Positions 1 through 64,000 of a stretch of DNA of 64,000 nucleotides are shown here, in pieces. Every line of letters begins with the position of its first letter. Position 1 is the stretch's first letter. This stretch comes from Pedobacter sp. KBW06. Its GTDB lineage: Bacteria; Bacteroidota; Bacteroidia; Sphingobacteriales; Sphingobacteriaceae. The notes beneath the pieces were generated by a model. It made no database searches and was not told the origin of the DNA. It worked only from the letters and a program-made list of their open reading frames with translations. The translations under genes were made by a program, and so were the position numbers. The stretch spans positions 62,001 through 126,000 of the forward strand of contig NZ_QAJL01000007.1 of assembly GCF_003852525.1 (NCBI RefSeq). Direction: 5' to 3'.

Positions 1-558
1 AAAACCAGTCCTGTCAAAAGTAAATCTGATCCTAAGTCCTTTAAAAACTCCAGGTATGCTAATATGACTTGTCAGCAGCTCATTCAGCAAGGGGAAGGAA
101 AATTTATTGAGTTCAAACGTACCTTGAGAATAGACCTGGAAACAAATAAACCTGGAAACAAAGCAAAACAAGCTGTTGTCAAAACACTAGCTTCTTACCT
201 GAATTCAGGTGGAGGAGCACTATTGATCGGAGTAGCTGACAACAAAAAGGTCATCGGCTTGGACTTAGATTTCAGCTCCATAAAGAAGGGCGATAACCAT
301 GATAACTTTAAAAAAAGCTTTGACGAACTGATTTCCCTAAAATTTGGCAGCGATTACCATCACCTGATAGACCTTAGCTTTCATACTATAGATGAAAAAG
401 AAGTTTGCTTAATCATCATTGATACTAAATGCCACAAGCCCGTCTATATTAAAGACGAAGCAAACACCTCCAAGGAATTTTACATCAGACGGCAAGCCTC
501 TACAATACCCCTAAAAATTCATGAGGTCAACAACTACATTCAATCCTATTGGACTTAA
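1..558 (+). CDS. AlbA_2/Schlafen-type putative nucleic-acid-binding protein, 5'-partial
   Basis: The reading frame is open from the first base of the window, so the gene starts upstream and only its C-terminal 185 residues are visible. The first in-frame ATG is at 64 but need not be the start. The visible part has the AlbA_2 (Schlafen AlbA_2) pattern: GEGKFIEFKRT near the start, then SYLNSGGGALLIGVAD, the Gly-rich strand typical of the fold, and a FYIRRQASTIPL strand near the end. AlbA_2 proteins are often found in defence and mobile regions as DNA- or RNA-binding regulators or nucleases. The family call is fairly secure; the molecular role is not. It ends about 50 bp before a small ORF and 180 bp before the giant STAND gene on the same strand, so it may belong to the same defence locus. 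Confidence 0.75.
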   Translation, partial: KTSPVKSKSDPKSFKNSRYANMTCQQLIQQGEGKFIEFKRTLRIDLETNKPGNKAKQAVVKTLASYLNSGGGALLIGVADNKKVIGLDLDFSSIKKGDNHDNFKKSFDELISLKFGSDYHHLIDLSFHTIDEKEVCLIIIDTKCHKPVYIKDEANTSKEFYIRRQASTIPLKIHEVNNYIQSYWT

Positions 559-610
559 GTCTTGACAAATCTTACTTTTAACCAACTGCGTAATATAAAA
601 CTCTCTCCTA

Positions 611-748
611 ATGGATACATCCAATTTTAATAAATTAGACTTTACTACCATTTTCCTATTTGAAACACCGATTGGACGCACGGTTCAGATGGAAAACCTA
701 TCTTCATATATTATTTCTCATCTAACCATAAATAAAAATGGCGGATAA
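611..748 (+). CDS. Small ORF (45 aa) overlapping the start of the STAND gene
   Basis: An ATG at 611 opens a 45-codon frame beginning MDTSNFNKLDF, containing FETPIGRTVQMENLSSYI and ending with TAA at 746-748. The stop lies 11 bases inside the start of the 2,099-aa gene (ATG 738), an arrangement that favours translational coupling. Composition looks protein-like, with a mix of hydrophobic and charged residues and no low complexity. I recognise no family. It could be a small sensor, regulator or immunity component of the STAND system, a remnant of a longer gene, or a chance frame. Its existence as a gene is inferred only from position and composition. Confidence 0.4.
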   Translation: MDTSNFNKLDFTTIFLFETPIGRTVQMENLSSYIISHLTINKNGG

Positions 749-3700
749 TTTAGTGGGCTACAGCAGGGCCGGAGACATGTTTCATTACCAGTACGCCGCC
801 CGTAGAAGCCTGCGGCTGCTGGATCCAAACTCTGCGCCAACACTTTTCAAAATAGAAGGATCACCTGAACCCGATAAGGAAGGCGAATACGTCATAGACC
901 TCTTCGAACAGTATGGTGACTCAAAAAATGCTGAACGGATTTTGTACTTCCAGCTTAAACATACCACCCAGAATGAAAACGTTCCTTTTATTCTTAGTGA
1001 CTTGAAAGATACCTTCGTTGGATTCGCCAAACGTTTTAAGGAACACCATTCCAAAAACGAAATCATCAGCAAAAATATACAATTCAACATCGTCACCAAC
1101 CGGCCATTTGATCATGACTTGAAAAGTAACTTAAAGAAAATATCAACCGGCAAGGATTCAGGTAAAAGGTTTTTGAACACCCTGACCAAATACACTAAAC
1201 TCGATCCAGATGAACTAAAGCAATTTTGCAGCATCCTTAATATCCTAGACACAGAAGGGAACTATACCATACAGGAGCAACAGCTTCGTATAGAACTTAC
1301 GCAACTCTTTGCAGGTAGCATAAATCATATTCAAATTATGACCATCAGCAACATGATGGCTACCAAAGTAATGCCCAATTCAGACGGAACGGTAACACCG
1401 GAAGAAGTTCTACACTGCTTCGGGATGGAGATGCAACACCTTTATCCTGCCACGCCTGTATGGGAACCAGCAGCAAAACTTATTCGGCGCGAATGCCATG
1501 ATCAAATAAGCAAACAGATCCTATCCTACAATCAGCCTGTTATCGTGCACGCCCCAGGCGGGGTCGGCAAATCCGTCTTCACCCGGCAGCTCGTCGAAAA
1601 TATCGAGGAAGGCTCAGTGGCTATCGCCTATGACTGCTTCGGCGCAGGAAAATACCGAAATAAAAGTCATTCTCGCCATCGACACAGGGATGCGCTGGTG
1701 CAAATCACCAATGAACTTGCAGTCAAAGGCCTTACAGAAATCCTGCTGGCTCAAAACGGAACGCAGGACAGCGACATCATTCGCAAATTCCTCCATCGAA
1801 TTGAGATGGCCATTCTCTCCATCAGAAAAGCTTATCCTGAAGCCGTATTACTGATACTCGTGGATGCAGCTGACAATTCAGAAATGGCCGCTGAAGAGAT
1901 GAGTGAAAACTGTTTCGCATCAGACTTGTTGGCAGAGGAAATGCCCGACGGGTGCAAGCTGGTCTACCTCTGCAGGACAGAAAGAATTCTCTTGCTCAAC
2001 CCTAAATCTACCGTTCATCAAATCCCTCTTGATTCCTTTACTTTAAGCGAGACCAAGGAACACCTCAGGCAACATTTCCCAGACGCAAGCGAAGCAGAGT
2101 CTGAAGAATTTCACCGGCTCAGTCTGGCCAACCCGCGTGTTCAGGCCAATGCCATTGCAGAAGGAGCACAAACTCTCGAAGTCCTACTCAGCAATCTGGG
2201 ACCAAACCCGGTAACAGTTGAAAAACAGATAGAACTGCAGTTGGAAAAAGCCCTGAATAAAGTAAAAGATGCTTACCCAAAAAGATTTCACAAACAATTT
2301 CAAAAGATATGCACCGGTCTGGCCAGTCTCTCTCCAAACATACCATTGGAAATACTGGCAAAAATAGCTAAGGTCGATGTTCCTACTATATTCAGTTTTG
2401 TCACAGATTTCGGAAGATCCCTTTGGATAACTGGTGAAGCTGTACAGTTCCGCGATGAACCAACCGAAACCTGGTTTAAAAAAACTTTCACGGCTGATAC
2501 AACTGCTTTTAAGAAGTTCGCAAAAACCTTGGAACCGCTGGCAGAACACTCCACCTACGTCGCAGGAGTGCTGCCGCAAATCTATCACCAGGCAGAACAA
2601 TACCGAAAGCTAATTGATCTTTCACTCTCCGATGATTACCTACCAAAAAACAATGAAATCGACGCAAGGAATATTCGAATCTACCGGCTGCACTTTGCAT
2701 TGAAGGCAGCTTTGAGAATTAATGAGCTAAAAGATGCCGCAGTTCTTGCTTTAAGAGCGGGGGAAGAAATCGCTGGAAATAGCAGACAGTTTTACCTTCT
2801 CCGGGACAACCTGCACCTCATCACTGAACTCAGAACCGCTGATGAAGTTCATGAGATGGCACTTAAAAGGGACTTTCATAGCGGATGGGACGGCTCATCC
2901 AACCTCTATTCAGCATCCCTGTTATCCCGAATCCCGGAATTTCGGGGCGAAGCCCTAGCCTTCCAAAGGTCGGCCATCAACTGGCTGCGGGTCTCCTACG
3001 ATACGCCAAAAGATCCGGATGACCGGGACGATGTACCTTCAGAGGCTGACTGGCTTGAATTACTTTACCTCAAACTACAATTCCAAGGTACAGAAAGTGC
3101 CGCAACGATGATGTGTAAAATGAAGGACCGTGCACTGGTACATAAAATATCCGGCTGGCTGATCCAACGACTCGCAGACTTTCAGGACTTCGAAACAATC
3201 CATTTTTTGCTTGCAAAGTGCAGCGAGGACCCAATCCTTGTCATGAAATTTAATCAGGAACTTGCACTCTGCGGGTTAAGCTGTCCAAAAAAACTGATCA
3301 GGGATGCGGTGAAAAAAATCAAATCGCTAAAAGCGGATTCGCTTGCACAACCGATCGCATTCGATGACTATCGCTGGAAGGGGCCGGTATCCCTTGCAGA
3401 AACTGCGCTGGGTTACGGAATAGCAAAAGAAGACATTACCATATTCCTTAATAGAAACCTTCATATGCCTTCCAGCTATATGCTGAATAACTCAAGGTAT
3501 TTCAATCAAATGGACCACTTCATGAGGAGCCTGGCTTTACGCCACGAACTTGGGGGCGGTACTGAGTTGATAGAGGAATTTTTAAGCGCTGAAAAGCCGT
3601 CAAAAACCAAGGCATCCTATGACGAACAGCGCAAATACGAAGAAAAGAAAAATGTCGTCTTAGGCCTGCTACCTTGGTACAAGGCAAGGCTGGGAATCGT

Positions 3701-6700
3701 TACAAACGGTGGAAAATTGGAGCTGAACACCATAGAAACCTTTGCAAAAGCTTCGAAAAAGTCTGTTGCCGGACTGTATTTGCAAGATGACCCGGTACCT
3801 GTTACAATAGCTAAAGTATGCCTTGATATCCTCAAATTCGCTTCAGGAACCAGCGTGCAAGAACTTAAGGAATTTTACCATAAATACGTTAAAGGCAACA
3901 AAAGCCTGTACCCATCAGACTGGAATTCAGCCGTCTATTTTGCCCACCGAGCACCCCACTTAGCCGAGCTACGGGATGAAATTGAGGATGCCGCCTTTCG
4001 GAGAATAAGTCATATGCATGATATCGGGCCTGACGAACTATCCGAGCTGTATATGAGTCTGACCCGCGCAGTCCTCAAAACTTCTAAAGACAATGCCCTG
4101 TTTTATTTTGGAAAAGCGGCCGAAGCGGTCTCCAAAGTTGGTGATGAGCTATTCCATCGCTGGGATGCAGTAGTTCCCCTGGCAAAACAAACTGCCACAA
4201 GTAAAAAAGATGAACAGCAACTCGCCCAACGTTTCATGCGCACGGCAGAAGGGATTGGGAAAGACCAACGGGAAAAGCACTGGAGCAGAACCACAGCAGT
4301 GATAACAGCGGTTCAACTATCCCCTGGAGGCGGGCTATCCGCTTTAAGCAGATGGCGTGATCGGGAAATTGGTGATGCCGATTGGGCCAATGCTCATGCG
4401 CTGCTGGAAATGGTAGAAAGCTGGGACGTTGATCCGCTAGCCGCCTGGAGTTTCACCACACTCTCTAGCCGAGACTCGCTTGCACGGGCCCTGGAACGCT
4501 TCGTAAAATCCAAACTAATTCCAGCGGCTGCGAAAAACCAGATTATAACAGACGCAGTGAGCCGCATGAAGAGAGAAGGCATCGAAATTAATTTCTGGTT
4601 TGAACTGGAAGGTTGGTTGAGCGAGGAGAAAATAAAGAACCCTGCCTTAGCTGAAATCCTTGCCGAATTTCCAGCACGACAAAAGAAAGATAAGGCAAAA
4701 AGTGATTACCAGCAAAACAAGGACTATCAGCCTGACCTAGACTGGGAAGCTATATTCAGAAACCTCAATCTGCTGGATTACCGCGACATCGAAAAGCTAA
4801 ATACAAGAATCGAGCAGCACAGCAGGGAGAAGAAGACTTCCTTCCAACGTTACGTCATTTGGAACGAGTCCTTAAAAAGGATCAGCACTCAACAATTAGC
4901 TCCCTTCATAGACGAAGTACTTAAATGCGACTGGCTGGTCAGTTATGATTTCGAAGCACTATTAGCCAGAATCCCTGAGTCTTGGGCCTTACGGCCTGCC
5001 TTTCAGCAACAGCTGGATGCAATCATAGAAAAAATAGGTATCCGCTTCGCCCTTGATCTGACTGAAGATTATGGCTATCGTAACATTTTGAAGGTCTTAC
5101 CAAAGCACGAAAATTCTGAAATAACTCTTCAAAAGGGCATATTCAACGGACTAATCAACAGCCGTGAATTTGCTAGCGCAGAACAATTATTTGGACTGGC
5201 TCGGCTCGCCTCTCCGTACCTTACACCTGCTCAGGCGGCGGAGACACTAGATTATGCGCTCAGTCGCTTTGAATGTCATTTTGAAGATTCCTTTGCCGAC
5301 GGCCCATGGCAGGACTGGCTGGAGACTTCTGCCGATCCTATCCACGTGATGTCAGGATATTTATGGGCGGCACTTGCTTCCCCAAGTGCCGACATCAGAT
5401 GGAGGGCTGCCCATACAATCAGACGCCTTGCAGCTTTTGGCCGGACGAACGTAATTGGATGTTTGTTTCAAAATGCCAAGGAAAACAAGGCCAGGGCATT
5501 CGGTGCAAAGGACTATCCATTTTATCAGCTGAACGCCAACCTTTTCTTAGTGATCGCCTGCGCAAGGGTATCCCTGGAACTTCCGGAAACACTAGAATCT
5601 TTCGCATCAGAGCTTCTCTTTTATGCCACCGACAGTGAGCATGCCTTAATTATGAAATTCGCTTCAGAGGCTGCGCTAGCATTAGCCTCTAAATTTCCTT
5701 TATGCTATACCCCGGAGCAAATCCACTCCATAGATCCCATAAGCCGGTCATTGGGAACACTTGGAGAAGTGGAATTAGAAGAATGGCATAATACAAATTT
5801 AGATCAGAATCAAATATCAGCGGAAAATCAGTATCAATATGAAGACCAGGATGAAACTGAAGTGGAAGAAAATGAAGAAGACTTCCACCTGGATTATGAT
5901 TTCAAAAAGGATTGGCTGAGTCCATTGGCCGACTCCTTCGGCCTCAAAGAAAACTATATCTCCCAGCTGATCTCTAATATAATTCATATAGAATGGGAGC
6001 TCAGACTCGACAAATTTGACGACGATTCGAGGTCAGACCTCTGGAACAAGGCCAGTAACTACAATCGCCTTTCCAGCCGACACGGATATCCAGAAGCAGA
6101 TGACTATCGGTTTTACCTCTCCTACCATGCATTAATGGTAGTGGCAGCTCGTTTATTATCATCTATTCCGCTGCTCAAAGCCGAGGAGTATGATGAATAC
6201 AATCCTTGGGAAGGCTTTCTATCTTCACACAGTTTAACACGTCCAGACGGGCGATGGATTTCAGATTGGAGAGACCCCGCTCCACTACAACTTCCAGAAT
6301 GGGCAAGCCAGGATTTCCAGGAATGGCATTCTGCAATACCAGAACAAAGCTTCATCAATGCGATCATAGGAAAGAGAGAGAAAGAAATCATCATTACACT
6401 CTCTGGCAATTGGCGGGAGGAAGTGGATTCTAAACGGGAAACAACCTATGTAGCATCCGCACTTGTTGAACCGACAACCTCCGATGCGCTGCTGCGTGCC
6501 TTAAGCACCTGCGAAAATCCAAGGCACTTCGTCCTGCCAGCATACAAGGATTCCCATGAAGGCATTGACCGCTACCCCTTTCGCCTTTGGGGCTGGATAG
6601 TTAATTCAGGCCTTACCGCAGAGCTGGACAAAAGAGACCCATTTGCTAATGAACTGCCAATCCCGCCTATTGAAATCGGAGAAAAATTCTGCGCGCAACT

Positions 6701-7037
6701 TGGATTACTCAAGGCCGTCGATCATAAATCTTATGCACTTAAAAACCAGCCCTCAAAAAGCATCATACAGTGCCAGATGTGGTGCGCCAGCCCTGCTTCA
6801 GAAAACGACAATTCTCAGCAGCGCGGCAATACGATTCGTTGCAAGTTTAGCTCATTAATTAATATCTTAAAAGAATTGAATATGGAACTGCTTCTGGAGG
6901 TCGAGATTGAAAGGAAGTATCATACCACGTACCGTTCCCAAAAAGATGACAAGGACCTGCCCGCTGTACATAAATTATTTATCATCTCACAAAATGGAAC
7001 AATCAGAGACATTCGACAAAGTTACCCGATTGGGTAA
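738..7037 (+). CDS. Avs/AVAST-like antiphage STAND ATPase with N-terminal DUF4297/Cap4-like nuclease
   Basis: This 2,099-aa protein has three parts. Residues about 1-200 start with MFHYQYAARRSLRLL and contain an acidic strand (VIDLF) followed by YFQLKHT, the D...QxK pattern of Cap4/DUF4297 PD-(D/E)xK nucleases. Residues about 265-480 hold the P-loop NTPase: Walker A HAPGGVGKS near 272 and Walker B LLILVDAAD near 370. The remaining 1,600 residues are helical, repeat-like sequence (TPR/HEAT-type), with an acidic linker near 1,690-1,720. In Avs proteins such a C-terminal region recognises phage terminase or portal, causing oligomerisation and nuclease activation. The size and domain order fit the DUF4297-STAND (type III) class, but the subtype is inferred. 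It overlaps a small ORF at its start and a companion gene by 44 nt at its end. Confidence 0.75.
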   Translation: MADNLVGYSRAGDMFHYQYAARRSLRLLDPNSAPTLFKIEGSPEPDKEGEYVIDLFEQYGDSKNAERILYFQLKHTTQNENVPFILSDLKDTFVGFAKRFKEHHSKNEIISKNIQFNIVTNRPFDHDLKSNLKKISTGKDSGKRFLNTLTKYTKLDPDELKQFCSILNILDTEGNYTIQEQQLRIELTQLFAGSINHIQIMTISNMMATKVMPNSDGTVTPEEVLHCFGMEMQHLYPATPVWEPAAKLIRRECHDQISKQILSYNQPVIVHAPGGVGKSVFTRQLVENIEEGSVAIAYDCFGAGKYRNKSHSRHRHRDALVQITNELAVKGLTEILLAQNGTQDSDIIRKFLHRIEMAILSIRKAYPEAVLLILVDAADNSEMAAEEMSENCFASDLLAEEMPDGCKLVYLCRTERILLLNPKSTVHQIPLDSFTLSETKEHLRQHFPDASEAESEEFHRLSLANPRVQANAIAEGAQTLEVLLSNLGPNPVTVEKQIELQLEKALNKVKDAYPKRFHKQFQKICTGLASLSPNIPLEILAKIAKVDVPTIFSFVTDFGRSLWITGEAVQFRDEPTETWFKKTFTADTTAFKKFAKTLEPLAEHSTYVAGVLPQIYHQAEQYRKLIDLSLSDDYLPKNNEIDARNIRIYRLHFALKAALRINELKDAAVLALRAGEEIAGNSRQFYLLRDNLHLITELRTADEVHEMALKRDFHSGWDGSSNLYSASLLSRIPEFRGEALAFQRSAINWLRVSYDTPKDPDDRDDVPSEADWLELLYLKLQFQGTESAATMMCKMKDRALVHKISGWLIQRLADFQDFETIHFLLAKCSEDPILVMKFNQELALCGLSCPKKLIRDAVKKIKSLKADSLAQPIAFDDYRWKGPVSLAETALGYGIAKEDITIFLNRNLHMPSSYMLNNSRYFNQMDHFMRSLALRHELGGGTELIEEFLSAEKPSKTKASYDEQRKYEEKKNVVLGLLPWYKARLGIVTNGGKLELNTIETFAKASKKSVAGLYLQDDPVPVTIAKVCLDILKFASGTSVQELKEFYHKYVKGNKSLYPSDWNSAVYFAHRAPHLAELRDEIEDAAFRRISHMHDIGPDELSELYMSLTRAVLKTSKDNALFYFGKAAEAVSKVGDELFHRWDAVVPLAKQTATSKKDEQQLAQRFMRTAEGIGKDQREKHWSRTTAVITAVQLSPGGGLSALSRWRDREIGDADWANAHALLEMVESWDVDPLAAWSFTTLSSRDSLARALERFVKSKLIPAAAKNQIITDAVSRMKREGIEINFWFELEGWLSEEKIKNPALAEILAEFPARQKKDKAKSDYQQNKDYQPDLDWEAIFRNLNLLDYRDIEKLNTRIEQHSREKKTSFQRYVIWNESLKRISTQQLAPFIDEVLKCDWLVSYDFEALLARIPESWALRPAFQQQLDAIIEKIGIRFALDLTEDYGYRNILKVLPKHENSEITLQKGIFNGLINSREFASAEQLFGLARLASPYLTPAQAAETLDYALSRFECHFEDSFADGPWQDWLETSADPIHVMSGYLWAALASPSADIRWRAAHTIRRLAAFGRTNVIGCLFQNAKENKARAFGAKDYPFYQLNANLFLVIACARVSLELPETLESFASELLFYATDSEHALIMKFASEAALALASKFPLCYTPEQIHSIDPISRSLGTLGEVELEEWHNTNLDQNQISAENQYQYEDQDETEVEENEEDFHLDYDFKKDWLSPLADSFGLKENYISQLISNIIHIEWELRLDKFDDDSRSDLWNKASNYNRLSSRHGYPEADDYRFYLSYHALMVVAARLLSSIPLLKAEEYDEYNPWEGFLSSHSLTRPDGRWISDWRDPAPLQLPEWASQDFQEWHSAIPEQSFINAIIGKREKEIIITLSGNWREEVDSKRETTYVASALVEPTTSDALLRALSTCENPRHFVLPAYKDSHEGIDRYPFRLWGWIVNSGLTAELDKRDPFANELPIPPIEIGEKFCAQLGLLKAVDHKSYALKNQPSKSIIQCQMWCASPASENDNSQQRGNTIRCKFSSLINILKELNMELLLEVEIERKYHTTYRSQKDDKDLPAVHKLFIISQNGTIRDIRQSYPIG

Positions 7038-7707
7038 GCTACTGGTAAAAGAACTATCACTAGAAAACAGCAGTGACACGCTGGGCCGCTGGATGGCTCA
7101 TTACGTCGCCGGAAAAATGGACGAAGCCAGCAATGGTACGGGCAAAAGAAAGGAAGAAGCCGAGCAAGCCTGCACGGAAACAATCCTTGCTCTTTGGGAC
7201 CACCGATGGAAAATGAGCTCCAGACTCCGGCCGCTTAAAAGCTTCCGAGAAATACTGGAAACCCTGAGCGCCATGGTTCCTGAAAACAAACAGTCTTATT
7301 ATTTTCATTATCAGGATGTAGACCCTACCCCCTCCGACAACCAGAAACTGAAAAAAGCCAGGGAAATAGATGCAGCAGCGAGGGGTGTTCTCAAATACTT
7401 AATGTCTGAGGCGGCAAAGGAAGTTGCCTCACCAGACCTCCACGACTGGATTGAAGCCTCAGATGCCATTGCCGAATATCCAGACATGATGGTGATCAGG
7501 ACAGTTTATGAACGAAAAGAATATGCTGTCGATCGGAATGTCCCATTATTTGACGACAACGAATTGACTCCGGGCTATTTGTTGAGCGGCTTGGAACAAA
7601 CCCTAAGGCAGATGGACCTTCTTATTCAGCATACTAAATTGATAAAGACAGAAATCACTAAGAAAATTAAGGCAACTAAAGCTGCGAAATCCAGATCAAC
7701 TGAATAA
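6994..7707 (+). CDS. Companion protein of the Avs-like STAND gene (237 aa, unknown)
   Basis: The most likely start is the ATG at 6994 (MEQSETFDKV), 44 bases inside the end of the STAND gene. An earlier in-frame ATG at 6907 would add a basic stretch read in the shadow of the larger gene. The protein is mostly helical, highly charged and soluble, with a Lys-rich C-terminus (residues about 215-237) and a long helix around WDHRWKMSSRLRPLKSFRE. I see no catalytic motif or membrane segment. Two-gene Avs loci with a smaller second protein are known for the type III class; the tight overlap here supports joint expression and a role in the same system. Whether it is homologous to Avs3B cannot be decided by eye. 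Confidence 0.7.
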   Translation: MEQSETFDKVTRLGKLLVKELSLENSSDTLGRWMAHYVAGKMDEASNGTGKRKEEAEQACTETILALWDHRWKMSSRLRPLKSFREILETLSAMVPENKQSYYFHYQDVDPTPSDNQKLKKAREIDAAARGVLKYLMSEAAKEVASPDLHDWIEASDAIAEYPDMMVIRTVYERKEYAVDRNVPLFDDNELTPGYLLSGLEQTLRQMDLLIQHTKLIKTEITKKIKATKAAKSRSTE

Positions 7708-7789
7708 ACATCATAAATCCGAGCCGATCTTCCCATTGATATTTTTAGACTGGCAATGGAAGTCTTAGTTCTTTGGCGAGGGCCCAGAA

Positions 7790-8716
7790 TTAGTCCTTAG
7801 CGACATCAGCAATTTCCGGAACAATGATTTTTATAGGTTGTCCATCATTACTCAGTAGAAAAACTTTAGCCAGATTGCCGTCTACATCAAAAGTATAACT
7901 AAACATTCCACAAATGTATTCTAATGGGCCGTGGGGAGTTCTTACAAAGACTCTGTAACGGCCATGATTAATTTCTTTGAATTGTTCCTGGGTAATTGGA
8001 TGTGCGTAGTGACAGACCCGAATCATGTGCAGGTTGGCACCCCCGTTCTCAGTCTCATGAAGCGGTACGTATTCATTTTTCGACGCGTTGGGAATGCTCG
8101 CCCAAGCCTCAGATTGAATATTTATTTCTTTTTTGGCCTGGAAGGCATCATTTGGCCAATATTTATAGGCTAATGCCGATATTCTGTCAAAAACCGGCTT
8201 ATTGAACTGACTCAAACTTTTAGCACCAGGAAAGAGCCCGTCGTCAAAATGAAAATCAGTAAGGAAACCGTCTCTAAAGTAAAGATAAGCATCAATACTT
8301 TGCGCATAGAACATACCATTTCTGGAAACATTTTCAAGTTTCAACACCTTTGAAAGAAAGTCAACGTTCAGGCTATTGTATTCGATACCGTCAGTAAGTG
8401 CTTCGGCGACTTTTTGAGTATTGAAATATTTATTTATCGAAAAGTTACCCAGGAATTTTTTGACTTCCTTGTCCGTGAGATAGGTTATATCAGTTGAGGT
8501 TAAAACGAATGCTATATTTCTTGTAAAGAGTTCAAAGCCCACATAGTGGATTTTGTCTTTACCGCTTCCAATTACTGGTCCATATACTTGCTCAAGTTCA
8601 TAACCCAAAGCCAAGGTTACACTGTTCACAGATCCGTTACCAGTATCCCCAATATATTGGACAAACCCACTTTTTGCCGGGACGAATATACCTGTGGATG
8701 TACGCTTGTTAAACAT
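7790..8716 (-). CDS. Unrecognised 308-aa protein, second gene of a two-gene operon
   Basis: The ATG at 8716 lies 5 bases after the stop of the 422-aa gene, so the two are almost certainly co-transcribed. I do not recognise a family. The N-terminus (STGIFVPAKSGFVQYIGDTGNG) is Gly/Ser-rich and the protein ends in a beta-rich region (RYRVFVRTPHGPLEYICGMFSYTFD). No signal peptide, membrane helix or nucleotide-binding motif is visible, so it is probably cytoplasmic. Its position, convergent with the Avs-like locus and among other defence candidates, makes a defence role possible, but nothing in the sequence demonstrates it. Confidence 0.75.
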   Translation of the reverse strand: MFNKRTSTGIFVPAKSGFVQYIGDTGNGSVNSVTLALGYELEQVYGPVIGSGKDKIHYVGFELFTRNIAFVLTSTDITYLTDKEVKKFLGNFSINKYFNTQKVAEALTDGIEYNSLNVDFLSKVLKLENVSRNGMFYAQSIDAYLYFRDGFLTDFHFDDGLFPGAKSLSQFNKPVFDRISALAYKYWPNDAFQAKKEINIQSEAWASIPNASKNEYVPLHETENGGANLHMIRVCHYAHPITQEQFKEINHGRYRVFVRTPHGPLEYICGMFSYTFDVDGNLAKVFLLSNDGQPIKIIVPEIADVAKD

Positions 8717-8721
8717 GATGG

Positions 8722-9990
8722 TTAGGGATTAGAAATCTGAGAAGAAATATCTGTTAATTTTGATTTCACATATAAATGAACTTTGTTGATGTCTGCTGTT
8801 GAAAATTGAACTGAAAACAAACGTTCGATATGTTGTATTTGCTGATTTATGCCTTTTCCGTCCTGAAACAATTCCCAGATATTAGTAAGTCCTTTAAACC
8901 GGTTTATGACTTTGTGGTCTTTGTAAGACTGGATGCCTTTAGTCAAGATGTTGCCACCAAGTTTTCCCAGATTTAGATCTTTAAATGAATCGGTTAGACT
9001 TTCACCATCAAGTAAACTATCGGTTCCTTTATCCAAATCAGCATCCTTTGAAACATCAAGTGTTCCATAAAATATCTTGCTCCGTTGACCCAAATACTTA
9101 TGGTTAAATGTGGTCCAGAATTCCTCAAACTTTCTGAAAGTGCTCAACTGGGACTTTAGATTTGGCGCTTCAGCTATTTCCTGCTCAAATTCGACGAACT
9201 TATCCCTTAAGTTTTGATAGTCAGCCCTAAGCTGCGTAAGCTTTAGCGGAATGTCAGAAACGGAAGTTACCTGTCCCAGCAAAATATTAGCAAAGGGTGG
9301 AATCGGAAGTACCCGATAATTCAAGCTCCTGAGCAATTCGTGTAAGTTTGCCTCGTGTGTCTTTGCAATTTTATCCAGTGCTTTAATTGAATACGGCGTA
9401 GTGGTCAGCGAACTGATCTGCTGTCCGTATAAATAAATTGGGAGTGTTGTTTGGATACTGGATGTTCTGGAAACACCCAGTAAATTGCGAACTAGTTCAT
9501 CAGACCTGCTCAAAACTTCAGAAACAACGAAATCCTCATCGTCTACCTTTGCCGTCACCAGTGGTATTTCATCAATTATATGACCCACATCACTTTTGAG
9601 GAAATAGTCACTATGTATCCTTTTCCCGTATTCAATGATAAAACCTTGTTGCAATTCCTTCCGGGTCCTGCCATACGTACTGGCCCTGTATATTTCCCGC
9701 CCTGATTTTTCAAGCACACCATTTACGAATCTCAGCCCTCCTTCTCTTACCACCATATTCAGGATTGGTCTCCCGTTCGGAAAAAGAGCCGATGTTGTAA
9801 GATTAAGATGATTCAACTCGTTTAGTGAAGTGTAAAAACTTGATGATCCGATGAAGGTTTCTACAAATGTGTTTAAGGTAAACAAGAATTCAAAATTGGG
9901 CTTTCCATAACCTCCAAGGTAGAAATCAAGTTCATCCAGTAAGTTCATACTGATATAAGCACTGTTATACGAAATTGAGTCATCTGCCAT
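8722..9990 (-). CDS. Unrecognised 422-aa protein with central coiled coil, first gene of a two-gene operon
   Basis: It starts with ATG at 9990 and is followed after 5 bases by the 308-aa gene. The sequence is soluble. Residues about 250-290 (KLTQLRADYQNLRDKFVEFE) look like a coiled coil, and the region around 310-350 is rich in Asp, Ser and Leu. A short Pro-rich segment (VLPIPPFANILLGQ) precedes the coiled coil. No catalytic motif or signal peptide is evident. I cannot assign a function. The pair has no recognisable link to metabolism and sits inside the island, so it is a candidate for an uncharacterised accessory or defence module. Confidence 0.75.
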   Translation of the reverse strand: MADDSISYNSAYISMNLLDELDFYLGGYGKPNFEFLFTLNTFVETFIGSSSFYTSLNELNHLNLTTSALFPNGRPILNMVVREGGLRFVNGVLEKSGREIYRASTYGRTRKELQQGFIIEYGKRIHSDYFLKSDVGHIIDEIPLVTAKVDDEDFVVSEVLSRSDELVRNLLGVSRTSSIQTTLPIYLYGQQISSLTTTPYSIKALDKIAKTHEANLHELLRSLNYRVLPIPPFANILLGQVTSVSDIPLKLTQLRADYQNLRDKFVEFEQEIAEAPNLKSQLSTFRKFEEFWTTFNHKYLGQRSKIFYGTLDVSKDADLDKGTDSLLDGESLTDSFKDLNLGKLGGNILTKGIQSYKDHKVINRFKGLTNIWELFQDGKGINQQIQHIERLFSVQFSTADINKVHLYVKSKLTDISSQISNP

Positions 9991-10238
9991 TGCTGAGTCT
10001 TATTGGTTAGGTGCTCAATATAGTAACATTGTCCCGTACCTTCCGCATTATTTTCCTCTCTGGGTCGTTACCTCGAGATCCGGGCTCATACCAGCGCTGA
10101 AATGTTAAAAAAAATAGGCCATTTCTCTCTCAACAGATAATGTATATGTATTTAGCCATTGTTTAGATCTATGCAAATACCGAATTTAATATTCTTCAGC
10201 ATACTAGTTATATAACGGCCATACAACGGAAGGCAGAC

Positions 10239-10883
10239 TTAAAATATACGCGCTCTGCCAGAAGCCGTTTTCGCTTTGCGCACGCACCAGGTAGTCATAC
10301 TTCTCAGATTCTGAACATTAGCGGTCTTTATCGGCTCGTGAAGTTCTCCGCCAATTTTTTTGGTGAGTCTGAGCAGCATCTCCTGGTTCACCAGAAAGCG
10401 CTCCGACCCATCTGGAAGCAAGTACCGTCCATTTCCGATAAAGCTTACTAGTGATTCGATCCCGATCTCTGAAGCCAACCGGCAGAAAAAATAACCTCCG
10501 GGTTTAAGCACATCCCACATGGAATTCAGCATGGCTTCGAAATGACTAAGGTTTTCTGCAAAATGTAATACAGCACTACTGATGACCAGATCAAAGGTTT
10601 CATTTTCAAAGGGCAGCTGCTCTACAGCAGCCACCTTAAAGTTCTCTTCCGAATCAACCTGGGGAAATGCGCTGGCAAGGGTTCTTAGCTGCGCAATGGC
10701 TTCCGGGTTTTGATCTACGCCAAAAACATTCACGCCGCTTTTCAGCAGATACACTAGGTTTCTGCCTGTTCCACAAACAGCATCTAAAATCTTATGACAA
10801 TCATCATACGTGCTTTTTAGCAACTGGTCAAATAAGTAAATATCAATATTCCCGAAAGTATCCTGAATGTGCTGTTTTTTCAT
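10239..10883 (-). CDS. Class I SAM-dependent methyltransferase
   Basis: The 214-aa protein has the Rossmann methyltransferase layout: motif I DAVCGTGRNLVYLL (near residue 35), the acidic end of strand beta2 in VFGVDQNPEAI, motif IV-like FDLVISSAVLHFAENLSHF, and a post-motif KPGGYFFCRL. It most resembles Methyltransf_11/25-type small-molecule or unspecific methyltransferases, and the substrate cannot be read from sequence. Motif I begins DAVCGTG rather than the common DxGCGTG, a small deviation. The gene stands alone, 248 bp from the two-gene unit and 65 bp from the DUF6602 gene. It carries no DNA-methylase motif such as NPPY, so a restriction-modification role is unlikely. Confidence 0.85.
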   Translation of the reverse strand: MKKQHIQDTFGNIDIYLFDQLLKSTYDDCHKILDAVCGTGRNLVYLLKSGVNVFGVDQNPEAIAQLRTLASAFPQVDSEENFKVAAVEQLPFENETFDLVISSAVLHFAENLSHFEAMLNSMWDVLKPGGYFFCRLASEIGIESLVSFIGNGRYLLPDGSERFLVNQEMLLRLTKKIGGELHEPIKTANVQNLRSMTTWCVRKAKTASGRARIF

Positions 10884-10948
10884 CTCCGGGCAAAGATAGC
10901 CACAAGGCAGCTCACATTAAAACGTTATTCCGTCCGCCTATCAATGAG

Positions 10949-11938
10949 CTATCCGTTATAAAAACCACTACCGAAAATTTTCTCGACCTCTTCCCGATAC
11001 CTTTTAAAATCCTCGGGATTTGCGTACGTTGTACTAACGGCGCTGCCATTTTCCCAATCAGTTGTGCCAAAGCCGTACATGCTTGATAACGCGGACGGTA
11101 GATAAGTACCCTTGAGTAGTGCAATAATGTCGAATGCAAATTGAGAAAAGTGGGTTTCCGAATGTAATAGCCTTGCCCTCAAATAGAGCTCATTTAACTT
11201 CTTGCATTTTGAGTTAGCCCAGAAAAGTAGTGAACTGTTACTTGGAGCTATGTCCTCATCTAAGTATTCAAAAGTTATTCTGCCACTGGAATATTTTTCA
11301 ATTGATTCCGAGCGAAGAATGTAGCCTCCGTAAAAGCCCCTTAAGTCCGAGCCATCAAGCATGGCGTCCAGTGCCCCAAAATCCCTTTCATCCTTCTTAT
11401 GGAGTTCATAAAAAACAGTCGCACAAAAGAAATTTCTGGGCAGATAAAATCTGTAGTCGTGGACTGATGGTTTACTGGAGCCCATCAATGGCCGTAACTT
11501 TCGCAATTGCTCGACCGCCTCCTTAACACTCCTTTTATTAAACACCGCCTTCACCTCAATCACGCCACAAACATATTCAACAGGAATGGCCATCGATCTT
11601 CCCTGTGAAGAAGAATCTGAACTACCGTCCACCCAAAGAACAGGGGATTCCAGCTGGTCATAGATGATCACATCGTAGTGGACAAAATCTTCTGAATTTG
11701 GCACGCCCTGGGAAATAATAAAACCCGAGGTAACCCCGTATCGTTTTGGCAAAAAATCACTGAGCCACTTTCGGAACTCAGCTTCAGCGACATTCCCGTG
11801 CCCGGTCTGTACCGTTCTTTTACTGCTATGCACGCGTGCCCTGTCGTACGCATCAAGCATTTCGTCCCTTGCCGTTAGAAACTGTTTCCATCCCTGATTA
11901 GGGAGCTGTATCTTAAGTTTGGATTGACCGTTTGCCAT
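10949..11938 (-). CDS. DUF6602-like protein, putative PD-(D/E)xK nuclease
   Basis: The 329-aa protein contains a compact nuclease-like core: GNVAEAEFRKWLSDFLPKRY, then HYDVIIYD (near residue 95), then VEYVCGVIEVKAVF (near residue 125). The spacing D...E-V-K is the signature of PD-(D/E)xK folds, and the N-terminal layout matches DUF6602 proteins as I remember them. Those are common in defence islands. The C-terminal half is less conserved and mostly helical. The start is the ATG at 11938. It is separated by about 160 bp from its neighbour and may be a single-gene unit. The nuclease call is an inference from motif pattern. Confidence 0.6.
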   Translation of the reverse strand: MANGQSKLKIQLPNQGWKQFLTARDEMLDAYDRARVHSSKRTVQTGHGNVAEAEFRKWLSDFLPKRYGVTSGFIISQGVPNSEDFVHYDVIIYDQLESPVLWVDGSSDSSSQGRSMAIPVEYVCGVIEVKAVFNKRSVKEAVEQLRKLRPLMGSSKPSVHDYRFYLPRNFFCATVFYELHKKDERDFGALDAMLDGSDLRGFYGGYILRSESIEKYSSGRITFEYLDEDIAPSNSSLLFWANSKCKKLNELYLRARLLHSETHFSQFAFDIIALLKGTYLPSALSSMYGFGTTDWENGSAVSTTYANPEDFKRYREEVEKIFGSGFYNG

Positions 11939-12096
11939 GGTATTGAGTTTTAAGCTCTAATGTACAAATTTCATAGCTTCCAATTTAAACGTAATTAAAG
12001 GTAATCAGCGACAGCCATTTTGGAATCGTCTAACCTCCAACCCATCAAGTAATGGGTTAATTAATCGAAAATATTTTAATAAATGTCTTAAATAGA

Positions 12097-13005
12097 CTAT
12101 CCGGCTTCAACTCGTTTTCTTAAAGTGTCTGCGTAAAAGGGCTGATTTTTCAAAACTAGTTGGGCAATATCGAAGTCTTCACTATAGGAATACACCTGTC
12201 TATAAGAATTTTTAACCTGTAGAGCGTTGAAATAAATGATGTTATCTGGGTTCTCCAAGGGTAGTAATGAATTTTCACTTTTCTCATATTGAAAAAATTG
12301 TGAACGGTCAAAAAGGCCCAAACAATAGAATGGCGATAATGGAAAGTTTATTTCAATTCCTTGTGACTGATAACCGGACATAGAGTAATATGGGGAATGT
12401 AGATGCGGTACTTTGACAACAGGGTGATCAGAACAATAGAGGAACTGATCGGTCCTGTTTTCAAAAATAATCCAGATGTGGCTGTTCAATACCTGGTAAA
12501 GCTCTTCCTTAATTGATCTTTTGTCCAGTCCAAGGATGGAGCGCCCCTGCATATTTTTAATATCGGACGGACTAGTATATAAGCCTCTTTGTTTGACTTC
12601 ATGGATGTCCATCCACCCTTTGTCTATGATACCCTGGGCCATCTGCGCCAATACCTGTGACATTTCCTGACGATATTCTCTAGTTCTGATGATCTGATAA
12701 ACCATATACCTACAGATTTCCGATCGTAAGGTAGGATCCAAGTATGAGAATTTTTGTTCGTGCAAGATTTTTACTAGGCGGGCGAGATGAGGGGCAAATC
12801 TCGTCTCTATCTCTCCAAGGTGTTTTTCAACCAGTTGTTCCCGGTCGTTTTCATCAAAATCATAGAAATAGTTTTCATTAGCGAGGTTGAGAATCGACGA
12901 CTGAAAGCTTTTACCCGAAACCTTATCGAAACACCAGATCTTCTGTTTGTTAGAAACAAAACCTCGAAGGTAGAACCTTGGTACGTAATGTTGATTTTTT
13001 ACCAT
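12097..13005 (-). CDS. DUF4238 domain-containing protein
   Basis: The N-terminus KNQHYVPRFYLRGF followed by IWCFDKVSGKSF is the hallmark of DUF4238, a family frequent in bacterial accessory regions with no settled biochemical role. Further conserved-looking segments are the ICRYMVYQIIRTREYR helix and the late strand EINFPLSPFYCLGLFD. The length of 302 aa is normal for the family. No membrane segment or signal peptide is present. It lies just downstream of the SIR2-like gene (gap 103 bp) on the same strand, and could be part of a longer defence transcription unit beginning with the reverse transcriptase. Confidence 0.8.
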   Translation of the reverse strand: MVKNQHYVPRFYLRGFVSNKQKIWCFDKVSGKSFQSSILNLANENYFYDFDENDREQLVEKHLGEIETRFAPHLARLVKILHEQKFSYLDPTLRSEICRYMVYQIIRTREYRQEMSQVLAQMAQGIIDKGWMDIHEVKQRGLYTSPSDIKNMQGRSILGLDKRSIKEELYQVLNSHIWIIFENRTDQFLYCSDHPVVKVPHLHSPYYSMSGYQSQGIEINFPLSPFYCLGLFDRSQFFQYEKSENSLLPLENPDNIIYFNALQVKNSYRQVYSYSEDFDIAQLVLKNQPFYADTLRKRVEAG

Positions 13006-13108
13006 TTGTTTAGTGTATTGATCTAAAATTCATGTTTTCATGGCAATCTTATTTAACCATCACCTACAAAAGGTCAGAAAAGCCACATCTGATTCTATAA
13101 ATATTTAA

Positions 13109-14008
13109 TTACAAACGACGGTTAATCCCATCCAAAACCCTGTGGTAGTATGAGATCCCTTCCAGATTCGGAACAATATTTATGATGACATCGTTTGCTT
13201 CCAGAACCTGCAATTTATGCGCAGCTATTTTAGCAAATTTCTCCGGAATATAGTAAGTGATCTTATTGGTAATCTTCAGGAGGTCTGGCTTCTTACTTTT
13301 TGACTTCTTTTTATAAAACTTGTTCCTGGCTCTGTAAGTTAATAACCACCAAAGATCTGTTTCGACGAAATCCAGAGTTAATCCAACAATATGGATATCA
13401 GAAGTAAAGAAAAGATCGATCCATGATTGATTGTTAGGTATTTTACCAGCTTTAAGACGGCTGATCAGTGACGACTTAATAATCTCATCGGATTTATAAT
13501 AAGTTCCTGTCACAGTATAATTCCGCATATTTTGCAATTGACCGCAGTAATGCTCATATCCCAGGTTAATTGAAGCCGGATAATTGGCTTCCCCATGAAT
13601 ATGCCAAAACTTAGTATCTCCAAATTGATGATTCCGAAAAACACTATAAAGCCTTTCAAATACCAAGCCTTCGTTTTTCTTTGGCATCTCTCCCTGTAGG
13701 GTGTAATCATAATTGGTTGTCATGACGTGCGCAAAATTAATCTTCCTGATTCTCGCATGGATTTCGTTTGGAGTGATCTCCGAAACGGACTGCGCAATGA
13801 AAGATTTCACCTGAAACTCATCCCATTGTCTGGCTTGTACTGCCCGCAAGAAAATTTCATCATATAGTATCGGAAACGGTTTCTGCTTCTTATTGATGTC
13901 AGTGAGCGCACAAAATTGAATGATATCATCTAAAACATCTTCCCAACTTTTGCCTGGAGTAATGTCATTGATACCATTGCCAATGAGTAAACAGAGATTA
14001 TTGTTCAT
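13109..14008 (-). CDS. SIR2-like domain protein, putative antiphage NADase
   Basis: This 299-aa protein shows SIR2_2-type motifs: the Gly-rich nucleotide loop LLIGNGIND (residues 8-15), HVMTTNYDYTL (94-104) with the conserved TTNYD, and FWHIHGEANYP (134-144) with the histidine in the catalytic position. In antiphage systems such SIR2 domains hydrolyse NAD+ to stop infected cells. Here the domain makes up almost the whole protein, with no fused sensor, so activation would need a partner or an inherent trigger. It begins 106 bp after the HEPN-motif gene in the same direction, which could make it the third gene of the RT locus. The family call is good; the activity is inferred. Confidence 0.75.
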   Translation of the reverse strand: MNNNLCLLIGNGINDITPGKSWEDVLDDIIQFCALTDINKKQKPFPILYDEIFLRAVQARQWDEFQVKSFIAQSVSEITPNEIHARIRKINFAHVMTTNYDYTLQGEMPKKNEGLVFERLYSVFRNHQFGDTKFWHIHGEANYPASINLGYEHYCGQLQNMRNYTVTGTYYKSDEIIKSSLISRLKAGKIPNNQSWIDLFFTSDIHIVGLTLDFVETDLWWLLTYRARNKFYKKKSKSKKPDLLKITNKITYYIPEKFAKIAAHKLQVLEANDVIINIVPNLEGISYYHRVLDGINRRL

Positions 14009-14114
14009 GCTTATACTTACTAGATTGAGTTATAAAAGTATAAGAAATAAACTTAATTCAGGAAAGATTCAGCCTTTCCGAAGTACGCAGGTGAGCTATC
14101 AATATCTTACGGAT

Positions 14115-15116
14115 TTATTCTCGCTCACGTAAGCGCTCAATCTGAGTTTCAATCTCGGCATCAAGAGCACTCGCAGCTTTATGCAGCGCTTCATGAATCA
14201 TGTTTATTTCAGTACGGAACTGAATAAATTTACTAAGCGCTTTATGACCAGGCAAAGCCCCGATACCCTTATAATGGCCTTCCAACATATTAAGCCGTTC
14301 CGACTTCACATAAGTCCAGTTATTTTTATAAGCAATGATCATTTCCTTATGAGCTTTGTTATAGGACGTGCTATCACTGCCTAATTTTAAATTTTTTAGT
14401 TCAAATTCTTTGACGTTATAAAATGAATAGAACATCAAAAATTCGTTTAATTCCCAATTCTCAGTTGATTGAGATAAATTGCTGTGATCATCAGTAAGAA
14501 ACTGGTAATAATCTTTTGCCGTACCTACTTTAGTTAATAAGTACTCTGAAATCAACGCTGGAACTGTTTTAGAATCACCCGGCAGGCAAATAAAATATTT
14601 ACTTAAAAACTCAGTCCAGCCGTCTTTACTATTTGAAGCCGTACCAGATTGGGTTTTATCATTAGTTACATATGGGTCTTTGATATTCATCGTCATGAAA
14701 TCTCTGCCTGATCTCCAATCTGGCTGATACTTAAGGATGATGGCATTTAAAAATTTTAGAGCAATTGTCGTAATTAACGGCTCTTCTTTGGATTGGTGGT
14801 ACAAGTTATTTCTAACATCATGACAAAAAATGAGGATCTCCCGTTCTTCTCTGATAATTAGTTTTTCTGATTCGCATGCCTTTAGCATGTCGTCGTAATT
14901 ATAAAGTATTTTCTTTCTAAGCGTATAGTTGAACTTTGGCGGCCTTGAAGTAAAGCAATCGTCATAAGCAAACTGCTTTTTCATCAGCTCAGAAAGCTGT
15001 ATTTCGATGAAGTTATCAAGTAATATCACAGCTAAACGTTGTTTTGAAAAGTCATTACAAACTGCAAGTTTTGCAGCCTCGACTAACTGTGTTTTTAATA
15101 ATACCACTCTTTTCAT
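14115..15116 (-). CDS. RT-associated protein with HEPN-like Rx4H motif (333 aa)
   Basis: The gene begins 13 bp after the reverse transcriptase stop and is surely co-transcribed with it. The N-terminal 120 residues are helical and contain DVRNNLYHQ (R102...H107), the Rx4-6H pattern of HEPN ribonucleases, preceded by a helix (ILLDNFIEIQLSELMKKQF) typical of the HEPN bundle. The C-terminal part includes a segment GHYKGIGALPGHKALSKFIQFRTEINMIHEALHKAASALD, split here as a helical pair, and ends very charged. HEPN domains are common toxic effectors in abortive-infection RT systems such as AbiA, where the two are fused. Here they would be separate proteins. The HEPN call rests on one motif and its helical context, so it is tentative. 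Confidence 0.55.
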   Translation of the reverse strand: MKRVVLLKTQLVEAAKLAVCNDFSKQRLAVILLDNFIEIQLSELMKKQFAYDDCFTSRPPKFNYTLRKKILYNYDDMLKACESEKLIIREEREILIFCHDVRNNLYHQSKEEPLITTIALKFLNAIILKYQPDWRSGRDFMTMNIKDPYVTNDKTQSGTASNSKDGWTEFLSKYFICLPGDSKTVPALISEYLLTKVGTAKDYYQFLTDDHSNLSQSTENWELNEFLMFYSFYNVKEFELKNLKLGSDSTSYNKAHKEMIIAYKNNWTYVKSERLNMLEGHYKGIGALPGHKALSKFIQFRTEINMIHEALHKAASALDAEIETQIERLRERE

Positions 15117-15129
15117 ATCGCGAGATAAA

Positions 15130-16662
15130 TTAACTTTTTTTTGCGACTCCTAGTGTATCAGCAAATTGCTTACTTGTTTTGCTTATCTCCCGCTCTAAAA
15201 ATGAAAAATGGGCAGAGAGCTGTCTTTTTATGGAAATAGAATCTAATCCCTCCCGTTTATCACCCTTGTAGTTTGAATATTCCTTTTTTGCAGCATTCTG
15301 AGCATAGGAAATGAAATTACGCCTTCCAAAATGGGAGTATTTAGTATAAAGCTTTTTTCTGCCGACCGTAGGACGGGTTGAATTTTTACCATACGCCATC
15401 ATCATCGTTTTGACAATACTGGCCTTTGCCTTTCTAAAATATCTGGATAGACTACCCGATCGAATGTAAATACTTGTACCATTATATTCAAACCCAAGGT
15501 ACTGAAGGTTTTTATAAAATTTTTGTTCGGTATTCTTATCAGTTTTTCTTCCTCCCGGTTGATTAATGTCAAAAGATCTGATCATACCTGTAGAATTCTC
15601 TCTAAATTCCACGATCTCTGATTTCCTGGTCTGAATAGTTAATTCAAATTCATCTTTGATAACTCTGACAATTTCATCAACAAGATACCTTACATTATCA
15701 GATTTACAGACGACGAGTAAATCATCGCAATACCTGAAATACTTGAAGTCCATAAGTACGCTCAGGTTATGCAGCCAACGGTCAAATTCCAATAAATAGA
15801 TATTAGAAAGCACAGAACTCATAGGAGAACCTTGTGGAATTCCACGATATGATATTGTACCGTCAGCAGCTTTTTTGGGTTTATTTTTGATAATAAGCTG
15901 TTCCTTCCTTAACAAATCCATTTTGTTCTGAAAAGATGCTCCATTAATAGAATCCGGAATCAGATCCAACAATGTTCTCCATTTCTTGGTTTTAGGAACC
16001 TTTATATTGAAGTGTTTAAGCAAATTGGCCTTCCCCACGTATGCATAATTGGTTAAAGAGCGGTAGATCTGATATTGATCCTTTGGTAGTTGCGTTACAC
16101 CTAAAACGTCACACCATTTTGATTTCAGAATTTTGTGATCAATAGCATCAAAGTAGCCAGAGATGTCCAAAGCGATTGCACTGCACTTACCATATTTCTT
16201 ATACATCTCTTTGACGCTATCAAAGGCTCTTTTTGCGAATTGGATGTTGCTGTCTCCATTTAAGTCTGAGCGGTATGCCAATACACATGGTGCAAACCCT
16301 TCACCTTTAATATAATCCTGGTATGCCTCAGTTAAGACGAAAGCATAGAAACCATAGATATAAGCGTCTAAATGAGCAGCAAAAGAAATCGGTCTGATCT
16401 TAGTTTCCAGACCATAGGCGTTAACATACTCATCGTATTTGTATCGTGGTGTTTTAGTGAGAATCTTTACCAGGGGAGAGAAAGAATATTGAGCGATACT
16501 TTCCAACGTCGGATCGCTTACTAATTTTTTGATCAACTCAGCACGATCCTTAAATTCAAAAATTGGATCAAAATGCTTGTAGGATTTTAGTTTGCTATTT
16601 TTGGCTATCTTGGCAGCATACGCTTCCCATTTTGCTTCTGAGTATATCGGTTCACTATGCAT
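15130..16662 (-). CDS. Defence-type reverse transcriptase (UG/DRT-like)
   Basis: The RT core is clear: LDISGYFDAIDH (motif A aspartate), RGIPQGSPMSSVLSNIYL (motif B), and YFRYCDDLLVVC (catalytic YCDD), plus a late GFEYNGTSIYIR segment. It lacks the maturase thumb, HNH endonuclease and retron VTG motif, so it is neither an ordinary group II intron ORF nor a clear retron. An N-terminal region of about 90 residues and a basic C-terminus fit the defence-associated 'unknown group' RTs. I place the start at the ATG at 16662 (MHSEPIYSEAKW, 510 aa). A longer frame starts with TTG at 16686, inside a perfect inverted repeat. The HEPN-motif protein follows after 13 bp. The UG subgroup cannot be fixed by eye. 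Confidence 0.8.
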   Translation of the reverse strand: MHSEPIYSEAKWEAYAAKIAKNSKLKSYKHFDPIFEFKDRAELIKKLVSDPTLESIAQYSFSPLVKILTKTPRYKYDEYVNAYGLETKIRPISFAAHLDAYIYGFYAFVLTEAYQDYIKGEGFAPCVLAYRSDLNGDSNIQFAKRAFDSVKEMYKKYGKCSAIALDISGYFDAIDHKILKSKWCDVLGVTQLPKDQYQIYRSLTNYAYVGKANLLKHFNIKVPKTKKWRTLLDLIPDSINGASFQNKMDLLRKEQLIIKNKPKKAADGTISYRGIPQGSPMSSVLSNIYLLEFDRWLHNLSVLMDFKYFRYCDDLLVVCKSDNVRYLVDEIVRVIKDEFELTIQTRKSEIVEFRENSTGMIRSFDINQPGGRKTDKNTEQKFYKNLQYLGFEYNGTSIYIRSGSLSRYFRKAKASIVKTMMMAYGKNSTRPTVGRKKLYTKYSHFGRRNFISYAQNAAKKEYSNYKGDKREGLDSISIKRQLSAHFSFLEREISKTSKQFADTLGVAKKS

Positions 16663-16955
16663 CAGTTTTATTGGGACATTAGCCAAAGAGATTCATCAGT
16701 TTTAACTTCTTTGGCTAATGCACAATGTAAATCACTGCTTGGTCGATGACGCCTCAAATCACCTGGGGATTCACACCCCTACTTACCTTAATCCACCCAT
16801 GGCCAATCATCCCTAAAAATGTGGCACTACACATCAGGCCCGCGGCCCGACCTATCCAGAATTTTCCGGCGATAACTGATATCGCTTTACACTCCTGAAA
16901 CCTTTCTGCATATGTTTCGCTACAGATCGAGTTTGCTGAGACACCGCCTCAGTAA
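16663..16955 (-). ncRNA. Candidate structured RNA upstream of the RT gene
   Basis: Read on the minus strand, this gene-free stretch is GC-richer than its surroundings and contains a run of hairpins: 16936-16952 (CTGAG/CTCAG), 16869-16885 (GCGATA/TATCGC, 5-nt loop), 16819-16834 (ATGTG/CACAT, followed by a T run), 16765-16779 (GGGG/CCCC, 7-nt loop), and a perfect 13-bp stem at 16677-16689 with 16708-16720. An 11-bp direct repeat (16660-16670 and 16694-16704) brackets the last stem. Several defence RTs (DRT2, DRT3, DRT9) and retrons use a non-coding RNA immediately upstream of the RT as template. The hairpins are seen; the ncRNA role is inferred. Boundaries are approximate. Confidence 0.45.
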
Positions 16956-16979
16956 GGACATTTTAACAACTATAATGTT

Positions 16980-17141
16980 ATGAGAATACTAAGATCAATA
17001 CTACCAGCCTTACTTATCATCGTCAACCTCTCTACAAGGATTGAAATCAACTTTGACAGTACCTTTGATGAAATGAAATATTATTTGGCCGAGACCAGAA
17101 TAATGCGTACCTTAAACTTATCACCCCCCAATCAGTATTAA
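16980..17141 (+). CDS. Possible small exported or membrane peptide (53 aa)
   Basis: An ATG at 16980 opens a 53-codon frame with an N-terminus resembling a signal anchor (MRILRSILPALLIIVNLS) and a charged remainder ending NLSPPNQY. It is divergent from the RT and its candidate RNA. There is no family match that I know. Small hydrophobic peptides occur beside many defence genes, but chance frames of this length are also common in AT-rich DNA. Confidence 0.25.
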   Translation: MRILRSILPALLIIVNLSTRIEINFDSTFDEMKYYLAETRIMRTLNLSPPNQY

Positions 17142-17199
17142 GGGCACCCAAAGATATCATTTATTAAGTGTGTTAACTTATATGACAAAAAAATAGTTA

Positions 17200-17340
17200 T
17201 CAACTTTTTAACACTTGATTCTTTTCAAAATGAATCCTCCAGTTATTGTTTAGATAAGTATTGAATGAACTTGCCCTTTCCATCATATCCTGGTCGGGTA
17301 TGTTTTCGAAATCCTTAAAACTTAGTTTAGAATAATCCAT
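17200..17340 (-). CDS. Small hypothetical protein (46 aa)
   Basis: The ATG at 17340 opens a 46-codon frame starting MDYSKLSFKDFENIPDQDM and continuing with ERASSFNTYLNNNWRIHFE before the TGA at 17200-17202. Composition is clearly protein-like (balanced charged and aromatic residues, no low complexity) although the DNA around it is AT-rich. It follows the TraG-like gene on the same strand (gap about 160 bp) and precedes the RT locus. I do not recognise it. It may be an accessory gene of the mobilisation module. Confidence 0.5.
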   Translation of the reverse strand: MDYSKLSFKDFENIPDQDMMERASSFNTYLNNNWRIHFEKNQVLKS

Positions 17341-17501
17341 AATCTTAAAAATTAATTCTATAAATACATGTGTCCGATTATATAAAATCAGTTACACTAA
17401 TTTAAATAGTATAAAATTAATTATCAAGAGTTATTTTTCTTAAAACACTAATCAGCAATCACATACAAGAAAACGACACAAACTATTGATTTATGATTTT
17501 T

Positions 17502-19559
17502 TTAAATTGGGCTGATATGATCTGAAAGGATATTTGTTTCGTTTACTCCTTGAGGTTGTTGACTCATCTTCTTACCATCCTGACTTTCTATAGTTTCATC
17601 TTCGAGAACGTTTTGAGCTGATAACTTCCCAAGTTCAGTAGTCACCAAGCCCTTTACCTCAGCCTTAATCTTTCTGTATACCTCTTCTACATCAGTAATG
17701 GTTACATTTTCAATTATAGGAATCATCTGGTAGGCCTCCTCTTCATTTTTAATCGCCTCATGATCGTTTTGTATTTCGCTATGGAACATTTTCAAATTCA
17801 TCTTCTGACCTGGATTATCAGCGAGGATTCCTACAAACTCCCCGGAAGAAAGTGTTGCAATTTTAGATGCGGGAATGGCAGCTTCCAGTTGCAGGGATTT
17901 AGAAATTGAGGTATCGCTACTACTGATGCTCTTACTTTCCCGGTCCTGCATGATACGCCCAAAATTCTCACTCAGCTTCTTAGCGGTATCTCCAGTCACC
18001 TGGCCACTGATGATGTTACCAACGATACCGGTAATCACTGCCGCCTGTTCTGTGCCGTAATCTTTACGAACCTGTTCCAGGCTCTGAACCGCGAGACTCA
18101 CACTTACCAGATTAGATCTGCAGGTTGCTAGTAAACTATCGGTGCCATTTAGAAAAATCGATGGGAATTCATCGAAGACCAGACTGGATTTTAACTGTCC
18201 TTTACGATTTACCAGCTTGATCATTTTGGATATATATAATGAAAGCACTGCCCCATAGGTCTGCTGCTTTTGAGGGTTATTCCCCATGCAAACCACTTTT
18301 GGCTCCATTGGATTATTTACATCCAGCGTAAAATCATTGCCACTTAACACATAATATAATTGCGGAGAAGCTAAACGGGCAAGGCCAATCTTGGCACTGG
18401 CAATCTGCCCTTCCAACTGAGCTTTGGCATTGTTCTGATACGCAGATAAAAAAGGATTGATCAGTACCTGAATCTCTTCCTGAGTTACTAAAATCGCAAA
18501 GAGATGATCATAATGTACCTGCATCAGCTCAATCACATGAGGAAGGGTACAGTACTTACCATTTTCATAGCAGCGTAAATACCAGATTATAGCGGTTAAA
18601 AAATTAATAGGGGATTCTACGAAGAAATCACCCTGTTTTTTAATCCAGTCACGGTTCAGTCCCAACATTATTGTTCTGGATGCTTCTGTAGCATCTGTGA
18701 TATCATCCATACTTACCGGATCCAGCGGATTACAGCGATGCGTACGACTCAAATCTTCGAAATTGATTATGTAGAATTTAGGTTTTATCTTATATCCGGA
18801 ATAGTATTTCAGCAGTTTGTTATAGGCAATTTTGGAAAGGTCATCGAATTTGAAATCGTAAAGGAACATACTAAATCCCTTACGCAGATGCTGATCAATG
18901 ATATGCCTGATCAGAAAATAACTTTTACCTGCACCTGGGCTACCTGCAATAAGTATTCCCCTGAAGGGATTGATGATATTGATCCAACTATCCCTTATGC
19001 GATCCTTTAATTGATATTTTGCAGGTAAATTGATGGAGTATTCATTCTCCAGTAGCCGCTCTTCCTGCGGGAAAGTTTCATTTTCTGTATTAAAAATGTC
19101 TTTATTCAGCTGATCTTTAATCAGCCTGGACAATAAAGTCCCACCGGAGAGGATAAGGAGATAACCGGCAAGTGTAAGACCTATGTAGCATACAGCCACG
19201 ATTACAGCATTGAGATCTAAATAAAAGCATCCTATACTACTAAAATACAAGAACAATCCTGAAACCAAGTACCAAAGGATTTTCTTCATTTGCATAGTCT
19301 CCTCCTTTCTCCCTTTTAGCCCAATCAATGAAATGGAAAGGCATACGAGCGCTGATATTTTTACGACTAAAAAACTGTTAAAAAGCCCCGTTTTGGCGAC
19401 ATTTTCCAGGATGCGGTTGGTGACTACGGTAGTCCATCCCCAGTTTTCAAAAGCCACATAACAGCTCAGGTAAAAATGTACCGAGAGTATAAATATGCTG
19501 ATGTAGCGGGTAAAGTCTACAATCTTTCTAAGGGCAGTGATGTCTTCTCCGGTATTCAT
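17502..19559 (-). CDS. TraG/VirD4-type conjugative coupling ATPase
   Basis: The 685-aa protein has an N-terminal membrane part with about four hydrophobic helices (residues 15-35, 60-80, 93-112, 118-140), then a cytoplasmic ATPase domain. Walker A is GSPGAGKS at 206-213, followed by SMFLYDFKFDDLSK. SLVFDEFPSIFL is the Walker B, and NIISGQVTGDTAKKLSENFGRI is the TraG/TraD C-terminal RecA-like signature. Such proteins recruit the relaxase-DNA complex to a type IV secretion channel. It is the last gene of the bfmA-DUF5712-traG cluster (25-bp gap to the DUF5712 gene). No channel genes (Tra/VirB) are in the window, so the element is either mobilisable only or has them upstream of the left edge. 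Confidence 0.88.
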   Translation of the reverse strand: MNTGEDITALRKIVDFTRYISIFILSVHFYLSCYVAFENWGWTTVVTNRILENVAKTGLFNSFLVVKISALVCLSISLIGLKGRKEETMQMKKILWYLVSGLFLYFSSIGCFYLDLNAVIVAVCYIGLTLAGYLLILSGGTLLSRLIKDQLNKDIFNTENETFPQEERLLENEYSINLPAKYQLKDRIRDSWINIINPFRGILIAGSPGAGKSYFLIRHIIDQHLRKGFSMFLYDFKFDDLSKIAYNKLLKYYSGYKIKPKFYIINFEDLSRTHRCNPLDPVSMDDITDATEASRTIMLGLNRDWIKKQGDFFVESPINFLTAIIWYLRCYENGKYCTLPHVIELMQVHYDHLFAILVTQEEIQVLINPFLSAYQNNAKAQLEGQIASAKIGLARLASPQLYYVLSGNDFTLDVNNPMEPKVVCMGNNPQKQQTYGAVLSLYISKMIKLVNRKGQLKSSLVFDEFPSIFLNGTDSLLATCRSNLVSVSLAVQSLEQVRKDYGTEQAAVITGIVGNIISGQVTGDTAKKLSENFGRIMQDRESKSISSSDTSISKSLQLEAAIPASKIATLSSGEFVGILADNPGQKMNLKMFHSEIQNDHEAIKNEEEAYQMIPIIENVTITDVEEVYRKIKAEVKGLVTTELGKLSAQNVLEDETIESQDGKKMSQQPQGVNETNILSDHISPI

Positions 19560-19584
19560 ATTCAGAAATGTTTGAGGGTGAATT

Positions 19585-20523
19585 TTACAGATTCAATTCT
19601 TGTTGTTGCTGCTTTCCTTTTCTGCGTCTTTTTTTATTCCTGATGGTCGGTGCAGGATCATAACCAGTTTTTGCTAAAGCGATTTCCAGGAAATTGGTTG
19701 TTAGAGGAGATTTAAAGTAAACAGGCTCTACTTTTAATTCCGGAGAAGGTTTGAATGATTTATTCGGCGTATTCGCCTGAATTAACATACTTTGTTGCTG
19801 CTGCAGCTCCAGCCGTTGTTCCAGATTACCATTTTTTAAAGTATTGGCGTAATTAAAAGTGTCCGTAAGGCCACGCTCAAATCTGAATTGCTGATCAAAT
19901 AATCTTTCTCCTGATGCTTTAAAAGCTGAACGATCAAATTGTCCCAGTTTTTTAGAATGGTCAATATTTTTACCTCTGGAGGTATTCATCGGACTAAGCC
20001 TGATGCGATTAGTCATATCCTTTCTGCTGACAATCACCTGTACATGCAGCTGCTCCCCAGGCTTAAGACTCCCCTTTTTCACCTCCCCATTTATTACCTC
20101 TGGATCCTTATTATTGTAATAACGATAGTGTTCCAACTTTGCAAACCACATCAGGTCTTTGTTATTATTAATTCCGGGTTTATGAAAATTACGGGCATAT
20201 TCATCCATAACTCCTACCGCATATTCCTTTAAAGCAGTCTCCGCTCCTTTTTCTCCATATTGTTCTTTGAGGTAGCGAATCTCCTTCTGAGAGGGACTGA
20301 TGTTCACCAAAAAAAACTTAGCATCATCCTTACAAAGTTTAGCAATGTTGTGATCCAAACTGTGTTTTACCAGATACGAGGGAATACTAATATTCAGCCC
20401 ATTAAACCATTGCTCCGGGTAGAGATCTTTGAACATCCGATTTTCTTTATCCAGATAATGAACGAGTTCTCCGCTACTCCTCTTATTGTTTCCCTTGTCA
20501 CTATCGGTGATGTTGATGTACAT
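19585..20523 (-). CDS. DUF5712-family mobilisation protein (MobB/BtgB-like, putative relaxase)
   Basis: The 312-aa protein starts MYINITDSDKGNNKRSSGELVHYLDKENR, shown here in part only to 20 residues in later work: the key segments are SSGELVHYLDKE and the HVQVIVSRKDM strand with a conserved histidine (near residue 183). Bacteroidetes mobilisable elements place this family between a BfmA/BtgA protein and a TraG-like ATPase, exactly as here, and it is thought to process oriT. The C-terminus is basic (RNKKRRRKGKQQQQ), suitable for DNA contact. It begins 11 bp after the upstream gene. Catalytic tyrosine and metal histidines cannot be assigned with certainty, so 'relaxase' is from context. Confidence 0.75.
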   Translation of the reverse strand: MYINITDSDKGNNKRSSGELVHYLDKENRMFKDLYPEQWFNGLNISIPSYLVKHSLDHNIAKLCKDDAKFFLVNISPSQKEIRYLKEQYGEKGAETALKEYAVGVMDEYARNFHKPGINNNKDLMWFAKLEHYRYYNNKDPEVINGEVKKGSLKPGEQLHVQVIVSRKDMTNRIRLSPMNTSRGKNIDHSKKLGQFDRSAFKASGERLFDQQFRFERGLTDTFNYANTLKNGNLEQRLELQQQQSMLIQANTPNKSFKPSPELKVEPVYFKSPLTTNFLEIALAKTGYDPAPTIRNKKRRRKGKQQQQELNL

Positions 20524-20534
20524 GAACCTGTGTT

Positions 20535-21113
20535 TTACATTTCTGCAACTTGTTTTCTGGCCAGTTCAGCCAATTCTTCTTTTTCCCTGGTTTTGAAGCT
20601 GCCGAGGTTCTCTCTATTTTTTATATAAGTATCCAGTATGGTTACAAATTTCTGCTGAAGAGTTCTTTTGATTTCCCGATCCTCATAAAGTACCTTGATG
20701 ATCTTTGCCGACTCATTAATATCCTTAGTCTGGACTTGTTGATGTTCCAGTAATGATTTGTTTGCCTTTAATACCTGGTCATTAAAGAAACTGACGATTT
20801 GCTCCTGATTTTTGATCATGCGTTCCATCTCTGTGCGCATGGGTATCAACAACACCTTTTCCTGAGATTTAATGAAACTGACATAAGCATCATGATTTCT
20901 GGACAATGTTTTTTTAAGCTGCTCATCTCCAACATCCAGGGGGTCTTTTCCACTACGGTAAAAGTATTCCACCATTTGCATAAAGAGCTGCCTCTGGCTT
21001 CGCCCAAACTTCTCAGACAGTTTCAACAGTTCATTGTGTACTAATAAAGGGAAACGTATTGACTTCTCCTGGGGAGTATTTCTTTTATCGGATTTGATGC
21101 TGGGTATACTCAT
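20535..21113 (-). CDS. BfmA/BtgA-family mobilisation protein
   Basis: The 192-aa protein has an N-terminal ribbon-helix-helix-like region (SIRFPLLVHNELLKLSEKFG, residues 19-38, followed by SQRQLFMQMVEYFYRSGKDP) and a long coiled-coil C-terminal half rich in Lys, Glu and Gln. This is the layout of BfmA/BtgA proteins, the oriT-binding accessory factors of Bacteroides mobilisable plasmids and transposons. It is the first gene of the three-gene mobilisation operon. Two dyads lie directly upstream and are the obvious oriT or operator candidates. Confidence 0.85.
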   Translation of the reverse strand: MSIPSIKSDKRNTPQEKSIRFPLLVHNELLKLSEKFGRSQRQLFMQMVEYFYRSGKDPLDVGDEQLKKTLSRNHDAYVSFIKSQEKVLLIPMRTEMERMIKNQEQIVSFFNDQVLKANKSLLEHQQVQTKDINESAKIIKVLYEDREIKRTLQQKFVTILDTYIKNRENLGSFKTREKEELAELARKQVAEM

Positions 21114-21156
21114 GATACATACTGTTTTATGGGTTTAAGCTGACTTAAAGAGGGCA

Positions 21157-21207
21157 AAATATACCCGGAGTATATTTCAAACCCCCTCAGCGATAGCGCT
21201 AAGGGGG
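21157..21207. other. Candidate oriT/operator: two inverted repeats upstream of bfmA-like gene
   Basis: Two strong dyads sit 44-94 bp upstream of the BfmA/BtgA start. The first is 21157-21177: AAATATAC and GTATATTT around a CCGGA loop. The second is 21182-21207: CCCCCT-c-AGCG pairing with CGCT-a-AGGGGG. oriT regions of Bacteroidetes mobilisable elements usually lie just upstream of the mobilisation genes and contain such inverted repeats. The position and symmetry are seen; a nick site is not identifiable. The first dyad could instead be an autoregulatory operator. Confidence 0.45.
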
Positions 21208-21320
21208 AAAAGTAAGGTTTTGCCTAACTTCCGCTTGCTCCTTTTCTTTGAAGAGAAAAGGCAATAGATTAGCACCAAATTCGCTGCAATAAATTCAGGT
21301 GAGTTGCATGGATATCAGGT

Positions 21321-21686
21321 TCAGTCACCGACTAGATTCCCCTCAAAAACTGCATCCTTTAAAACAGGTTTGCCATTTTGATTGGATTCCACGGACAAAT
21401 GCATCATAGTGCCAAAGGAAACAAAACGAATTTCCGTTTCGCCTGCCAGATACAAATCATCCTCACCTGGTTTCTTGTAAACTGAAAGGCTGATTTTTTT
21501 ACCAGAATCTTTAATTGTAAAAAAGCAATTTATGGCCATAAAAGTCTTAGACCATAACATAAAGTCGAGCTTAGCCAGGTAATTTCCTGTGGGTACATCT
21601 TCTTTGTAGAAGGAATAATTTTTTGGTTCATAGCCTGCTTCTAAAGCTGGAAAGAACCCCATTACAGTGGTTTCTCTATTCATCAT
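21321..21686 (-). CDS. Hypothetical protein (121 aa)
   Basis: The protein begins MMNRETTVMGFFPALEAGYE and is rich in beta-strand-like segments (AINCFFTIKDSGKKISLSVY, AGETEIRFVSFGTMMHLSVE). It has no signal peptide, membrane helix or known motif. Two adjacent ATGs (21686 and 21683) are possible starts. A 16-bp perfect palindrome lies 45 bp upstream, suggesting regulation by an element-encoded repressor. Similar small proteins accompany mobilisation genes in Bacteroidetes elements, but I cannot name the family. Confidence 0.6.
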   Translation of the reverse strand: MMNRETTVMGFFPALEAGYEPKNYSFYKEDVPTGNYLAKLDFMLWSKTFMAINCFFTIKDSGKKISLSVYKKPGEDDLYLAGETEIRFVSFGTMMHLSVESNQNGKPVLKDAVFEGNLVGD

Positions 21687-21730
21687 TTTAGGTATTGTTT
21701 ACCCAAAGGTTCAGTTTTTGAAAGCACTGG

Positions 21731-21746
21731 TTTCCCATATGGGAAA
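21731..21746. promoter_or_regulatory. 16-bp perfect palindrome, putative operator
   Basis: TTTCCCATATGGGAAA is fully self-complementary and lies 45 bp upstream of the 121-aa hypothetical gene. Its central 12 bases recur as a palindrome at 27195-27206 upstream of the HTH gene, also within the island. Two copies at promoter positions point to a common dimeric repressor, perhaps the island's own regulator. Confidence 0.5.
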
Positions 21747-21884
21747 AATAGTTAACCTAATATGATCAAATTAACGAAATCATGAACAGCCTGATTCCGA
21801 ACTAAGCTATATGTTGCATTGTTGATAAATTCCACATAGATTCCCTTTCCTGCATAAATGATTTAGCTATATTTGTCCATGGGC

Positions 21885-21991
21885 TGTTCGGTTTAACAAC
21901 CGAAACATACCCAAAGCGATGGAGCGAATGATGCGGAAAGTGTTGGCCTTAACAGTCAAGATTTGTATCATAGGCTCACTTATCTGCCCTT
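21885..21991. repeat. 107-bp perfect direct repeat, copy 1
   Basis: This 107-bp segment is identical base for base to 22203-22309. It begins with a hairpin (TTCGGTT-taac-AACCGAA, 21887-21904) and includes the start of a coding-like frame (ATG 21919). The perfect identity indicates a recent duplication or active maintenance. See the finding for interpretation. Confidence 0.95.
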
Positions 21992-22128
21992 CGAAGACCA
22001 CAGTATTTAGCAGACTAACTGTTTCCGTTGTTGTGGAGTGGAGAATTTTACAGGGAAAGGAAAGGCCGCTAGCGGGAACTATTTTCAAAAAAGTTGCAGA
22101 AGTGCGAAAAAACCTTAAATTTGAGTAA
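21919..22128 (+). pseudogene. Possible 5' fragment of a SusC/RagA-type TonB receptor gene
   Basis: The frame gives 69 residues: a signal-peptide-like start (MRKVLALTVKICIIGSLICPS) written here in two parts, MRKVLALTVK and ICIIGSLICPS, then a region ending RPLAGTIFKKVAEVRKNLKFE. That end resembles the beginning of the STN domain in Bacteroidetes SusC/RagA receptors or their FecR partners (pattern PL..IFK.I...). The rest of such a gene (about 1,000 residues) is missing. A second truncated copy of the same start lies in the second 107-bp repeat and stops at once (TAA at 22309-22311 region). It is best read as a truncated remnant. Homology is suggested by pattern only. Confidence 0.35.
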
Positions 22129-22202
22129 CATGAAAAAACTACCCAAAAAGTACCCGTCAAATCGCTAGGTGTAAAGTCGCAGGATTGCACCCAGGGGGGA
22201 CA

Positions 22203-22309
22203 TGTTCGGTTTAACAACCGAAACATACCCAAAGCGATGGAGCGAATGATGCGGAAAGTGTTGGCCTTAACAGTCAAGATTTGTATCATAGGCTCACTTA
22301 TCTGCCCTT
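22203..22309. repeat. 107-bp perfect direct repeat, copy 2
   Basis: Identical to 21885-21991 and offset by 318 bp. It ends 68 bp before the start of the group II-like reverse transcriptase. A short dyad (CCAGTG-g-CACTGG, 22332-22344) follows it. The reading frame started within it ends right at the repeat boundary. Confidence 0.95.
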
Positions 22310-22377
22310 AAAAATTTGTTGTCTGCTAAAACCAGTGGCACTGGAACGGAAACGGCAATTACTAAACAAATTAACTA

Positions 22378-23691
22378 TTGGCTACACCAAGAAAAAAAAG
22401 ACTATTAACTCAGATTTCTTCTCCCTCTCACCTGAAAAAAGCCTGGACTAAGCTTAATAAAACTAACAAAGAATCCAGAGGTATATCTGAAGAGACCATA
22501 AGCGACTTCACCAACAATCTCGAATCCAATCTAATTGAGATCAGCAAAAGGCTCAAAGCCAAAACCTATAAGTTTAGTGATGTCCGCCCAGTACTCATTC
22601 CCAAGAATGAAAAAAAACAGTTCAGGCCCTTGCGCCTATCGGAAATAAGTGATAGAGTAGTTCAAAAAGCACTTGCATTGAAACTGGAAGAACTCCTATC
22701 CGAAAAGTACAAACTAGACAATCCTTGTAGTTTCGCATACCGAAAGGAAGGCAAAGTTGAGGACGCCGTCAAAAAAATGGTTGAATATTACAAGGAAGGT
22801 TTTCACTACATACTTGAGGCTGACATTAAAAAATTCTTTGATAACGTCAACCGAAAAAAGCTTTTAAAAAAAGTATTTGATGACCTGCCCGATAACACCA
22901 TCAACAAGCTAATTAGAGAAGCATTAGAACAAAACATTGGCGATCTATCACATTATGAAACACAGCATCACCACTATTTTCTAGACTCTATGCAGGGTAT
23001 CCCCCAAGGAAACTCACTATCTCCCTTACTCGCCAACATCTACCTTGCGGATTTCGACCAAAGAATGATTACTGAAAAGCTAAGGTTAGTTCGCTATGCA
23101 GATGATTTCATTGTAATGTGCAAGGACGAGGCACAAGCTAAACAAGCTTTGCAAATTGCCAAGGAAGAAATCGAGGCTAAACTCGGCCTGTCCATTCATG
23201 ATCTTCCCTCCCCTGCGCATCTCGAAGGATCAAAAACTCGTATCGTCAATCCAATACACCATCGCTTCTCCTTCCTTTCAATATCATTTGATGGAAAAAA
23301 AGCCTGGGTAAAGCCCAGCAAAATAAATGATCTAAGGACCAAAATAAACGACATCACAAATATCAGTAGCTACAAAAATGACCCAAAATTTCAGGGATTA
23401 CCGACCATATTAAAAAGACTTAAGAATCTTCTAGAAGGATGGCTATCAGCATTCAAATATGTGGATGTGGACCGCGAATTCCAGGAAATAGACGACCACA
23501 TCAACTACAAGATACTAACCGTACTCGTAAAAATGGACTTTAGACTAAAGACTAATAATGTAGAGACAAAAAAAATAAAGTCAATAGGAAAGACTATACA
23601 GTTAATCTCCAAAACTCAACGAGAAAACATCGGTGTACCAACTTGTGCCAACTTTTTAAGCTCAATCGAGAGAGGGAAAATTCATCTGTAA
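22378..23691 (+). CDS. Group II intron-like reverse transcriptase without endonuclease domain
   Basis: The 437-aa protein contains a complete RT: EADIKKFFDNV (catalytic D149), GIPQGNSLSPLLANIYLADFD (motif B), VRYADDFIVMC (YADD at 240-243), and a maturase-like thumb LKRLKNLLEGWLSAFKY near 350-370. There is no HNH endonuclease, and I found no group II ribozyme domain V pattern nearby, so this is a free-standing G2L-type RT rather than an intron ORF. The only start available is TTG at 22378, as an in-frame TAA precedes it by 3 bases. Free-standing G2L RTs have been linked to DNA repair and defence. The 107-bp duplication just upstream is the unusual context. Confidence 0.82.
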   Translation: MATPRKKRLLTQISSPSHLKKAWTKLNKTNKESRGISEETISDFTNNLESNLIEISKRLKAKTYKFSDVRPVLIPKNEKKQFRPLRLSEISDRVVQKALALKLEELLSEKYKLDNPCSFAYRKEGKVEDAVKKMVEYYKEGFHYILEADIKKFFDNVNRKKLLKKVFDDLPDNTINKLIREALEQNIGDLSHYETQHHHYFLDSMQGIPQGNSLSPLLANIYLADFDQRMITEKLRLVRYADDFIVMCKDEAQAKQALQIAKEEIEAKLGLSIHDLPSPAHLEGSKTRIVNPIHHRFSFLSISFDGKKAWVKPSKINDLRTKINDITNISSYKNDPKFQGLPTILKRLKNLLEGWLSAFKYVDVDREFQEIDDHINYKILTVLVKMDFRLKTNNVETKKIKSIGKTIQLISKTQRENIGVPTCANFLSSIERGKIHL

Positions 23692-23810
23692 CTATAACAA
23701 GTTTCCATCCGATCTAATCCAAAGCCAGGGATAAAATAAATGATTACTATTACAACCAGGAATCAAACTGATTTTCAAAAAAAACAAAAAGACAGGCGGG
23801 TAAAATGAAG

Positions 23811-23818
23811 TATTTTTG
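23811..23818 (+). promoter_or_regulatory. Putative Bacteroidota -7 promoter element for the kinase-like gene
   Basis: TATTTTTG matches the TAnnTTTG consensus of the Bacteroidota primary sigma factor and lies about 104 bp upstream of the kinase-like gene. The -33 element is not obvious. A transcript from here would have a leader of nearly 100 nt. Confidence 0.35.
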
Positions 23819-23921
23819 TTTACGGTACCTAAAATTATAAAATCATGGCCAGCAACAGATTTACTACCAATAAGATTTCTTACTTGTAAGCACTTTATTA
23901 AATTTGCCGAAAATTAATACT

Positions 23922-24944
23922 ATGGATGTTGAATTAGAAAGAAGCAAATGTCTCCTGAGTGAATTAAAACTAGAATTTCCAAACAAATATCAAGTGGAAG
24001 AAAAAGATCTGCTTGGCTTCGGTAGCCAAGCGGCCGTGTTTAAAGCGAAGGATCTCCACAGAGATATAGATGTTGCTATAAAAATTCATTACGAGGGAAA
24101 AGCTCCTCTAGGATCTGAAAGAAATTGGACTATTTCCTCTATCGTAAATCACCATCAAATTGCACATACTTACACAGTAGAAAGTTTCAGTACATCGCGT
24201 GGTAAAAACTGTATTGCTGTTGTAACACGCTTTATACCTGGAAAATCTCTGAATCACATTTGGGATCATTACGAAAAGCTAACTGATTTTCAAAAAGAAA
24301 TCATTACGGAAGATTTTGTCTATTCTCTAGTTCCATCCATGCTTGAAATTCTGGAATTTTGTCATAAACTAGGCTACGGACACGGAGATTTAAATTCTGG
24401 AAACGTTATGTTTTTTATTAGTGAAATTAATAAACGTTATCACTTTACTGCGATTCTAATTGACTTTGATAATGCTACAGGTAAAGATGAACTATCTTAT
24501 GAATCGGAAATAGAAAAAATAGCCGCCGATTATCCTAAATTGAGACAGCTCATCAACGGTACGCTTTGCGATTGGTTCTACAGAGCACCAGTTATGGAAC
24601 TTTTTGATGCTTACGATAATGTTCAAAACTTCAGAATTGGATACACAAAAATGATTTCATTTATTGAAATCATACAAAAACCATATTGTACAACAGCTTC
24701 AATACTACAGTTTTTAAAAACATTACTTCCCTTAGAATTACCAAGGGACATCCTGCGCCCAATCCTCAATTGCCTAGAAAAGGTAGCTGAGATGAAAAAC
24801 AAGCTAGAGGACTTCAAATACGCCTTAAAGGATTTTGATGTAGAACTTCAAACGTATGAGGAATTGGCTGATTTGAGGATGGAAATGACCGTAATTGAAC
24901 ATTCAGATATTAAATATGAAATTTACACCAAGATGTTCGCATAA
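23922..24944 (+). CDS. Eukaryotic-type protein kinase-like protein
   Basis: I take ATG 23922 (MDVELERSKC, 340 aa) as the start; an upstream TTG at 23904 is less likely. Kinase motifs are in order: the Gly loop LLGFGSQAAVFKAKD (about 29-43), the lysine strand VAIKIH (about 51), the catalytic loop YGHGDLNSGNVMF (about 152-164), and the metal-binding DFDN (about 181, in place of DFG). The HGDLNSGN loop is that of bacterial aminoglycoside-phosphotransferase-like and Ser/Thr kinases, so the substrate may be protein or a small molecule. The C-terminal 120 residues are helical with no other domain. Stand-alone kinases of this kind occur in phage-defence islands (e.g. Stk2, BREX accessory genes), but that link is only positional. 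Confidence 0.75.
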   Translation: MDVELERSKCLLSELKLEFPNKYQVEEKDLLGFGSQAAVFKAKDLHRDIDVAIKIHYEGKAPLGSERNWTISSIVNHHQIAHTYTVESFSTSRGKNCIAVVTRFIPGKSLNHIWDHYEKLTDFQKEIITEDFVYSLVPSMLEILEFCHKLGYGHGDLNSGNVMFFISEINKRYHFTAILIDFDNATGKDELSYESEIEKIAADYPKLRQLINGTLCDWFYRAPVMELFDAYDNVQNFRIGYTKMISFIEIIQKPYCTTASILQFLKTLLPLELPRDILRPILNCLEKVAEMKNKLEDFKYALKDFDVELQTYEELADLRMEMTVIEHSDIKYEIYTKMFA

Positions 24945-25025
24945 GACGGTGCAGCGCCCAACTATTTTTTGTATTTGTAAACCGAATAAAAACTATCATG
25001 CTTATAAATTAAAATAGACAATACG

Positions 25026-25042
25026 GGGGAAATCACCTCCCC
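25026..25042. terminator. Hairpin after the kinase-like gene
   Basis: GGGGA and TCCCC pair around a 7-nt loop, 81 bp after the kinase stop and just beyond the stop of the minus-strand small frame. No long T run follows, so termination strength is uncertain. Its position between convergent frames supports the call. Confidence 0.35.
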
Positions 25043-25048
25043 TAATGA

Positions 25049-25247
25049 TTAATTAAGTGCATCAACACCCGATTGAGCAAATTCCATACAGAGATTAAAA
25101 GCAGTCTGAGACCTCTGGGATCCAATACCATCCATGATGCATTTAAATTTACTTTCGTCATCCTTGTAATTACGAACATTCTGAAAATACTCCGTTACTG
25201 CAGTTAAGATACATACAGTTAAAAAAGGAGATAAAAGGAATAATCAT
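25049..25247 (-). pseudogene. Frameshifted small ORF, coding-like
   Basis: One minus-strand frame reads as plausible protein down to TAA at 25049-25051 (TAVTEYFQNVRNYKDDE, then FKCIMDGIGSQRSQTAFNLC, then EFAQSGVDALN) but has no start codon before an upstream stop. A start (MIIPFISFF) exists in a neighbouring frame, ATG at 25247. The two would join into a signal-peptide-like N-terminus if one base changed in the six-T run at 25221-25226. It is therefore either a recent pseudogene, a sequencing error in a homopolymer, or a slippage-expressed gene. Product unknown. Confidence 0.4.
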
Positions 25248-25258
25248 ATATTTGCATT

Positions 25259-25354
25259 AAACAATAGAAATAGCACAACAGAAAACAATAGAAATAACAC
25301 AACAACAAACAATATAAATAGCACAACAACCAGCAAAAGAAATAACACAAAAAG
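25259..25354. repeat. 24-bp tandem repeat, four degenerate copies
   Basis: Four consecutive 24-bp units start at 25259, 25283, 25307 and 25331; the core is AACAATAGAAATARCACAAC. The fourth is the most diverged. The period is a multiple of three, and one plus-strand frame reads as a repeated TIEIAQQK-type peptide interrupted by a stop, so this may be the remains of a repetitive coding sequence upstream of the Fic gene. The mirror-frame cysteine-rich peptide is not credible as a protein. Confidence 0.75.
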
Positions 25355-25485
25355 AAATAGAAAAGATTAGTTGTATTCATCTGAAATGATACAGCACAAA
25401 AAGAACTTCTCGCATAGATGATGCGAAAATCGAAGGAGTTACCATGGTGACCTTGAAATAGCATCAATACAAAAAGTAAATAGTT

Positions 25486-27045
25486 ATGGCAACACCAAAG
25501 GAAAAATTTGCAGAAGCATTAGTCACCCTAAAAGAGCTTCAGGATAAAGGATCTGCAGGATTCTATACTGACGAAATACCCAACCGTTCACAGCGTGAAA
25601 TCTTATTAAAAAACGGTTTTATCAAAGAAGTCTCCAAAGGTTGGTATGTATCTGCAGACCCTTCAGAAGTTCCAGGTGATAACACATCCTGGTACAGTTG
25701 TTATTGGGAATTCTGTGCAAAATTTATCCGCCACAAATATGGAGAAAACTGGTGCCTTTCTGCCCACCAGTCGCTCATGATACATGCAGGTAATTTGACC
25801 GTGCCTACCCAACTACGGCTACGCTCACCAAGTGGGAATAACAGTTCAATTACCTTACCGCATAACACCTCGCTGTTTAACTATAGGGCAGAACTTCCCT
25901 CAGATGAAATGGTTACCAACATTAACGACCTTAGGTTATATAGTCTGCAGGGGGCATTGATTTACAGTAGTGAAGGGATGTACCGTGCTAAACCACTGGA
26001 TTGCCGCGTTGGATTAGCCAGTATCAGTGATGCCTCAGAACTATTGCCAATTTTGCTGGACAATGGTCACTCCACCATCAGCGGTAGACTAGCTGGCGCA
26101 TTCCGAAACATCGGGAGGGACAGAATTGCCGACCAGATCATTGATACCATGAAACAGGCAGGATATGACGTCAGAGAAGAAGACCCTTTTCAGGAAAAGC
26201 TACAAGTGGTGATCAGCCCGCGCGAACGCTCTCCATTTGTTAATCGCATCCGCATAATGTGGCAACAAATGACTGAAGTAATTTTAAAAGACTTCCCTAA
26301 AGCCCCAGGTATACCGGCAGACCGGGGAACCTATATTAAAACGGTGGAAGAAGTTTACCTTACAGATGCCTATCATTCCCTATCCATAGAACGTTACCGC
26401 GTCACACCGGAACTCATCGCCAAAGTAAGCAGTGGCGAATGGGATAAAGATAGCTCCCAGGAAGACCGCAAACAAAAAGATGCCATGGCAGCAAGAGGCT
26501 ACTTCCAGGCCTTTCAGGAAGTAAAAAAATCTCTGGAGAAAATCCTGAAGGGAGAGAACGCAGGACTACAAGCAGATAAAGATCATCAGAAATGGTATCG
26601 GGAACTTTTTGACCCAAGCGTACAATCTGGAATTCTAAAAGCTTCGGATCTTGCTGGTTATCGCAGCAACCAAGTGTATATCAGTTCTTCAAAGCATATA
26701 CCACTGAGCGTAGAGGCCATGCGAGATGCAATGCCAGAGTTATTTGATTTACTTCAGAAGGAACAGCATCCAGCAGTAAGGGCAGTGCTAGGTCATTACA
26801 TTTTCGTTTTCATTCATCCCTATATGGATGGCAATGGTAGAATAGGCAGGTTCCTGATGAACACGATGCTAGCCTCGGGTGGCTATCCATGGACAGTAAT
26901 TCCAGTAGAAAAAAGAGATGAATATATGAAATCCCTGGAAACTGCCAGTGTTACTGGAGACATTGGTCCCTTCTCCAAATTTATTGCCTACCTAGTTAGC
27001 GAAAATATGAAAGGTAAACCAGTTGCTCACCTACCGGGAAAATAA
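25486..27045 (+). CDS. Fic-domain protein with N-terminal AbiEi-like winged-helix domain
   Basis: The catalytic Fic motif HPYMDGNGRIGR is at residues about 444-455, matching HPFx(D/E)GNGRxxR, so AMP (or other NMP) transfer to protein hydroxyls is expected. An alpha-inhibitory-like segment YHSLSIERYRVT precedes the domain (residues about 294-305). It fits SxxxE but has Arg where Gly or Asn is usual. The N-terminal 150 residues (KDEIPNRSQREILLKNGFI region and YVSADPSEVPGD) resemble the winged-helix AbiEi/type IV antitoxin module, suggesting autoregulation and DNA binding. The length (519 aa) suits this two-domain architecture. It lies alone on the plus strand within the island. No separate FicA antitoxin is adjacent. 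Confidence 0.85.
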   Translation: MATPKEKFAEALVTLKELQDKGSAGFYTDEIPNRSQREILLKNGFIKEVSKGWYVSADPSEVPGDNTSWYSCYWEFCAKFIRHKYGENWCLSAHQSLMIHAGNLTVPTQLRLRSPSGNNSSITLPHNTSLFNYRAELPSDEMVTNINDLRLYSLQGALIYSSEGMYRAKPLDCRVGLASISDASELLPILLDNGHSTISGRLAGAFRNIGRDRIADQIIDTMKQAGYDVREEDPFQEKLQVVISPRERSPFVNRIRIMWQQMTEVILKDFPKAPGIPADRGTYIKTVEEVYLTDAYHSLSIERYRVTPELIAKVSSGEWDKDSSQEDRKQKDAMAARGYFQAFQEVKKSLEKILKGENAGLQADKDHQKWYRELFDPSVQSGILKASDLAGYRSNQVYISSSKHIPLSVEAMRDAMPELFDLLQKEQHPAVRAVLGHYIFVFIHPYMDGNGRIGRFLMNTMLASGGYPWTVIPVEKRDEYMKSLETASVTGDIGPFSKFIAYLVSENMKGKPVAHLPGK

Positions 27046-27194
27046 AGAATAATACCACAGATCTTTTTTCCAAGGCCAAATCGACAGCATTAGCAAACCT
27101 TGGAGAATGTTAAATGCCCCCCACTAACGCCATTCTTAGCACAAACACCCGAAACAGCCTTACTATACGGGCCGGCGAAAATCTAACCTATTTA

Positions 27195-27255
27195 TCCCAT
27201 ATGGGACTCCTTCTATTTTAAATTGACAATCATTGTAATCAACTCAATTGACAAT
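27195..27255 (+). promoter_or_regulatory. Operator-like sites upstream of the HTH gene
   Basis: A 12-bp palindrome TCCCATATGGGA (27195-27206) repeats the core of the palindrome at 21731-21746. It is followed by a direct repeat AATTGACAAT (27221-27230 and 27246-27255); the first copy also forms a small dyad ACAAT-c-ATTGT. The HTH gene starts 26 bp later. This is a typical operator layout for a self-regulated gene, though no binding data are implied. Confidence 0.45.
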
Positions 27256-27281
27256 AAAAACGAAAAGGAAGAAATCTGCCT

Positions 27282-27629
27282 ATGGAACCATTTAGTTTTG
27301 AAAAACTTCCCGAAGTAATCAGAATCCTATTTGAAAAAGTAGAGCACATTGAAGAATTACTTCAGGATTTACAGCCGCAGCCCCCCAACGAAAATGAGCT
27401 TTTAACGATTCATGAAGCCGCCGAATTTCTGAAGGTCACTGTACCCGCCTTATATACAAAAGTAAGCAGACAAGAGATCCCAGTAAGCAAACCAGGAAAA
27501 AGGCTATACTTCAACAAGACCGATCTGAAGAAATGGATCATCGCATCAAGAAAAAAAACGGTGGGAGAAATCAGAAAGGAAGCGGAAGAGCGTATCAAAA
27601 TGCTCAATAAACATAAAAACTTTGTATGA
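27282..27629 (+). CDS. MerR/excisionase-type HTH DNA-binding protein
   Basis: The 115-aa protein carries a HTH_17 helix-turn-helix at residues about 42-90 (LTIHEAAEFLKVTVPALYTK, then EIPVSKPGKRLYFNKTDLKKWI). The wing lysine-rich GKRLYF is typical of excisionase-family proteins in Bacteroidetes mobile elements. The N-terminal 35 residues form an acidic helix. Such proteins act as recombination directionality factors or as regulators of element transfer. The operator-like palindrome and direct repeats immediately upstream suggest autoregulation. Confidence 0.85.
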   Translation: MEPFSFEKLPEVIRILFEKVEHIEELLQDLQPQPPNENELLTIHEAAEFLKVTVPALYTKVSRQEIPVSKPGKRLYFNKTDLKKWIIASRKKTVGEIRKEAEERIKMLNKHKNFV

Positions 27630-27959
27630 TACTTACCTTAAAAAACACCTCCACCATACATTCTTATAAGCTATTTGAAAATATGAAGCTGAAATTAATC
27701 AAGTCGACTAAACTAGGTAAACTTAACTTCTATTGATTTTGGAGTCGTCCTTTACTGTATCGAAAATTTTGAATGGCTTATATATTCTCCGAATTGATCG
27801 GATGGAGCAAATTTGCTCTAAAAAATCATAACGGCCAGCTTAATAATGATATTCATATAAATAAACAATTTTCGAAAATAGTTGTTGTAAAACTTGAATG
27901 TATTTAAATATCAAAAAATGAACAGCTCAATGGCATGGGTATTTTTATTTGATTTTGGC
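27630..27959. other. Gene-free 330-bp stretch with a 14-bp palindrome
   Basis: No convincing gene on either strand. The only notable element is the perfect palindrome GAGCAAATTTGCTC (27805-27818), followed by TAAAAAA. It sits between the 3' ends of the HTH gene and the Septu HNH gene and may act as a terminator in the minus direction or as a protein site. AT content is high. Confidence 0.4.
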
Positions 27960-28694
27960 CTACTTAATCTTTGAAAAGACTCCTAATAGTTCAAGTAAAG
28001 ATTCACCGAAATTATCAATCACCATATTTGAGTAAGCTGCATCAGGTGACATGTATTTTATCAGACGAATAAATAATATATCAAGTATTTCTTTTTCAAT
28101 TTGAGTGATTTCTTTGCTTCTAAAAGTTTTCTCTAAAAGTGTATACAAAAGATTTAAAAGTTGGAAAACCTCATCATAGACCTTAATTCTCGCTTCAACT
28201 AAGTAAGACCTATTACTCCGCCCGCTTCCATTTAGATTATTAAGATCAAACAGGTCAATGCTATATTGTCCCCTATCTACGTTTTTTATGTCTCTTGAGT
28301 AAAGTAAATGTCCAACATAAATCAGTTCTCTCTTGAACTTATCGGGATTGGAATGCACCCACTCGCCTTTTATCAAATAGAAATTTGGCGAAAATAAGTT
28401 TGGATGAGGTATTTCCCTTTTCAAAGCATTACAGCGTTGACAGCTGTAGTGTAAATTCTTGATATCTTTTTCGTATTTATCAAAACCATACATGCTATTT
28501 TTAGGATAAAAATGTTCAATTTGAAAATAAGATGCTGATTCAGGTGAACTTCCGCAATAGGCACAACACCCTGAATAAATGTCTCTTATAATGTCCCTAA
28601 TGCGAACATCATCATTGTAATCGTTTATTTTTTCTAAGATCGAACTTGCCTCCTTTAAATGTTCAGATAAAGAATTTTTGTCAACCCACCTCAT
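27960..28694 (-). CDS. ptuB: HNH endonuclease, Septu PtuB-like
   Basis: The 244-aa protein has a zinc-stabilised HNH core: CAYCGSS (CxxC at 44-47), FQIEHFYPK (H61, the first catalytic histidine region), and NLHYSCQRCNALKRE (80-94, with the second CxxC and the Asn). This matches PtuB and the HNH nucleases of retron Ec78-type loci. Its start overlaps the ATPase stop by 4 bases (ATGA, 28691-28694), the usual ptuA-ptuB coupling. In Septu systems the ATPase restrains the HNH until infection, after which DNA or RNA is cut. The C-terminal 100 residues are helical and specific to the family. No retron RT or ncRNA is adjacent, so Septu is the better reading. Confidence 0.8.
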   Translation of the reverse strand: MRWVDKNSLSEHLKEASSILEKINDYNDDVRIRDIIRDIYSGCCAYCGSSPESASYFQIEHFYPKNSMYGFDKYEKDIKNLHYSCQRCNALKREIPHPNLFSPNFYLIKGEWVHSNPDKFKRELIYVGHLLYSRDIKNVDRGQYSIDLFDLNNLNGSGRSNRSYLVEARIKVYDEVFQLLNLLYTLLEKTFRSKEITQIEKEILDILFIRLIKYMSPDAAYSNMVIDNFGESLLELLGVFSKIK

Positions 28695-30319
28695 ATAACA
28701 GAATTAGATTTATTGAACAGCTCAGTGATTTTTTGCTTAAGATCAAAAGAGTCTCGTACACTAGCAATCGGATCGTGCGCAGGAAGTGCAACTTTTTTAG
28801 TATCCAAAAACTTTTTTAATTCAGCCTCTGTCCGTTGAGACCGATAACTGATCTTAAATTCATCAAGTAATACTTCTTCAATACTAAAGGTATTAACGTG
28901 GTCAATCATCTCGCTTGTTAAATTTCCTACGCTATCACGACTAAACCTTAATACATCTGTGTTTGCGTTCTGAGCGGCTTTCATGATTAGTACCGGTGAA
29001 TGCGTAGCGAATAGAAAATGAGAATTTTTTATTTCATAAACGGTTTCCGCTATATCTCTGAAATTTTCAGGAAACTCCTGCTGCCATTTGGGGTGCAGAC
29101 TATTTTCCGGCTCATCGAAGAAAACAATACAATTTTCCGGATTTTCCGACAACGGCATATCAGAAAAATAGCTAAATAGCCGTATCATATTTTGTTGTCC
29201 AGAACTCATTTCCGCCAGCGGTATGTCATCTATAAATATATCCAGTTCAACTGCTTGATGTTCCACCAATAAAGCCAGCAAATTGATTTCAAATATTGAA
29301 AGTTCATTTAGGTCGAGCTCAAGTCCCCAGTTGATATGTTGATCTTTGGAAATCTCAAAGTTACCTGCGACTGTTTTCTCCGGCGTTAGTTCAATGCTTT
29401 TCATGAAATGGTTTAGCGACTTTATGATTGGACTTTCACTGATATCTTTAAAAAACTCTGCATCAGATCCGGTATGATCAAAATATAATTTAAAAAATGA
29501 TCCCGATCTATATAAATTCTCAACCACAGAATAATCAATTTTACTAACAGGATTCTTGACTGTCAAATCCCCTTTGTCATCTCGTTTTAGATTACTTAGA
29601 ACTCTCAAAAAGTCATGGATAAATGCACTCTTTGTTGAACCTAGCATTACAAAAATTTTGTCGTCAATGGCTGGAGCTTGAAAATCAATAGGTAGTCGAT
29701 AACGAACTTTCCACTGAGCGTCTTTACGATGTTCTAGCAATTGGTTCAGTCGCTTAATTCTATTATTCTGGTAATTTTTGAATAATGCCCTCAAAAAAAG
29801 ATAACTGGTGACGTTAACTGGCGACTGATGATTAAAGCTTCTGAAACGCGAATTTCGATGAACTATCTTGTTTTCCACCGTAGATGTAATCAAAATAAGT
29901 TGGCCGTTGTGGCGACTAAGGAAGTCATTCCCATGATCGTTAGTAGGGTCCATAATAATGGTTTCATTATTTGTATGAACGCCCATTTTCTGAAGTGGGA
30001 TAATAGCACCATCGAGCAATGGTTTAGTACCATATTTTTGATCCTCCTGATTAAGACTTTGAAATCTCCGTAACTTGCTGTCAATTGCCGAGCCTAGGTT
30101 CATAGCATGAGTAATTGTACGAAAGAAAAAAGTTTTGCCAACCCCATTTTCTCCGATAATATAGGAGTATTGGTTTGGCGCAGAAGTATCATCGATAGCG
30201 ACCTTAATATTTGTGTCATCGATATCTTCCAGTGAAACATTATTATGATCTATCAGAAGATCAAGATTAACATCTCCAAGTACCTTGTGTTTATTAAAAA
30301 TAATAGTTTGAATTCTCAT
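28691..30319 (-). CDS. ptuA: AAA/ABC-type ATPase, Septu PtuA-like
   Basis: This 542-aa protein has an ABC/SMC-like ATPase of the OLD/RecF type. Walker A is GENGVGKT (56-63). The signature region is EMSSGQQNMIRLFSYF, Walker B is IVFFDEPENSLHPKWQQEF, and the switch histidine is in HFLFATHSPVLI. An insertion of about 250 residues separates the halves, and the C-terminus is a charged helical tail. PtuA forms a multimer that binds PtuB and is kept inactive by ATP. The 4-nt overlap with the HNH gene supports the pair. Related ATPase-HNH pairs occur in retron and Gabija-like systems, but those have other companions. Confidence 0.82.
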   Translation of the reverse strand: MRIQTIIFNKHKVLGDVNLDLLIDHNNVSLEDIDDTNIKVAIDDTSAPNQYSYIIGENGVGKTFFFRTITHAMNLGSAIDSKLRRFQSLNQEDQKYGTKPLLDGAIIPLQKMGVHTNNETIIMDPTNDHGNDFLSRHNGQLILITSTVENKIVHRNSRFRSFNHQSPVNVTSYLFLRALFKNYQNNRIKRLNQLLEHRKDAQWKVRYRLPIDFQAPAIDDKIFVMLGSTKSAFIHDFLRVLSNLKRDDKGDLTVKNPVSKIDYSVVENLYRSGSFFKLYFDHTGSDAEFFKDISESPIIKSLNHFMKSIELTPEKTVAGNFEISKDQHINWGLELDLNELSIFEINLLALLVEHQAVELDIFIDDIPLAEMSSGQQNMIRLFSYFSDMPLSENPENCIVFFDEPENSLHPKWQQEFPENFRDIAETVYEIKNSHFLFATHSPVLIMKAAQNANTDVLRFSRDSVGNLTSEMIDHVNTFSIEEVLLDEFKISYRSQRTEAELKKFLDTKKVALPAHDPIASVRDSFDLKQKITELFNKSNSVI

Positions 30320-30393
30320 AATCGATTTAGGTTCACGATTGTTAAAGATAGGAAATATACATAAATACTCATTTTAGGCATCACAATCCGCCT

Positions 30394-30565
30394 TTAGAAA
30401 GTCATGAACTGTAAGCAAGCAGATACCCCCATCTCATTCAGGTTAATTTGATTTGTAGTAGTATCTTTTGTAATCCCCTTTGTTAAGACAACGTACGTAT
30501 ATTCCTTTTCATCAAAAGTGATATGCGCAGCGGTAAACTCATAATGTAAATATAGCCTCAGTCAT
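30394..30565 (-). pseudogene. Frameshifted small ORF between Septu and integrase
   Basis: A minus-strand frame ending at TAA 30394-30396 reads as protein (YEFTAAHITFDEKEYTYVV, then LTKGITKDTTTNQINLNEMG, then VSACLQFMTF) but has no start. The ATG at 30565 (MTEAIFTL) is in a neighbouring frame and stops exactly where the other begins, as if a one-base change had split one gene of about 55 codons. Product unknown. Coding nature is judged from composition only. Confidence 0.35.
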
Positions 30566-30612
30566 GTGCTTTTATTGTGCTAATACCATAGATACTTATG
30601 AAGGGGTAAAAA

Positions 30613-31806
30613 CTACCTTTCATTCCGATGCACAATAAACTTAAATGATTTCGGCGGTAAGTTTTCATCCAATTCTACTTTAACAGCCTCCTCGGGCATT
30701 TTCAACATAATCTTATCAGCCGCATTACGCTTGGTCTTGTCTACAATTTTGGCGTAGATTTCCGTATTCTTAAAAGCCTTATGGCCTAACATTTTAGAAA
30801 CCGTATAAATATCCGTTCCGAGCTCCAGTTGCAGCGTGGCGAATGTATGGCGGAAACTATGGAAAGTAATATTCTTATTGATACCTGCTGCAGCAAGCCA
30901 ATGTGTAAAAAAAGTCTTTAGCCTCGAATACCTTAATCCCTGAAAAACAAGAATATTCTCCGTGTCCTGATTCCCCATAAAAAAGACTGCCTGATCTGAG
31001 ATTGGCATCACCTCTGCGGCTTCTGTTTTTTCCTGTGAGAACTGAAGTTCATATTTCCCGGCAGTTCCGCGCAAGTCTGACCACTTCAATGTTGCTACAT
31101 CAGAAAATCTCAATCCCGTTAGTCCAGAGAAAAGCGCAGCCCTTCTCATTAAATCTGACTCGGCAGGAGTTTCCGCCAAATGCTGGAACTCTTCTAATGT
31201 AAGCCTCTCCCTGTGTGTCTCTTTAGCTGGAATGGCTTTTACGATCGAATGCAAATCCTGTGATATAATACCCTTTTTATAGGCAATTCTTAAAACATGC
31301 CTCAACTTCGCATAATAACATACAGCCGTATTTCTCTTGATCGGTCTTCCTGTTCTGCTAATACTAGGACCACTAAGCAAGTAGATTTTGTAATCTTCAC
31401 ACAAATGGTCATTGACTTCAGGAAACTTAAGATCATGGCCTGCAAAAGCGATAAAGTATCTCAAACCCATAGCCCAATCATCTGAAAGCGATTGTTGCTT
31501 TTTGCGGGTTTCTATTTTGAAAAAATCAATGAAACTGGAATCTCTTACGGCATCTGAAAGAAAGCCAAATCTACGGTTTTGGATATCCAGTTGACGTTGT
31601 GCACAAACGGTACGGGCCAGGATCATCGTTTCCTTATTATGTTGCCGCTCCCATTGATCAGCAGGATCATCATAGATATACAATTTAAGGGTTTCAAATC
31701 GATGAAATTTACCTGAAGCTGGGTTTTTGAGCGGTGGTGAATAATCCAGCACGATACTTTTTCTGTTATTCACGATAGTTCTCATTCTCATTTTCACTTT
31801 AGCCAT
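30613..31806 (-). CDS. Tyrosine recombinase (integrase)
   Basis: The 397-aa protein has the three-part layout of Bacteroidetes element integrases: an N-terminal arm-binding domain (beta-rich, residues 1-60), a SAM-like core-binding domain (about 90-195) and a catalytic domain. The catalytic residues are visible: R233 (GLRFSD), H316 and R319 (FHSFRHTF), H342 (LGHKAF) and nucleophile Y351 (TEIYAKI). It is the island's presumed integration enzyme. It lies about 1 kb from the 3' end of mnmE, with an excisionase-like gene between (3-bp gap). Confidence 0.92.
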   Translation of the reverse strand: MAKVKMRMRTIVNNRKSIVLDYSPPLKNPASGKFHRFETLKLYIYDDPADQWERQHNKETMILARTVCAQRQLDIQNRRFGFLSDAVRDSSFIDFFKIETRKKQQSLSDDWAMGLRYFIAFAGHDLKFPEVNDHLCEDYKIYLLSGPSISRTGRPIKRNTAVCYYAKLRHVLRIAYKKGIISQDLHSIVKAIPAKETHRERLTLEEFQHLAETPAESDLMRRAALFSGLTGLRFSDVATLKWSDLRGTAGKYELQFSQEKTEAAEVMPISDQAVFFMGNQDTENILVFQGLRYSRLKTFFTHWLAAAGINKNITFHSFRHTFATLQLELGTDIYTVSKMLGHKAFKNTEIYAKIVDKTKRNAADKIMLKMPEEAVKVELDENLPPKSFKFIVHRNER

Positions 31807-31809
31807 AAC

Positions 31810-32376
31810 TTAATCGTTTTGGTTAGAAAATTTATTTAGATCAGACTTTAAAACGTAAGTGTACTTACCATCTCGATATTTAGGGATATTATTCCGCTTC
31901 AGCAGATCCCACAACGCTCTCTCAGAAAAATTAAGCGCCTCTTGAGCCTCCGACATGGAATAGCAGAACTTCGGATGAGGATTCTTTTTACGCGCCTTCA
32001 GCACAGGTACCTGGAATTCCGGGAGCACAAGCATCTGATCAAGATCAACTCGTTTAATCAGTGTTTTTCGAGGTGTGAACCTAATGGCTTTTATTCTACC
32101 ACTTTGAATGATATTGTAAATACTTCTGACCGAAGTATTCAATAATCTGGCAGCCTCCTTAACCGTTAAAAATTCTGCCACTACTGTACTCGCAGTGGTC
32201 GCGGCTATAGTCTCCACAACTTGCTTTTCAGAAGCCTCTATTTTCAATTCTCTGGCCTTTCGCTTTCCGTATCTGCTATTACAGATATGACTGCAAAATC
32301 TGGTCACCGTAGTCTTTGCCATGAAAGCATTTCCACAGAATTCACAGATCCTTTTTACCTTAATGTTCGAACTCAT
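31810..32376 (-). CDS. Zinc-finger plus excisionase-type HTH protein
   Basis: The likely start is ATG 32376 ([10 protein letters not shown]); a GTG at 32403 would add nine residues. The N-terminus has a CxxC...CxxxC zinc-binding pattern (CEFCGNAF and [12 protein letters not shown]). Two HTH_17-like domains follow: [20 protein letters not shown] with [15 protein letters not shown], and [20 protein letters not shown] with [13 protein letters not shown]. Two excisionase-type domains fused to a zinc ribbon suit a recombination directionality factor or a regulator that bends att DNA. It sits directly upstream of the integrase with a 3-bp gap, so the pair is one operon. A 16-bp dyad (GCATTT/AAATGC, 32386-32401) lies just upstream. 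Confidence 0.8.
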
Positions 32377-32458
32377 CCTTTTGTTGCATTTAGTCAAATG
32401 CACCGTCTCTTTTTGACCGAATTCTACCCAAAAACACCTGTAGTTATCTCGCCTTTTT

Positions 32459-32510
32459 AAGTGTCATTAAGCGCCGATAAGTGTTATTAAGTGTCATTAG
32501 ATGTCGTTAG
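32459..32510. repeat. Short direct repeats, candidate integrase arm sites
   Basis: AAGTGTCATTA at 32459-32469 recurs with small changes at 32479 (AAGTGTTATTA), 32489 (AAGTGTCATTA) and about 32499 (GATGTCGTTA). Starts are 20, 10 and 10 bp apart, roughly helical phasing. Arm-type integrase or excisionase sites near att are arranged like this. The repeats are seen; the function is inferred from position between the excisionase gene and mnmE. Confidence 0.5.
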
Positions 32511-32672
32511 TCGCCATAATCTACCAGATGATTTTTACACCTGATTTTTAGGAGAAAAAAGCTACAAATGCGCTACAAAAGTCAGAAAAACAAAGTGATA
32601 TTTCCAAAAATATGGACAAAAGAAATTCACATAACTTATTAACAATAAGCCATATACTTGTCATTACTTAGC

Positions 32673-32720
32673 GTAATTATGCAGTAATTATCATCGATTA
32701 TTTGCCAATACAAAACTTGC
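32673..32720. other. Candidate island attachment region at the mnmE 3' end
   Basis: The island's integrase operon ends beside the last codons of mnmE (CIGK-stop, 32698-32709). A direct repeat GTAATTAT (32673-32680 and 32684-32691) abuts the stop codon. The 3' end of mnmE/trmE is a known integration site (for example SGI1). I did not find a second copy of the mnmE 3' end in the window, so the other att site must lie beyond the left edge. Confidence 0.45.
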
Positions 32721-34068
32721 TAAAAATATTCTCCAGCAAATCATCAGTGGTCACCTGGCCTGTGATCTCCCCAAGGTAATAAAGCGCCTGCTTAATATCC
32801 ATCGCTAAAAAATCTGAAGTCACCGGATTCAACAAACCATTAGCAACACTGCTCAGCGCTACCTGCGTTTTCTGCAAGGCTTCCACGTGTCTGATGTTCG
32901 TCACCATCGTATGATTTGCAGAAAGCTTATCGCCTACTGCAGTATTATAGATCAACTCCTTCAACTCCTCAATCCCCTGATTCTCTTTCGCAGAGATCGA
33001 AATAAAATTGATATCGGAAGGAAGGCTCAATTCTTTAAGCCTGTCGTTATAAGAAAGGTCCATTTTATTCGCTACTGCAACAAAAGATACTCCCGGTTTA
33101 TGCAAGCTAGCAATATCTTCTTTGATCTCGGAAGCGGAAAGGTTCAGTACATCAAATAAATACACCAATACCGCAGACTGACTAATCTTCTGCATGGTCT
33201 TCTCTACTCCTATCGCCTCAATCGTATCTGTAGCCTCTCTGATTCCAGCCGTATCGATCAACCTGAAATTAATCCCGTTGATATTTAAAACCTCTTCAAT
33301 CGTATCCCTTGTTGTCCCTGCAATCTCACTTACAATCGCCCGGTCTTCGTTTAACAGTGCATTTAACAAAGTTGATTTACCCGCATTTGGTCTGCCGGCA
33401 ATCACCGTATTGATCCCTTCCTTGATCACATTCCCCAATTCAAAAGAACGGATCAGTTTATTGATCACCAAAGTGATCTTATTGATCAGGTCCTGTAACT
33501 GATCTCTGTTTGCAAACTCCACATCCTCTTCAGAGAAATCAAGTTCCAGTTCAATCATCGATGCAAAATGAATCAATTGTTCCCTTAACAAATTAAGCTC
33601 AGTACTAAAACCTCCTCTCAACTGGTTCATCGCTACGCTATGCGCTGCCTGAGAATCCGAAGAAATCAAATCTGCAACAGCCTCAGCCTGGGAAAGATCC
33701 AAACCTCCGTTCAAGAATGCCCTTAACGTAAATTCTCCGGGCTTGGCTGCCGATGCTCCCCTTCTGATCAACAAAGAAATGATCTGTTGAATAATATAAT
33801 TCGAGCCATGACAGGAAATCTCTACCACATTCTCTTTCGTATAAGATTTCGGGGCGACAAACAAACTGACCACCACCTCATCAATCACCATATCCCCATC
33901 CTTTATCAATCCAAAATGTAGTGTATGAGAATCCTGCTTCAACAAGTCTTTTCCACTAAAAACTGAATTTGTGATAGAGATCGCGTCCTTACCCGAAAGG
34001 CGGATTACACCTATGGCGCCGATTCCTGGTGGCGTAGATAAGGCAACTATGGTTTCATTACTGATCAT
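32698..34068 (-). CDS. mnmE: tRNA modification GTPase MnmE
   Basis: The 456-aa protein is full length for MnmE. It begins with the tetrahydrofolate-binding domain (ETIVALSTPPGIGAIGVIRLSG), given here as TIVALSTPPG and IGAIGVIRLSG. The G domain is inserted in the helical part: GRPNAGKSTLLNALL (G1), AGTTRDTIEE (G2), DTAGI (G3) and NKMD (G4). It ends with the diagnostic CIGK, whose cysteine takes part in modification. With MnmG it makes the cmnm5 group at U34 of several tRNAs. It marks the start of ordinary chromosome. The mobile island ends at its stop codon, apparently without changing the protein. Confidence 0.97.
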   Translation of the reverse strand: MISNETIVALSTPPGIGAIGVIRLSGKDAISITNSVFSGKDLLKQDSHTLHFGLIKDGDMVIDEVVVSLFVAPKSYTKENVVEISCHGSNYIIQQIISLLIRRGASAAKPGEFTLRAFLNGGLDLSQAEAVADLISSDSQAAHSVAMNQLRGGFSTELNLLREQLIHFASMIELELDFSEEDVEFANRDQLQDLINKITLVINKLIRSFELGNVIKEGINTVIAGRPNAGKSTLLNALLNEDRAIVSEIAGTTRDTIEEVLNINGINFRLIDTAGIREATDTIEAIGVEKTMQKISQSAVLVYLFDVLNLSASEIKEDIASLHKPGVSFVAVANKMDLSYNDRLKELSLPSDINFISISAKENQGIEELKELIYNTAVGDKLSANHTMVTNIRHVEALQKTQVALSSVANGLLNPVTSDFLAMDIKQALYYLGEITGQVTTDDLLENIFSKFCIGK

Positions 34069-34233
34069 AAGAGAAATATACTGTGTTTTGATTATTTACA
34101 AAACTAGCCAAACATTTCATACCTTACCGTGTTTACCTTTTGAAAAAACAAATAAACTACAATTCAAGCCATCATGTCGCTCTTTATCTGACTTATAAAA
34201 GCCGATAAAGGCAGTAAAACAAGCTCTATCCTT

Positions 34234-35352
34234 ATGAAAGAAATGCCCCTAACCGTAAAAAGATCCATAGAACTCCTCGGAATCGTCCTCGTTGGCGCCC
34301 TGTTGGTCATTGGAAAAGACATCATCATGCCTGTAATCATGGCATTTTTCATTAGCATTGTGCTGCTTCCTGTATTCCGTTTCCTCAGGAAATACAAATT
34401 TCCGGAAATTGCGGCGATTATCCTGCCCATCCTTCTTGTCGTGATCTTTGTAGGCGCCATCGTATGGTTTTTCTCCGCGCAGATTGGTGTTTTGGCCGCA
34501 GACTTCCCTCAGATCAAAAGTAATGTAAATGCCCATTTAAAATCACTCAGCGAGTGGTTCAGTACCATCAGTCATGTTTCTACCACTGAACAGATGAAAT
34601 TCATTACCGAAAAAAGTGATGATTTACTCGGAATGGCTGGAAAAGCGGCAAGTGGTGCAGCGGTCACCCTAAGCTCAATTTTTGTATTTGTGGGGTTACT
34701 TCCCATATACATTTACCTGATGCTTTTTTACAAAGACATTTTACTGCGTTTCATTTTCATGTGGTTCAAACCGGATCACCATCCAAAAGTAAAAGAAGCC
34801 ATTTATGAGACAGAATCCATCATCAAAAACTACCTGGTAGGATTGTTGATCCAGGTAACCTATATGACCATCCTCTTAGGAGGTATCCTATTACTGGTTG
34901 GCATTAAACATGCCCTGTTGATTGGTGTCATCTTCGCCATCTTAAACCTGATCCCATATGTGGGTGCTTTAATTGGAAATATCATCGGTGTATTGCTTAC
35001 CCTCACCTCTTCTACTGAACTATGGCCGGTAGTAACGGTACTGGGAGTAATTGCAGTTGTACAATTCCTGGACAACAACATCCTGATGCCAAAGATTGTA
35101 GGTTCCAAAGTGAAGATCAATGCGCTTTTTGCCATTCTCGGGGTCATCATTGGTGGAAGTATTGCCGGCGTTTCCGGAATGTTCCTCTCCATGCCGATCA
35201 TTGCCGTATTAAAAGTAATCTTCGACAGAACAGATATGTTTAAACAATGGGGCGTATTGCTGGGTGATGAAAGGCCGGCAAAGAGCCCAATGACCTTTGC
35301 CTCATTTAGGAAAAAGAAGACCGTTCCTGCCGAACCAGGCGTACAAAAATAA
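34234..35352 (+). CDS. AI-2E family transporter (membrane permease)
   Basis: The 372-aa protein has about eight hydrophobic segments: paired N-terminal helices (ELLGIVLVGALLVIGKDIIM region), a soluble loop (residues about 95-150), and a C-terminal set including LLIQVTYMTILLGGILLLVG and FAILNLIPYVGALIGNIIGV. The motif NLIPYVGALIG and the later ASIAG-type glycine-rich helix are typical of the AI-2E (YdiK/PerM) family. Members export autoinducer-2 or act as ion antiporters, so the substrate is not certain. The C-terminus is basic and cytoplasmic. It is divergent from mnmE. Confidence 0.9.
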   Translation: MKEMPLTVKRSIELLGIVLVGALLVIGKDIIMPVIMAFFISIVLLPVFRFLRKYKFPEIAAIILPILLVVIFVGAIVWFFSAQIGVLAADFPQIKSNVNAHLKSLSEWFSTISHVSTTEQMKFITEKSDDLLGMAGKAASGAAVTLSSIFVFVGLLPIYIYLMLFYKDILLRFIFMWFKPDHHPKVKEAIYETESIIKNYLVGLLIQVTYMTILLGGILLLVGIKHALLIGVIFAILNLIPYVGALIGNIIGVLLTLTSSTELWPVVTVLGVIAVVQFLDNNILMPKIVGSKVKINALFAILGVIIGGSIAGVSGMFLSMPIIAVLKVIFDRTDMFKQWGVLLGDERPAKSPMTFASFRKKKTVPAEPGVQK

Positions 35353-35361
35353 AAGTGAAAA

Positions 35362-35395
35362 GATATGGTTCTCTTCAAAAGAGGGGAACCATATC
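35362..35395. terminator. Bidirectional hairpin between convergent genes
   Basis: GATATGGTTC (35362-35371) pairs perfectly with GAACCATATC (35386-35395). It lies in the 47-bp space between the AI-2E stop and the stop of the minus-strand exported protein, flanked by A-rich and T-rich sequence. Confidence 0.7.
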
Positions 35396-35399
35396 AAAA

Positions 35400-36041
35400 T
35401 TATTGCTCCACTTCTGCAAAAATAGCCGCAGCCCCACTTCGCATAGGACTCCATTTTCCTGTATTCTCAATTCTGGAGAAACCTCCCTTAGCCATCATAT
35501 TGGCCCTGAAACTCAAAAGAGAAAGCTTTTTATTCCGTTCTTTGGGAAGATACTCCAAAGAAAGCACACAATCCTCCTCCAGGAAGACCTGTTCAGCGCT
35601 CAGGTCAAAACGCAGCATCTCCGAGTCCTTTGAAAAAGATTTGATGATGTTCTTTTCTATCAATCGCTCTCCCGGCAATCCGTTTTCAAATTTATAAATG
35701 TTTAAACGGAAGGATACTGAATCCCGGGCACCTTTGAATCCGGAGGTTCCTACATTAACGTTAAGCAAACGCACCATTGAAGAAATCCGGATCAATTGTC
35801 CGATTTCGGCGTAACCGGCTTTACCTTTCAAACTGAGTCCGACCCACATTTCAGGAGTATATCCGTTCACACCAACAATATTGACTTTCTTATTGGTGAT
35901 CACCACCTCCTTCAGTTGATTAACCTGCCCCTTTTCCTTATGCAGCAGCCCTTTTAAAGCTTTATTCTGTGAAAAAGCAGGAAGAACAGGAAGCGCAAAA
36001 AAGCCAGGCACTAAAACAATAAAACCAAACCACACTTTCAT
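35400..36041 (-). CDS. Exported hypothetical protein (213 aa)
   Basis: I choose ATG 36041 (MKVWFGFIVLVPGFFALP) because it opens a signal peptide ending near AFSQ; an upstream TTG at 36071 would add ten residues. The mature part is beta-rich and contains QLKEVVITNKKVNIVGVNGY, a sequence like the linker at the start of CarboxypepD_reg/TonB receptors, then SSMVRLLNVNVGTSG and DSVSFRLNIYKFENGLPGE, which resemble jelly-roll folds. I do not recognise a named family. It is probably periplasmic. Confidence 0.7.
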   Translation of the reverse strand: MKVWFGFIVLVPGFFALPVLPAFSQNKALKGLLHKEKGQVNQLKEVVITNKKVNIVGVNGYTPEMWVGLSLKGKAGYAEIGQLIRISSMVRLLNVNVGTSGFKGARDSVSFRLNIYKFENGLPGERLIEKNIIKSFSKDSEMLRFDLSAEQVFLEEDCVLSLEYLPKERNKKLSLLSFRANMMAKGGFSRIENTGKWSPMRSGAAAIFAEVEQ

Positions 36042-36325
36042 ATTCAATTCCCCCTGAATGGATACCCGCAAATTAAGACTCTAAACCTCCTTCCACAACA
36101 AATTAACAGTATTTAACAGGAAGAAGCTATTCATACAACAATTCAATTGCCTGCAAAGTATGGGCAGAACAAAACTAAGATGCCGGGGTTAAACATAACG
36201 GAATTAAACAAAGTCACCATAAAGATTCGAAGTAAAATAAATAAACCTGACAACAAATAATTTACTATATTCACGAGAAAATGCCTACCATCTCACAAAA
36301 AACATCTATTTAACAAATCAAATCT

Positions 36326-36688
36326 ATGGAAACTAATTTCAACCCAACCCCGACAGAAGAAGGAAAGCCAGCGGCTATTATCAGTTACCTCTCCATTATT
36401 GGATGGCTGATCTCCTATTTCGCCATACACAAAGACAAGAGAACAGACCTGGGCAGCTATCACCTCAGACAAACCTTACTGCTATACCTGGTAGGTTTTG
36501 TACTGCAAATTACACAACGCATTTTCTTTTCGATAATGCCTTTTGATACTATGGGCATGTTGTTCAACATTGTGTATTTAGCCTTGTTTATTCTATGGGT
36601 AATCGGTCTGATCGGCGCTATTCAAGGCGTTAAAAAAGAAATTCCTTTAATTGGTAAGCAGGCACAAACCATGTTCCCAAGTATTTAA
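36326..36688 (+). CDS. DUF4870-like small membrane protein
   Basis: The 120-aa protein has a short polar N-terminus (TNFNPTPTEEGKPAAI) and about three hydrophobic segments: AIISYLSIIGWLISYFAIH, TLLLYLVGFVLQI and NIVYLALFILWVIGLIGAI. The HLRQTLLLY motif between the first two is typical of DUF4870/Tic20-like small membrane proteins. The function is unknown. A good rho-independent terminator follows 20 bp after the stop, so it is a one-gene unit. Confidence 0.8.
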   Translation: METNFNPTPTEEGKPAAIISYLSIIGWLISYFAIHKDKRTDLGSYHLRQTLLLYLVGFVLQITQRIFFSIMPFDTMGMLFNIVYLALFILWVIGLIGAIQGVKKEIPLIGKQAQTMFPSI

Positions 36689-36707
36689 ACCCATCTCTTT
36701 TTTTAAA

Positions 36708-36741
36708 ATGCAGAGCGATCAAAAACAGCTCTGCATTTTTT
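36708..36741 (+). terminator. Rho-independent terminator
   Basis: ATGCAGAGC (36708-36716) pairs with GCTCTGCAT (36728-36736), followed by TTTTTT. It ends the DUF4870-like gene. Confidence 0.85.
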
Positions 36742-36830
36742 CTTTCCTGCCGGCGTATAAAGAACGCTATCCAACTAGTCCTCAGGTCATTTAGAATTGT
36801 ATTAGAATAGACAAACAACAAAAGAAGTTT

Positions 36831-37403
36831 ATGCTAAACCCCAATAACAATTTTGAACACGGCGACCTGGCTTACCTGCCACCGGAGCTCCACTTGCTGC
36901 TCCCCTTTGCACGAAAAAGAAAAATCCCAAAAGGTAGCTACCTCATCGAAGAAGGCATAGTCAGCCATTACTTTTTTCTTGTCGTTGAAGGCATTTTCCG
37001 CACCTTCAGAACGATAGATGCTGAAGAATACATCACGGGATTTACCTTTCCGGGCGATATTGACGGTTCTGCATACTCTTTCTTTACGACCGACCCTGCG
37101 AATGAAACGATCCAGGCCATAACGGAGGCAAAAATTATTGTTTTCTATAAAGCTGACTTTACAGCGCAAAAGAGAAAAGATCCCGCTTTGGAAGATTTCA
37201 TTTTGAAACTGTTGTCTAATTACATTAACATTCTGCAAAACCGGCTGCTGGAACACCAAAGCATCACCGCCGAAGAGCGCTATCTGCTGTTATTAAAACA
37301 GCAACCCGTAGAGTCGGCCAGAATTCCGCTTACCTATATCGCCTCTTTTCTCGGTATTTCGAGAGAACGCCTCAGCCGGATCAGAAAGTTGATCCAGGTT
37401 TGA
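36831..37403 (+). CDS. Crp/Fnr-family transcription regulator
   Basis: The 190-aa protein has a cyclic-nucleotide-binding-like beta barrel (KIPKGSYLIEEGIVSHYFFL, then GIFRTFRTIDAEEYITGFTF), a long dimerisation helix (LSNYINILQNRLLEHQSITA) and a C-terminal HTH (IPLTYIASFLGISRERLSRI). No FNR cysteines are present, so it is not an iron-sulphur sensor. The effector is unknown. A dyad TTTGAC-N4-GTCAAA overlaps its stop codon, about 50 bp upstream of the next gene, and is a good candidate for its own binding site, which would make the two downstream envelope genes its targets. Confidence 0.9.
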   Translation: MLNPNNNFEHGDLAYLPPELHLLLPFARKRKIPKGSYLIEEGIVSHYFFLVVEGIFRTFRTIDAEEYITGFTFPGDIDGSAYSFFTTDPANETIQAITEAKIIVFYKADFTAQKRKDPALEDFILKLLSNYINILQNRLLEHQSITAEERYLLLLKQQPVESARIPLTYIASFLGISRERLSRIRKLIQV

Positions 37404-37414
37404 CTTAGGTCAAA
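37399..37414. promoter_or_regulatory. Crp/Fnr-type palindrome upstream of envelope genes
   Basis: TTTGAC-ttag-GTCAAA is a perfect dyad whose TTGAC-N4-GTCAA form resembles FNR/DNR-type sites (TTGAT-N4-ATCAA). It overlaps the stop of the Crp/Fnr-like gene and is 52 bp before the outer-membrane protein gene. Confidence 0.5.
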
Positions 37415-37465
37415 TCAACTGTAAAAACCAAGCAATAGTTTTGTTTCAACATAAAACAAACCACG

Positions 37466-38071
37466 ATGAAAAAACTATTGATATTGCTTGGCATGCTATG
37501 CCTGTTCAGCCGGCTCAGTTGTATGGCACAAAAACGGGCAGAGATCCCAATTGGCTTTGAGTTCTACAACCATACCATTGGACTTCCATTCGACAACCCA
37601 AATAAAAAGCCCTTTAATCTCGGCCTGGCCATAACCAGTTCTTACCCGCTGCTGCTCAGCAAGCATTCAAAAATAACACTGGATGGAGAACTGGGGTATT
37701 TTAAACACAAGGAACTGGCCAGCGGAATCAACATCAACACCGGTGTCAGCTATACCTTTACCACTGGTATAGGGATCTATGTTTCAGCTGGAATCCCCTT
37801 AGGTTATCTCCGAACTTTTAATGCCTATGACCTATACGCGCTCAATGACCTGGGAGAATATGAGTTGACAAAAGACAAGGGCAGGTCTTCTCTTTTTCTG
37901 GGTTACAGCCTGCAGCTCGGCTACGATTTTAGAAAAAAATTAAATGCCCCCTTTTCCCTGTACGTAAAAAATGAATGGTGGCTGCAAACAAATTACAGCA
38001 AATACCTGCCCTCCCTGCTCCAAAACACATTGCGCATAGGTCTAAACATTTACCCATTTAATCAGAAATAG
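37466..38071 (+). CDS. Outer-membrane beta-barrel-like protein
   Basis: The 201-aa protein has a signal peptide (MKKLLILLGMLCLFSRLSCM, with AQ following) and a sequence of alternating amphipathic strands with many aromatic residues, ending NTLRIGLNIYPFN. The final aromatic-rich strand fits a small outer-membrane barrel. There is no named family that I can recognise. It is followed after 3 bp by the serine hydrolase lipoprotein and preceded by the Crp-type dyad, so the two form an operon. Confidence 0.7.
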   Translation: MKKLLILLGMLCLFSRLSCMAQKRAEIPIGFEFYNHTIGLPFDNPNKKPFNLGLAITSSYPLLLSKHSKITLDGELGYFKHKELASGININTGVSYTFTTGIGIYVSAGIPLGYLRTFNAYDLYALNDLGEYELTKDKGRSSLFLGYSLQLGYDFRKKLNAPFSLYVKNEWWLQTNYSKYLPSLLQNTLRIGLNIYPFNQK

Positions 38072-38074
38072 AAA

Positions 38075-39316
38075 ATGAAAAGCCAATTGTTATCAGCACT
38101 AATCCTATTCCTTATCATCAGTTGCGCTTCCTGCAAGAAAGCAGGGAATGTTCCTGTCGACAGTAATGGAAATATCGATTTTGAAAATCCCAGTGCACTA
38201 CATCCCGATAAAGAAAAATTCCAAAATATCCTGAACAAATATAAAAAGGAGGGAATTCCGGGTTTATCCATGCTGATCTACACGCCTGAGAAAGGGATGT
38301 GGATCGGCACAGCGGGATACAGCGCGATTGAAAATAAAACTCAAATGAAACTGTTCAATGTATTTCATTCTGCGAGTGTCATCAAAACTTATATGTCGGT
38401 CGCAACGCTTAAACTGGCAGAAGAAGGAAAGCTCAGACTAAGTGATAAAATTGACCAGTACCTGCCGGCCGAATGCAGTGATAAAATCGCAAATGCACAT
38501 GAAGCGACGATCTTAAACCTGTTAAACCATTCCTCCGGCATTCCGGATTTTCTGTTTCAGTCCAGTCATGAAGCAGATTATTACAACAATTTCTATGCAA
38601 CATTCAGTACCACTGATTACCTGAAATACATCTACCATAAAAAAGCACTGTTCAGGGTTGGAGAAAAATTTGAATATTGTAATACCAATTATATGTTACT
38701 GGCGCTGGTGCTGGACAAGGTCTATGGAAGTCATGCGAACCTGTTAACAGAGCGGATTTTTAAGCCTTATGGATTGTTTCATTCTTATTATAAAAATGAA
38801 AGCGGTTACCCCGCCCCATTTGGGGCAGTAAACACCTATATCGATCTGTACGGCGATGGGAAACTCCAGAATTCGACTGGATGGGAACGTAATTTTGCGA
38901 AAAATAACATTGGTCATGATGGGATGTTATTTACTACCCACGACTGCTTTCTATTTTTCAAAGCACTTTTTATAGACCGGAAAATCCTCGCTGCGCAATC
39001 CTTACAAACCATGCTTGATTTTAAACCAACACGTGATCCGATCAATGGTTACAGATTTGAGGGTGCTTTAGGAATAGAAAGAATTACCAATCCAAAGGGC
39101 CTGCAGAGAATCTATCATGTTGGTGCTTCCCTGGGCGGAGCCAACTGGGTTTGTTACTACCCTCAGGAAAATGCAGTGATCGTCATTAATGCCAACTTCG
39201 GGGCGATTATCGATTCCCCGATTGCAAATGCCTTCCTGGGATACAAAGGCCGGGGCAAAACAGATGGAATGCTGGAAGCAGTTGAAGCAGTTGTATTTCC
39301 CGATAAAGTCCCTTAA
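38075..39316 (+). CDS. Serine hydrolase (beta-lactamase class C family) lipoprotein
   Basis: The 413-aa protein starts with a lipoprotein signal peptide (ALILFLIISCASC, lipobox ending in C). The penicillin-binding fold is clear: SxxK in HSASVIKTYM (near residue 107), YxN in FEYCNTNYML (near 205), and the late GASLGG segment in place of the KTG box. The AEEGKLRLSDKIDQYLPAE helix-loop is typical of class C beta-lactamase/D-aminopeptidase relatives. These act on peptides, esters or cell-wall fragments; beta-lactamase activity should not be assumed. It is located at the outer or inner envelope membrane. It is co-transcribed with the barrel protein. Confidence 0.88.
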   Translation: MKSQLLSALILFLIISCASCKKAGNVPVDSNGNIDFENPSALHPDKEKFQNILNKYKKEGIPGLSMLIYTPEKGMWIGTAGYSAIENKTQMKLFNVFHSASVIKTYMSVATLKLAEEGKLRLSDKIDQYLPAECSDKIANAHEATILNLLNHSSGIPDFLFQSSHEADYYNNFYATFSTTDYLKYIYHKKALFRVGEKFEYCNTNYMLLALVLDKVYGSHANLLTERIFKPYGLFHSYYKNESGYPAPFGAVNTYIDLYGDGKLQNSTGWERNFAKNNIGHDGMLFTTHDCFLFFKALFIDRKILAAQSLQTMLDFKPTRDPINGYRFEGALGIERITNPKGLQRIYHVGASLGGANWVCYYPQENAVIVINANFGAIIDSPIANAFLGYKGRGKTDGMLEAVEAVVFPDKVP

Positions 39317-39317
39317 A

Positions 39318-39351
39318 AACAGAAAAGGTGCATCTCTGCACCTTTTCTGTT
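39318..39351. terminator. Perfect bidirectional terminator
   Basis: AACAGAAAAGGTGCA pairs without mismatch with TGCACCTTTTCTGTT around TCTC. It separates the convergent serine hydrolase and argS genes. Confidence 0.85.
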
Positions 39352-39365
39352 CTATGTTTAAGACC

Positions 39366-41147
39366 TTACATCCTTTCCGGAACCGTGATCCCTAAAATCT
39401 TCATTCCTGATTTAAGGATCCCTGCAGTTACCGCACTGATGTTTAAACGGTGATGTTTCAATTCCTCATCTTCTTCTTTCACAATCGGCGGAACCTCATG
39501 ATAGAACTTGTTGAACATCTTTGCCACCTCGTACAGGTAATTGGCCAGACTTGCCGGACTATACACCTTTGCAGCAGCAATCAGCTCTGCAGGATATTTT
39601 GCCAGCAACATGATCATCTCACGTTCTGTATCTGTCAGGATAACGTTTTCCGCCCCTCCCTTTTCTGCATCATAACCTGCTTTATTCAACAGCGATTTGA
39701 TACGTGCATGGGTATACTGGATAAACGGACCTGTATTTCCCTGGAAGTCGATAGATTCCGCAGGATCAAACAACAGGCGTTTCTTAGGCTCTACTTTCAA
39801 CAGGAAGTATTTTAATGCACCCAATCCGATATTCTGGTATAAGTTTTCTTTTTCTTCTTCAGAGAAGTCGTTCACCTTTCCTAAGGCTTCGGTTTTCTGT
39901 TTTGCAGTTTCCACCATTTCTGCCATCAGGTCATCGGCATCAACTACTGTACCCTCTCTGGATTTCATTTTTCCGCTTGGAAGATCCACCATGCCGTACG
40001 ACAAATGGTGTAATCCTTTAGCCCAGGTCTTACCAAGTTTCTCCAGAATCAGGAACAACACTTTAAAGTGATAATCCTGCTCATTCCCTACAACATATAA
40101 GGAATCATCCATCTGAAAATCATCGTGTTTCATTTGAGCAGTCCCAAGATCCTGAGTGATGTATACCGAAGTACCATCCGCACGAAGTACGAGTTTCTGA
40201 TCTAAACCATCGGCAGTCAGGTCAATCCATACAGAGCCGTCCGGTTTCTTAAAGAACACACCTTTTTCAAGACCTTCTTCTACCGTCCCTTTGCCCAAAA
40301 GGTAAGTATTGCTCTCATAATAATATTTATCGAAGTCAACACCCATGGTTTTGTAGGTCACGGCAAAACCGTCATATACCCAACCATTCATGGTCTTCCA
40401 TAAAGACATCACCGCTTCATCTCCATTCTCCCAATCCAGCAGCATTTTCTGTGCTTCCCTGATCAGTGGCGCATTCTTTTTCGCTTCGTCCTCAGTCTGT
40501 CCTTCTGCTTTTAAAGCCTCGATTTCTTTTTTGTATTCTTTATCAAAGATGACATAGTATTTTCCTACCAGGTGATCACCCTTTAACAAGGAACTTTCCG
40601 GAGTTTCACCATTCCCCCATTTCTGCCATGCCAGCATGGACTTACAAATATGGATTCCCCTGTCGTTTACCAGGTTTACTTTATATACTTCATGACCGCT
40701 TGCTTTCAGCAATTCGGCCACAGAATAACCCAACAGGTTGTTCCTAACGTGCCCAAGGTGTAATGGCTTATTGGTATTTGGCGAAGAATATTCTACCATC
40801 ACCTTTTTGCCATTGGCCGGTACCGAACCAAAATCAGGGCTCAGCAGGTCCTGATTAAACAGGTTTAACCAATAACGATCTGCTACGGTTAAGTTCAGGA
40901 ATCCTTTCACCACATTAAATGCAGTAATTTCTTCAATATTTGCCACCAGGTATTCGCCAAGCTCAGTTGCCGTTACTTCCGGTGATTTCTTAGAAAAACG
41001 TACGACAGGAAACACGACAATCGTGATCTGTCCCTCAAATTCTACTCTGGTATCTTGTAAGCTAACCTGGTTTTCAGGAATCTCCTGATCGTATAAATGC
41101 TTTACTGCAGCTATCGTTGCAGTGGTAATATGTTGTTCGATATTCAT
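39366..41147 (-). CDS. argS: Arginyl-tRNA synthetase
   Basis: The 593-aa protein has the ArgRS N-terminal Add1 domain, then the class I catalytic core: SSPNTNKPLHLGHVRNN (the HIGH signature is HLGH) and GKMKSREGTVVDADDL (KMSK-like loop). The C-terminal helical anticodon domain ends LKSGMKILGITVPERM. The DxxN-type IDFQGNTGPFIQYTHARIKS helix is typical of the family. It charges tRNA-Arg in the cytoplasm. It is followed upstream in the operon direction by the arginase gene (3-bp gap), so arginase and argS are transcribed together. Confidence 0.97.
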   Translation of the reverse strand: MNIEQHITTATIAAVKHLYDQEIPENQVSLQDTRVEFEGQITIVVFPVVRFSKKSPEVTATELGEYLVANIEEITAFNVVKGFLNLTVADRYWLNLFNQDLLSPDFGSVPANGKKVMVEYSSPNTNKPLHLGHVRNNLLGYSVAELLKASGHEVYKVNLVNDRGIHICKSMLAWQKWGNGETPESSLLKGDHLVGKYYVIFDKEYKKEIEALKAEGQTEDEAKKNAPLIREAQKMLLDWENGDEAVMSLWKTMNGWVYDGFAVTYKTMGVDFDKYYYESNTYLLGKGTVEEGLEKGVFFKKPDGSVWIDLTADGLDQKLVLRADGTSVYITQDLGTAQMKHDDFQMDDSLYVVGNEQDYHFKVLFLILEKLGKTWAKGLHHLSYGMVDLPSGKMKSREGTVVDADDLMAEMVETAKQKTEALGKVNDFSEEEKENLYQNIGLGALKYFLLKVEPKKRLLFDPAESIDFQGNTGPFIQYTHARIKSLLNKAGYDAEKGGAENVILTDTEREMIMLLAKYPAELIAAAKVYSPASLANYLYEVAKMFNKFYHEVPPIVKEEDEELKHHRLNISAVTAGILKSGMKILGITVPERM

Positions 41148-41150
41148 AAT

Positions 41151-42101
41151 TTACTCGTTTCTAAAAGCGTTCGTCGCTTTAATTAAAATCTCAAAGGCAT
41201 GTTCTGCCATTTGATTCTCTCTGTCGAGAGTAGGGTTTACTTCTACAATTTCGAAGCAGCATACCTTTTGATTGGTGATCAGCCCGGACATCAGCTTTCC
41301 TGCTTCTCTCTCCGTTAGTCCTTGCGCAACCGGTGTTCCCGTTCCCCGCGATGCGGTAGGGTCCATAGAATCTACATCAAATGAAACATAGATCAGGTCG
41401 CAATCGTCAAGGTAAACTAAAGTGTCGATTACTGTCCGCTCTACCCCTCTTTTCCGGACATCAGCCGTAGTATAGATCTTTACTTTGTTTTTCTTAAGTA
41501 AAAATTCTTCCGGTTTCTCCATATCCCTCGCAGAAATCAGCACAAGATCGCGATAATTAATCTTAGGTGCGATATTTCCCACGTTTTTTAGCTGATACCA
41601 GTAATTGATCGTCTCCTGATCCAGCTTGTTCACCTTCGACTCTAAATTATCTTCGTCGAGCGCTATCGCAAGCGGCATTCCGTGCATATTTCCGGAGGGT
41701 GTAGTGTAAGGAGAATGTAAATCTGAGTGCGCATCGATCCAGATTACCCCTAATCTCGACTTCGGATAGGCGGCTTTTATACCTGCAATTGTACCTGCAG
41801 CAGTGCTGTGGTCACCAGCTATAACCACTGGAAATTGCTTCTCATCAAGCGTAGTCTGCACCATTTCACTCACCCGCTCTACCATAGTTAAAATCCCGGA
41901 AATCCGCTTCGCATAGGGGCTGCCGGTGCCTTCAAGCAATAAATGGTTCTCATTTGGCACTTCTACAGATTTGTGTTTTTTGAAAAATCTGCTTCCAAAA
42001 TCCAATGCCGCAATCTTAATTGCATCTACTCCTAAACTGGCTCCGCGGGTACCGGCGCCGATCTCGGATTTTACCTCAATAATTTTTAAAGTCTTAGTCA
42101 T
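41151..42101 (-). CDS. rocF: Arginase family protein
   Basis: The 316-aa protein carries the manganese sites of ureohydrolases: GDHSTAAGT (His), WIDAHSDLHSP (DxHxD), SFDVDSMDPT (DxD), and the usual SRGTGTPVAQGLTERE loop. This loop, with the absence of agmatinase-specific features, favours arginase, which makes ornithine and urea. Urea would be a substrate for the urease 10 kb downstream. It is the first gene of an operon with argS and is divergent from the arginine decarboxylase gene, so both arginine-consuming enzymes share a 103-bp control region. Agmatinase or formimidoylglutamase activity is not excluded by eye. Confidence 0.88.
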   Translation of the reverse strand: MTKTLKIIEVKSEIGAGTRGASLGVDAIKIAALDFGSRFFKKHKSVEVPNENHLLLEGTGSPYAKRISGILTMVERVSEMVQTTLDEKQFPVVIAGDHSTAAGTIAGIKAAYPKSRLGVIWIDAHSDLHSPYTTPSGNMHGMPLAIALDEDNLESKVNKLDQETINYWYQLKNVGNIAPKINYRDLVLISARDMEKPEEFLLKKNKVKIYTTADVRKRGVERTVIDTLVYLDDCDLIYVSFDVDSMDPTASRGTGTPVAQGLTEREAGKLMSGLITNQKVCCFEIVEVNPTLDRENQMAEHAFEILIKATNAFRNE

Positions 42102-42134
42102 AAAAAAAAATACAAGTGTATTTTATAAAGTGTT

Positions 42135-42142
42135 TATCTTTG
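42135..42142 (+). promoter_or_regulatory. Putative -7 promoter element of speA
   Basis: TATCTTTG matches the Bacteroidota TAnnTTTG element exactly. A start of transcription near 42149 would give a leader of about 55 nt to the speA start. The -33 part is weak. Confidence 0.5.
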
Positions 42143-42204
42143 GAACCGAAATTAACTCATTTTAATTTGCTACTCCTTTAAATAATTGTTCAAAAATATA
42201 AAAA

Positions 42205-43596
42205 ATGCAGAGTTACTCCGAATTTCTTGATCTAAGTGTTGGTTTTCCTCAGGAAGGTTACAGCGTTATAGACGACGAATTATATTTTCAAGATCTCAAT
42301 CTGATGGAAATGATTGAAACCTATGGTACGCCATTACGTTTCACTTACCTCCCAATGATAAGTAAGAAAATTCAACAAGCCAAATTATTATTTCAAACGG
42401 CGATCATTAAGAACAATTACCGTGGGGACTATAAGTATTGTTATTGTACTAAAAGTTCACACTTCAGGCATATTGTTGAAGAAGCCTTGAAAAATGGCAT
42501 CCATTTGGAAACCTCATCTGCCTTCGATATGCCCATGATTGAGGCACTGGAGAAAAAAGGTGCCCTGACCAAAGACATTACCGTAATCTGTAATGGATTT
42601 AAGACCTACCAGTACAAACAATATATCATTGATATGTTGCATGATGGCTATAAGAACATCATCCCCGTACTGGACAACAAAGAAGAGTTCAACCTTTTCG
42701 ATGATGAAGTAGAACTGGACACTCCTTGTAACCTCGGAATCCGTATCGCGGCAGAAGAGCAGCCGGATTCACAATTCTATACCTCCAGACTGGGTGTCCG
42801 TATGGAAGATGTGATCGATTTCTACAACAATAAGATCTCGGCCAATCCTAACTTCAGGGTAAAATTACTTCACTTCTTTATCAACTCCGGAATTACAGAC
42901 TCTCCATACTACTGGAATGAGCTGGAAAAATACGTGACCTTGTATTGCAAGTTTAAAAAGATCAATCCTGAGCTGGATACTTTAGATATCGGTGGTGGTA
43001 TGCCATTTAAAGATTCCCTGGTATTTGATTTTGATTACGAATACATGGTGAATGAAATCGTAAAAAGGATTAAAGAAATCTGTGCAGAGCACGATGTGGT
43101 AGAACCGGATATCATTACTGAATTTGGTAAATACACCGTTGCAGAAGCCTCGGGGATCTTATACAAAGTATTGGGTCGTAAACAACAGAACGACAGGGAG
43201 AAATGGCTGATGCTGGATGGTTCATTCATCACCAACCTACCTGATGTATGGGCATTAAACCAAAAATACATCCTCCTTCCGATCAACAACTGGGATGCAG
43301 AATATGAGCGGGTAAACTTAGGTGGAATCACTTGTGATGGCCAGGATTACTACAATCAGGAAGCGCATATGAACAGTGTGTTCATGCCAAAAACACGTAA
43401 AGTACAATACCTTGGTTTCTTCAATACCGGAGCTTACCAGGAAGTACTGAGCGGATATGGCGGTATTCACCATTGCTTATTGCCAAGTCCTAAACATGTG
43501 ATCATTCGCAGAAACAGAGATGAAACTTTCAACTTTGAAGTATTCGGCGAAGAGCAAAACAGTAAACAGGTATTAAAAATCCTGGGTTACGCTTAA
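42205..43596 (+). CDS. speA: Arginine decarboxylase (PLP fold III)
   Basis: The 463-aa protein has the alanine-racemase-type barrel: the PLP lysine lies in YCYCTKSSHF (K83), the phosphate-binding TLDIGGGMPFKDSL follows, and the C-terminal domain includes ITCDGQDYYNQ and NTGAYQEVLSG. Bacteroidota genomes carry this short form, usually named arginine or diaminopimelate-type decarboxylase. The neighbouring arginase supports arginine as the substrate. The product agmatine would feed polyamine synthesis. It is divergent from the arginase gene and ends at a clear terminator. Confidence 0.88.
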   Translation: MQSYSEFLDLSVGFPQEGYSVIDDELYFQDLNLMEMIETYGTPLRFTYLPMISKKIQQAKLLFQTAIIKNNYRGDYKYCYCTKSSHFRHIVEEALKNGIHLETSSAFDMPMIEALEKKGALTKDITVICNGFKTYQYKQYIIDMLHDGYKNIIPVLDNKEEFNLFDDEVELDTPCNLGIRIAAEEQPDSQFYTSRLGVRMEDVIDFYNNKISANPNFRVKLLHFFINSGITDSPYYWNELEKYVTLYCKFKKINPELDTLDIGGGMPFKDSLVFDFDYEYMVNEIVKRIKEICAEHDVVEPDIITEFGKYTVAEASGILYKVLGRKQQNDREKWLMLDGSFITNLPDVWALNQKYILLPINNWDAEYERVNLGGITCDGQDYYNQEAHMNSVFMPKTRKVQYLGFFNTGAYQEVLSGYGGIHHCLLPSPKHVIIRRNRDETFNFEVFGEEQNSKQVLKILGYA

Positions 43597-43610
43597 ACGT
43601 ACACCAGGTA

Positions 43611-43646
43611 AAAAAAAGAGGCTGTCTCCAATGAGCAGCCTCTTTT
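43611..43646 (+). terminator. Rho-independent terminator after speA
   Basis: GAGGCTG (43618-43624) pairs with CAGCCTC (43636-43642), preceded by an A run and followed by TTTTC. It serves speA and perhaps the convergent HAD gene. Confidence 0.85.
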
Positions 43647-43665
43647 CTTTACCATTAAAACGCCC

Positions 43666-44439
43666 TTACCACCATTTCAAAGGGAATTCAAGCTGATCTA
43701 CAGAACCAACAATCAAGTCTGGTTTAAAGGCATACTCACTTAAACTTTCTTTTTTTGCGATTCCGGACAAAACCAATATGGTCTTATAGCCCATTTGTAC
43801 GCCTCCCTGTATATCGGTCTCCATCGTATCCCCTATTACCGTCGTTTCTGCGGTTTCCAGTCCCAGATACTTTCTGGCCGAACGCATCATGACAGGGCTC
43901 GGCTTCCCGATAACAAACGCTTTCCTGCCGGTGGCCTCTTCAATCATTGCTGTAGTGGCGGCTATGCCCAGGTTGTTCCATCCCGGTTTTTTAGGAGATG
44001 GATCCTGATTGGTCGTGATAAATTTGGCACCTGCCAGAATCATGTCTACGGCGCGTTGTACCATTTCCAAAGTAAAATTCCTGCCTTCACCCAATACCAC
44101 AAACTCCGGATCAGTGTTCACGAGGTTAATCCCGTTTTCATGTAAACTGGTAATCAGTCCGCCCTCTCCCAATACATATGCAGTTCCGTTTTCACCCTGG
44201 TCGCCCAGAAATTTACCGGTCGCCATAGCACTGGTGTAAACATGCTTTTCAGTCACCTCAATACCCAGCAGTTTCAGTTTACGAACCACATCAAGCCGGG
44301 TACGCTGGCTATTGTTCGTCATAAAGGTAAAGGGGATGTCGTTTTTAAGCAGATTGGCAATAAACTTATCAGCGCCCTCTATTAAAGTTTCGCCACTGTA
44401 AATGACACCATCCATGTCAATTAGAAGTCCGTGTTTCAT
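43666..44439 (-). CDS. HAD-IIA family phosphatase (NagD-like)
   Basis: The 257-aa protein has the HAD motifs: LLIDMDGVIYSGE (motif I, D8 and D10), FTFMTNNSQRTR (motif II), and GDTMETDIQGGVQMGYKTIL (motif IV region). The cap domain between them is the C2A type of the NagD/p-nitrophenylphosphatase subfamily. It hydrolyses phosphate esters of nucleotides or sugars; the physiological substrate is unknown. It stands alone, with about 260 bp upstream holding the control region of the metal-uptake operon. Confidence 0.92.
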   Translation of the reverse strand: MKHGLLIDMDGVIYSGETLIEGADKFIANLLKNDIPFTFMTNNSQRTRLDVVRKLKLLGIEVTEKHVYTSAMATGKFLGDQGENGTAYVLGEGGLITSLHENGINLVNTDPEFVVLGEGRNFTLEMVQRAVDMILAGAKFITTNQDPSPKKPGWNNLGIAATTAMIEEATGRKAFVIGKPSPVMMRSARKYLGLETAETTVIGDTMETDIQGGVQMGYKTILVLSGIAKKESLSEYAFKPDLIVGSVDQLEFPLKWW

Positions 44440-44638
44440 ATTTTTCTGTCCGTAATTTCGTAATAATGATTTAGTTTCCTTTTGCCGCTTAATTTACAAT
44501 AAAGATGCACATATATCATAATGATTAAAAGCAGGGCAAAAACACTTTGCAAATTGATATTGCTGACTTAATAATCAGGCCGCTTCTTTTAAAGATCAAT
44601 GCTTTTATTTTAACAAGGACCAAACACAAGGATTAAGA

Positions 44639-44696
44639 TTCTAAATCTATTCTAATCTTCTGCTTATCCCCCTCACATACGATCATTATATAATTG
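44639..44696 (+). promoter_or_regulatory. Metal-uptake operon promoter with 11-bp phased repeats
   Basis: TTCTAAATCTA (44639-44649) and TTCTAATCTTC (44650-44660) are an 11-bp direct repeat, with a weaker third unit (TGCTTATCCCC) from 44661. A -7-like TATAATTG lies at 44689-44696, only 4 bases before the ATG, so the mRNA may be nearly leaderless. The same CTAATC/GATTAG core with 11-bp phase lies before the porin-urease and Usp operons. The repeats are seen; OmpR-family control is inferred. Confidence 0.5.
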
Positions 44697-44700
44697 TAAG

Positions 44701-45717
44701 ATGAAAAAACACTACAGTTGTCTATTTTCCCTGATCGTCTTTGCCTCATCACTGAGCGCTTGCGGGACCAATAAAACAGACAAAAAGAATTACCGGATAA
44801 GCGCTGTTGACGCAATCGGCGATACGATCCGCTTAACAAAGCCTGCTCAAAGGGTGGTTGCACTCATTCCCGCAGCCCTCGACGCCATTTACATGCTTCA
44901 TGCAGATAGTGCAATTATCGGCGCGCCAAACCGCGTCTACACCGATCCCAATCTGTACCCTTATTTTTCAAAAGTTGATCCGAGAATTAAAGAAAAGAAG
45001 ATCGCCACTCCCGCTTTGGCAGAGGGAGGACCGAATATGGAAACGATCATTAAGCTAAATCCCGACCTGGTCATTGTACAATCCAACCATACCGACGCGA
45101 TCACAATGCTTAAAGAACTGGGAATTGCCGTATTCGGCATAACTTCTCAAAACTTCGAACAGCTCAACGAGGAAATACAAAACCTGGGGATCCTCCTGGG
45201 CAAAGAAGACAGGGCTAAAGAACTCCTGTCCTTCAGTCAAAGTCAGATCGCCGGACTGAAAGAGAGAAACAGAAACATAAGCCAGAAAAAAACCATTTAT
45301 TACTCCTGGTCCGGGGGCCGTATTTATTCCACTACGGGCAGAAAAGGGATGATGAACGACTGTTTCGAAATGGCAGGTCTGGAGAATGCCTGTCCACATG
45401 ACATCGATGCACCTAACATCAGTCCTGAAACCCTGATCAGCTGGAATCCCGACATTATGCTGCTTTGGAATACAGATGAAAGTGTCTTGTATCAGCAAAA
45501 AGAACTTTCTTCCCTGAAAGCCTTAAAAGAAAAAAAAGTTTTCAATCTTAGTCCGCCGTTCTTATACGACCCGCATACCCTAAAAATCCTACTGGCTTCC
45601 GTTGCGATCAACCAGTACAGCTACCCGGGAACTGCAAATGAAAAACTGAGCTTCCGGCAAATGGAAATCCTGTCTGGTCTGTATGGTCCGGAAAAAGCTA
45701 AACTAATCCTGAGATGA
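44701..45717 (+). CDS. ABC transporter substrate-binding lipoprotein (siderophore/cobalamin/metal-chelate type)
   Basis: The 338-aa protein has a lipobox (ASSLSACGTN, Cys near residue 21) and the class III periplasmic-binding fold: TKPAQRVVALIPAALDAIYM, LNPDLVIVQSNH, TYYSWSGGRIYS-like strand and ISWNPDIMLLWN. This is the BtuF/FhuD/FepB type, which binds metal chelates. In diderms without a covalently anchored partner it sits in the periplasm. The permease start overlaps its stop. The nearby urease and hyp genes make a nickel chelate the most likely cargo, but iron-siderophore or cobalamin remains possible. Confidence 0.88.
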   Translation: MKKHYSCLFSLIVFASSLSACGTNKTDKKNYRISAVDAIGDTIRLTKPAQRVVALIPAALDAIYMLHADSAIIGAPNRVYTDPNLYPYFSKVDPRIKEKKIATPALAEGGPNMETIIKLNPDLVIVQSNHTDAITMLKELGIAVFGITSQNFEQLNEEIQNLGILLGKEDRAKELLSFSQSQIAGLKERNRNISQKKTIYYSWSGGRIYSTTGRKGMMNDCFEMAGLENACPHDIDAPNISPETLISWNPDIMLLWNTDESVLYQQKELSSLKALKEKKVFNLSPPFLYDPHTLKILLASVAINQYSYPGTANEKLSFRQMEILSGLYGPEKAKLILR

Positions 45718-46709
45718 TGCGCCGGATCCTTAGCAATGCCATTATTTATGGCCTGCCCCTTCCTGTCATTTTTATTTCCCTGCTGATCGGCTCTTCAGAC
45801 AACATTGGCTTTTCCGCCTTTTGGGACTGGATCAGCGCGACGCTTGATGGCAGTAATTCTGCGCCTTTGGTGGTAGAAAATGTGATTTTCAACATCAGGA
45901 TTCCAAGGGCATTGATGACTTTCCTCGTAGGTGCGGCACTGGCTACCTCAGGAGGTGTACTGCAGGCAATTTTCAGAAACCCATTGGTAGATCCATATAT
46001 CCTGGGAATCTCCTCCGGAGCAGCTTTCGGGGCTTCACTTGCCATATTAATTCCATTACTGTCGGTTCACATTTCCGCCTTTATTTTCGGGGCAGCAGCA
46101 GTCAGCCTGACCTATGTTTTCGGCTATACCAAAAATTCATCTTCCATCACGATTATCCTGGCAGGGATGATCGTATCCGGCTTATTTACAGCCAGCCTTG
46201 CCCTGGTACAATACCTGAGTGACCCTTTCAAACTGCAGGCCATTGTCCAGTGGACAATGGGAAGTCTGCACCTGAGTTCCTGGCATAAGGTACAGCAAAG
46301 CGTCATCCCGATCTCTGCCGGACTCCTGGGATTATACCTGATCCGCTGGAAGCTCAACCTGCTCTCCCTTGGTGATGAAGAAGCCAGGGCGGTGGGTGTC
46401 AACCCGGTTTACATCAAGGTCATTGCGGTAATTCTGGCCACAATGGTCACGGCAGTAGCAGTAGCCTCAGCGGGGATCATCAGTTTATACGGCCTTTTTG
46501 TACCGCACATTACCCGCATGCTCGTTGGTGCAAGCAATACCAAAACCACGCCGGCCAACATCTTTTTTGGGGGAACATTCCTGCTGATCATCGACAATTT
46601 CTGCAGAACGATATTCCCCTATGAAATTCCAATCGGAATCTTTACGATGATCATTGGTGCGCCCTTTTTTATATTCCTCATCAAGAAACGAAAAATCAAC
46701 TGGACATGA
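45714..46709 (+). CDS. FecCD/BtuC-type ABC permease
   Basis: The 331-aa protein has about ten hydrophobic helices and FecCD family motifs: RIPRALMTFLVGAALATSGG, NPLVDPYILGISSGAAFGAS and GLFVPHITRMLVG, with the EAA-like coupling loop near IRWKLNLLSLGDEEARAVGV. Its ATG overlaps the lipoprotein stop (45714 or 45717 are both possible). It forms the inner-membrane channel for the substrate handed over by the lipoprotein. The ATPase gene overlaps its stop (ATGA at 46706). Confidence 0.92.
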   Translation: MMRRILSNAIIYGLPLPVIFISLLIGSSDNIGFSAFWDWISATLDGSNSAPLVVENVIFNIRIPRALMTFLVGAALATSGGVLQAIFRNPLVDPYILGISSGAAFGASLAILIPLLSVHISAFIFGAAAVSLTYVFGYTKNSSSITIILAGMIVSGLFTASLALVQYLSDPFKLQAIVQWTMGSLHLSSWHKVQQSVIPISAGLLGLYLIRWKLNLLSLGDEEARAVGVNPVYIKVIAVILATMVTAVAVASAGIISLYGLFVPHITRMLVGASNTKTTPANIFFGGTFLLIIDNFCRTIFPYEIPIGIFTMIIGAPFFIFLIKKRKINWT

Positions 46710-47476
46710 GTATAGCTGCAATAAGCATAGAGAACCTAAGCTATTCCATACAAGGCAGACGCATCCTGGATCAGGTCTCACTTTCCCTTCCTGCAGATCA
46801 GTTTAGCGTTATACTGGGCAGAAACGGGAGTGGAAAATCCACCTTGTTTAACATGATTACCGGCAAATACCGCGACCCTTCGGGAGCCGTCTATCTGCTG
46901 GGAAAGGAACGAAATACCCTACCGGAAAAAGAACTGGCCAAAACAATCGGATTCCTTCCTCAGTTTCACCAGAGCATCTTTCCATTTTCCGTACATGATG
47001 TAGTCCTCACCGGAAGAGCAGCCTTTTACCGCTTTCTCCCCTCCCGGAACGATCATAAGATCGTCTCGGAAACACTGTCGAACATGGGGATCTCCCACCT
47101 TCAGGACAAGGCGTATACCGACCTTTCCGGAGGAGAGCGTCAATTGGTGCTCATTAGCCGCGTGATGGCCCAGGGACCGAAAATCCTGGTACTGGATGAA
47201 CCAACCAATCATTTAGACCTCCATTTCCAGGTATTGGTACTGGAAAAACTGAAACTTTATTCCAAAAGCGGCCATACCGTGGTCTGTATCATGCACGACC
47301 CCAATATGGCCAACATCTATGCCGACCACTGTTATTTCATGAAAGATCAGAAGGCCTGCGACAGCCATCTGATGAAAGCAGAACACCCCTCCATCAACCT
47401 TTACGAAGCACTTTATGACACCCCGCTCCTGCAGGTCCGGATAAAAGACAAAACGATTATTGTTCCAAAATTCTAA
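46706..47476 (+). CDS. ABC transporter ATP-binding protein (FepC/BtuD type)
   Basis: The 256-aa protein has Walker A LGRNGSGKSTLFNM (near residue 37), Q-loop FLPQFHQSIFPF, signature DLSGGERQLVLISR, Walker B ILVLDEPTNHLDLHFQ and H-loop VVCIMHDPNMA. It is the ATPase of the importer with the preceding two genes. Overlaps of a few bases through the operon indicate translational coupling. Confidence 0.94.
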   Translation: MSIAAISIENLSYSIQGRRILDQVSLSLPADQFSVILGRNGSGKSTLFNMITGKYRDPSGAVYLLGKERNTLPEKELAKTIGFLPQFHQSIFPFSVHDVVLTGRAAFYRFLPSRNDHKIVSETLSNMGISHLQDKAYTDLSGGERQLVLISRVMAQGPKILVLDEPTNHLDLHFQVLVLEKLKLYSKSGHTVVCIMHDPNMANIYADHCYFMKDQKACDSHLMKAEHPSINLYEALYDTPLLQVRIKDKTIIVPKF

Positions 47477-47477
47477 T

Positions 47478-47981
47478 ATGGCTTATCCAATCACGATCCC
47501 AACCGGGGCACTCATCAAAAGGGCAATAGACTTTTCTTACCAGTCGAGAAAAATACTGTTCCCCATGCTTTGTCATGATCAGCTGCCCGAAGACCTGCAA
47601 TTATTCGAATCTACTTACAGCAACGGAAATGCCGGAGCATTTCTGATTGCCAAAGACCACAAAGGAAAAATTGTTGGTTGTATTGCTGCAAGACCTTATA
47701 ATCATAGATTTAAGCAGTTCAGGCTAGCGTCAGAGGCGCCGGCTTACGAAATTTGCCGGCTCTACGTCCTCCCCGCTTACCGCCATCAGAAGATCGGGGG
47801 CATGCTGTTCTCCGGAATCAGCCTGCTGCTCCAGAGCAAGGGGATAGAACAATTGTATTTACATACCCACCCCTTCCTTGATGGCGCACAATTATTCTGG
47901 GAAAAAATGGGATTTAAACTGATCCACAGGGATCAGGATCCCCCCTTCTATACCATTCACATGCAACATAACATATCCTAA
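47478..47981 (+). CDS. GNAT-family N-acetyltransferase
   Basis: I take ATG 47478 (MAYPITIPTG, 167 aa), 1 bp after the ATPase stop; a TTG at 47460 is in the ATPase gene. The acetyl-CoA motif is YEICRLYVLPAYRHQKIGGMLFSG (motif A, R/Q-x-x-G-x-G/A like), followed by the motif B helix and FWEKMGFKLIHRDQ. Inside a metal-chelate uptake operon it may modify the chelator or a metabolite released from it, but no substrate can be read. It is followed by the receptor gene after 1 bp. Confidence 0.82.
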   Translation: MAYPITIPTGALIKRAIDFSYQSRKILFPMLCHDQLPEDLQLFESTYSNGNAGAFLIAKDHKGKIVGCIAARPYNHRFKQFRLASEAPAYEICRLYVLPAYRHQKIGGMLFSGISLLLQSKGIEQLYLHTHPFLDGAQLFWEKMGFKLIHRDQDPPFYTIHMQHNIS

Positions 47982-47982
47982 A

Positions 47983-50430
47983 ATGAGATCCATTTATTTA
48001 ATTTCCATAGGTTGCTTTTTTACTGTAACCCTCTCAAATCAGGCATTTGCCCAACAAACAGGAAGCATCAAAGGGCAGGTTCAGGATGAAAAAGGCCGCC
48101 CTGCATCAGACATCAATATTCGCATCCCTGCACTCCAAACCAAACAAAAAAGCAATGAAAAAGGAGGCTTTGTATTTAACAACCTGCCTTATGGCGAACA
48201 TCAGCTGATCTTTAGCGGAATTGGCCTTCAGTCTGATACCATCCTGGTCTCCATAAATGAAATGCAAAAAGAGGTACAGCTGCTTGTTCCTTTAATCAAT
48301 AACCAGGAACATTTGCAGGAAGTCGTGGTTATGGGCAGAACAAAGAAATCTTATGTAAATTCCAAAAGTTTCATTGGCTCAAAAACAGAATCCAGGATTA
48401 CGGAAATTCCCCAAACCATATCTGTAGTCACCAAAGAACTAATGGCCGACAAGCAGGCTTTTCTCATTACCGATGTCGTATCCGATCTTGCCGGAGTAAG
48501 CCAGTTTTCTGCTTACGATGACCTCAGCATCAGGGGCTTTAGGAATGGTTTCGAATCAGGCTTTCGCCTGGTCAATGGCCTCCGCTCCGGATATGGCTAT
48601 GGAACCAGCTTTTTCAGGATTCCCTTAACCTTAAATCTGGAAAGCATCGAAGTGCTGAAAGGGCCTGGTGCTGCCTTATTTGGAGACATCAGTCCTGGAG
48701 GAACCGTCAATCTAAACACCAAAAAGCCGCTTGAAGAAAGAAGAAATTCTGTCTCCTTAAGCGCCGGTTCCTTTAACACCATCCGCTCGGCAATTGACCT
48801 GACCGGTCCCCTGGATGCAGAGAAAAAAATACTTTACAGGCTCAATATGGGCCATGAAACCACCAATACCTTCAGAGAGGTCAACAACCGCAAATCGTAT
48901 ATGATCGCGCCGACCTTTACCTTCAGACCGAGCCCGAACACGACGATCAACGCGGAAATCAATTACAGCAATTTTGATGGATACCTGGATAGAGGAATGG
49001 GCATTAGAAGCGGCGACCTCTTTGCATTGAACCGCGCTTTCAGCCTGAGTCAGCCCAGCGACTATTTTAAGGTCAGCGACATTTCCTTTAACGCTTCCAT
49101 GAACCACCTCATCAGCGATAAGCTTTCTATAAATGCAAACTACCTGAAGTTTATCTACGCAGAAAACCTGGCCGAACACCGCACCCTGAATTCCTATGCA
49201 GACGCACCTTTAAATACGGTCATGAACATGCGTTATATAGAAAAACAAACCAAAGAATATACGGACAACATCTCTGCCTACCTGCATTACAAAGGCGGCA
49301 AACAGGATTTAAAGTACGATATCGTGGGGGGTCTGGACTATATCCAGTATGAAACAGACAAACGGGGCCATCAATGGGAGGCGAGAAACCAAACCATTAA
49401 CGGAAAAATTATCCCCTTACAATTTGACCTGAACAACCCGGGCTATGAATTGAGAAATACAGCCTTATACAACCGGCTTCCATTAGCGCAGTTTTTTGTA
49501 GATTACCTGAACTCCTCTTATCAGACCACAGGGATCTTTATTCAAAACAAAATCCGCTGGAAAGAAAGGTTGAATATCCTCCTGGGGCTCCGCTACGAAA
49601 ATTATGGCGACAAACGAAGGTTTGAAGGCAGTAACTTCGAAAAGGTGAAACAGTCGGTCTTATTGCCAAGGATTGGCCTGACCTATGCCATCAACCCCCA
49701 ATTCCATTACTTTGCCAGTTACAGTCAGGGTTTCATTCCAATCAATCCACAGTTCGTCCGCAATCCACAGAACTATGGCCGTACAGAGGCTTTCAAGAGT
49801 CAGACGAGCTATCAGCTGGAAACCGGAATTAAGACAGAACTGTTCAACAAAGCCATCTTCTCTTCGGTTTCGCTTTATCACATTGAACGCAAAAACATGC
49901 TGGTCAACAGCGGACAGCTCAATGAAGCCGGCAATCCGATCTACAGACAAAATGGGAGGGTAAAATCTCAGGGAGTAGAATTTGACATCAAAGGGAACCT
50001 CTTTCCTTCCCTGGAACTGAGCGCCAACTACGCCTTCAACATCACCGAGGTGATGGAGAGCGACCTTAAACTGGAAAAAGGAATGACCAATGCCAATGCA
50101 CCCAAACACCTGGCCTCAGTATGGACTAAATATACCCTCCGCGAGGGTAAACTAAAAGGATTGGGAATCGGTCTGGGTACACAACACACCGGTAAAAAGA
50201 GAATGGAAAACACGGTTCAAAACATTGCATCCGGCGAACTGGAATGGAACTTCTGGCCTTCGTATTTTATTGCAAATGCAGCAGTCTATTATAAACTGGA
50301 TAAAATGAGTATTTCTCTCAATGCCAACAACCTGTTCGATAAATACTACTTTGTAGGTGGCTACGATTATACCAGGGCATTTCCGGGAAGCCCGAGAAAC
50401 TTTATGACCGCAATCAGGTACACCTTCTAA
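47983..50430 (+). CDS. TonB-dependent receptor (siderophore/metal-chelate type)
   Basis: The 815-aa protein has a signal peptide (ISIGCFFTVTLSNQAFAQ), an N-terminal CarboxypepD_reg-like domain (GSIKGQVQDEKGRPASDINI), the plug (ITEIPQTISVVTKELMADKQ, DDLSIRGFRNGFESGF, IEVLKGPGAALFGDISPGG) and a 22-strand-type barrel ending RNFMTAIRYTF with a C-terminal Phe. The plug sequences are those of FhuA/FoxA/FpvA-type ferrisiderophore receptors, not SusC. It is the last gene of the five-gene uptake operon. The cargo is unknown; see the nickel inference. Confidence 0.92.
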   Translation: MRSIYLISIGCFFTVTLSNQAFAQQTGSIKGQVQDEKGRPASDINIRIPALQTKQKSNEKGGFVFNNLPYGEHQLIFSGIGLQSDTILVSINEMQKEVQLLVPLINNQEHLQEVVVMGRTKKSYVNSKSFIGSKTESRITEIPQTISVVTKELMADKQAFLITDVVSDLAGVSQFSAYDDLSIRGFRNGFESGFRLVNGLRSGYGYGTSFFRIPLTLNLESIEVLKGPGAALFGDISPGGTVNLNTKKPLEERRNSVSLSAGSFNTIRSAIDLTGPLDAEKKILYRLNMGHETTNTFREVNNRKSYMIAPTFTFRPSPNTTINAEINYSNFDGYLDRGMGIRSGDLFALNRAFSLSQPSDYFKVSDISFNASMNHLISDKLSINANYLKFIYAENLAEHRTLNSYADAPLNTVMNMRYIEKQTKEYTDNISAYLHYKGGKQDLKYDIVGGLDYIQYETDKRGHQWEARNQTINGKIIPLQFDLNNPGYELRNTALYNRLPLAQFFVDYLNSSYQTTGIFIQNKIRWKERLNILLGLRYENYGDKRRFEGSNFEKVKQSVLLPRIGLTYAINPQFHYFASYSQGFIPINPQFVRNPQNYGRTEAFKSQTSYQLETGIKTELFNKAIFSSVSLYHIERKNMLVNSGQLNEAGNPIYRQNGRVKSQGVEFDIKGNLFPSLELSANYAFNITEVMESDLKLEKGMTNANAPKHLASVWTKYTLREGKLKGLGIGLGTQHTGKKRMENTVQNIASGELEWNFWPSYFIANAAVYYKLDKMSISLNANNLFDKYYFVGGYDYTRAFPGSPRNFMTAIRYTF

Positions 50431-50453
50431 AAACATTTTATAAAAAACAAAAA

Positions 50454-50479
50454 GGGGATGGCATTAAAATGCCATCCCC
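50454..50479. terminator. Bidirectional terminator between uptake and urease operons
   Basis: GGGGATGGCATT (50454-50465) pairs with AATGCCATCCCC (50468-50479). On the minus strand it is followed by a T-rich run, which suits the end of the urease operon. On the plus strand it follows the TonB receptor stop by 24 bp. Confidence 0.8.
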
Positions 50480-50491
50480 AAAACCATCAAA

Positions 50492-50968
50492 CTATCTTTT
50501 TTGTCCGACGATATTGCCATAACAATTGATCATCTGTGAAGGATCCAGTCTATAATTGGCCAATGTGACCGGCGAACCATACTTTTGCTGCAGTGCCGGG
50601 AACAGCTGTCCATCATAAGCAAAGGCAATCTTATTTTCATCAATCAGATAAATAGGCAAATGCCTGTTGCCCACATCAAAACAGAACAAACCCACCAATT
50701 CCAGATCATTGGAATGCAGCACAATGCAGGTACAGGGTTTGATGAAGATCCTGATCACACAGACCTCATCCAGATAGATCACCGTACCCTGCTGCAACAC
50801 GGCAGACAAAGGTTTGTCGAGATGGATCATCCTGCCCGACAAAGTTTCCCTTTTGATTAAAGTACGGTTCACTTCATACCATTCCAGTACCAGACTATCC
50901 TCTTCCTGATGCTGCAATGGAGTGAGCACAGGCAATGAGTCAATTTTGATGACCTGATTATTGAGCAC
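50492..50968 (-). CDS. ureE2: UreE-family urease nickel metallochaperone, second copy
   Basis: The C-terminal half has the UreE nickel-domain signature FDVGNRHLPIYL, close to the FEIGNKHTPIFI of the copy next to ureC. The whole protein aligns in pattern with that copy (the N-terminus VLNNQVIKIDS against MIKTDRVIANLY). I use the GTG at 50968, which gives 158 aa and an 11-base overlap with hypB; an ATG at 51031 would add 21 basic residues read inside hypB. No His-rich tail is present. Having it behind hypB suggests a delivery step tied to HypA/HypB. It is the last gene of the eleven-gene urease operon. Confidence 0.75.
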   Translation of the reverse strand: MLNNQVIKIDSLPVLTPLQHQEEDSLVLEWYEVNRTLIKRETLSGRMIHLDKPLSAVLQQGTVIYLDEVCVIRIFIKPCTCIVLHSNDLELVGLFCFDVGNRHLPIYLIDENKIAFAYDGQLFPALQQKYGSPVTLANYRLDPSQMINCYGNIVGQKR

Positions 50969-51665
50969 TTTTTTCACGCTTTTCTTTAACTTTAGCACGC
51001 AGCCAGTCACACCATTCTTCCATCCCATCATCTTTCAGGCTGCTGATGGCAATGACTTCCAGATTGGGATTCACTTCTCTTGCATCCTTAGTTACCGCTT
51101 CCACGGAAAAAGGAACATAAGGCAGCAGATCAGATTTAGAAACGAGCATCAATTCGCTCGTCAGGAACATTCTTGGGTATTTTTTAGGTTTATCATCCCC
51201 CTCTGTAGCCGCAAGAAGCGTCACACGGTAATCTTCTCCCAGGTCAAAGGCCGCAGGGCAAACCAGGTTCCCAACATTCTCGATAAAAAGGAGGTCACAT
51301 GAACTCAGGTCAATATGGTCTAAAGCCTGCAGGATCATCTGCGCTTCAATATGGCACATCCCTCCTGTCACGATCTGCAAAGCATTGATTCCTACCTCAC
51401 GCATACGGATCGCATCCCTTTCGGTCTCCGGATCACCTACCAGCACTGCAATCCCAAGCTCTGCACCCAGGCGCTTACCGGTTTCCTGCATCAGGGTGGT
51501 TTTCCCGGAACCAGGTGAAGAACAAACATTGATCACACAGATCCCCGGAATGCGGTCTCTGATGGCTTTAGCTACAAAATCATTGGCTTTCAATAAATTC
51601 AGGGTTGTATTGTCACATTGTACCGACCCTACCGGCATCTGATTACTTTTCGGTGTTGCTGTCAT
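50958..51665 (-). CDS. hypB: HypB-type nickel GTPase
   Basis: The 235-aa protein has the SIMIBI GTPase core: Walker A CSSPGSGKTTL (near residue 49), DPETERDA (switch), GGMCHIEAQM (the Cys-His metal pair of the G domain, near residues 102-103), LLFIENVGNLVCP (Walker B) and SKSDLLPYV (NKxD-like). The N-terminal CxxCGC site of E. coli HypB is missing, so the high-affinity site is absent. HypB with HypA inserts nickel; in Helicobacter pylori the pair also activates urease. There is no hydrogenase gene in the window. Confidence 0.95.
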   Translation of the reverse strand: MTATPKSNQMPVGSVQCDNTTLNLLKANDFVAKAIRDRIPGICVINVCSSPGSGKTTLMQETGKRLGAELGIAVLVGDPETERDAIRMREVGINALQIVTGGMCHIEAQMILQALDHIDLSSCDLLFIENVGNLVCPAAFDLGEDYRVTLLAATEGDDKPKKYPRMFLTSELMLVSKSDLLPYVPFSVEAVTKDAREVNPNLEVIAISSLKDDGMEEWCDWLRAKVKEKREKSAQ

Positions 51666-52021
51666 TATTGTATGTTGTTTAAATCGTTAAAAATTACCTG
51701 ACTAATGCGAAGTTCTTCGCCCTGCATGACCTGCCCTGAGGGTTGGCCGCAAACGCAAACAAACCTGTGAAACCTGACTTCAAAGTCAGATTCACAGGTT
51801 GTGCAATGGGCAATAATCGGAAGCAGCTCCACTTCCAGCTCTGTTTCCCTGAACTGGACCTCGTCCAGAATAAATGCTTCAAAAGCATTCTGAATCAGGA
51901 TGGGTTGTATGTTGGCCAGCAATCCGGCCTGGATTCTTATTTTACTGATCTGCTTATAGGTATCCGGATAAGCTTGTTCCAGCGTTTTAAAAATGTCCTT
52001 AACTATAGCTATTTCATGCAT
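51665..52021 (-). CDS. hypA: HypA-type nickel metallochaperone
   Basis: The 118-aa protein starts MHEIAIVKDIF; the N-terminal Met-His-Glu is the nickel site of HypA (His2, Glu3). The zinc domain has HCTTCESDFEV (CxxC) and then FVCVCGQPSG, i.e. CxC in place of the usual second CxxC. The fold and length fit the family. It overlaps ureD by 13 bases and hypB by 1 base, so it is translated with the urease assembly genes. Confidence 0.95.
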   Translation of the reverse strand: MHEIAIVKDIFKTLEQAYPDTYKQISKIRIQAGLLANIQPILIQNAFEAFILDEVQFRETELEVELLPIIAHCTTCESDFEVRFHRFVCVCGQPSGQVMQGEELRISQVIFNDLNNIQ

Positions 52022-52821
52022 AAATCTGATGGTTTAGTAATAGACTCCAGAAAATCTGTACACATGCTGGCAATCGTTTTTATAAAATTGTACAGCAGGT
52101 CCCCATTGTCGCCGAGTGCACGGAACAGGATCATGTCTTCAGCGCAGGTGGTAAATCCAAAGCTGATGTCTTCATAGTCGCCCCTGAAGATTTCATCCAG
52201 CTCCTTTTTAAATGCAGCAGCGTGTTCGGAGGCAAAAATCAAAGTGGCCTGATGGGTGTATCCTTCATGGAAAAGCATTTTATCAATGGGCTGATCCTTA
52301 GGTTTCAAAACCTGATTGTCGATATAGACCAGTTTTTTCTCCCTGTAAATCTTCGTGGTACTGTGCAGTTTTTCATACTCAAATACCTCATCACGAAATA
52401 CCCGTCCTGCGCAAATGACATCTCCCCAAAGCAATGTGGCTCCTTTTTCAAGGTATACCTGATTAACCGTCGTAAATATCGAATCCTTAAATGGGGTAAT
52501 CGGATGTGGGATATACTGAAAAAGTGCATCCTCACCTACCTGAACAACCATCTGCTGACTCGCCCCGGTTTTCATCGGATGCAGTTTATTGTAAGATTGG
52601 GAGTACAGGTGCAAACAGCCCTGATCGGCAATCTCTACCTCAATCTTCAAGTGATCGTCGTCCATAATTCCTGGCGAGGAACTCATAATGATCAATTCGA
52701 TGTGCTGATTAGAGCGCTGCGTTCCATAATGTACGATTTTGTAAGGGGCATTGTAAAAGCTGTCTTTCAACAGGCTCTTGCCTTCCTCTGTCAATACGCT
52801 GATCTTAATTGCACTGTCCAT
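52009..52821 (-). CDS. ureD: Urease accessory protein UreD
   Basis: The 270-aa protein has the UreD pattern: HLYSQSYNKLHPMKTGASQQM (the conserved 'SxSxxKxxxM' basic strand), LFQYIPHPITPFKDSIFTT and GATLLWGDVICAGR. UreD bridges the apo-urease and the UreF-UreG complex and carries nickel through a tunnel. It lies between ureG and hypA, after ureG by 11 bp. Confidence 0.92.
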   Translation of the reverse strand: MDSAIKISVLTEEGKSLLKDSFYNAPYKIVHYGTQRSNQHIELIIMSSSPGIMDDDHLKIEVEIADQGCLHLYSQSYNKLHPMKTGASQQMVVQVGEDALFQYIPHPITPFKDSIFTTVNQVYLEKGATLLWGDVICAGRVFRDEVFEYEKLHSTTKIYREKKLVYIDNQVLKPKDQPIDKMLFHEGYTHQATLIFASEHAAAFKKELDEIFRGDYEDISFGFTTCAEDMILFRALGDNGDLLYNFIKTIASMCTDFLESITKPSDLCMK

Positions 52822-52832
52822 ATTTTTCTCTC

Positions 52833-53447
52833 CTATCCTTCCAGCAAAGCGTATTTCTTAATCCAGTCCTGCACCTGATCCAAACCTTCCAGTGTCATCA
52901 TATTGGTCAGGATAAAAGGACGTTCTCCACGCATGCGCCTGGCATCGCTCTGCATAATGGAAAGGTCGGCCCCAACATATGGCGCAAGATCAATTTTATT
53001 GATCAGCAACAGGTCCGACCTGGTAATGCCCGGCCCACCTTTTCTTGGAATCTTCTCTCCCTCCGCCACATCGATCACAAAAATGGTCACATCTGCCAGA
53101 TCCGGACTAAAGGTAGCCGTCAGGTTATCTCCGCCACTTTCTACAAAAATGAGCTCCACATCAGGAAATTGCGCTGCCAGATCTTCCACCGCTTCAATGT
53201 TCATGGAACAATCTTCCCTGATCGCAGTATGCGGACAACCGCCTGTCTCCACACCGGCAATCCGCTCTGCCGGCAATGAGGAATTCTTCTGAAGAAATTC
53301 AGCATCCTCACGTGTATAAATATCATTGGTGACCACACAGATGCTGTAGTCTCCACACATTGTTCTTGTCAACCTTTCAATAAGGGCAGTCTTTCCGGAT
53401 CCTACCGGACCTGCCACCCCAATTTTCACATATTTTCTCTTCGCCAT
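52833..53447 (-). CDS. ureG: Urease accessory GTPase UreG
   Basis: The 204-aa protein has Walker [16 protein letters not shown] (P-loop at 13-20), [14 protein letters not shown] (the CPH nickel motif), [21 protein letters not shown] and [16 protein letters not shown] (NKxD). It carries Ni(II) in a GTP-dependent way to urease within the UreD-UreF complex. It follows ureF by 9 bp. Confidence 0.97.
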
Positions 53448-53456
53448 TTGATATCG

Positions 53457-54143
53457 TTATGAAATGTAAATCCTTGTGTATAATTTTTCATGCTGCATGC
53501 ACCTGATGTCCTGGGCAATGCAACAACTCCCGAGCATTTCCTCCGGCATCTGCTCCTGTGTTTCCTGCAAACGTTCGATCAAACCCTGAAGCTGGAACAA
53601 AATCTTCTGGGCATCCATCTGACTGATCGGTACGAGTTTCGCACAATTGGTCAGGATCCCGTTGAGGGTATTGTAGTAAAAAGCATGTAAAGCATCCTTC
53701 ATCGGGATCTTGGCCGCATGCGCATACATGGCAAAGGCCATGGCATAATGCCCGTTTACTTCACCATTTTTAATCGCCTGAAGGTATTTTGTACAGCGCG
53801 GCACGGACTTGAAATTTCCGGTCACCTTTAAAAAACGGATGCCGAGCTTTTTGCTGGCTTCCCTGATTTCATAAGGCGCTTTATAGGCGCTGATCAAATC
53901 GTCCAGCTCCCGCACCTTAGCCTTTGTGGCATTGCCCTCGCACATCTTCCAGGCCAATACAAAAAATGCAGCATCGTTGTAATAAAAATTGTGCTGCAGC
54001 ATGGTCTCAGCGTATATTTTGACGGTTTTACTGTCCTTTACAATCCCTTTGCTCACATACGTCTCCAACCCATAGGATTGCGTAAAGCTTCCGATCGGAA
54101 ATGCAGAATCATTAATCTGTAACAGTGTCAGTAATGCACTCAT
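53457..54143 (-). CDS. ureF: Urease accessory protein UreF
   Basis: The 228-aa all-helical protein begins LLTLLQINDSAFPIGSFTQSYGLE, given as LLQINDSAFPIGSFTQSYGL, the signature start of UreF. MLQHNFYYNDAAFF and the late helix with the conserved Tyr/Asn (HAFYYNTLNGILTNCAKLVP) also match. It forms the UreD-UreF scaffold and works as the GTPase checkpoint for UreG. It follows ureE1 by 1 bp. Confidence 0.93.
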   Translation of the reverse strand: MSALLTLLQINDSAFPIGSFTQSYGLETYVSKGIVKDSKTVKIYAETMLQHNFYYNDAAFFVLAWKMCEGNATKAKVRELDDLISAYKAPYEIREASKKLGIRFLKVTGNFKSVPRCTKYLQAIKNGEVNGHYAMAFAMYAHAAKIPMKDALHAFYYNTLNGILTNCAKLVPISQMDAQKILFQLQGLIERLQETQEQMPEEMLGSCCIAQDIRCMQHEKLYTRIYIS

Positions 54144-54144
54144 C

Positions 54145-54636
54145 TTACTTGCTTTCTAAAGAAATCACCTGCCCTGATGAACTCCATTTGTAGATCATCA
54201 GGGTGGAGGTTCTCTCAATTATTCTATTTTCTTTGCGCGGTTCAAATCCTCCCCTTTTCAGAAACTGATAGAGGGGGGATTCAAATGCGATGATGACTTC
54301 TTTGTCCTTATTGATAAATATCGGGGTGTGCTTATTGCCAATTTCAAAACAGACAATCGCCATATCCCTCAGCGTCAGCGGCTGAAATACGATGCAAAGA
54401 CAGGGTATGATCTGAACCACGATGATATCCCTGTCCTCATGGTACACAATGTCACCATGATAAAGCTGCTCCTGATCCAGATGATGAATGGCGATTTCCC
54501 GCCCGTTATCCGTGAAAAGGCGCACTATTTTTTTCGTCGCATCATACCAGTCCAGCTGCAGAATGTCTATTTTGCAACTGGAATAACGCTGGCTGTCGGT
54601 ATATAGGTTCGCAATAACCCGATCTGTTTTGATCAT
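54145..54636 (-). CDS. ureE: UreE-family urease nickel metallochaperone, first copy
   Basis: I use ATG 54636 (MIKTDRVIANLY, 163 aa), 1 bp after the ureC stop; the longer frame from 54696 would overlap ureC by 59 bases. The C-terminal domain has CFEIGNKHTPIFINKDKEVI, the UreE nickel-domain signature, and the N-terminal domain has the usual IHHLDQEQLYHGDIVYHE. The His-rich tail of Klebsiella UreE is missing. It gives nickel to UreG. A second copy follows hypB at the end of the operon. Confidence 0.85.
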   Translation of the reverse strand: MIKTDRVIANLYTDSQRYSSCKIDILQLDWYDATKKIVRLFTDNGREIAIHHLDQEQLYHGDIVYHEDRDIIVVQIIPCLCIVFQPLTLRDMAIVCFEIGNKHTPIFINKDKEVIIAFESPLYQFLKRGGFEPRKENRIIERTSTLMIYKWSSSGQVISLESK

Positions 54637-54637
54637 G

Positions 54638-56488
54638 TTAAAAAAGGAAATAACGTTGTGCCATAGGCAATACTGCCAGCGGTTCGCAGGTGGCAATCAC
54701 GCCATCCACCCTTACATCATAAGTTTCCGGATCTACGGTAATGTCGGGGGTCGCATCGTTATGCACCATATCCTTCTTCATCACTGTTCTGCATCCCTTT
54801 ACCGGAAGACTGGTCCGTTCCAGTCCCAATTTTGCGATGCTTCCGTTTTCCAATGAAACTTTGGAAACGAAGTTATAGCAGATATTGGCCAGCGCCTTTC
54901 CGTAATTTCCAAACATCATCCTGTAAACGATAGGCTGAGGTGTAGGAATCGAGGCATTGATATCGCCCATCTTCGCACCCAGGATCATTCCTCCCTTGAT
55001 GATCAGCTCGGGTTTTACCCCAAACATTTCCGCTTTCCAAAGAATCAGATCGGCAAATTTGCCCGGCTCAATCGAACCTACATAGGTGTCAATTCCATGT
55101 GCTTTGGCCGGATTGATGGTGTATTTAGAGATGTATCTTTTTACCCTGAAGTTGTCATTACCTGATCCCTGATCTTCTTTCAAAGCTCCTCTTTGGACCT
55201 TCATTTTATGGGCAGTCTGGAAAGTTCTGGAGATTACTTCACCTACCCTTCCCATGGCCTGACTATCAGAACTCATGATACTGAAGACGCCCATATCCTG
55301 AAGAATATCTTCCGCAGCAATGGTCTGAGGACGAATTCTGGAATCCGCAAAGGCCACATCCTCTTTTACATTCTTATCCAAATGATGACAAACCATCAGC
55401 ATGTCCAGATGCTCTTCGGCAGTATTGATCGTATAAGGTTTTGTTGGATTTGTCGAGGCTGGTAAGATATTAGGATACATTGCAATTTTCATAATATCCG
55501 GAGCATGTCCCCCACCGGCACCTTCCGTATGGAAAGTATGGATCACACGGCCATCAATTGCGCGAACAGTATCTTCCAGGAATCCCGCCTCATTCAAAGT
55601 ATCAGAGTGGATCGCCACCTGTACATCATATTTATCAGCCACTCTCAGGGCCATATCTATTGTCACCGGCGTAGCACCCCAGTCTTCATGGATTTTAACA
55701 CCTAATGCGCCCGCTTCCACCATTTCTTCAATAGGCCTCATCGTCGAGACGTTACCTTTACCGAAGATGCCGACATTGATCGGCAAGGTCTCAAAAGCCT
55801 GCAGCATCTTTTCGATGTACCACTTTCCTGAAGTAACCGTCGTTGCATTGGTACCATCAGCTGGTCCCGTACCCCCGCCGATAAAGGTGGTTACTCCGCT
55901 ATACAAGGCAGTTTCTACCTGCTGTGGACTGATAAAATGGATATGCGTGTCAATTCCGCCTGCAGTAAGGATCATTCCGGCGCCACTGTGTACCTCTGTG
56001 GAGGCACCAATGATCATTCCTTCCGTCACCCCGTCCTGAACATCCGGATTTCCTGCCTTTCCTACCCCTACAATTTTTCCTCCTTTAATCCCGACATCGC
56101 CTTTAACGATACCCCAGTGATCGATCACGATGACATTGGTAATGCAAAAATCCAATACCCCTTCATCGCCCAATGCACGGGCAGATTGCCCCATCCCGTC
56201 ACGGATGGTTTTACCTCCGCCAAACTTGTTCTCTTCTCCATATACGGCGAAATCTTTTTCAATCTCGATAAACAATTCCGTATCCGCCAGGCGCACTTTA
56301 TCCCCTGTGGTAGGTCCAAACAGGGCTACATATTTCGCCCTCGGAATGTATAGCTCACCATCAATATATTTTACAGAACCGGCTTCCAGGCCCAGCTTAT
56401 CCAGTCCTAAAGACCTCAAACCAACTACGCTGCCCAGGGCAGTCAGGCCGACTACCTTAATCCATTCTCTTCTATTCCACTCTGCCAT
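54638..56488 (-). CDS. ureC: Urease alpha subunit (UreC) with twin-arginine-like N-terminal extension
   Basis: All active-site residues are present at a constant +48 offset from the Klebsiella enzyme: H182/H184 (THIHF), carbamylated K265 ([10 protein letters not shown]), H294 (AIHSD), H320 (TFHTEG), C367/H368 (MVCHHL) and D408 (SSDSQ). The catalytic chain therefore is intact, and the extra length (616 versus 567 aa) is N-terminal. This extension starts [20 protein letters not shown]: an Arg-Arg motif (residues 6-7), a hydrophobic stretch [13 protein letters not shown] and then [20 protein letters not shown], where the common fold begins. It looks like a Tat signal but has no clear AxA cleavage site. 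The ATG at 56488 is 6 bp after ureB, which supports it. Confidence 0.97.
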
Positions 56489-56494
56489 AATATC

Positions 56495-56872
56495 TTATTT
56501 TAATTTTACGGTTTTATACTTTTCTGCTTTCATCTTTGCGATGGCAGCGGTTTTCACTTTCTCGTTGGTGTATTTGCCATTGGTCAGGCCATTGAATCCA
56601 TGAATCTCCCTGTTGCCGCCAATCTCCACAAGGATGATGTCTTTACTTTCGCCGGGCTCAAAACGGATTGCTGTACTTGCCGGAATATTGAGCCTCATGC
56701 CAAATGCCTTTTCCCGGTCAAACTGCAGGTATCGGTTCACTTCAAAAAAATGATAGTGAGAACCAATCTGTATGGGCCTGTCGCCGGTATTGCTCACAGA
56801 TAAGGATGCCGTACGGTAACCCTCATTTGCTTTGATGTCTTCTTTTTTTATAATGTATTCTCCTGGTATCAT
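56495..56872 (-). CDS. ureB: Urease beta subunit
   Basis: The 125-aa protein matches UreB: start [13 protein letters not shown], the [20 protein letters not shown] strand (conserved GSHYHF), and [20 protein letters not shown]. The C-terminal 20 residues are basic and more variable. It is a separate gene (not fused to ureA). It is the structural partner of UreC and lies between ureA and ureC with 18- and 6-bp gaps. Confidence 0.96.
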
Positions 56873-56890
56873 TTCTTATGATTTTAAAGA

Positions 56891-57193
56891 TTAGCGAATG
56901 GGATTATGAATGGTGACCAGTTTCGTCCCATCCGGAAAGGTGACTTCAATCTGTACATCATGGATCATTTCAGGAACCCCTTCCATGACCTGCTTTCGGC
57001 TCAGCAATTTGGTTCCATAGTCCATCAGCACGGCTACGGTCTTCCCATCCCTTGCTTTCTCCATGATTTCGGCACTGATATAGGCGATGCTCTCCGGGTA
57101 GTTTAGCTTTACGCCTCTTTTGAGTCGTTTGGCGGCAAGCTCGCCTGCGAGATGCAGCATCAGTTTTTCAGTTTCTCTGGGTGTTAAACGCAT
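56891..57193 (-). CDS. ureA: Urease gamma subunit
   Basis: The 100-aa protein is full length: [36 protein letters not shown]-like segment [20 protein letters not shown], and [20 protein letters not shown]. Identity with UreA of many bacteria is obvious by eye. It follows the porin gene by 44 bp and opens the urease core. Confidence 0.97.
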
Positions 57194-57237
57194 AAAATTT
57201 GATAAGGTTAAAAGTTTATTATCTGGGATCGCTGCGC

Positions 57238-58434
57238 TTAAAAGGCAGCCAGATTAAAATAGGTACCGAGGATAAAACGGTTATTCTTTTCTGATGGCAG
57301 GCCCATCCTGTTTTTGTAAGTAATCGCATTGCTGATATATCCCGCAAAAAGCTTCCAGTCTTTATTTGCAAATGGCTGATGCTCCAATGCCGCATAACCG
57401 GTCCAGTTTCTTCTGAAATCCTGTCCTGCCTGCTTGTACTTCCTGGCGCTCGCGGTTTCATAGGCCCCTTTCAGGGAAATGCCCCAGTTCTTGTTCAGCT
57501 GCTGGTCAAACCTCAGCACTGCGGTTTTATAAACCACATCTCTGAGCATGGTCCTGTCTGTACCTTTAATTCCGTAAAAAGAGTGAATGGAATTAGAAGC
57601 CAGCATGGTATGGTCCACACCATAATCGGAATACTGAAGGTCCAGGTACACCTTAGTGCCACCAGATTGGTGCATATTTGCAAGAGAGACCGCATGGTTG
57701 TCGCCATCAACAACAAGCTGCGAATAGTTATAAGACCATTTCGTATGGATGGTCTTGTTCAGAAAATTACCTTCCCAGGTCAGGTAAGTCCCAATTGGGC
57801 GACCGGACTGTTTCAGTCCGGCAGCGCCATATGCGGCATTCTTAACCAGCTGATCAAAAGTCTCGGTAGCGGTATTGTAAATCTGGAAAGTAAAACGATG
57901 TGCTGGATTTACCTTGTAGGAGAAGGTGGCCCCTACCACAAATAGGTTCAGGATGCGGTCTACATAATCCGTAAAAATATATTCATATACCGGATTGTTC
58001 ACAAACTCATAACTCCCCACTGCGGCGGCCTGCTTTCCCAGAATCACTTCCCATTCTTTCTGCTTCCCAAAGCGGTAATTCACCTGAGCAAAGTCAAGTG
58101 CTCTTGAGCCATTGTCCTGAGAAGTGGTATTGAAAGACCTGTTCAGGCGGAAGCGCACTTTATAAGAAAGGTCTGAATGGATAAAACCATGAAGCAAAAG
58201 CCTCATTTCGTCCAGCTTAAAACCGGCATTGACCTCATTTTCCGTGTTGCTACCGATGTTAAATGAGGTACGCCCAAGCACATTCAGCTTAAAGGCAGAA
58301 GAATCGTTATTTTTAGGCTGGAGGATCTGACCATCAGCAGGGGCTGAAACCGGGCTAACTGCCGAAGTCTGAGCCGATGCCAGTCCCGGGCAAACGGCAC
58401 ACAATATGATCCCTATTCCTGTTCTAATTTTCAT
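57238..58434 (-). CDS. Outer-membrane porin (phosphate-selective porin O/P-like) of the urease operon
   Basis: The 398-aa protein has a signal peptide ([17 protein letters not shown]) and then a beta-barrel sequence with alternating strands and frequent aromatic/charged tips, for example [39 protein letters not shown] and [20 protein letters not shown]. It ends [12 protein letters not shown], a typical terminal aromatic strand. The layout fits the OprP/OprO-like porin family. It is the promoter-proximal gene of the urease operon (44 bp to ureA). Porins in that place could admit urea or another small solute; this is an inference. Its promoter carries the 11-bp repeats. Confidence 0.78.
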
Positions 58435-58453
58435 GTCGTTATACTTATTGTTA

Positions 58454-58531
58454 CAAGTATAAACGAGCCACCTAATAATCGGCTAAACTGAAGATTAAAA
58501 CGATATTAGGGAAAAATAAGAGCGAGATTAG
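58454..58531 (-). promoter_or_regulatory. Porin-urease operon promoter with 11-bp phased repeats
   Basis: Minus-strand TATACTTG (58454-58461) fits the Bacteroidota -7 element, 20-27 bp upstream of the porin ATG. Upstream, read on the plus strand, four units lie at exact 11-bp steps: GATTAA (58493), TATTAG (58504), AATAAG (58515) and GATTAG (58526). The last overlaps the end of the histidine-kinase gene. OmpR/PhoB-family regulators bind such repeats; the adjacent response regulator is the natural candidate. Confidence 0.5.
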
Positions 58532-59910
58532 AGCCTGGCTATCGGACAGTAAATTGTAACCGTAGTACCCACACCCTCAATGGAATGGATGTCCAGACTC
58601 GCATGATGGAGTTCAAATATATTCCTGGCCAATACCAGCCCAAGGCCATTTCCATAGATGTTTCCAATGTTCGAAGCACGAAAAAATGACTCAAAGATGT
58701 GAGGTTTATCCCGATCCGGAATTCCTATTCCCCGGTCAATTACCCGGATCACGATTTTTGAATCGACCACGGCGATCCCTACTTTCACCTCCTGTTCATT
58801 CCCATATTTACAGGCATTCGAGATGATATTAGAAAGTCCGATAAAAAACAAATCCTGGTTCACGTTCACGGTCAGCAGATTGCTGTCCTCGGGAATATTG
58901 GAAAAATCCAGAAAGATCCGGTGGTTGTCATTCAGGTAGCCTTCGGATTCCTTGACGCTGTAAAGCAGTTCATCAATCCTGACCAGGCTCATGTTCTGGT
59001 CTTTTCCACCATAACCTGTTCTGGAGAGCAGAAGCAGACTGTTTACAATCATGTTCATGCGGTCCACTTCTTTAGATACCATTTCCACAGAATAATGTGC
59101 AGGGTGTTCGGGGTCCAGGCAATCCAGTGCCAGTTCGGATTCCCCGCTAATGATCGTCATAGGGGTCCGCAGGGAATGTGAAGCATTGCTGATGAAACTC
59201 CGCTGCGACTTGACCGAAATCTCCAGCCGGCTCAGCATGTCGTTGATATTGGAAATCAGCACTTCAATCTCATCCTTTTCTTTTGCCCCCTTTGCAGGCA
59301 GCCTCAGGTTAAGGTTACTGATATTGATCTGTCCGATCCTTTTATTGATCGATGCAATCGGGTTCAACAGCTTATCTGCAAAATAAAATGAAAGCAGAAT
59401 GATGAATAACAAAAAAATGGCGACCCCTGAGATCAAAGCCTCATTGAGGTCCCGGTGCTCTGCATTCCCGAAATCATCTATCGCAGCAGAAACCACCACG
59501 AGGTTTTTTTTATGGTCTTTGTCTTCAAAAAACAAAGCCACGTAAGCAGTACCATCCAGCATCAGCTCGGCCCTGCCATGTTCAATGGTTTCTTCAAAAA
59601 AATCGTTGCCCATGGGCAGGAGTGGCTCATAACGGGGTTGCTTTCTGTCTTTCTCTACCCTGACCAGGTAGTTCCGGCCAAACGAAAACTGGTTGATGAA
59701 CTTATTGCTCAGCTCATAATAGCTCTTGTCTTTATAGACTTTAGAATTCATCACATGCGTTCCCAGCATCCGCGCATTCTCTTCTAATCGTTTAAAAAAC
59801 TTATTTTCCAGCGTTTTAGAAGTAAAATAAGAAACGTATACAGCAAAAGACAACAGGATTAAACTGGCAATTGCCGAGGACAACAGAATGATTTTAGTTC
59901 TGATCTTCAT
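58528..59910 (-). CDS. Sensor histidine kinase
   Basis: The 460-aa kinase has an N-terminal TM helix (IILLSSAIASLILLSFAVYV), an extracytoplasmic sensor of about 130 residues, a second TM helix (ALISGVAIFLLFIILLSFYF), a HAMP segment, then the kinase core. The phosphoacceptor is in NASHSLRTPMTIISGE (H in SHSLRTP). The N box is SNIISNACKYGNEQEV, the G1 box VIDRGIGIPDRD and the G2 box GNGLGLVLARNI. The usual E after H in the H box is Ser here. The response regulator gene overlaps its start by 17 bases. It lies immediately upstream of the urease operon, in the same direction. Confidence 0.92.
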   Translation of the reverse strand: MKIRTKIILLSSAIASLILLSFAVYVSYFTSKTLENKFFKRLEENARMLGTHVMNSKVYKDKSYYELSNKFINQFSFGRNYLVRVEKDRKQPRYEPLLPMGNDFFEETIEHGRAELMLDGTAYVALFFEDKDHKKNLVVVSAAIDDFGNAEHRDLNEALISGVAIFLLFIILLSFYFADKLLNPIASINKRIGQINISNLNLRLPAKGAKEKDEIEVLISNINDMLSRLEISVKSQRSFISNASHSLRTPMTIISGESELALDCLDPEHPAHYSVEMVSKEVDRMNMIVNSLLLLSRTGYGGKDQNMSLVRIDELLYSVKESEGYLNDNHRIFLDFSNIPEDSNLLTVNVNQDLFFIGLSNIISNACKYGNEQEVKVGIAVVDSKIVIRVIDRGIGIPDRDKPHIFESFFRASNIGNIYGNGLGLVLARNIFELHHASLDIHSIEGVGTTVTIYCPIARL

Positions 59911-60601
59911 AGCTTTCCTGTACCCTCATCACGTAACCCATACCAATTACCGTATGAATCAGCTTAGGACTGAAGTTCTTGTCTATTTTTTTTCTTAAAT
60001 AATTGAGGTATACATCGACCACATTCGTGCTGAGGTTGAAATCCATTCCCCATACCTCTTCCAGGATGTCCACACGGGTGATGATCCTGTTCATGTGCTG
60101 CATCAGATGTTCGAGCAGCCGGTATTCAGTAGCCGTCAGTACAATGACTTTTCCGGCACGGCTCACCACCTTGCTGTCTTTATCCAGCACAAGGTCTGAG
60201 ATCGTTAAGATATTTGCAGGTGTGGTACGGACCGTTCCCGATTTGCGGGACTTGCGGTAAACGCGGGCCCTCAGTTCGTCTATTTTAAAAGGTTTGGTCA
60301 GGTATTCATCCGCATCGTGGTTAAACGCAGCGACGATATCTTCCGTTTGATTTAAGGCAGAAAGAATGATAATGGGCACATCCGGGTCGGTTAACCTGAT
60401 GTTCCGGCAGACCTCCAGACCATCCATACCGGGAAGCATCACATCCAGAATAATCAAATCAAACTGATTCATTCCCGCCATCTTTAGCCCGGTAAGCCCG
60501 TCCATAGCGACGCTGATGTCCAGCTCTGTATGCTCATCTTTCAAACCTCTTTGTATCAAAGAAACAACCGCAATTTCATCTTCTATTAAAAGTACCTTCA
60601 T
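59894..60601 (-). CDS. OmpR-family response regulator
   Basis: The 235-aa protein has a receiver (IEDEIAVVSLIQRGLKDEHT, phosphoacceptor in LIILDVMLPGMDGLEV, Thr/Lys in EYLTKPFKIDELRA) and a winged-helix DNA-binding domain (VLTATEYRLLEHLMQHMNRI, VDVYLNYLRKKIDKNF, IHTVIGMGYVMR). It is the cognate regulator of the overlapping kinase. Members bind direct repeats about 11 bp apart, and such repeats stand before the porin-urease, metal-uptake and Usp operons. That link is inferred. Confidence 0.94.
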   Translation of the reverse strand: MKVLLIEDEIAVVSLIQRGLKDEHTELDISVAMDGLTGLKMAGMNQFDLIILDVMLPGMDGLEVCRNIRLTDPDVPIIILSALNQTEDIVAAFNHDADEYLTKPFKIDELRARVYRKSRKSGTVRTTPANILTISDLVLDKDSKVVSRAGKVIVLTATEYRLLEHLMQHMNRIITRVDILEEVWGMDFNLSTNVVDVYLNYLRKKIDKNFSPKLIHTVIGMGYVMRVQESYEDQN

Positions 60602-60782
60602 CTTAAACCCCTATCCTTAGTATTGTCAAACTGGACTTGCAAATTTAGTTAAAAATGAGCGCCTCAGTTTTAGTCCTGCTAAAAAAAGACATAAGATCAA
60701 TAAATAAAGCCATTTTTTTTAAGACAAAAAAATAAGGACACACCTCCCGATATGCCCTTACAACCTTAAACCAAACCAATTA

Positions 60783-60843
60783 TGAAACCATCATGACCTT
60801 ACAGATCACACAAGAGTTCAACATCAGGATCATGATGGTTTCA
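60783..60843. repeat. 14-bp perfect inverted repeat downstream of hsp20
   Basis: TGAAACCATCATGA (60783-60796) is the exact reverse complement of TCATGATGGTTTCA (60830-60843), with a 33-bp spacer. It lies 41 bp beyond the hsp20 stop in the transcript. A second, weaker hairpin (about 60733-60760) follows in that direction with a T run. It may act as a terminator or as an mRNA-stabilising 3' structure. Confidence 0.6.
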
Positions 60844-60883
60844 CAAACGTTAAAAACAATTATTTACTTATGAAAACCTTGTA

Positions 60884-61318
60884 TTAAGAAACTTTTATCT
60901 CTTTAGTAGCCGATTTAGTTTCATCTTTTTTACCAATCGTGATGTTTAAAATCCCGTTGATGTATTCCGCAGCGATTTTTTCTGCATCTACACTTTCAGG
61001 CAATACGAATGATCTTGCGAAAGAGAAATAATCAAATTCCTTACGGGTATAATCTTTTTTCTCCTCAGTTTCACTAACTTTTTTCTCTGCCCATACCGAT
61101 AAAGTATCTTTCTTTAAGTTGATTTGAAAATCTTCTTTTGTCAAACCAGGGGCAGCCAGTTCAATTTTATAATCTGCTTCAGTCTCCAGAATGTTTACGC
61201 CAGGAACTTTGTTTACAGTTAAATTTTTATTTAATGCCTCACTAAACAAAGAGTCAAATACGTTGTTAAAGTAAGGTGCAGTGTTTCTGGTTCTGTTGTT
61301 AAATTTTACTAGTGTCAT
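60884..61318 (-). CDS. Hsp20/alpha-crystallin small heat-shock protein
   Basis: The 144-aa protein has the alpha-crystallin domain at about 40-135: VPGVNILETEADYKIELAAP, GLTKEDFQINLKKDTLSVWA, FDYFSFARSFVLPESVD and NGILNITIGKK (the conserved GxL). The C-terminus has ATKEIKVS with an I-x-V motif that docks subunits. It is an ATP-independent chaperone in the cytoplasm. It stands alone, divergent from the thioesterase gene. Confidence 0.95.
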   Translation of the reverse strand: MTLVKFNNRTRNTAPYFNNVFDSLFSEALNKNLTVNKVPGVNILETEADYKIELAAPGLTKEDFQINLKKDTLSVWAEKKVSETEEKKDYTRKEFDYFSFARSFVLPESVDAEKIAAEYINGILNITIGKKDETKSATKEIKVS

Positions 61319-61394
61319 TGCTTATTTCTCCTTTTATTTAAGTTTTAATTTTATACTAAGCAGCTAATCAACACTCATACCAACCCTATTTTCT

Positions 61395-61886
61395 ATGAAT
61401 TTTAAGACATTATGGCGCAATAAACCAAAACAACAAGACAAAAAGGCAGACATCATCAACCATTTAGACAGTTTTAAGTATAAAACAGAGATTGAAACCC
61501 GATTTGCAGATTTTGATATGTTCGGCCATGTGAACAATGCAGTATACTTTACTTACCTCGAAGTGGCCAGGTCCAAATACTGGAACGTGGCCATTAAATG
61601 GGATTGGAAAAAAACCGGAGTGGTCATTGCCCAGGCAAGCCTGGATTACATTACGCCCATATTGATCAACGATAAAATCAGCATGTATGTGAAGACCTCG
61701 AGAATAGGAAACAGCAGCTTCGATCTGGAATACCTGCTGGTAAAACACGAACATGGAAAAGAAGTGGTTTGCAGTAAAGGCAAAACCGTTTGTGTTGCCT
61801 TTGATTACCATACTAAAGCGGCCTCCCCGATCCCGGAAAACGAAAGGGCGAGGATGATCTCTTTTGAACAGCTGGAAACTAAATAA
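61395..61886 (+). CDS. Hot-dog fold acyl-CoA thioesterase
   Basis: The 163-aa protein has the 4-hydroxybenzoyl-CoA thioesterase-type motif TRFADFDMFGHVNNAVYFTY (the catalytic Asp is in DFDMFGHVNN), followed by LEVARSKYW and later LDYITPILINDKISMYVKTS. It hydrolyses acyl-CoA esters; YbgC/FadM-like substrates are likely. The N-terminal 25 residues are basic and unusual in length. A hairpin terminator follows about 50 bp after the stop. Confidence 0.9.
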   Translation: MNFKTLWRNKPKQQDKKADIINHLDSFKYKTEIETRFADFDMFGHVNNAVYFTYLEVARSKYWNVAIKWDWKKTGVVIAQASLDYITPILINDKISMYVKTSRIGNSSFDLEYLLVKHEHGKEVVCSKGKTVCVAFDYHTKAASPIPENERARMISFEQLETK

Positions 61887-61927
61887 ACCTCGACAATAGG
61901 TAAAGCGGCTCAGGGGCCGAAAAAATG

Positions 61928-61963
61928 GAGAAGCCGGTAAGAGTTTTCTTTTACCGGCCTCCG
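61928..61963. terminator. Terminator between convergent thioesterase and bestrophin genes
   Basis: GCCGGTAA (61933-61940) pairs with TTACCGGC (61951-61958), extended by GGAG/CTCC. It is about 45 bp past each of the two convergent stop codons. Confidence 0.7.
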
Positions 61964-62005
61964 TTTTACATGGGGATGTATGATCTCAGTGCTTTCCACA
62001 GCACA

Positions 62006-62938
62006 CTAAAGAATATAAAAGATATTGGATGCTTTAGGCACGGACTTCTCTTTGAGGTCCTCATCGTGTTTATGGCTTTCTTTAAGCATCTGCTTGATGT
62101 CCCTTTCAATCGTCCGGCAAATAGAAGTCGTAGGGGTATCCGTCGGCTTATTCTCAAAAGGGTCCTGCAGGTGAATCGCCATTTTCTCAATCAGGAAAAA
62201 AGAGCAGGAAATCGCGATCACCAGGGGAACTTCAATGATCCCAAAAAATTCAATCAGGCCAAACGGCAGCAGCATGATAAACAGGATCAGTGAAAAATGA
62301 ATGTATACCGCATAGGTAGACGGGAAAACCGTATTCTTAATCCGTTCACACCCGCCCATTTCATTTGAAAATGCAGTTAAGGTTTTATCGATCTGAACCT
62401 GCTGAAATTCATTGATCCAGCCCAGCTTAAAGGCATTGCGTAAATCTCTCGCCTGAAGCTCCTGCAGCGCCAGCGGAACGTTACTATACCTTTTGATGTG
62501 TTCCATATCCTCTGCGCTGATAAAGCGCTCCAATTGAAAGAGCGGGTCTTCTCTTCTCAAATGCCGGCTCAGACTATAACACCATGCAATTTGTCTTTTC
62601 GCCACCCGCTCACAGAAGGAATGCTCGTCTGAGGCCCCGAAAGGCACGTCGATGAAAGTAATCAGCTGTCTGGTCAACGTTCTCGAATCATTCACGATGG
62701 CTCCCCAAAGCGTCCTCGCCTCCCACCACCTGTCGTAAGCCTGGTTGGATTTAAAAGCAAGCAGCAAGGAGATAACCGTACCTAAAATGGTGGGGACAGC
62801 AATTGGAATAGAGATCCTGGTGATGTGAAAGTTCTCGTATAAAACGGCAATCAATACGGCATAAACCGTAACCCAGAGCATCTCTTTCTTGATCTTCCCT
62901 AAAATATAATGAACAGGAATATTTTCTTTTAATAACAT
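62006..62938 (-). CDS. Bestrophin-like anion channel (UPF0187)
   Basis: I use ATG 62938 (MLLKENIPVHYILG, 310 aa); the longer frame would run into the Usp gene. The bestrophin pattern is present: ITRISIPIAVPTILGTVISL, LLAFKSNQAYDRWWEARTLWG (with the conserved RWWEARTLWG) and YAVYIHFSLILFIMLLPFGL, then FEIIEVPLVIAISCSFFLIE-type hydrophobic segments. In bacteria these form pentameric chloride/bicarbonate or voltage-gated channels. It lies 19 bp after the Usp gene in the same operon. The C-terminal tail is charged. Confidence 0.92.
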   Translation of the reverse strand: MLLKENIPVHYILGKIKKEMLWVTVYAVLIAVLYENFHITRISIPIAVPTILGTVISLLLAFKSNQAYDRWWEARTLWGAIVNDSRTLTRQLITFIDVPFGASDEHSFCERVAKRQIAWCYSLSRHLRREDPLFQLERFISAEDMEHIKRYSNVPLALQELQARDLRNAFKLGWINEFQQVQIDKTLTAFSNEMGGCERIKNTVFPSTYAVYIHFSLILFIMLLPFGLIEFFGIIEVPLVIAISCSFFLIEKMAIHLQDPFENKPTDTPTTSICRTIERDIKQMLKESHKHDEDLKEKSVPKASNIFYIL

Positions 62939-62957
62939 AAATTCAGAGTTTAGAATA

Positions 62958-63440
62958 CTATACAACAACTTCTTCACGCAATACCGCTGAGGCATGCGCT
63001 ACCCGCATTCCCGCAGGTCTGGTCCTGATCGTTACCTCCGGCAGGCCCAGCTTATGCGCCAGTACATTCGGATTGATGCTGGCCGTATTGATGCTGCTCC
63101 AGGAGCAATTTGAGGGATGAAGAATGGAGGTTATTTCATGAAATTCTAAAAAAGATTTAAACAGCACCATTGTACTTCCATAAAAGAACTCGATCTTAAT
63201 CGCCTTGATATTTGGGAACTGAACCTTCAATTCATCGCATTGCTGATAAAATGCTTCACCAACATATTCATACTCTTTGGACCTTCTGGAAAGCATTAAC
63301 AAATCTCCGATAGAATCAGAGAGCTTAAATAGATGTACAAAAACCAAAGTCAGCTCCTCTGAATGGTTTTGAGAACAAAGAGGAGAAATACAGTCCAGAC
63401 TGGAAGCGCTAAAATCTGTTGGGATTAAAATGGTTTGCAT
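62958..63440 (-). CDS. Universal-stress-protein-like protein
   Basis: The 160-aa protein starts TILIPTDFSASSLDCISPLC, a typical Usp beta1-alpha1, and ends with a LPEVTIRTRPAGM strand. The ATP-binding GxxGxxxxxxxxxG(S/T) motif is absent, so it may not bind nucleotide. It opens a two-gene operon with the bestrophin-like channel. Its promoter carries GATTAG sites 33 bp apart (three 11-bp turns). Confidence 0.75.
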   Translation of the reverse strand: MQTILIPTDFSASSLDCISPLCSQNHSEELTLVFVHLFKLSDSIGDLLMLSRRSKEYEYVGEAFYQQCDELKVQFPNIKAIKIEFFYGSTMVLFKSFLEFHEITSILHPSNCSWSSINTASINPNVLAHKLGLPEVTIRTRPAGMRVAHASAVLREEVVV

Positions 63441-63460
63441 ATTAATTTATTTAATGGGTT

Positions 63461-63534
63461 AAACTTTAATTAGTTATGCAATTTTACCGGAGAGAGATTA
63501 GGATGGACTAAAGAAAAAATTATAATTTGATTAG
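63461..63534 (-). promoter_or_regulatory. Usp-bestrophin operon promoter with GATTAG repeats
   Basis: GATTAG occurs on the plus strand at 63496-63501 and 63529-63534, exactly 33 bp (3 x 11) apart; the intermediate positions are weak. A -7-like TAAAGTTT (minus strand) is at 63461-63468. Spacing and orientation are like the porin promoter. Confidence 0.4.
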
Positions 63535-63624
63535 AGTTTATAATAAAAATTCAGCGCTCCCGGCCCCTCTGATGAGGCCCGAAAGCACTTTATTCCCGAA
63601 AGGAATATTTTAAAAAAGCAACTT

Positions 63625-63644
63625 ATTAGAAAGTGATTAGAAAG
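63625..63644. repeat. 11-bp direct repeat near the second histidine kinase
   Basis: ATTAGAAAG occurs at 63625-63633 and 63636-63644, an 11-bp step, as in the repeats before the metal-uptake operon. It lies 180-200 bp upstream of the Usp gene and just beyond the end of the partial kinase gene. It may be a distal site or coincidental. Confidence 0.4.
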
Positions 63645-63677
63645 GGGAAAACGTTACTCAGGAAATCTCCGGACCGA

Positions 63678-64000
63678 TCAGGAACTGATGGGCAATACCA
63701 CCCTCATTTCTGTTCCCTTTACCACCTCCGAATTGATCCCGATCGAGCCCTTGTGCAGCCGGATGATGTTCAGCGTAAGCGGCAGGCCAATGCCATGCCC
63801 GTTAAACTCACCCGTATTTGAAGCGCGGAAAAAAGGCTCAAAGATGTACTGCTGGTCTTTTAAGGGAATCCCAATCCCCTGGTCGGTAACCACAATCAGA
63901 ATCCTTTTATACTCCAGGCGCAAGGCAATCTTAACGGTCTGGTGACTGGAATATTTGCAGGCATTGAGAATGATGTTACTTAAAGCGAGCTGCAATAAAT
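63678..64000 (-). CDS. Sensor histidine kinase, 5'-partial at the window edge
   Basis: The frame runs out of the window at its 5' end. The visible 107 residues are the ATPase core: LSNIILNACKYSSHQTVKIA (N box), VTDQGIGIPLKDQQYIFEPF (G1), RASNTGEFNGHGIGLPLTLN (G2). It resembles the kinase at 58528-59910, so it may be a paralogue with its own response regulator upstream of the window. Confidence 0.9.
   Translation of the reverse strand, partial: LLQLALSNIILNACKYSSHQTVKIALRLEYKRILIVVTDQGIGIPLKDQQYIFEPFFRASNTGEFNGHGIGLPLTLNIIRLHKGSIGINSEVVKGTEMRVVLPISS

Follow-up and report, generated by a model that had tools for sequence, protein, structure and literature searches.

A urease alpha subunit with a conserved Tat-like leader in Pedobacter: comparative evidence for a probably exported urease in Bacteroidota

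The window analysed here, a stretch of 64,000 nucleotides from Pedobacter sp. KBW06 (host genome of 8.1 Mb), carries a urease cluster on the minus strand in the order porin, ureA, ureB, ureC, ureE, ureF, ureG, ureD, hypA, hypB and a second UreE-like gene. At the head lies the gene for an outer-membrane porin (57238–58434), which matches Porin_O_P (PF07396) with 69.7 bits at a cut-off of 20.9 and has homologs in related loci. After a gap of 44 bases it is followed by ureA, encoding the gamma subunit (56891–57193), and 18 bases further by ureB, encoding the beta subunit (56495–56872). UreA and UreB match their families from residues 1 and 3, respectively, and are thus without leader. The alpha subunit gene ureC (54638–56488) is followed by ureE (54145–54636; ATG start within a longer TTG open reading frame, Pfam and NCBIfam models), ureF (53457–54143; Pfam), ureG (52833–53447; CobW/HypB/UreG GTPase family, assigned as UreG by place and by eye) and ureD/ureH (52009–52821; Pfam). 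The cluster ends with the nickel chaperone gene hypA (51665–52021; Pfam HypA, 77 bits, cut-off 28.9), the nickel GTPase gene hypB (50958–51665; TIGR00073, 241 bits, cut-off 121.2) and the gene for the second UreE-like protein (50492–51031), of which the UreE matches stay under the curated cut-offs.

HypA, HypB and the divergent second UreE-like protein (50492–52021, minus strand) are perhaps a nickel relay for the urease. No match to a NiFe hydrogenase was found in the host genome, so HypA and HypB presumably serve the urease; PMC5557546 describes HypA as serving urease in Helicobacter pylori. The second UreE occupies a place of its own in loci of Pedobacter, Sphingobacterium, Dyadobacter and Rufibacter and was not seen in those of Chitinophaga and Bergeyella, and several Sphingobacterium urease clusters are without HypA/HypB. 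On the plus strand beside the cluster (44701–50430) lie a Peripla_BP_2/FecCD/ATPase ABC importer, a GNAT acetyltransferase and a TonB-dependent receptor. Homologs of the binding protein, the acetyltransferase and the receptor, together with HypA/HypB, adjoin an ordinary, leaderless urease in nine loci (L124–L132). Together, these observations suggest a putative uptake system for nickel or a nickel chelate. A histidine kinase/response regulator pair (58528–60601, minus strand) immediately upstream of the porin is a likely regulator of the urease cluster; it is conserved in the majority of the long loci from Pedobacter and Sphingobacterium and in one Rufibacter locus (L058).

The ureC gene starts with an ATG at 56488, six bases past the ureB stop, and encodes 616 amino acids. 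The protein passes TIGR01792 (933.9 bits against a cut-off of 680) and its catalytic site is intact. It shares 95% identity with the UreC of Pedobacter gandavensis (L091). All ten positions checked, which comprise nickel ligands, the carbamylated Lys and the flap Cys (H182, H184, K265, H267, H294, H320, C367, H368, R384 and D408), match at the Klebsiella number plus 48, and the shift of 48 claimed in the sequence-only reading is confirmed. The matches to Pfam Urease_alpha and TIGR01792 both begin at UreC residue 48, and the alignment to solved bacterial urease alpha chains sets in at UreC residue 48 or 49, against residue 3 or 4 of the solved chain; none of the solved chains aligned has a leader like that of the window UreC. 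Residues 1–47 are therefore extra. They are encoded by 56348–56488 on the minus strand. The extension had earlier been placed at 56300–56488, a range that does hold the whole leader and in addition the first 16 residues of the UreC domain.

The leader contains a twin arginine (R6–R7, 56468–56473) in the motif WNRREWIK (residues 4–11), followed by a hydrophobic h-region of 13 uncharged residues (12–24, 56417–56455) and by S-L-G (residues 26–28, 56405–56413), a weak candidate for a signal peptidase I site based on the −3,−1 rule and column conservation. The Tat consensus is S/T/N-R-R-x-aromatic-hydrophobic-K, or S/T-R-R-x-F-L-K in another form, and the N-R-R-E-W-I-K of the window fits it with W replacing F and I replacing L. 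In the six leaders measured, the 12-residue mean Kyte-Doolittle hydropathy of the h-region was 1.3–2.0. A strict Tat-like pattern, defined as RRx[FWY][LIVM]K plus at least 10 uncharged residues within the first 45 amino acids, occurred in 34 out of 1551 distinct open reading frames of at least 100 amino acids from the window and the collected loci. Of these, 33 were leader-bearing UreC and the 34th was another protein with a Tat-like start. Within the window, one frame out of 57 has the pattern, the UreC.

Conservation of the twin arginine was assessed in relatives. It was present in all 65 loci whose match starts at query residue 1–4 (a count that leaves out two full or split matches, in G223 and G262), and each of these reads W[NS]RR[EDK][WF]IK. 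Together with the window they represent 48 distinct proteins, selected by W[NS]RR, so that W and RR are fixed by choice; I10, K11 and G14 are invariant as well and the h-region columns vary. The codon of the second Arg is AGA in 27 of these proteins, CGC in 19 and CGG in two, which indicates that the amino acid is kept and not the DNA. Three more leaders from other genomes (L141, L142 and L161) likewise carry RR. A definition blind to the arginines, an in-frame ATG at least 40 amino acids upstream of the first conserved UreC motif, was met by 76 of 187 UreC frames, 71 of which hold the twin-arginine motif. The other five (L082, L090, L105, L113 and L181) have unrelated upstream sequence; in four of them an ATG also stands where an ordinary UreC would begin, and L090 is open into ureB. 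No relative with the leader and without RR was found; the sequence-only reading had named such relatives as grounds for its refutation, and it survives this check. In L090, from Aneurinibacillus terranovensis, the ureB frame seems open into ureC (3845–5911), as if beta and alpha were fused. Locus L107, with no start by the rule used, was excluded from the UreC set of 138.

A maximum-likelihood tree was made of the UreC body without leader, with 23 of the 48 distinct leader-bearing proteins and 71 ordinary ones, by a quick search without bootstrap. A branch with SH-aLRT 100 separated all 23 leader-bearing rows from the ordinary ones. The families represented among the 23 are Sphingobacteriaceae, Spirosomataceae, Hymenobacteraceae, Chitinophagaceae and Weeksellaceae, and the leader-bearing genera are Pedobacter, Sphingobacterium, Dyadobacter, Rufibacter, Chitinophaga and Bergeyella. 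Among the genomes sampled, the leader is frequent in the Sphingobacteriaceae only, the family of the window, in which 32 of the 42 genomes with UreC (301 genomes sampled) have a leader-bearing copy. In the family of Bergeyella zoohelcum this was 4 out of 296 genomes, 92 of them with UreC, and in that of Chitinophaga eiseniae 2 out of 394, 45 with UreC. An even sample of the phylum (395 genomes) gave 13 genomes with UreC at E 1e-100, among which the leader was present in the host genome alone, and the idea of a leader common across the Bacteroidota was rejected. This patchy distribution suggests transfer between families. Two loci that aligned from residue 6–7 (L115 and L116) have stops there and ordinary starts. 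The genome of Rufibacter glacialis encodes two leader-bearing ureases (L058 and L061), 75% and 70% identical to the window UreC.

The leaders of Chitinophaga and Bergeyella, judged by their sequences, are close to textbook Tat signals, with polar n-regions of 9–26 residues. The leader of B. zoohelcum (L065) reads WSRRDFIKVVGVATAGVSLMGISPILAQN, with similar ones in L064, L068, L141 and L142; that of C. eiseniae is L057, with L059 and L161 similar and ending in AFAQ. Chitinophaga leaders end in AYA↓Q or AFA↓Q, the Bergeyella type in LLA↓Q, ILA↓Q or LFA↓Q. The Bergeyella leaders L065 and L068 pass the Tat model TIGR01409 (22.0 and 21.8 bits, cut-off 16.7); Pfam TAT_signal gave 19.2 bits on L065, under its cut-off of 22.7. 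The leaders of L057, L058 and L059, as well as L022 and L046 for which only NCBIfam was searched, stay below every Tat model cut-off, and the window leader matched no Pfam or NCBIfam model at E 10, Tat models included. AxA is absent from the Pedobacter and Sphingobacterium leaders examined; in Pedobacter and in most of the Sphingobacterium leaders [A/S]LG stands in its place. L022, from the same family, has ALA↓L there. Since [A/S]LG, including the S-L-G of the window, conforms to the −3,−1 rule, it could be a candidate cleavage site.

The porin gene at the cluster head, noticed earlier, recurs with the leader across families. A Porin_O_P homolog was found in 32 of the 35 leader-bearing loci of at least 9.5 kb, which are relatives, so that the counts are not phylogenetically independent. 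With porin queries taken from leader-bearing loci, none of the 56 ordinary long loci had a homolog; 21 of these are from other phyla by label, and without the other phyla the count was 0/35, within the own family 0/16. The gene lies upstream of ureA in Sphingobacteriaceae, is divergent in Dyadobacter and comes after hypB in Chitinophaga and Bergeyella. The leader-bearing long loci without a recognisable homolog are the two of Rufibacter, from one genome, and L064, which is at a contig end. An upstream open reading frame in Rufibacter was considered as porin and rejected, having no Pfam match. The ordinary cluster L124 holds other predicted outer-membrane proteins (an OMP_b-brl match below cut-off and a DUF2490 protein), and therefore a porin alone is no proof of export.

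A urease in the cytoplasm depends on intracellular urea, and the neighbourhood of urea transporters was used as an independent test. The 42 UreC genomes of the family were searched for UT (PF03253) and UrtA (TIGR03407), the latter counted only over its cut-off; weak UrtA-like matches in G052 and G090, far under it, were left uncounted. UT or UrtA lay within 10 kb of ureC for none of the 32 leader-bearing copies versus 21 of the 25 ordinary ones (Fisher p 6e-12, a nominal value, as the genomes are related and the counts not phylogenetically independent; among the 32, at least the neighbourhoods in G262 and G292 are cut by contig ends). In the genomes with both kinds of UreC the transporter is by the ordinary copy in 15 out of 15. 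Among the 17 genomes with the leader-bearing kind only, 14 have neither transporter and three (G209, G238 and G281) have a UT elsewhere; the remaining ten UreC genomes of the family have the ordinary kind only. UT was found in 20 of the 42 genomes, which serves as a positive control for its absence in the host genome. Outside the family, where UT alone was searched, two of the seven leader-carrying genomes have one (G686 and G688), and in C. eiseniae (G686) its distance to an ordinary ureC is 3.5 kb, with the leader-bearing copy on another contig. The absence of transporters beside the leader-bearing genes fits export.

Four ordinary copies are without transporter. Two of these, in one genus (G121 and G180; L134 and L135), lie directly after xanthine dehydrogenase-like genes (Pfam-checked in L134), and here urea may arise inside the cell from purine breakdown. 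Some genomes of the family (L136–L139) have a more distant urease with 57–59% UreC identity and a UreA frame of 210–251 amino acids, the length of a gamma-beta fusion; L138 and L139 adjoin Urt-type ABC transporter genes.

The partner subunits, leaderless in the window, would have to ride along with UreC. In the 36 long loci 35 UreA and 35 UreB could be read, with RR in the first 35 amino acids of none of the UreA and eight of the UreB, where it lies within the ordinary domain. None of the five UreA and five UreB viewed has a leader of RR plus h-region, and the Bergeyella UreB has a short polar extension. The top 12-residue hydrophobicity of UreA (first 45 amino acids) reaches 1.3, near the 1.34 of the weakest leader (L035), and this UreA stretch is ordinary domain. 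One alpha-beta-gamma unit measures 66.5 + 14.2 + 11.3 kDa, about 92 kDa. As the urease trimer of about 275 kDa is large for Tat, export as a single alpha-beta-gamma unit has to be assumed. TatC is present in the host genome (216.7 bits) and in all 42 UreC genomes of the family, including the ten with the ordinary kind only, so its presence does not discriminate. TatC was not found in one of the seven leader-carrying genomes outside the family, a Bergeyella MAG of 1.5 Mb.

A structure model of UreC based on an alignment of 80 sequences had a mean pLDDT of 83.2 and a pTM of 0.88, with a mostly confident core (a first model from 23 close sequences was poor, with a mean pLDDT of 43, and was set aside). 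It matches the Klebsiella and Sporosarcina ureases (8hcn and 5a6t) with a TM-score of about 0.95 by target length. Residues 1–31 have a pLDDT below 50, with a lone helix at 6–17 that is not docked, and residues 40–47 form a short hairpin leading into the core. In the model, such an unpacked leader has the look expected of an export signal or anchor, though a low pLDDT alone is no proof.

What the sequences show directly is a conserved leader confined to one clade, the gene context, and UreA and UreB without leaders. From these we infer, with a probability of roughly 0.84, that UreC is a Tat-exported urease subunit with UreA and UreB hitchhiking, with nickel inserted in the cytoplasm and activity on the periplasmic side. 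The Tat-like signal proposed from the single sequence thus gains support by comparison. UreA, UreB and UreC would fold as one complex in the cytoplasm and be loaded there with nickel by UreD/E/F/G and HypA/HypB. These accessory proteins act in the cytoplasm, for which reason insertion of nickel must presumably precede export. The twin-arginine signal of UreC would take the folded alpha-beta-gamma complex, of the size given above, across the membrane by way of the Tat translocase, UreA and UreB hitchhiking without signals of their own, and the urease would be active on the periplasmic side, freed by cleavage or held by its leader. Urea would arrive through the outer-membrane porin of the cluster head, making a transporter in the inner membrane unneeded, and the ammonia might then enter the cell or raise the local pH. 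It is also probable, at a somewhat lower grade, that this constitutes a distinct and patchily spread class of periplasmic urease in the Bacteroidota, a nickel-loaded UreABC exported by Tat via the UreC signal and accompanied by an outer-membrane urea porin, which in some cells would coexist with a cytoplasmic urease having its own inner-membrane urea channel, giving urea hydrolysis in two compartments.

Other explanations have to be weighed against export. The leader could be an annotation artefact, with translation from a downstream start yielding an ordinary cytoplasmic urease. The sole in-frame alternative start ahead of the UreC domain is a TTG at residue 24 (L002), which allows for this. 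However, the window ureC has no in-frame ATG or GTG after its first codon and ahead of the domain, so that the extension must be translated; an ATG precedes WxRR in each of 66 leader-bearing rows and residues 4–14 are conserved, which leaves an artefact hardly credible. That the leader is a cytoplasmic segment for docking or assembly, serving UreD/UreF/UreG or the enzyme, with RR as a coincidence, would agree with the fair conservation of residues 38–48 or thereabouts, which the model shows as a hairpin attached to the core, and with the failure of the Tat profiles on the window leader. It is improbable nonetheless: residues 1–31 are modelled without confidence and undocked, the h-region drifts with RR and K fixed, relatives have leader ends of the xxA↓Q form, the transporter and porin context speaks against it, and ordinary UreC of the same family do without the segment. 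Slightly less credible again is a relic, a former export signal now dead in the Pedobacter/Sphingobacterium branch. The missing AxA and the curated Tat profiles that miss the leader would suit it, but all Pedobacter and Sphingobacterium loci read have RR, with synonymous codon change, and the absence of transporters and the linkage to the porin hold in this very branch.

Within the export reading, a variant has the leader translocated by Tat and left uncleaved in Pedobacter and Sphingobacterium, which would tether the urease to the inner membrane on its periplasmic side. We regard this variant as possible, at somewhat less than even odds. It agrees with the window leader being without AxA and with a conserved [A/S]LGL[D/E]KLGL behind the h-region in Sphingobacteriaceae, as if retained. 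Against it stand [A/S]LG itself, allowed by the −3,−1 rule, with ALA↓L at the same place in L022, and the clear sites in the Chitinophaga/Bergeyella-type homologs. The sequence-only reading had taken the missing AxA as a sign of an uncleaved anchor; given an S-L-G allowed by the −3,−1 rule and relatives with AYA↓Q, AFA↓Q, LLA↓Q and ALA↓L, the missing AxA does not show such an anchor.

Urease, the classic nickel enzyme, is generally placed in the cytoplasm, and the uptake of urea is regarded as a limiting step. If the export reading is true, folded urease leaving the cytoplasm would shift the site at which ammonia and alkalinity arise, a nickel hydrolase would join the large hitchhiker cargoes of Tat, and a leader-bearing and an ordinary urease in one cell would be a natural two-compartment pair. 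This would bear on animal-associated species such as Bergeyella, on the turnover of urea in soil and on mineral precipitation with surface-exposed urease. In the open-licence PMC literature, of which the coverage is limited and the silence weak evidence, no paper was found to describe a periplasmic urease or one exported by Tat, and the urease passages of PMC7305310, PMC6497324 and PMC7253602 contain no Tat-exported urease.

In subunits, catalytic and nickel-ligand residues and accessory genes the window cluster is like the UreABC ureases of Klebsiella and Sporosarcina, which are without leader; the leader is on the window side only, with the alignment running from residue 48. Three-subunit bacterial ureases of this kind are regarded as cytoplasmic. 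The ordinary ureases of Sphingobacteriaceae (e.g. L124, L126 and L133) are closer still, with a UreC 71–73% identical to that of the window and the same UreABCDEFG set, yet they have no leader, a UT in the cluster and no homolog of the window-type porins within 19.9 kb. The H. pylori system is comparable in its use of HypA for urease and in ammonia regarded as a buffer of the periplasm; urea enters the cytoplasm there by the UreI channel, whereas the window cluster has the leader and an outer-membrane porin in place of such a channel. The Tat-exported [NiFe] hydrogenase, in which a small subunit with an RR signal carries the signal-less large subunit after nickel insertion in the cytoplasm with HypA/HypB, would work alike as a folded complex with a hitchhiker; it is an unrelated enzyme, however, and in the window the signal is on the nickel subunit itself. 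On the comparative evidence, the window encodes what is very probably an otherwise ordinary urease distinguished by its location.
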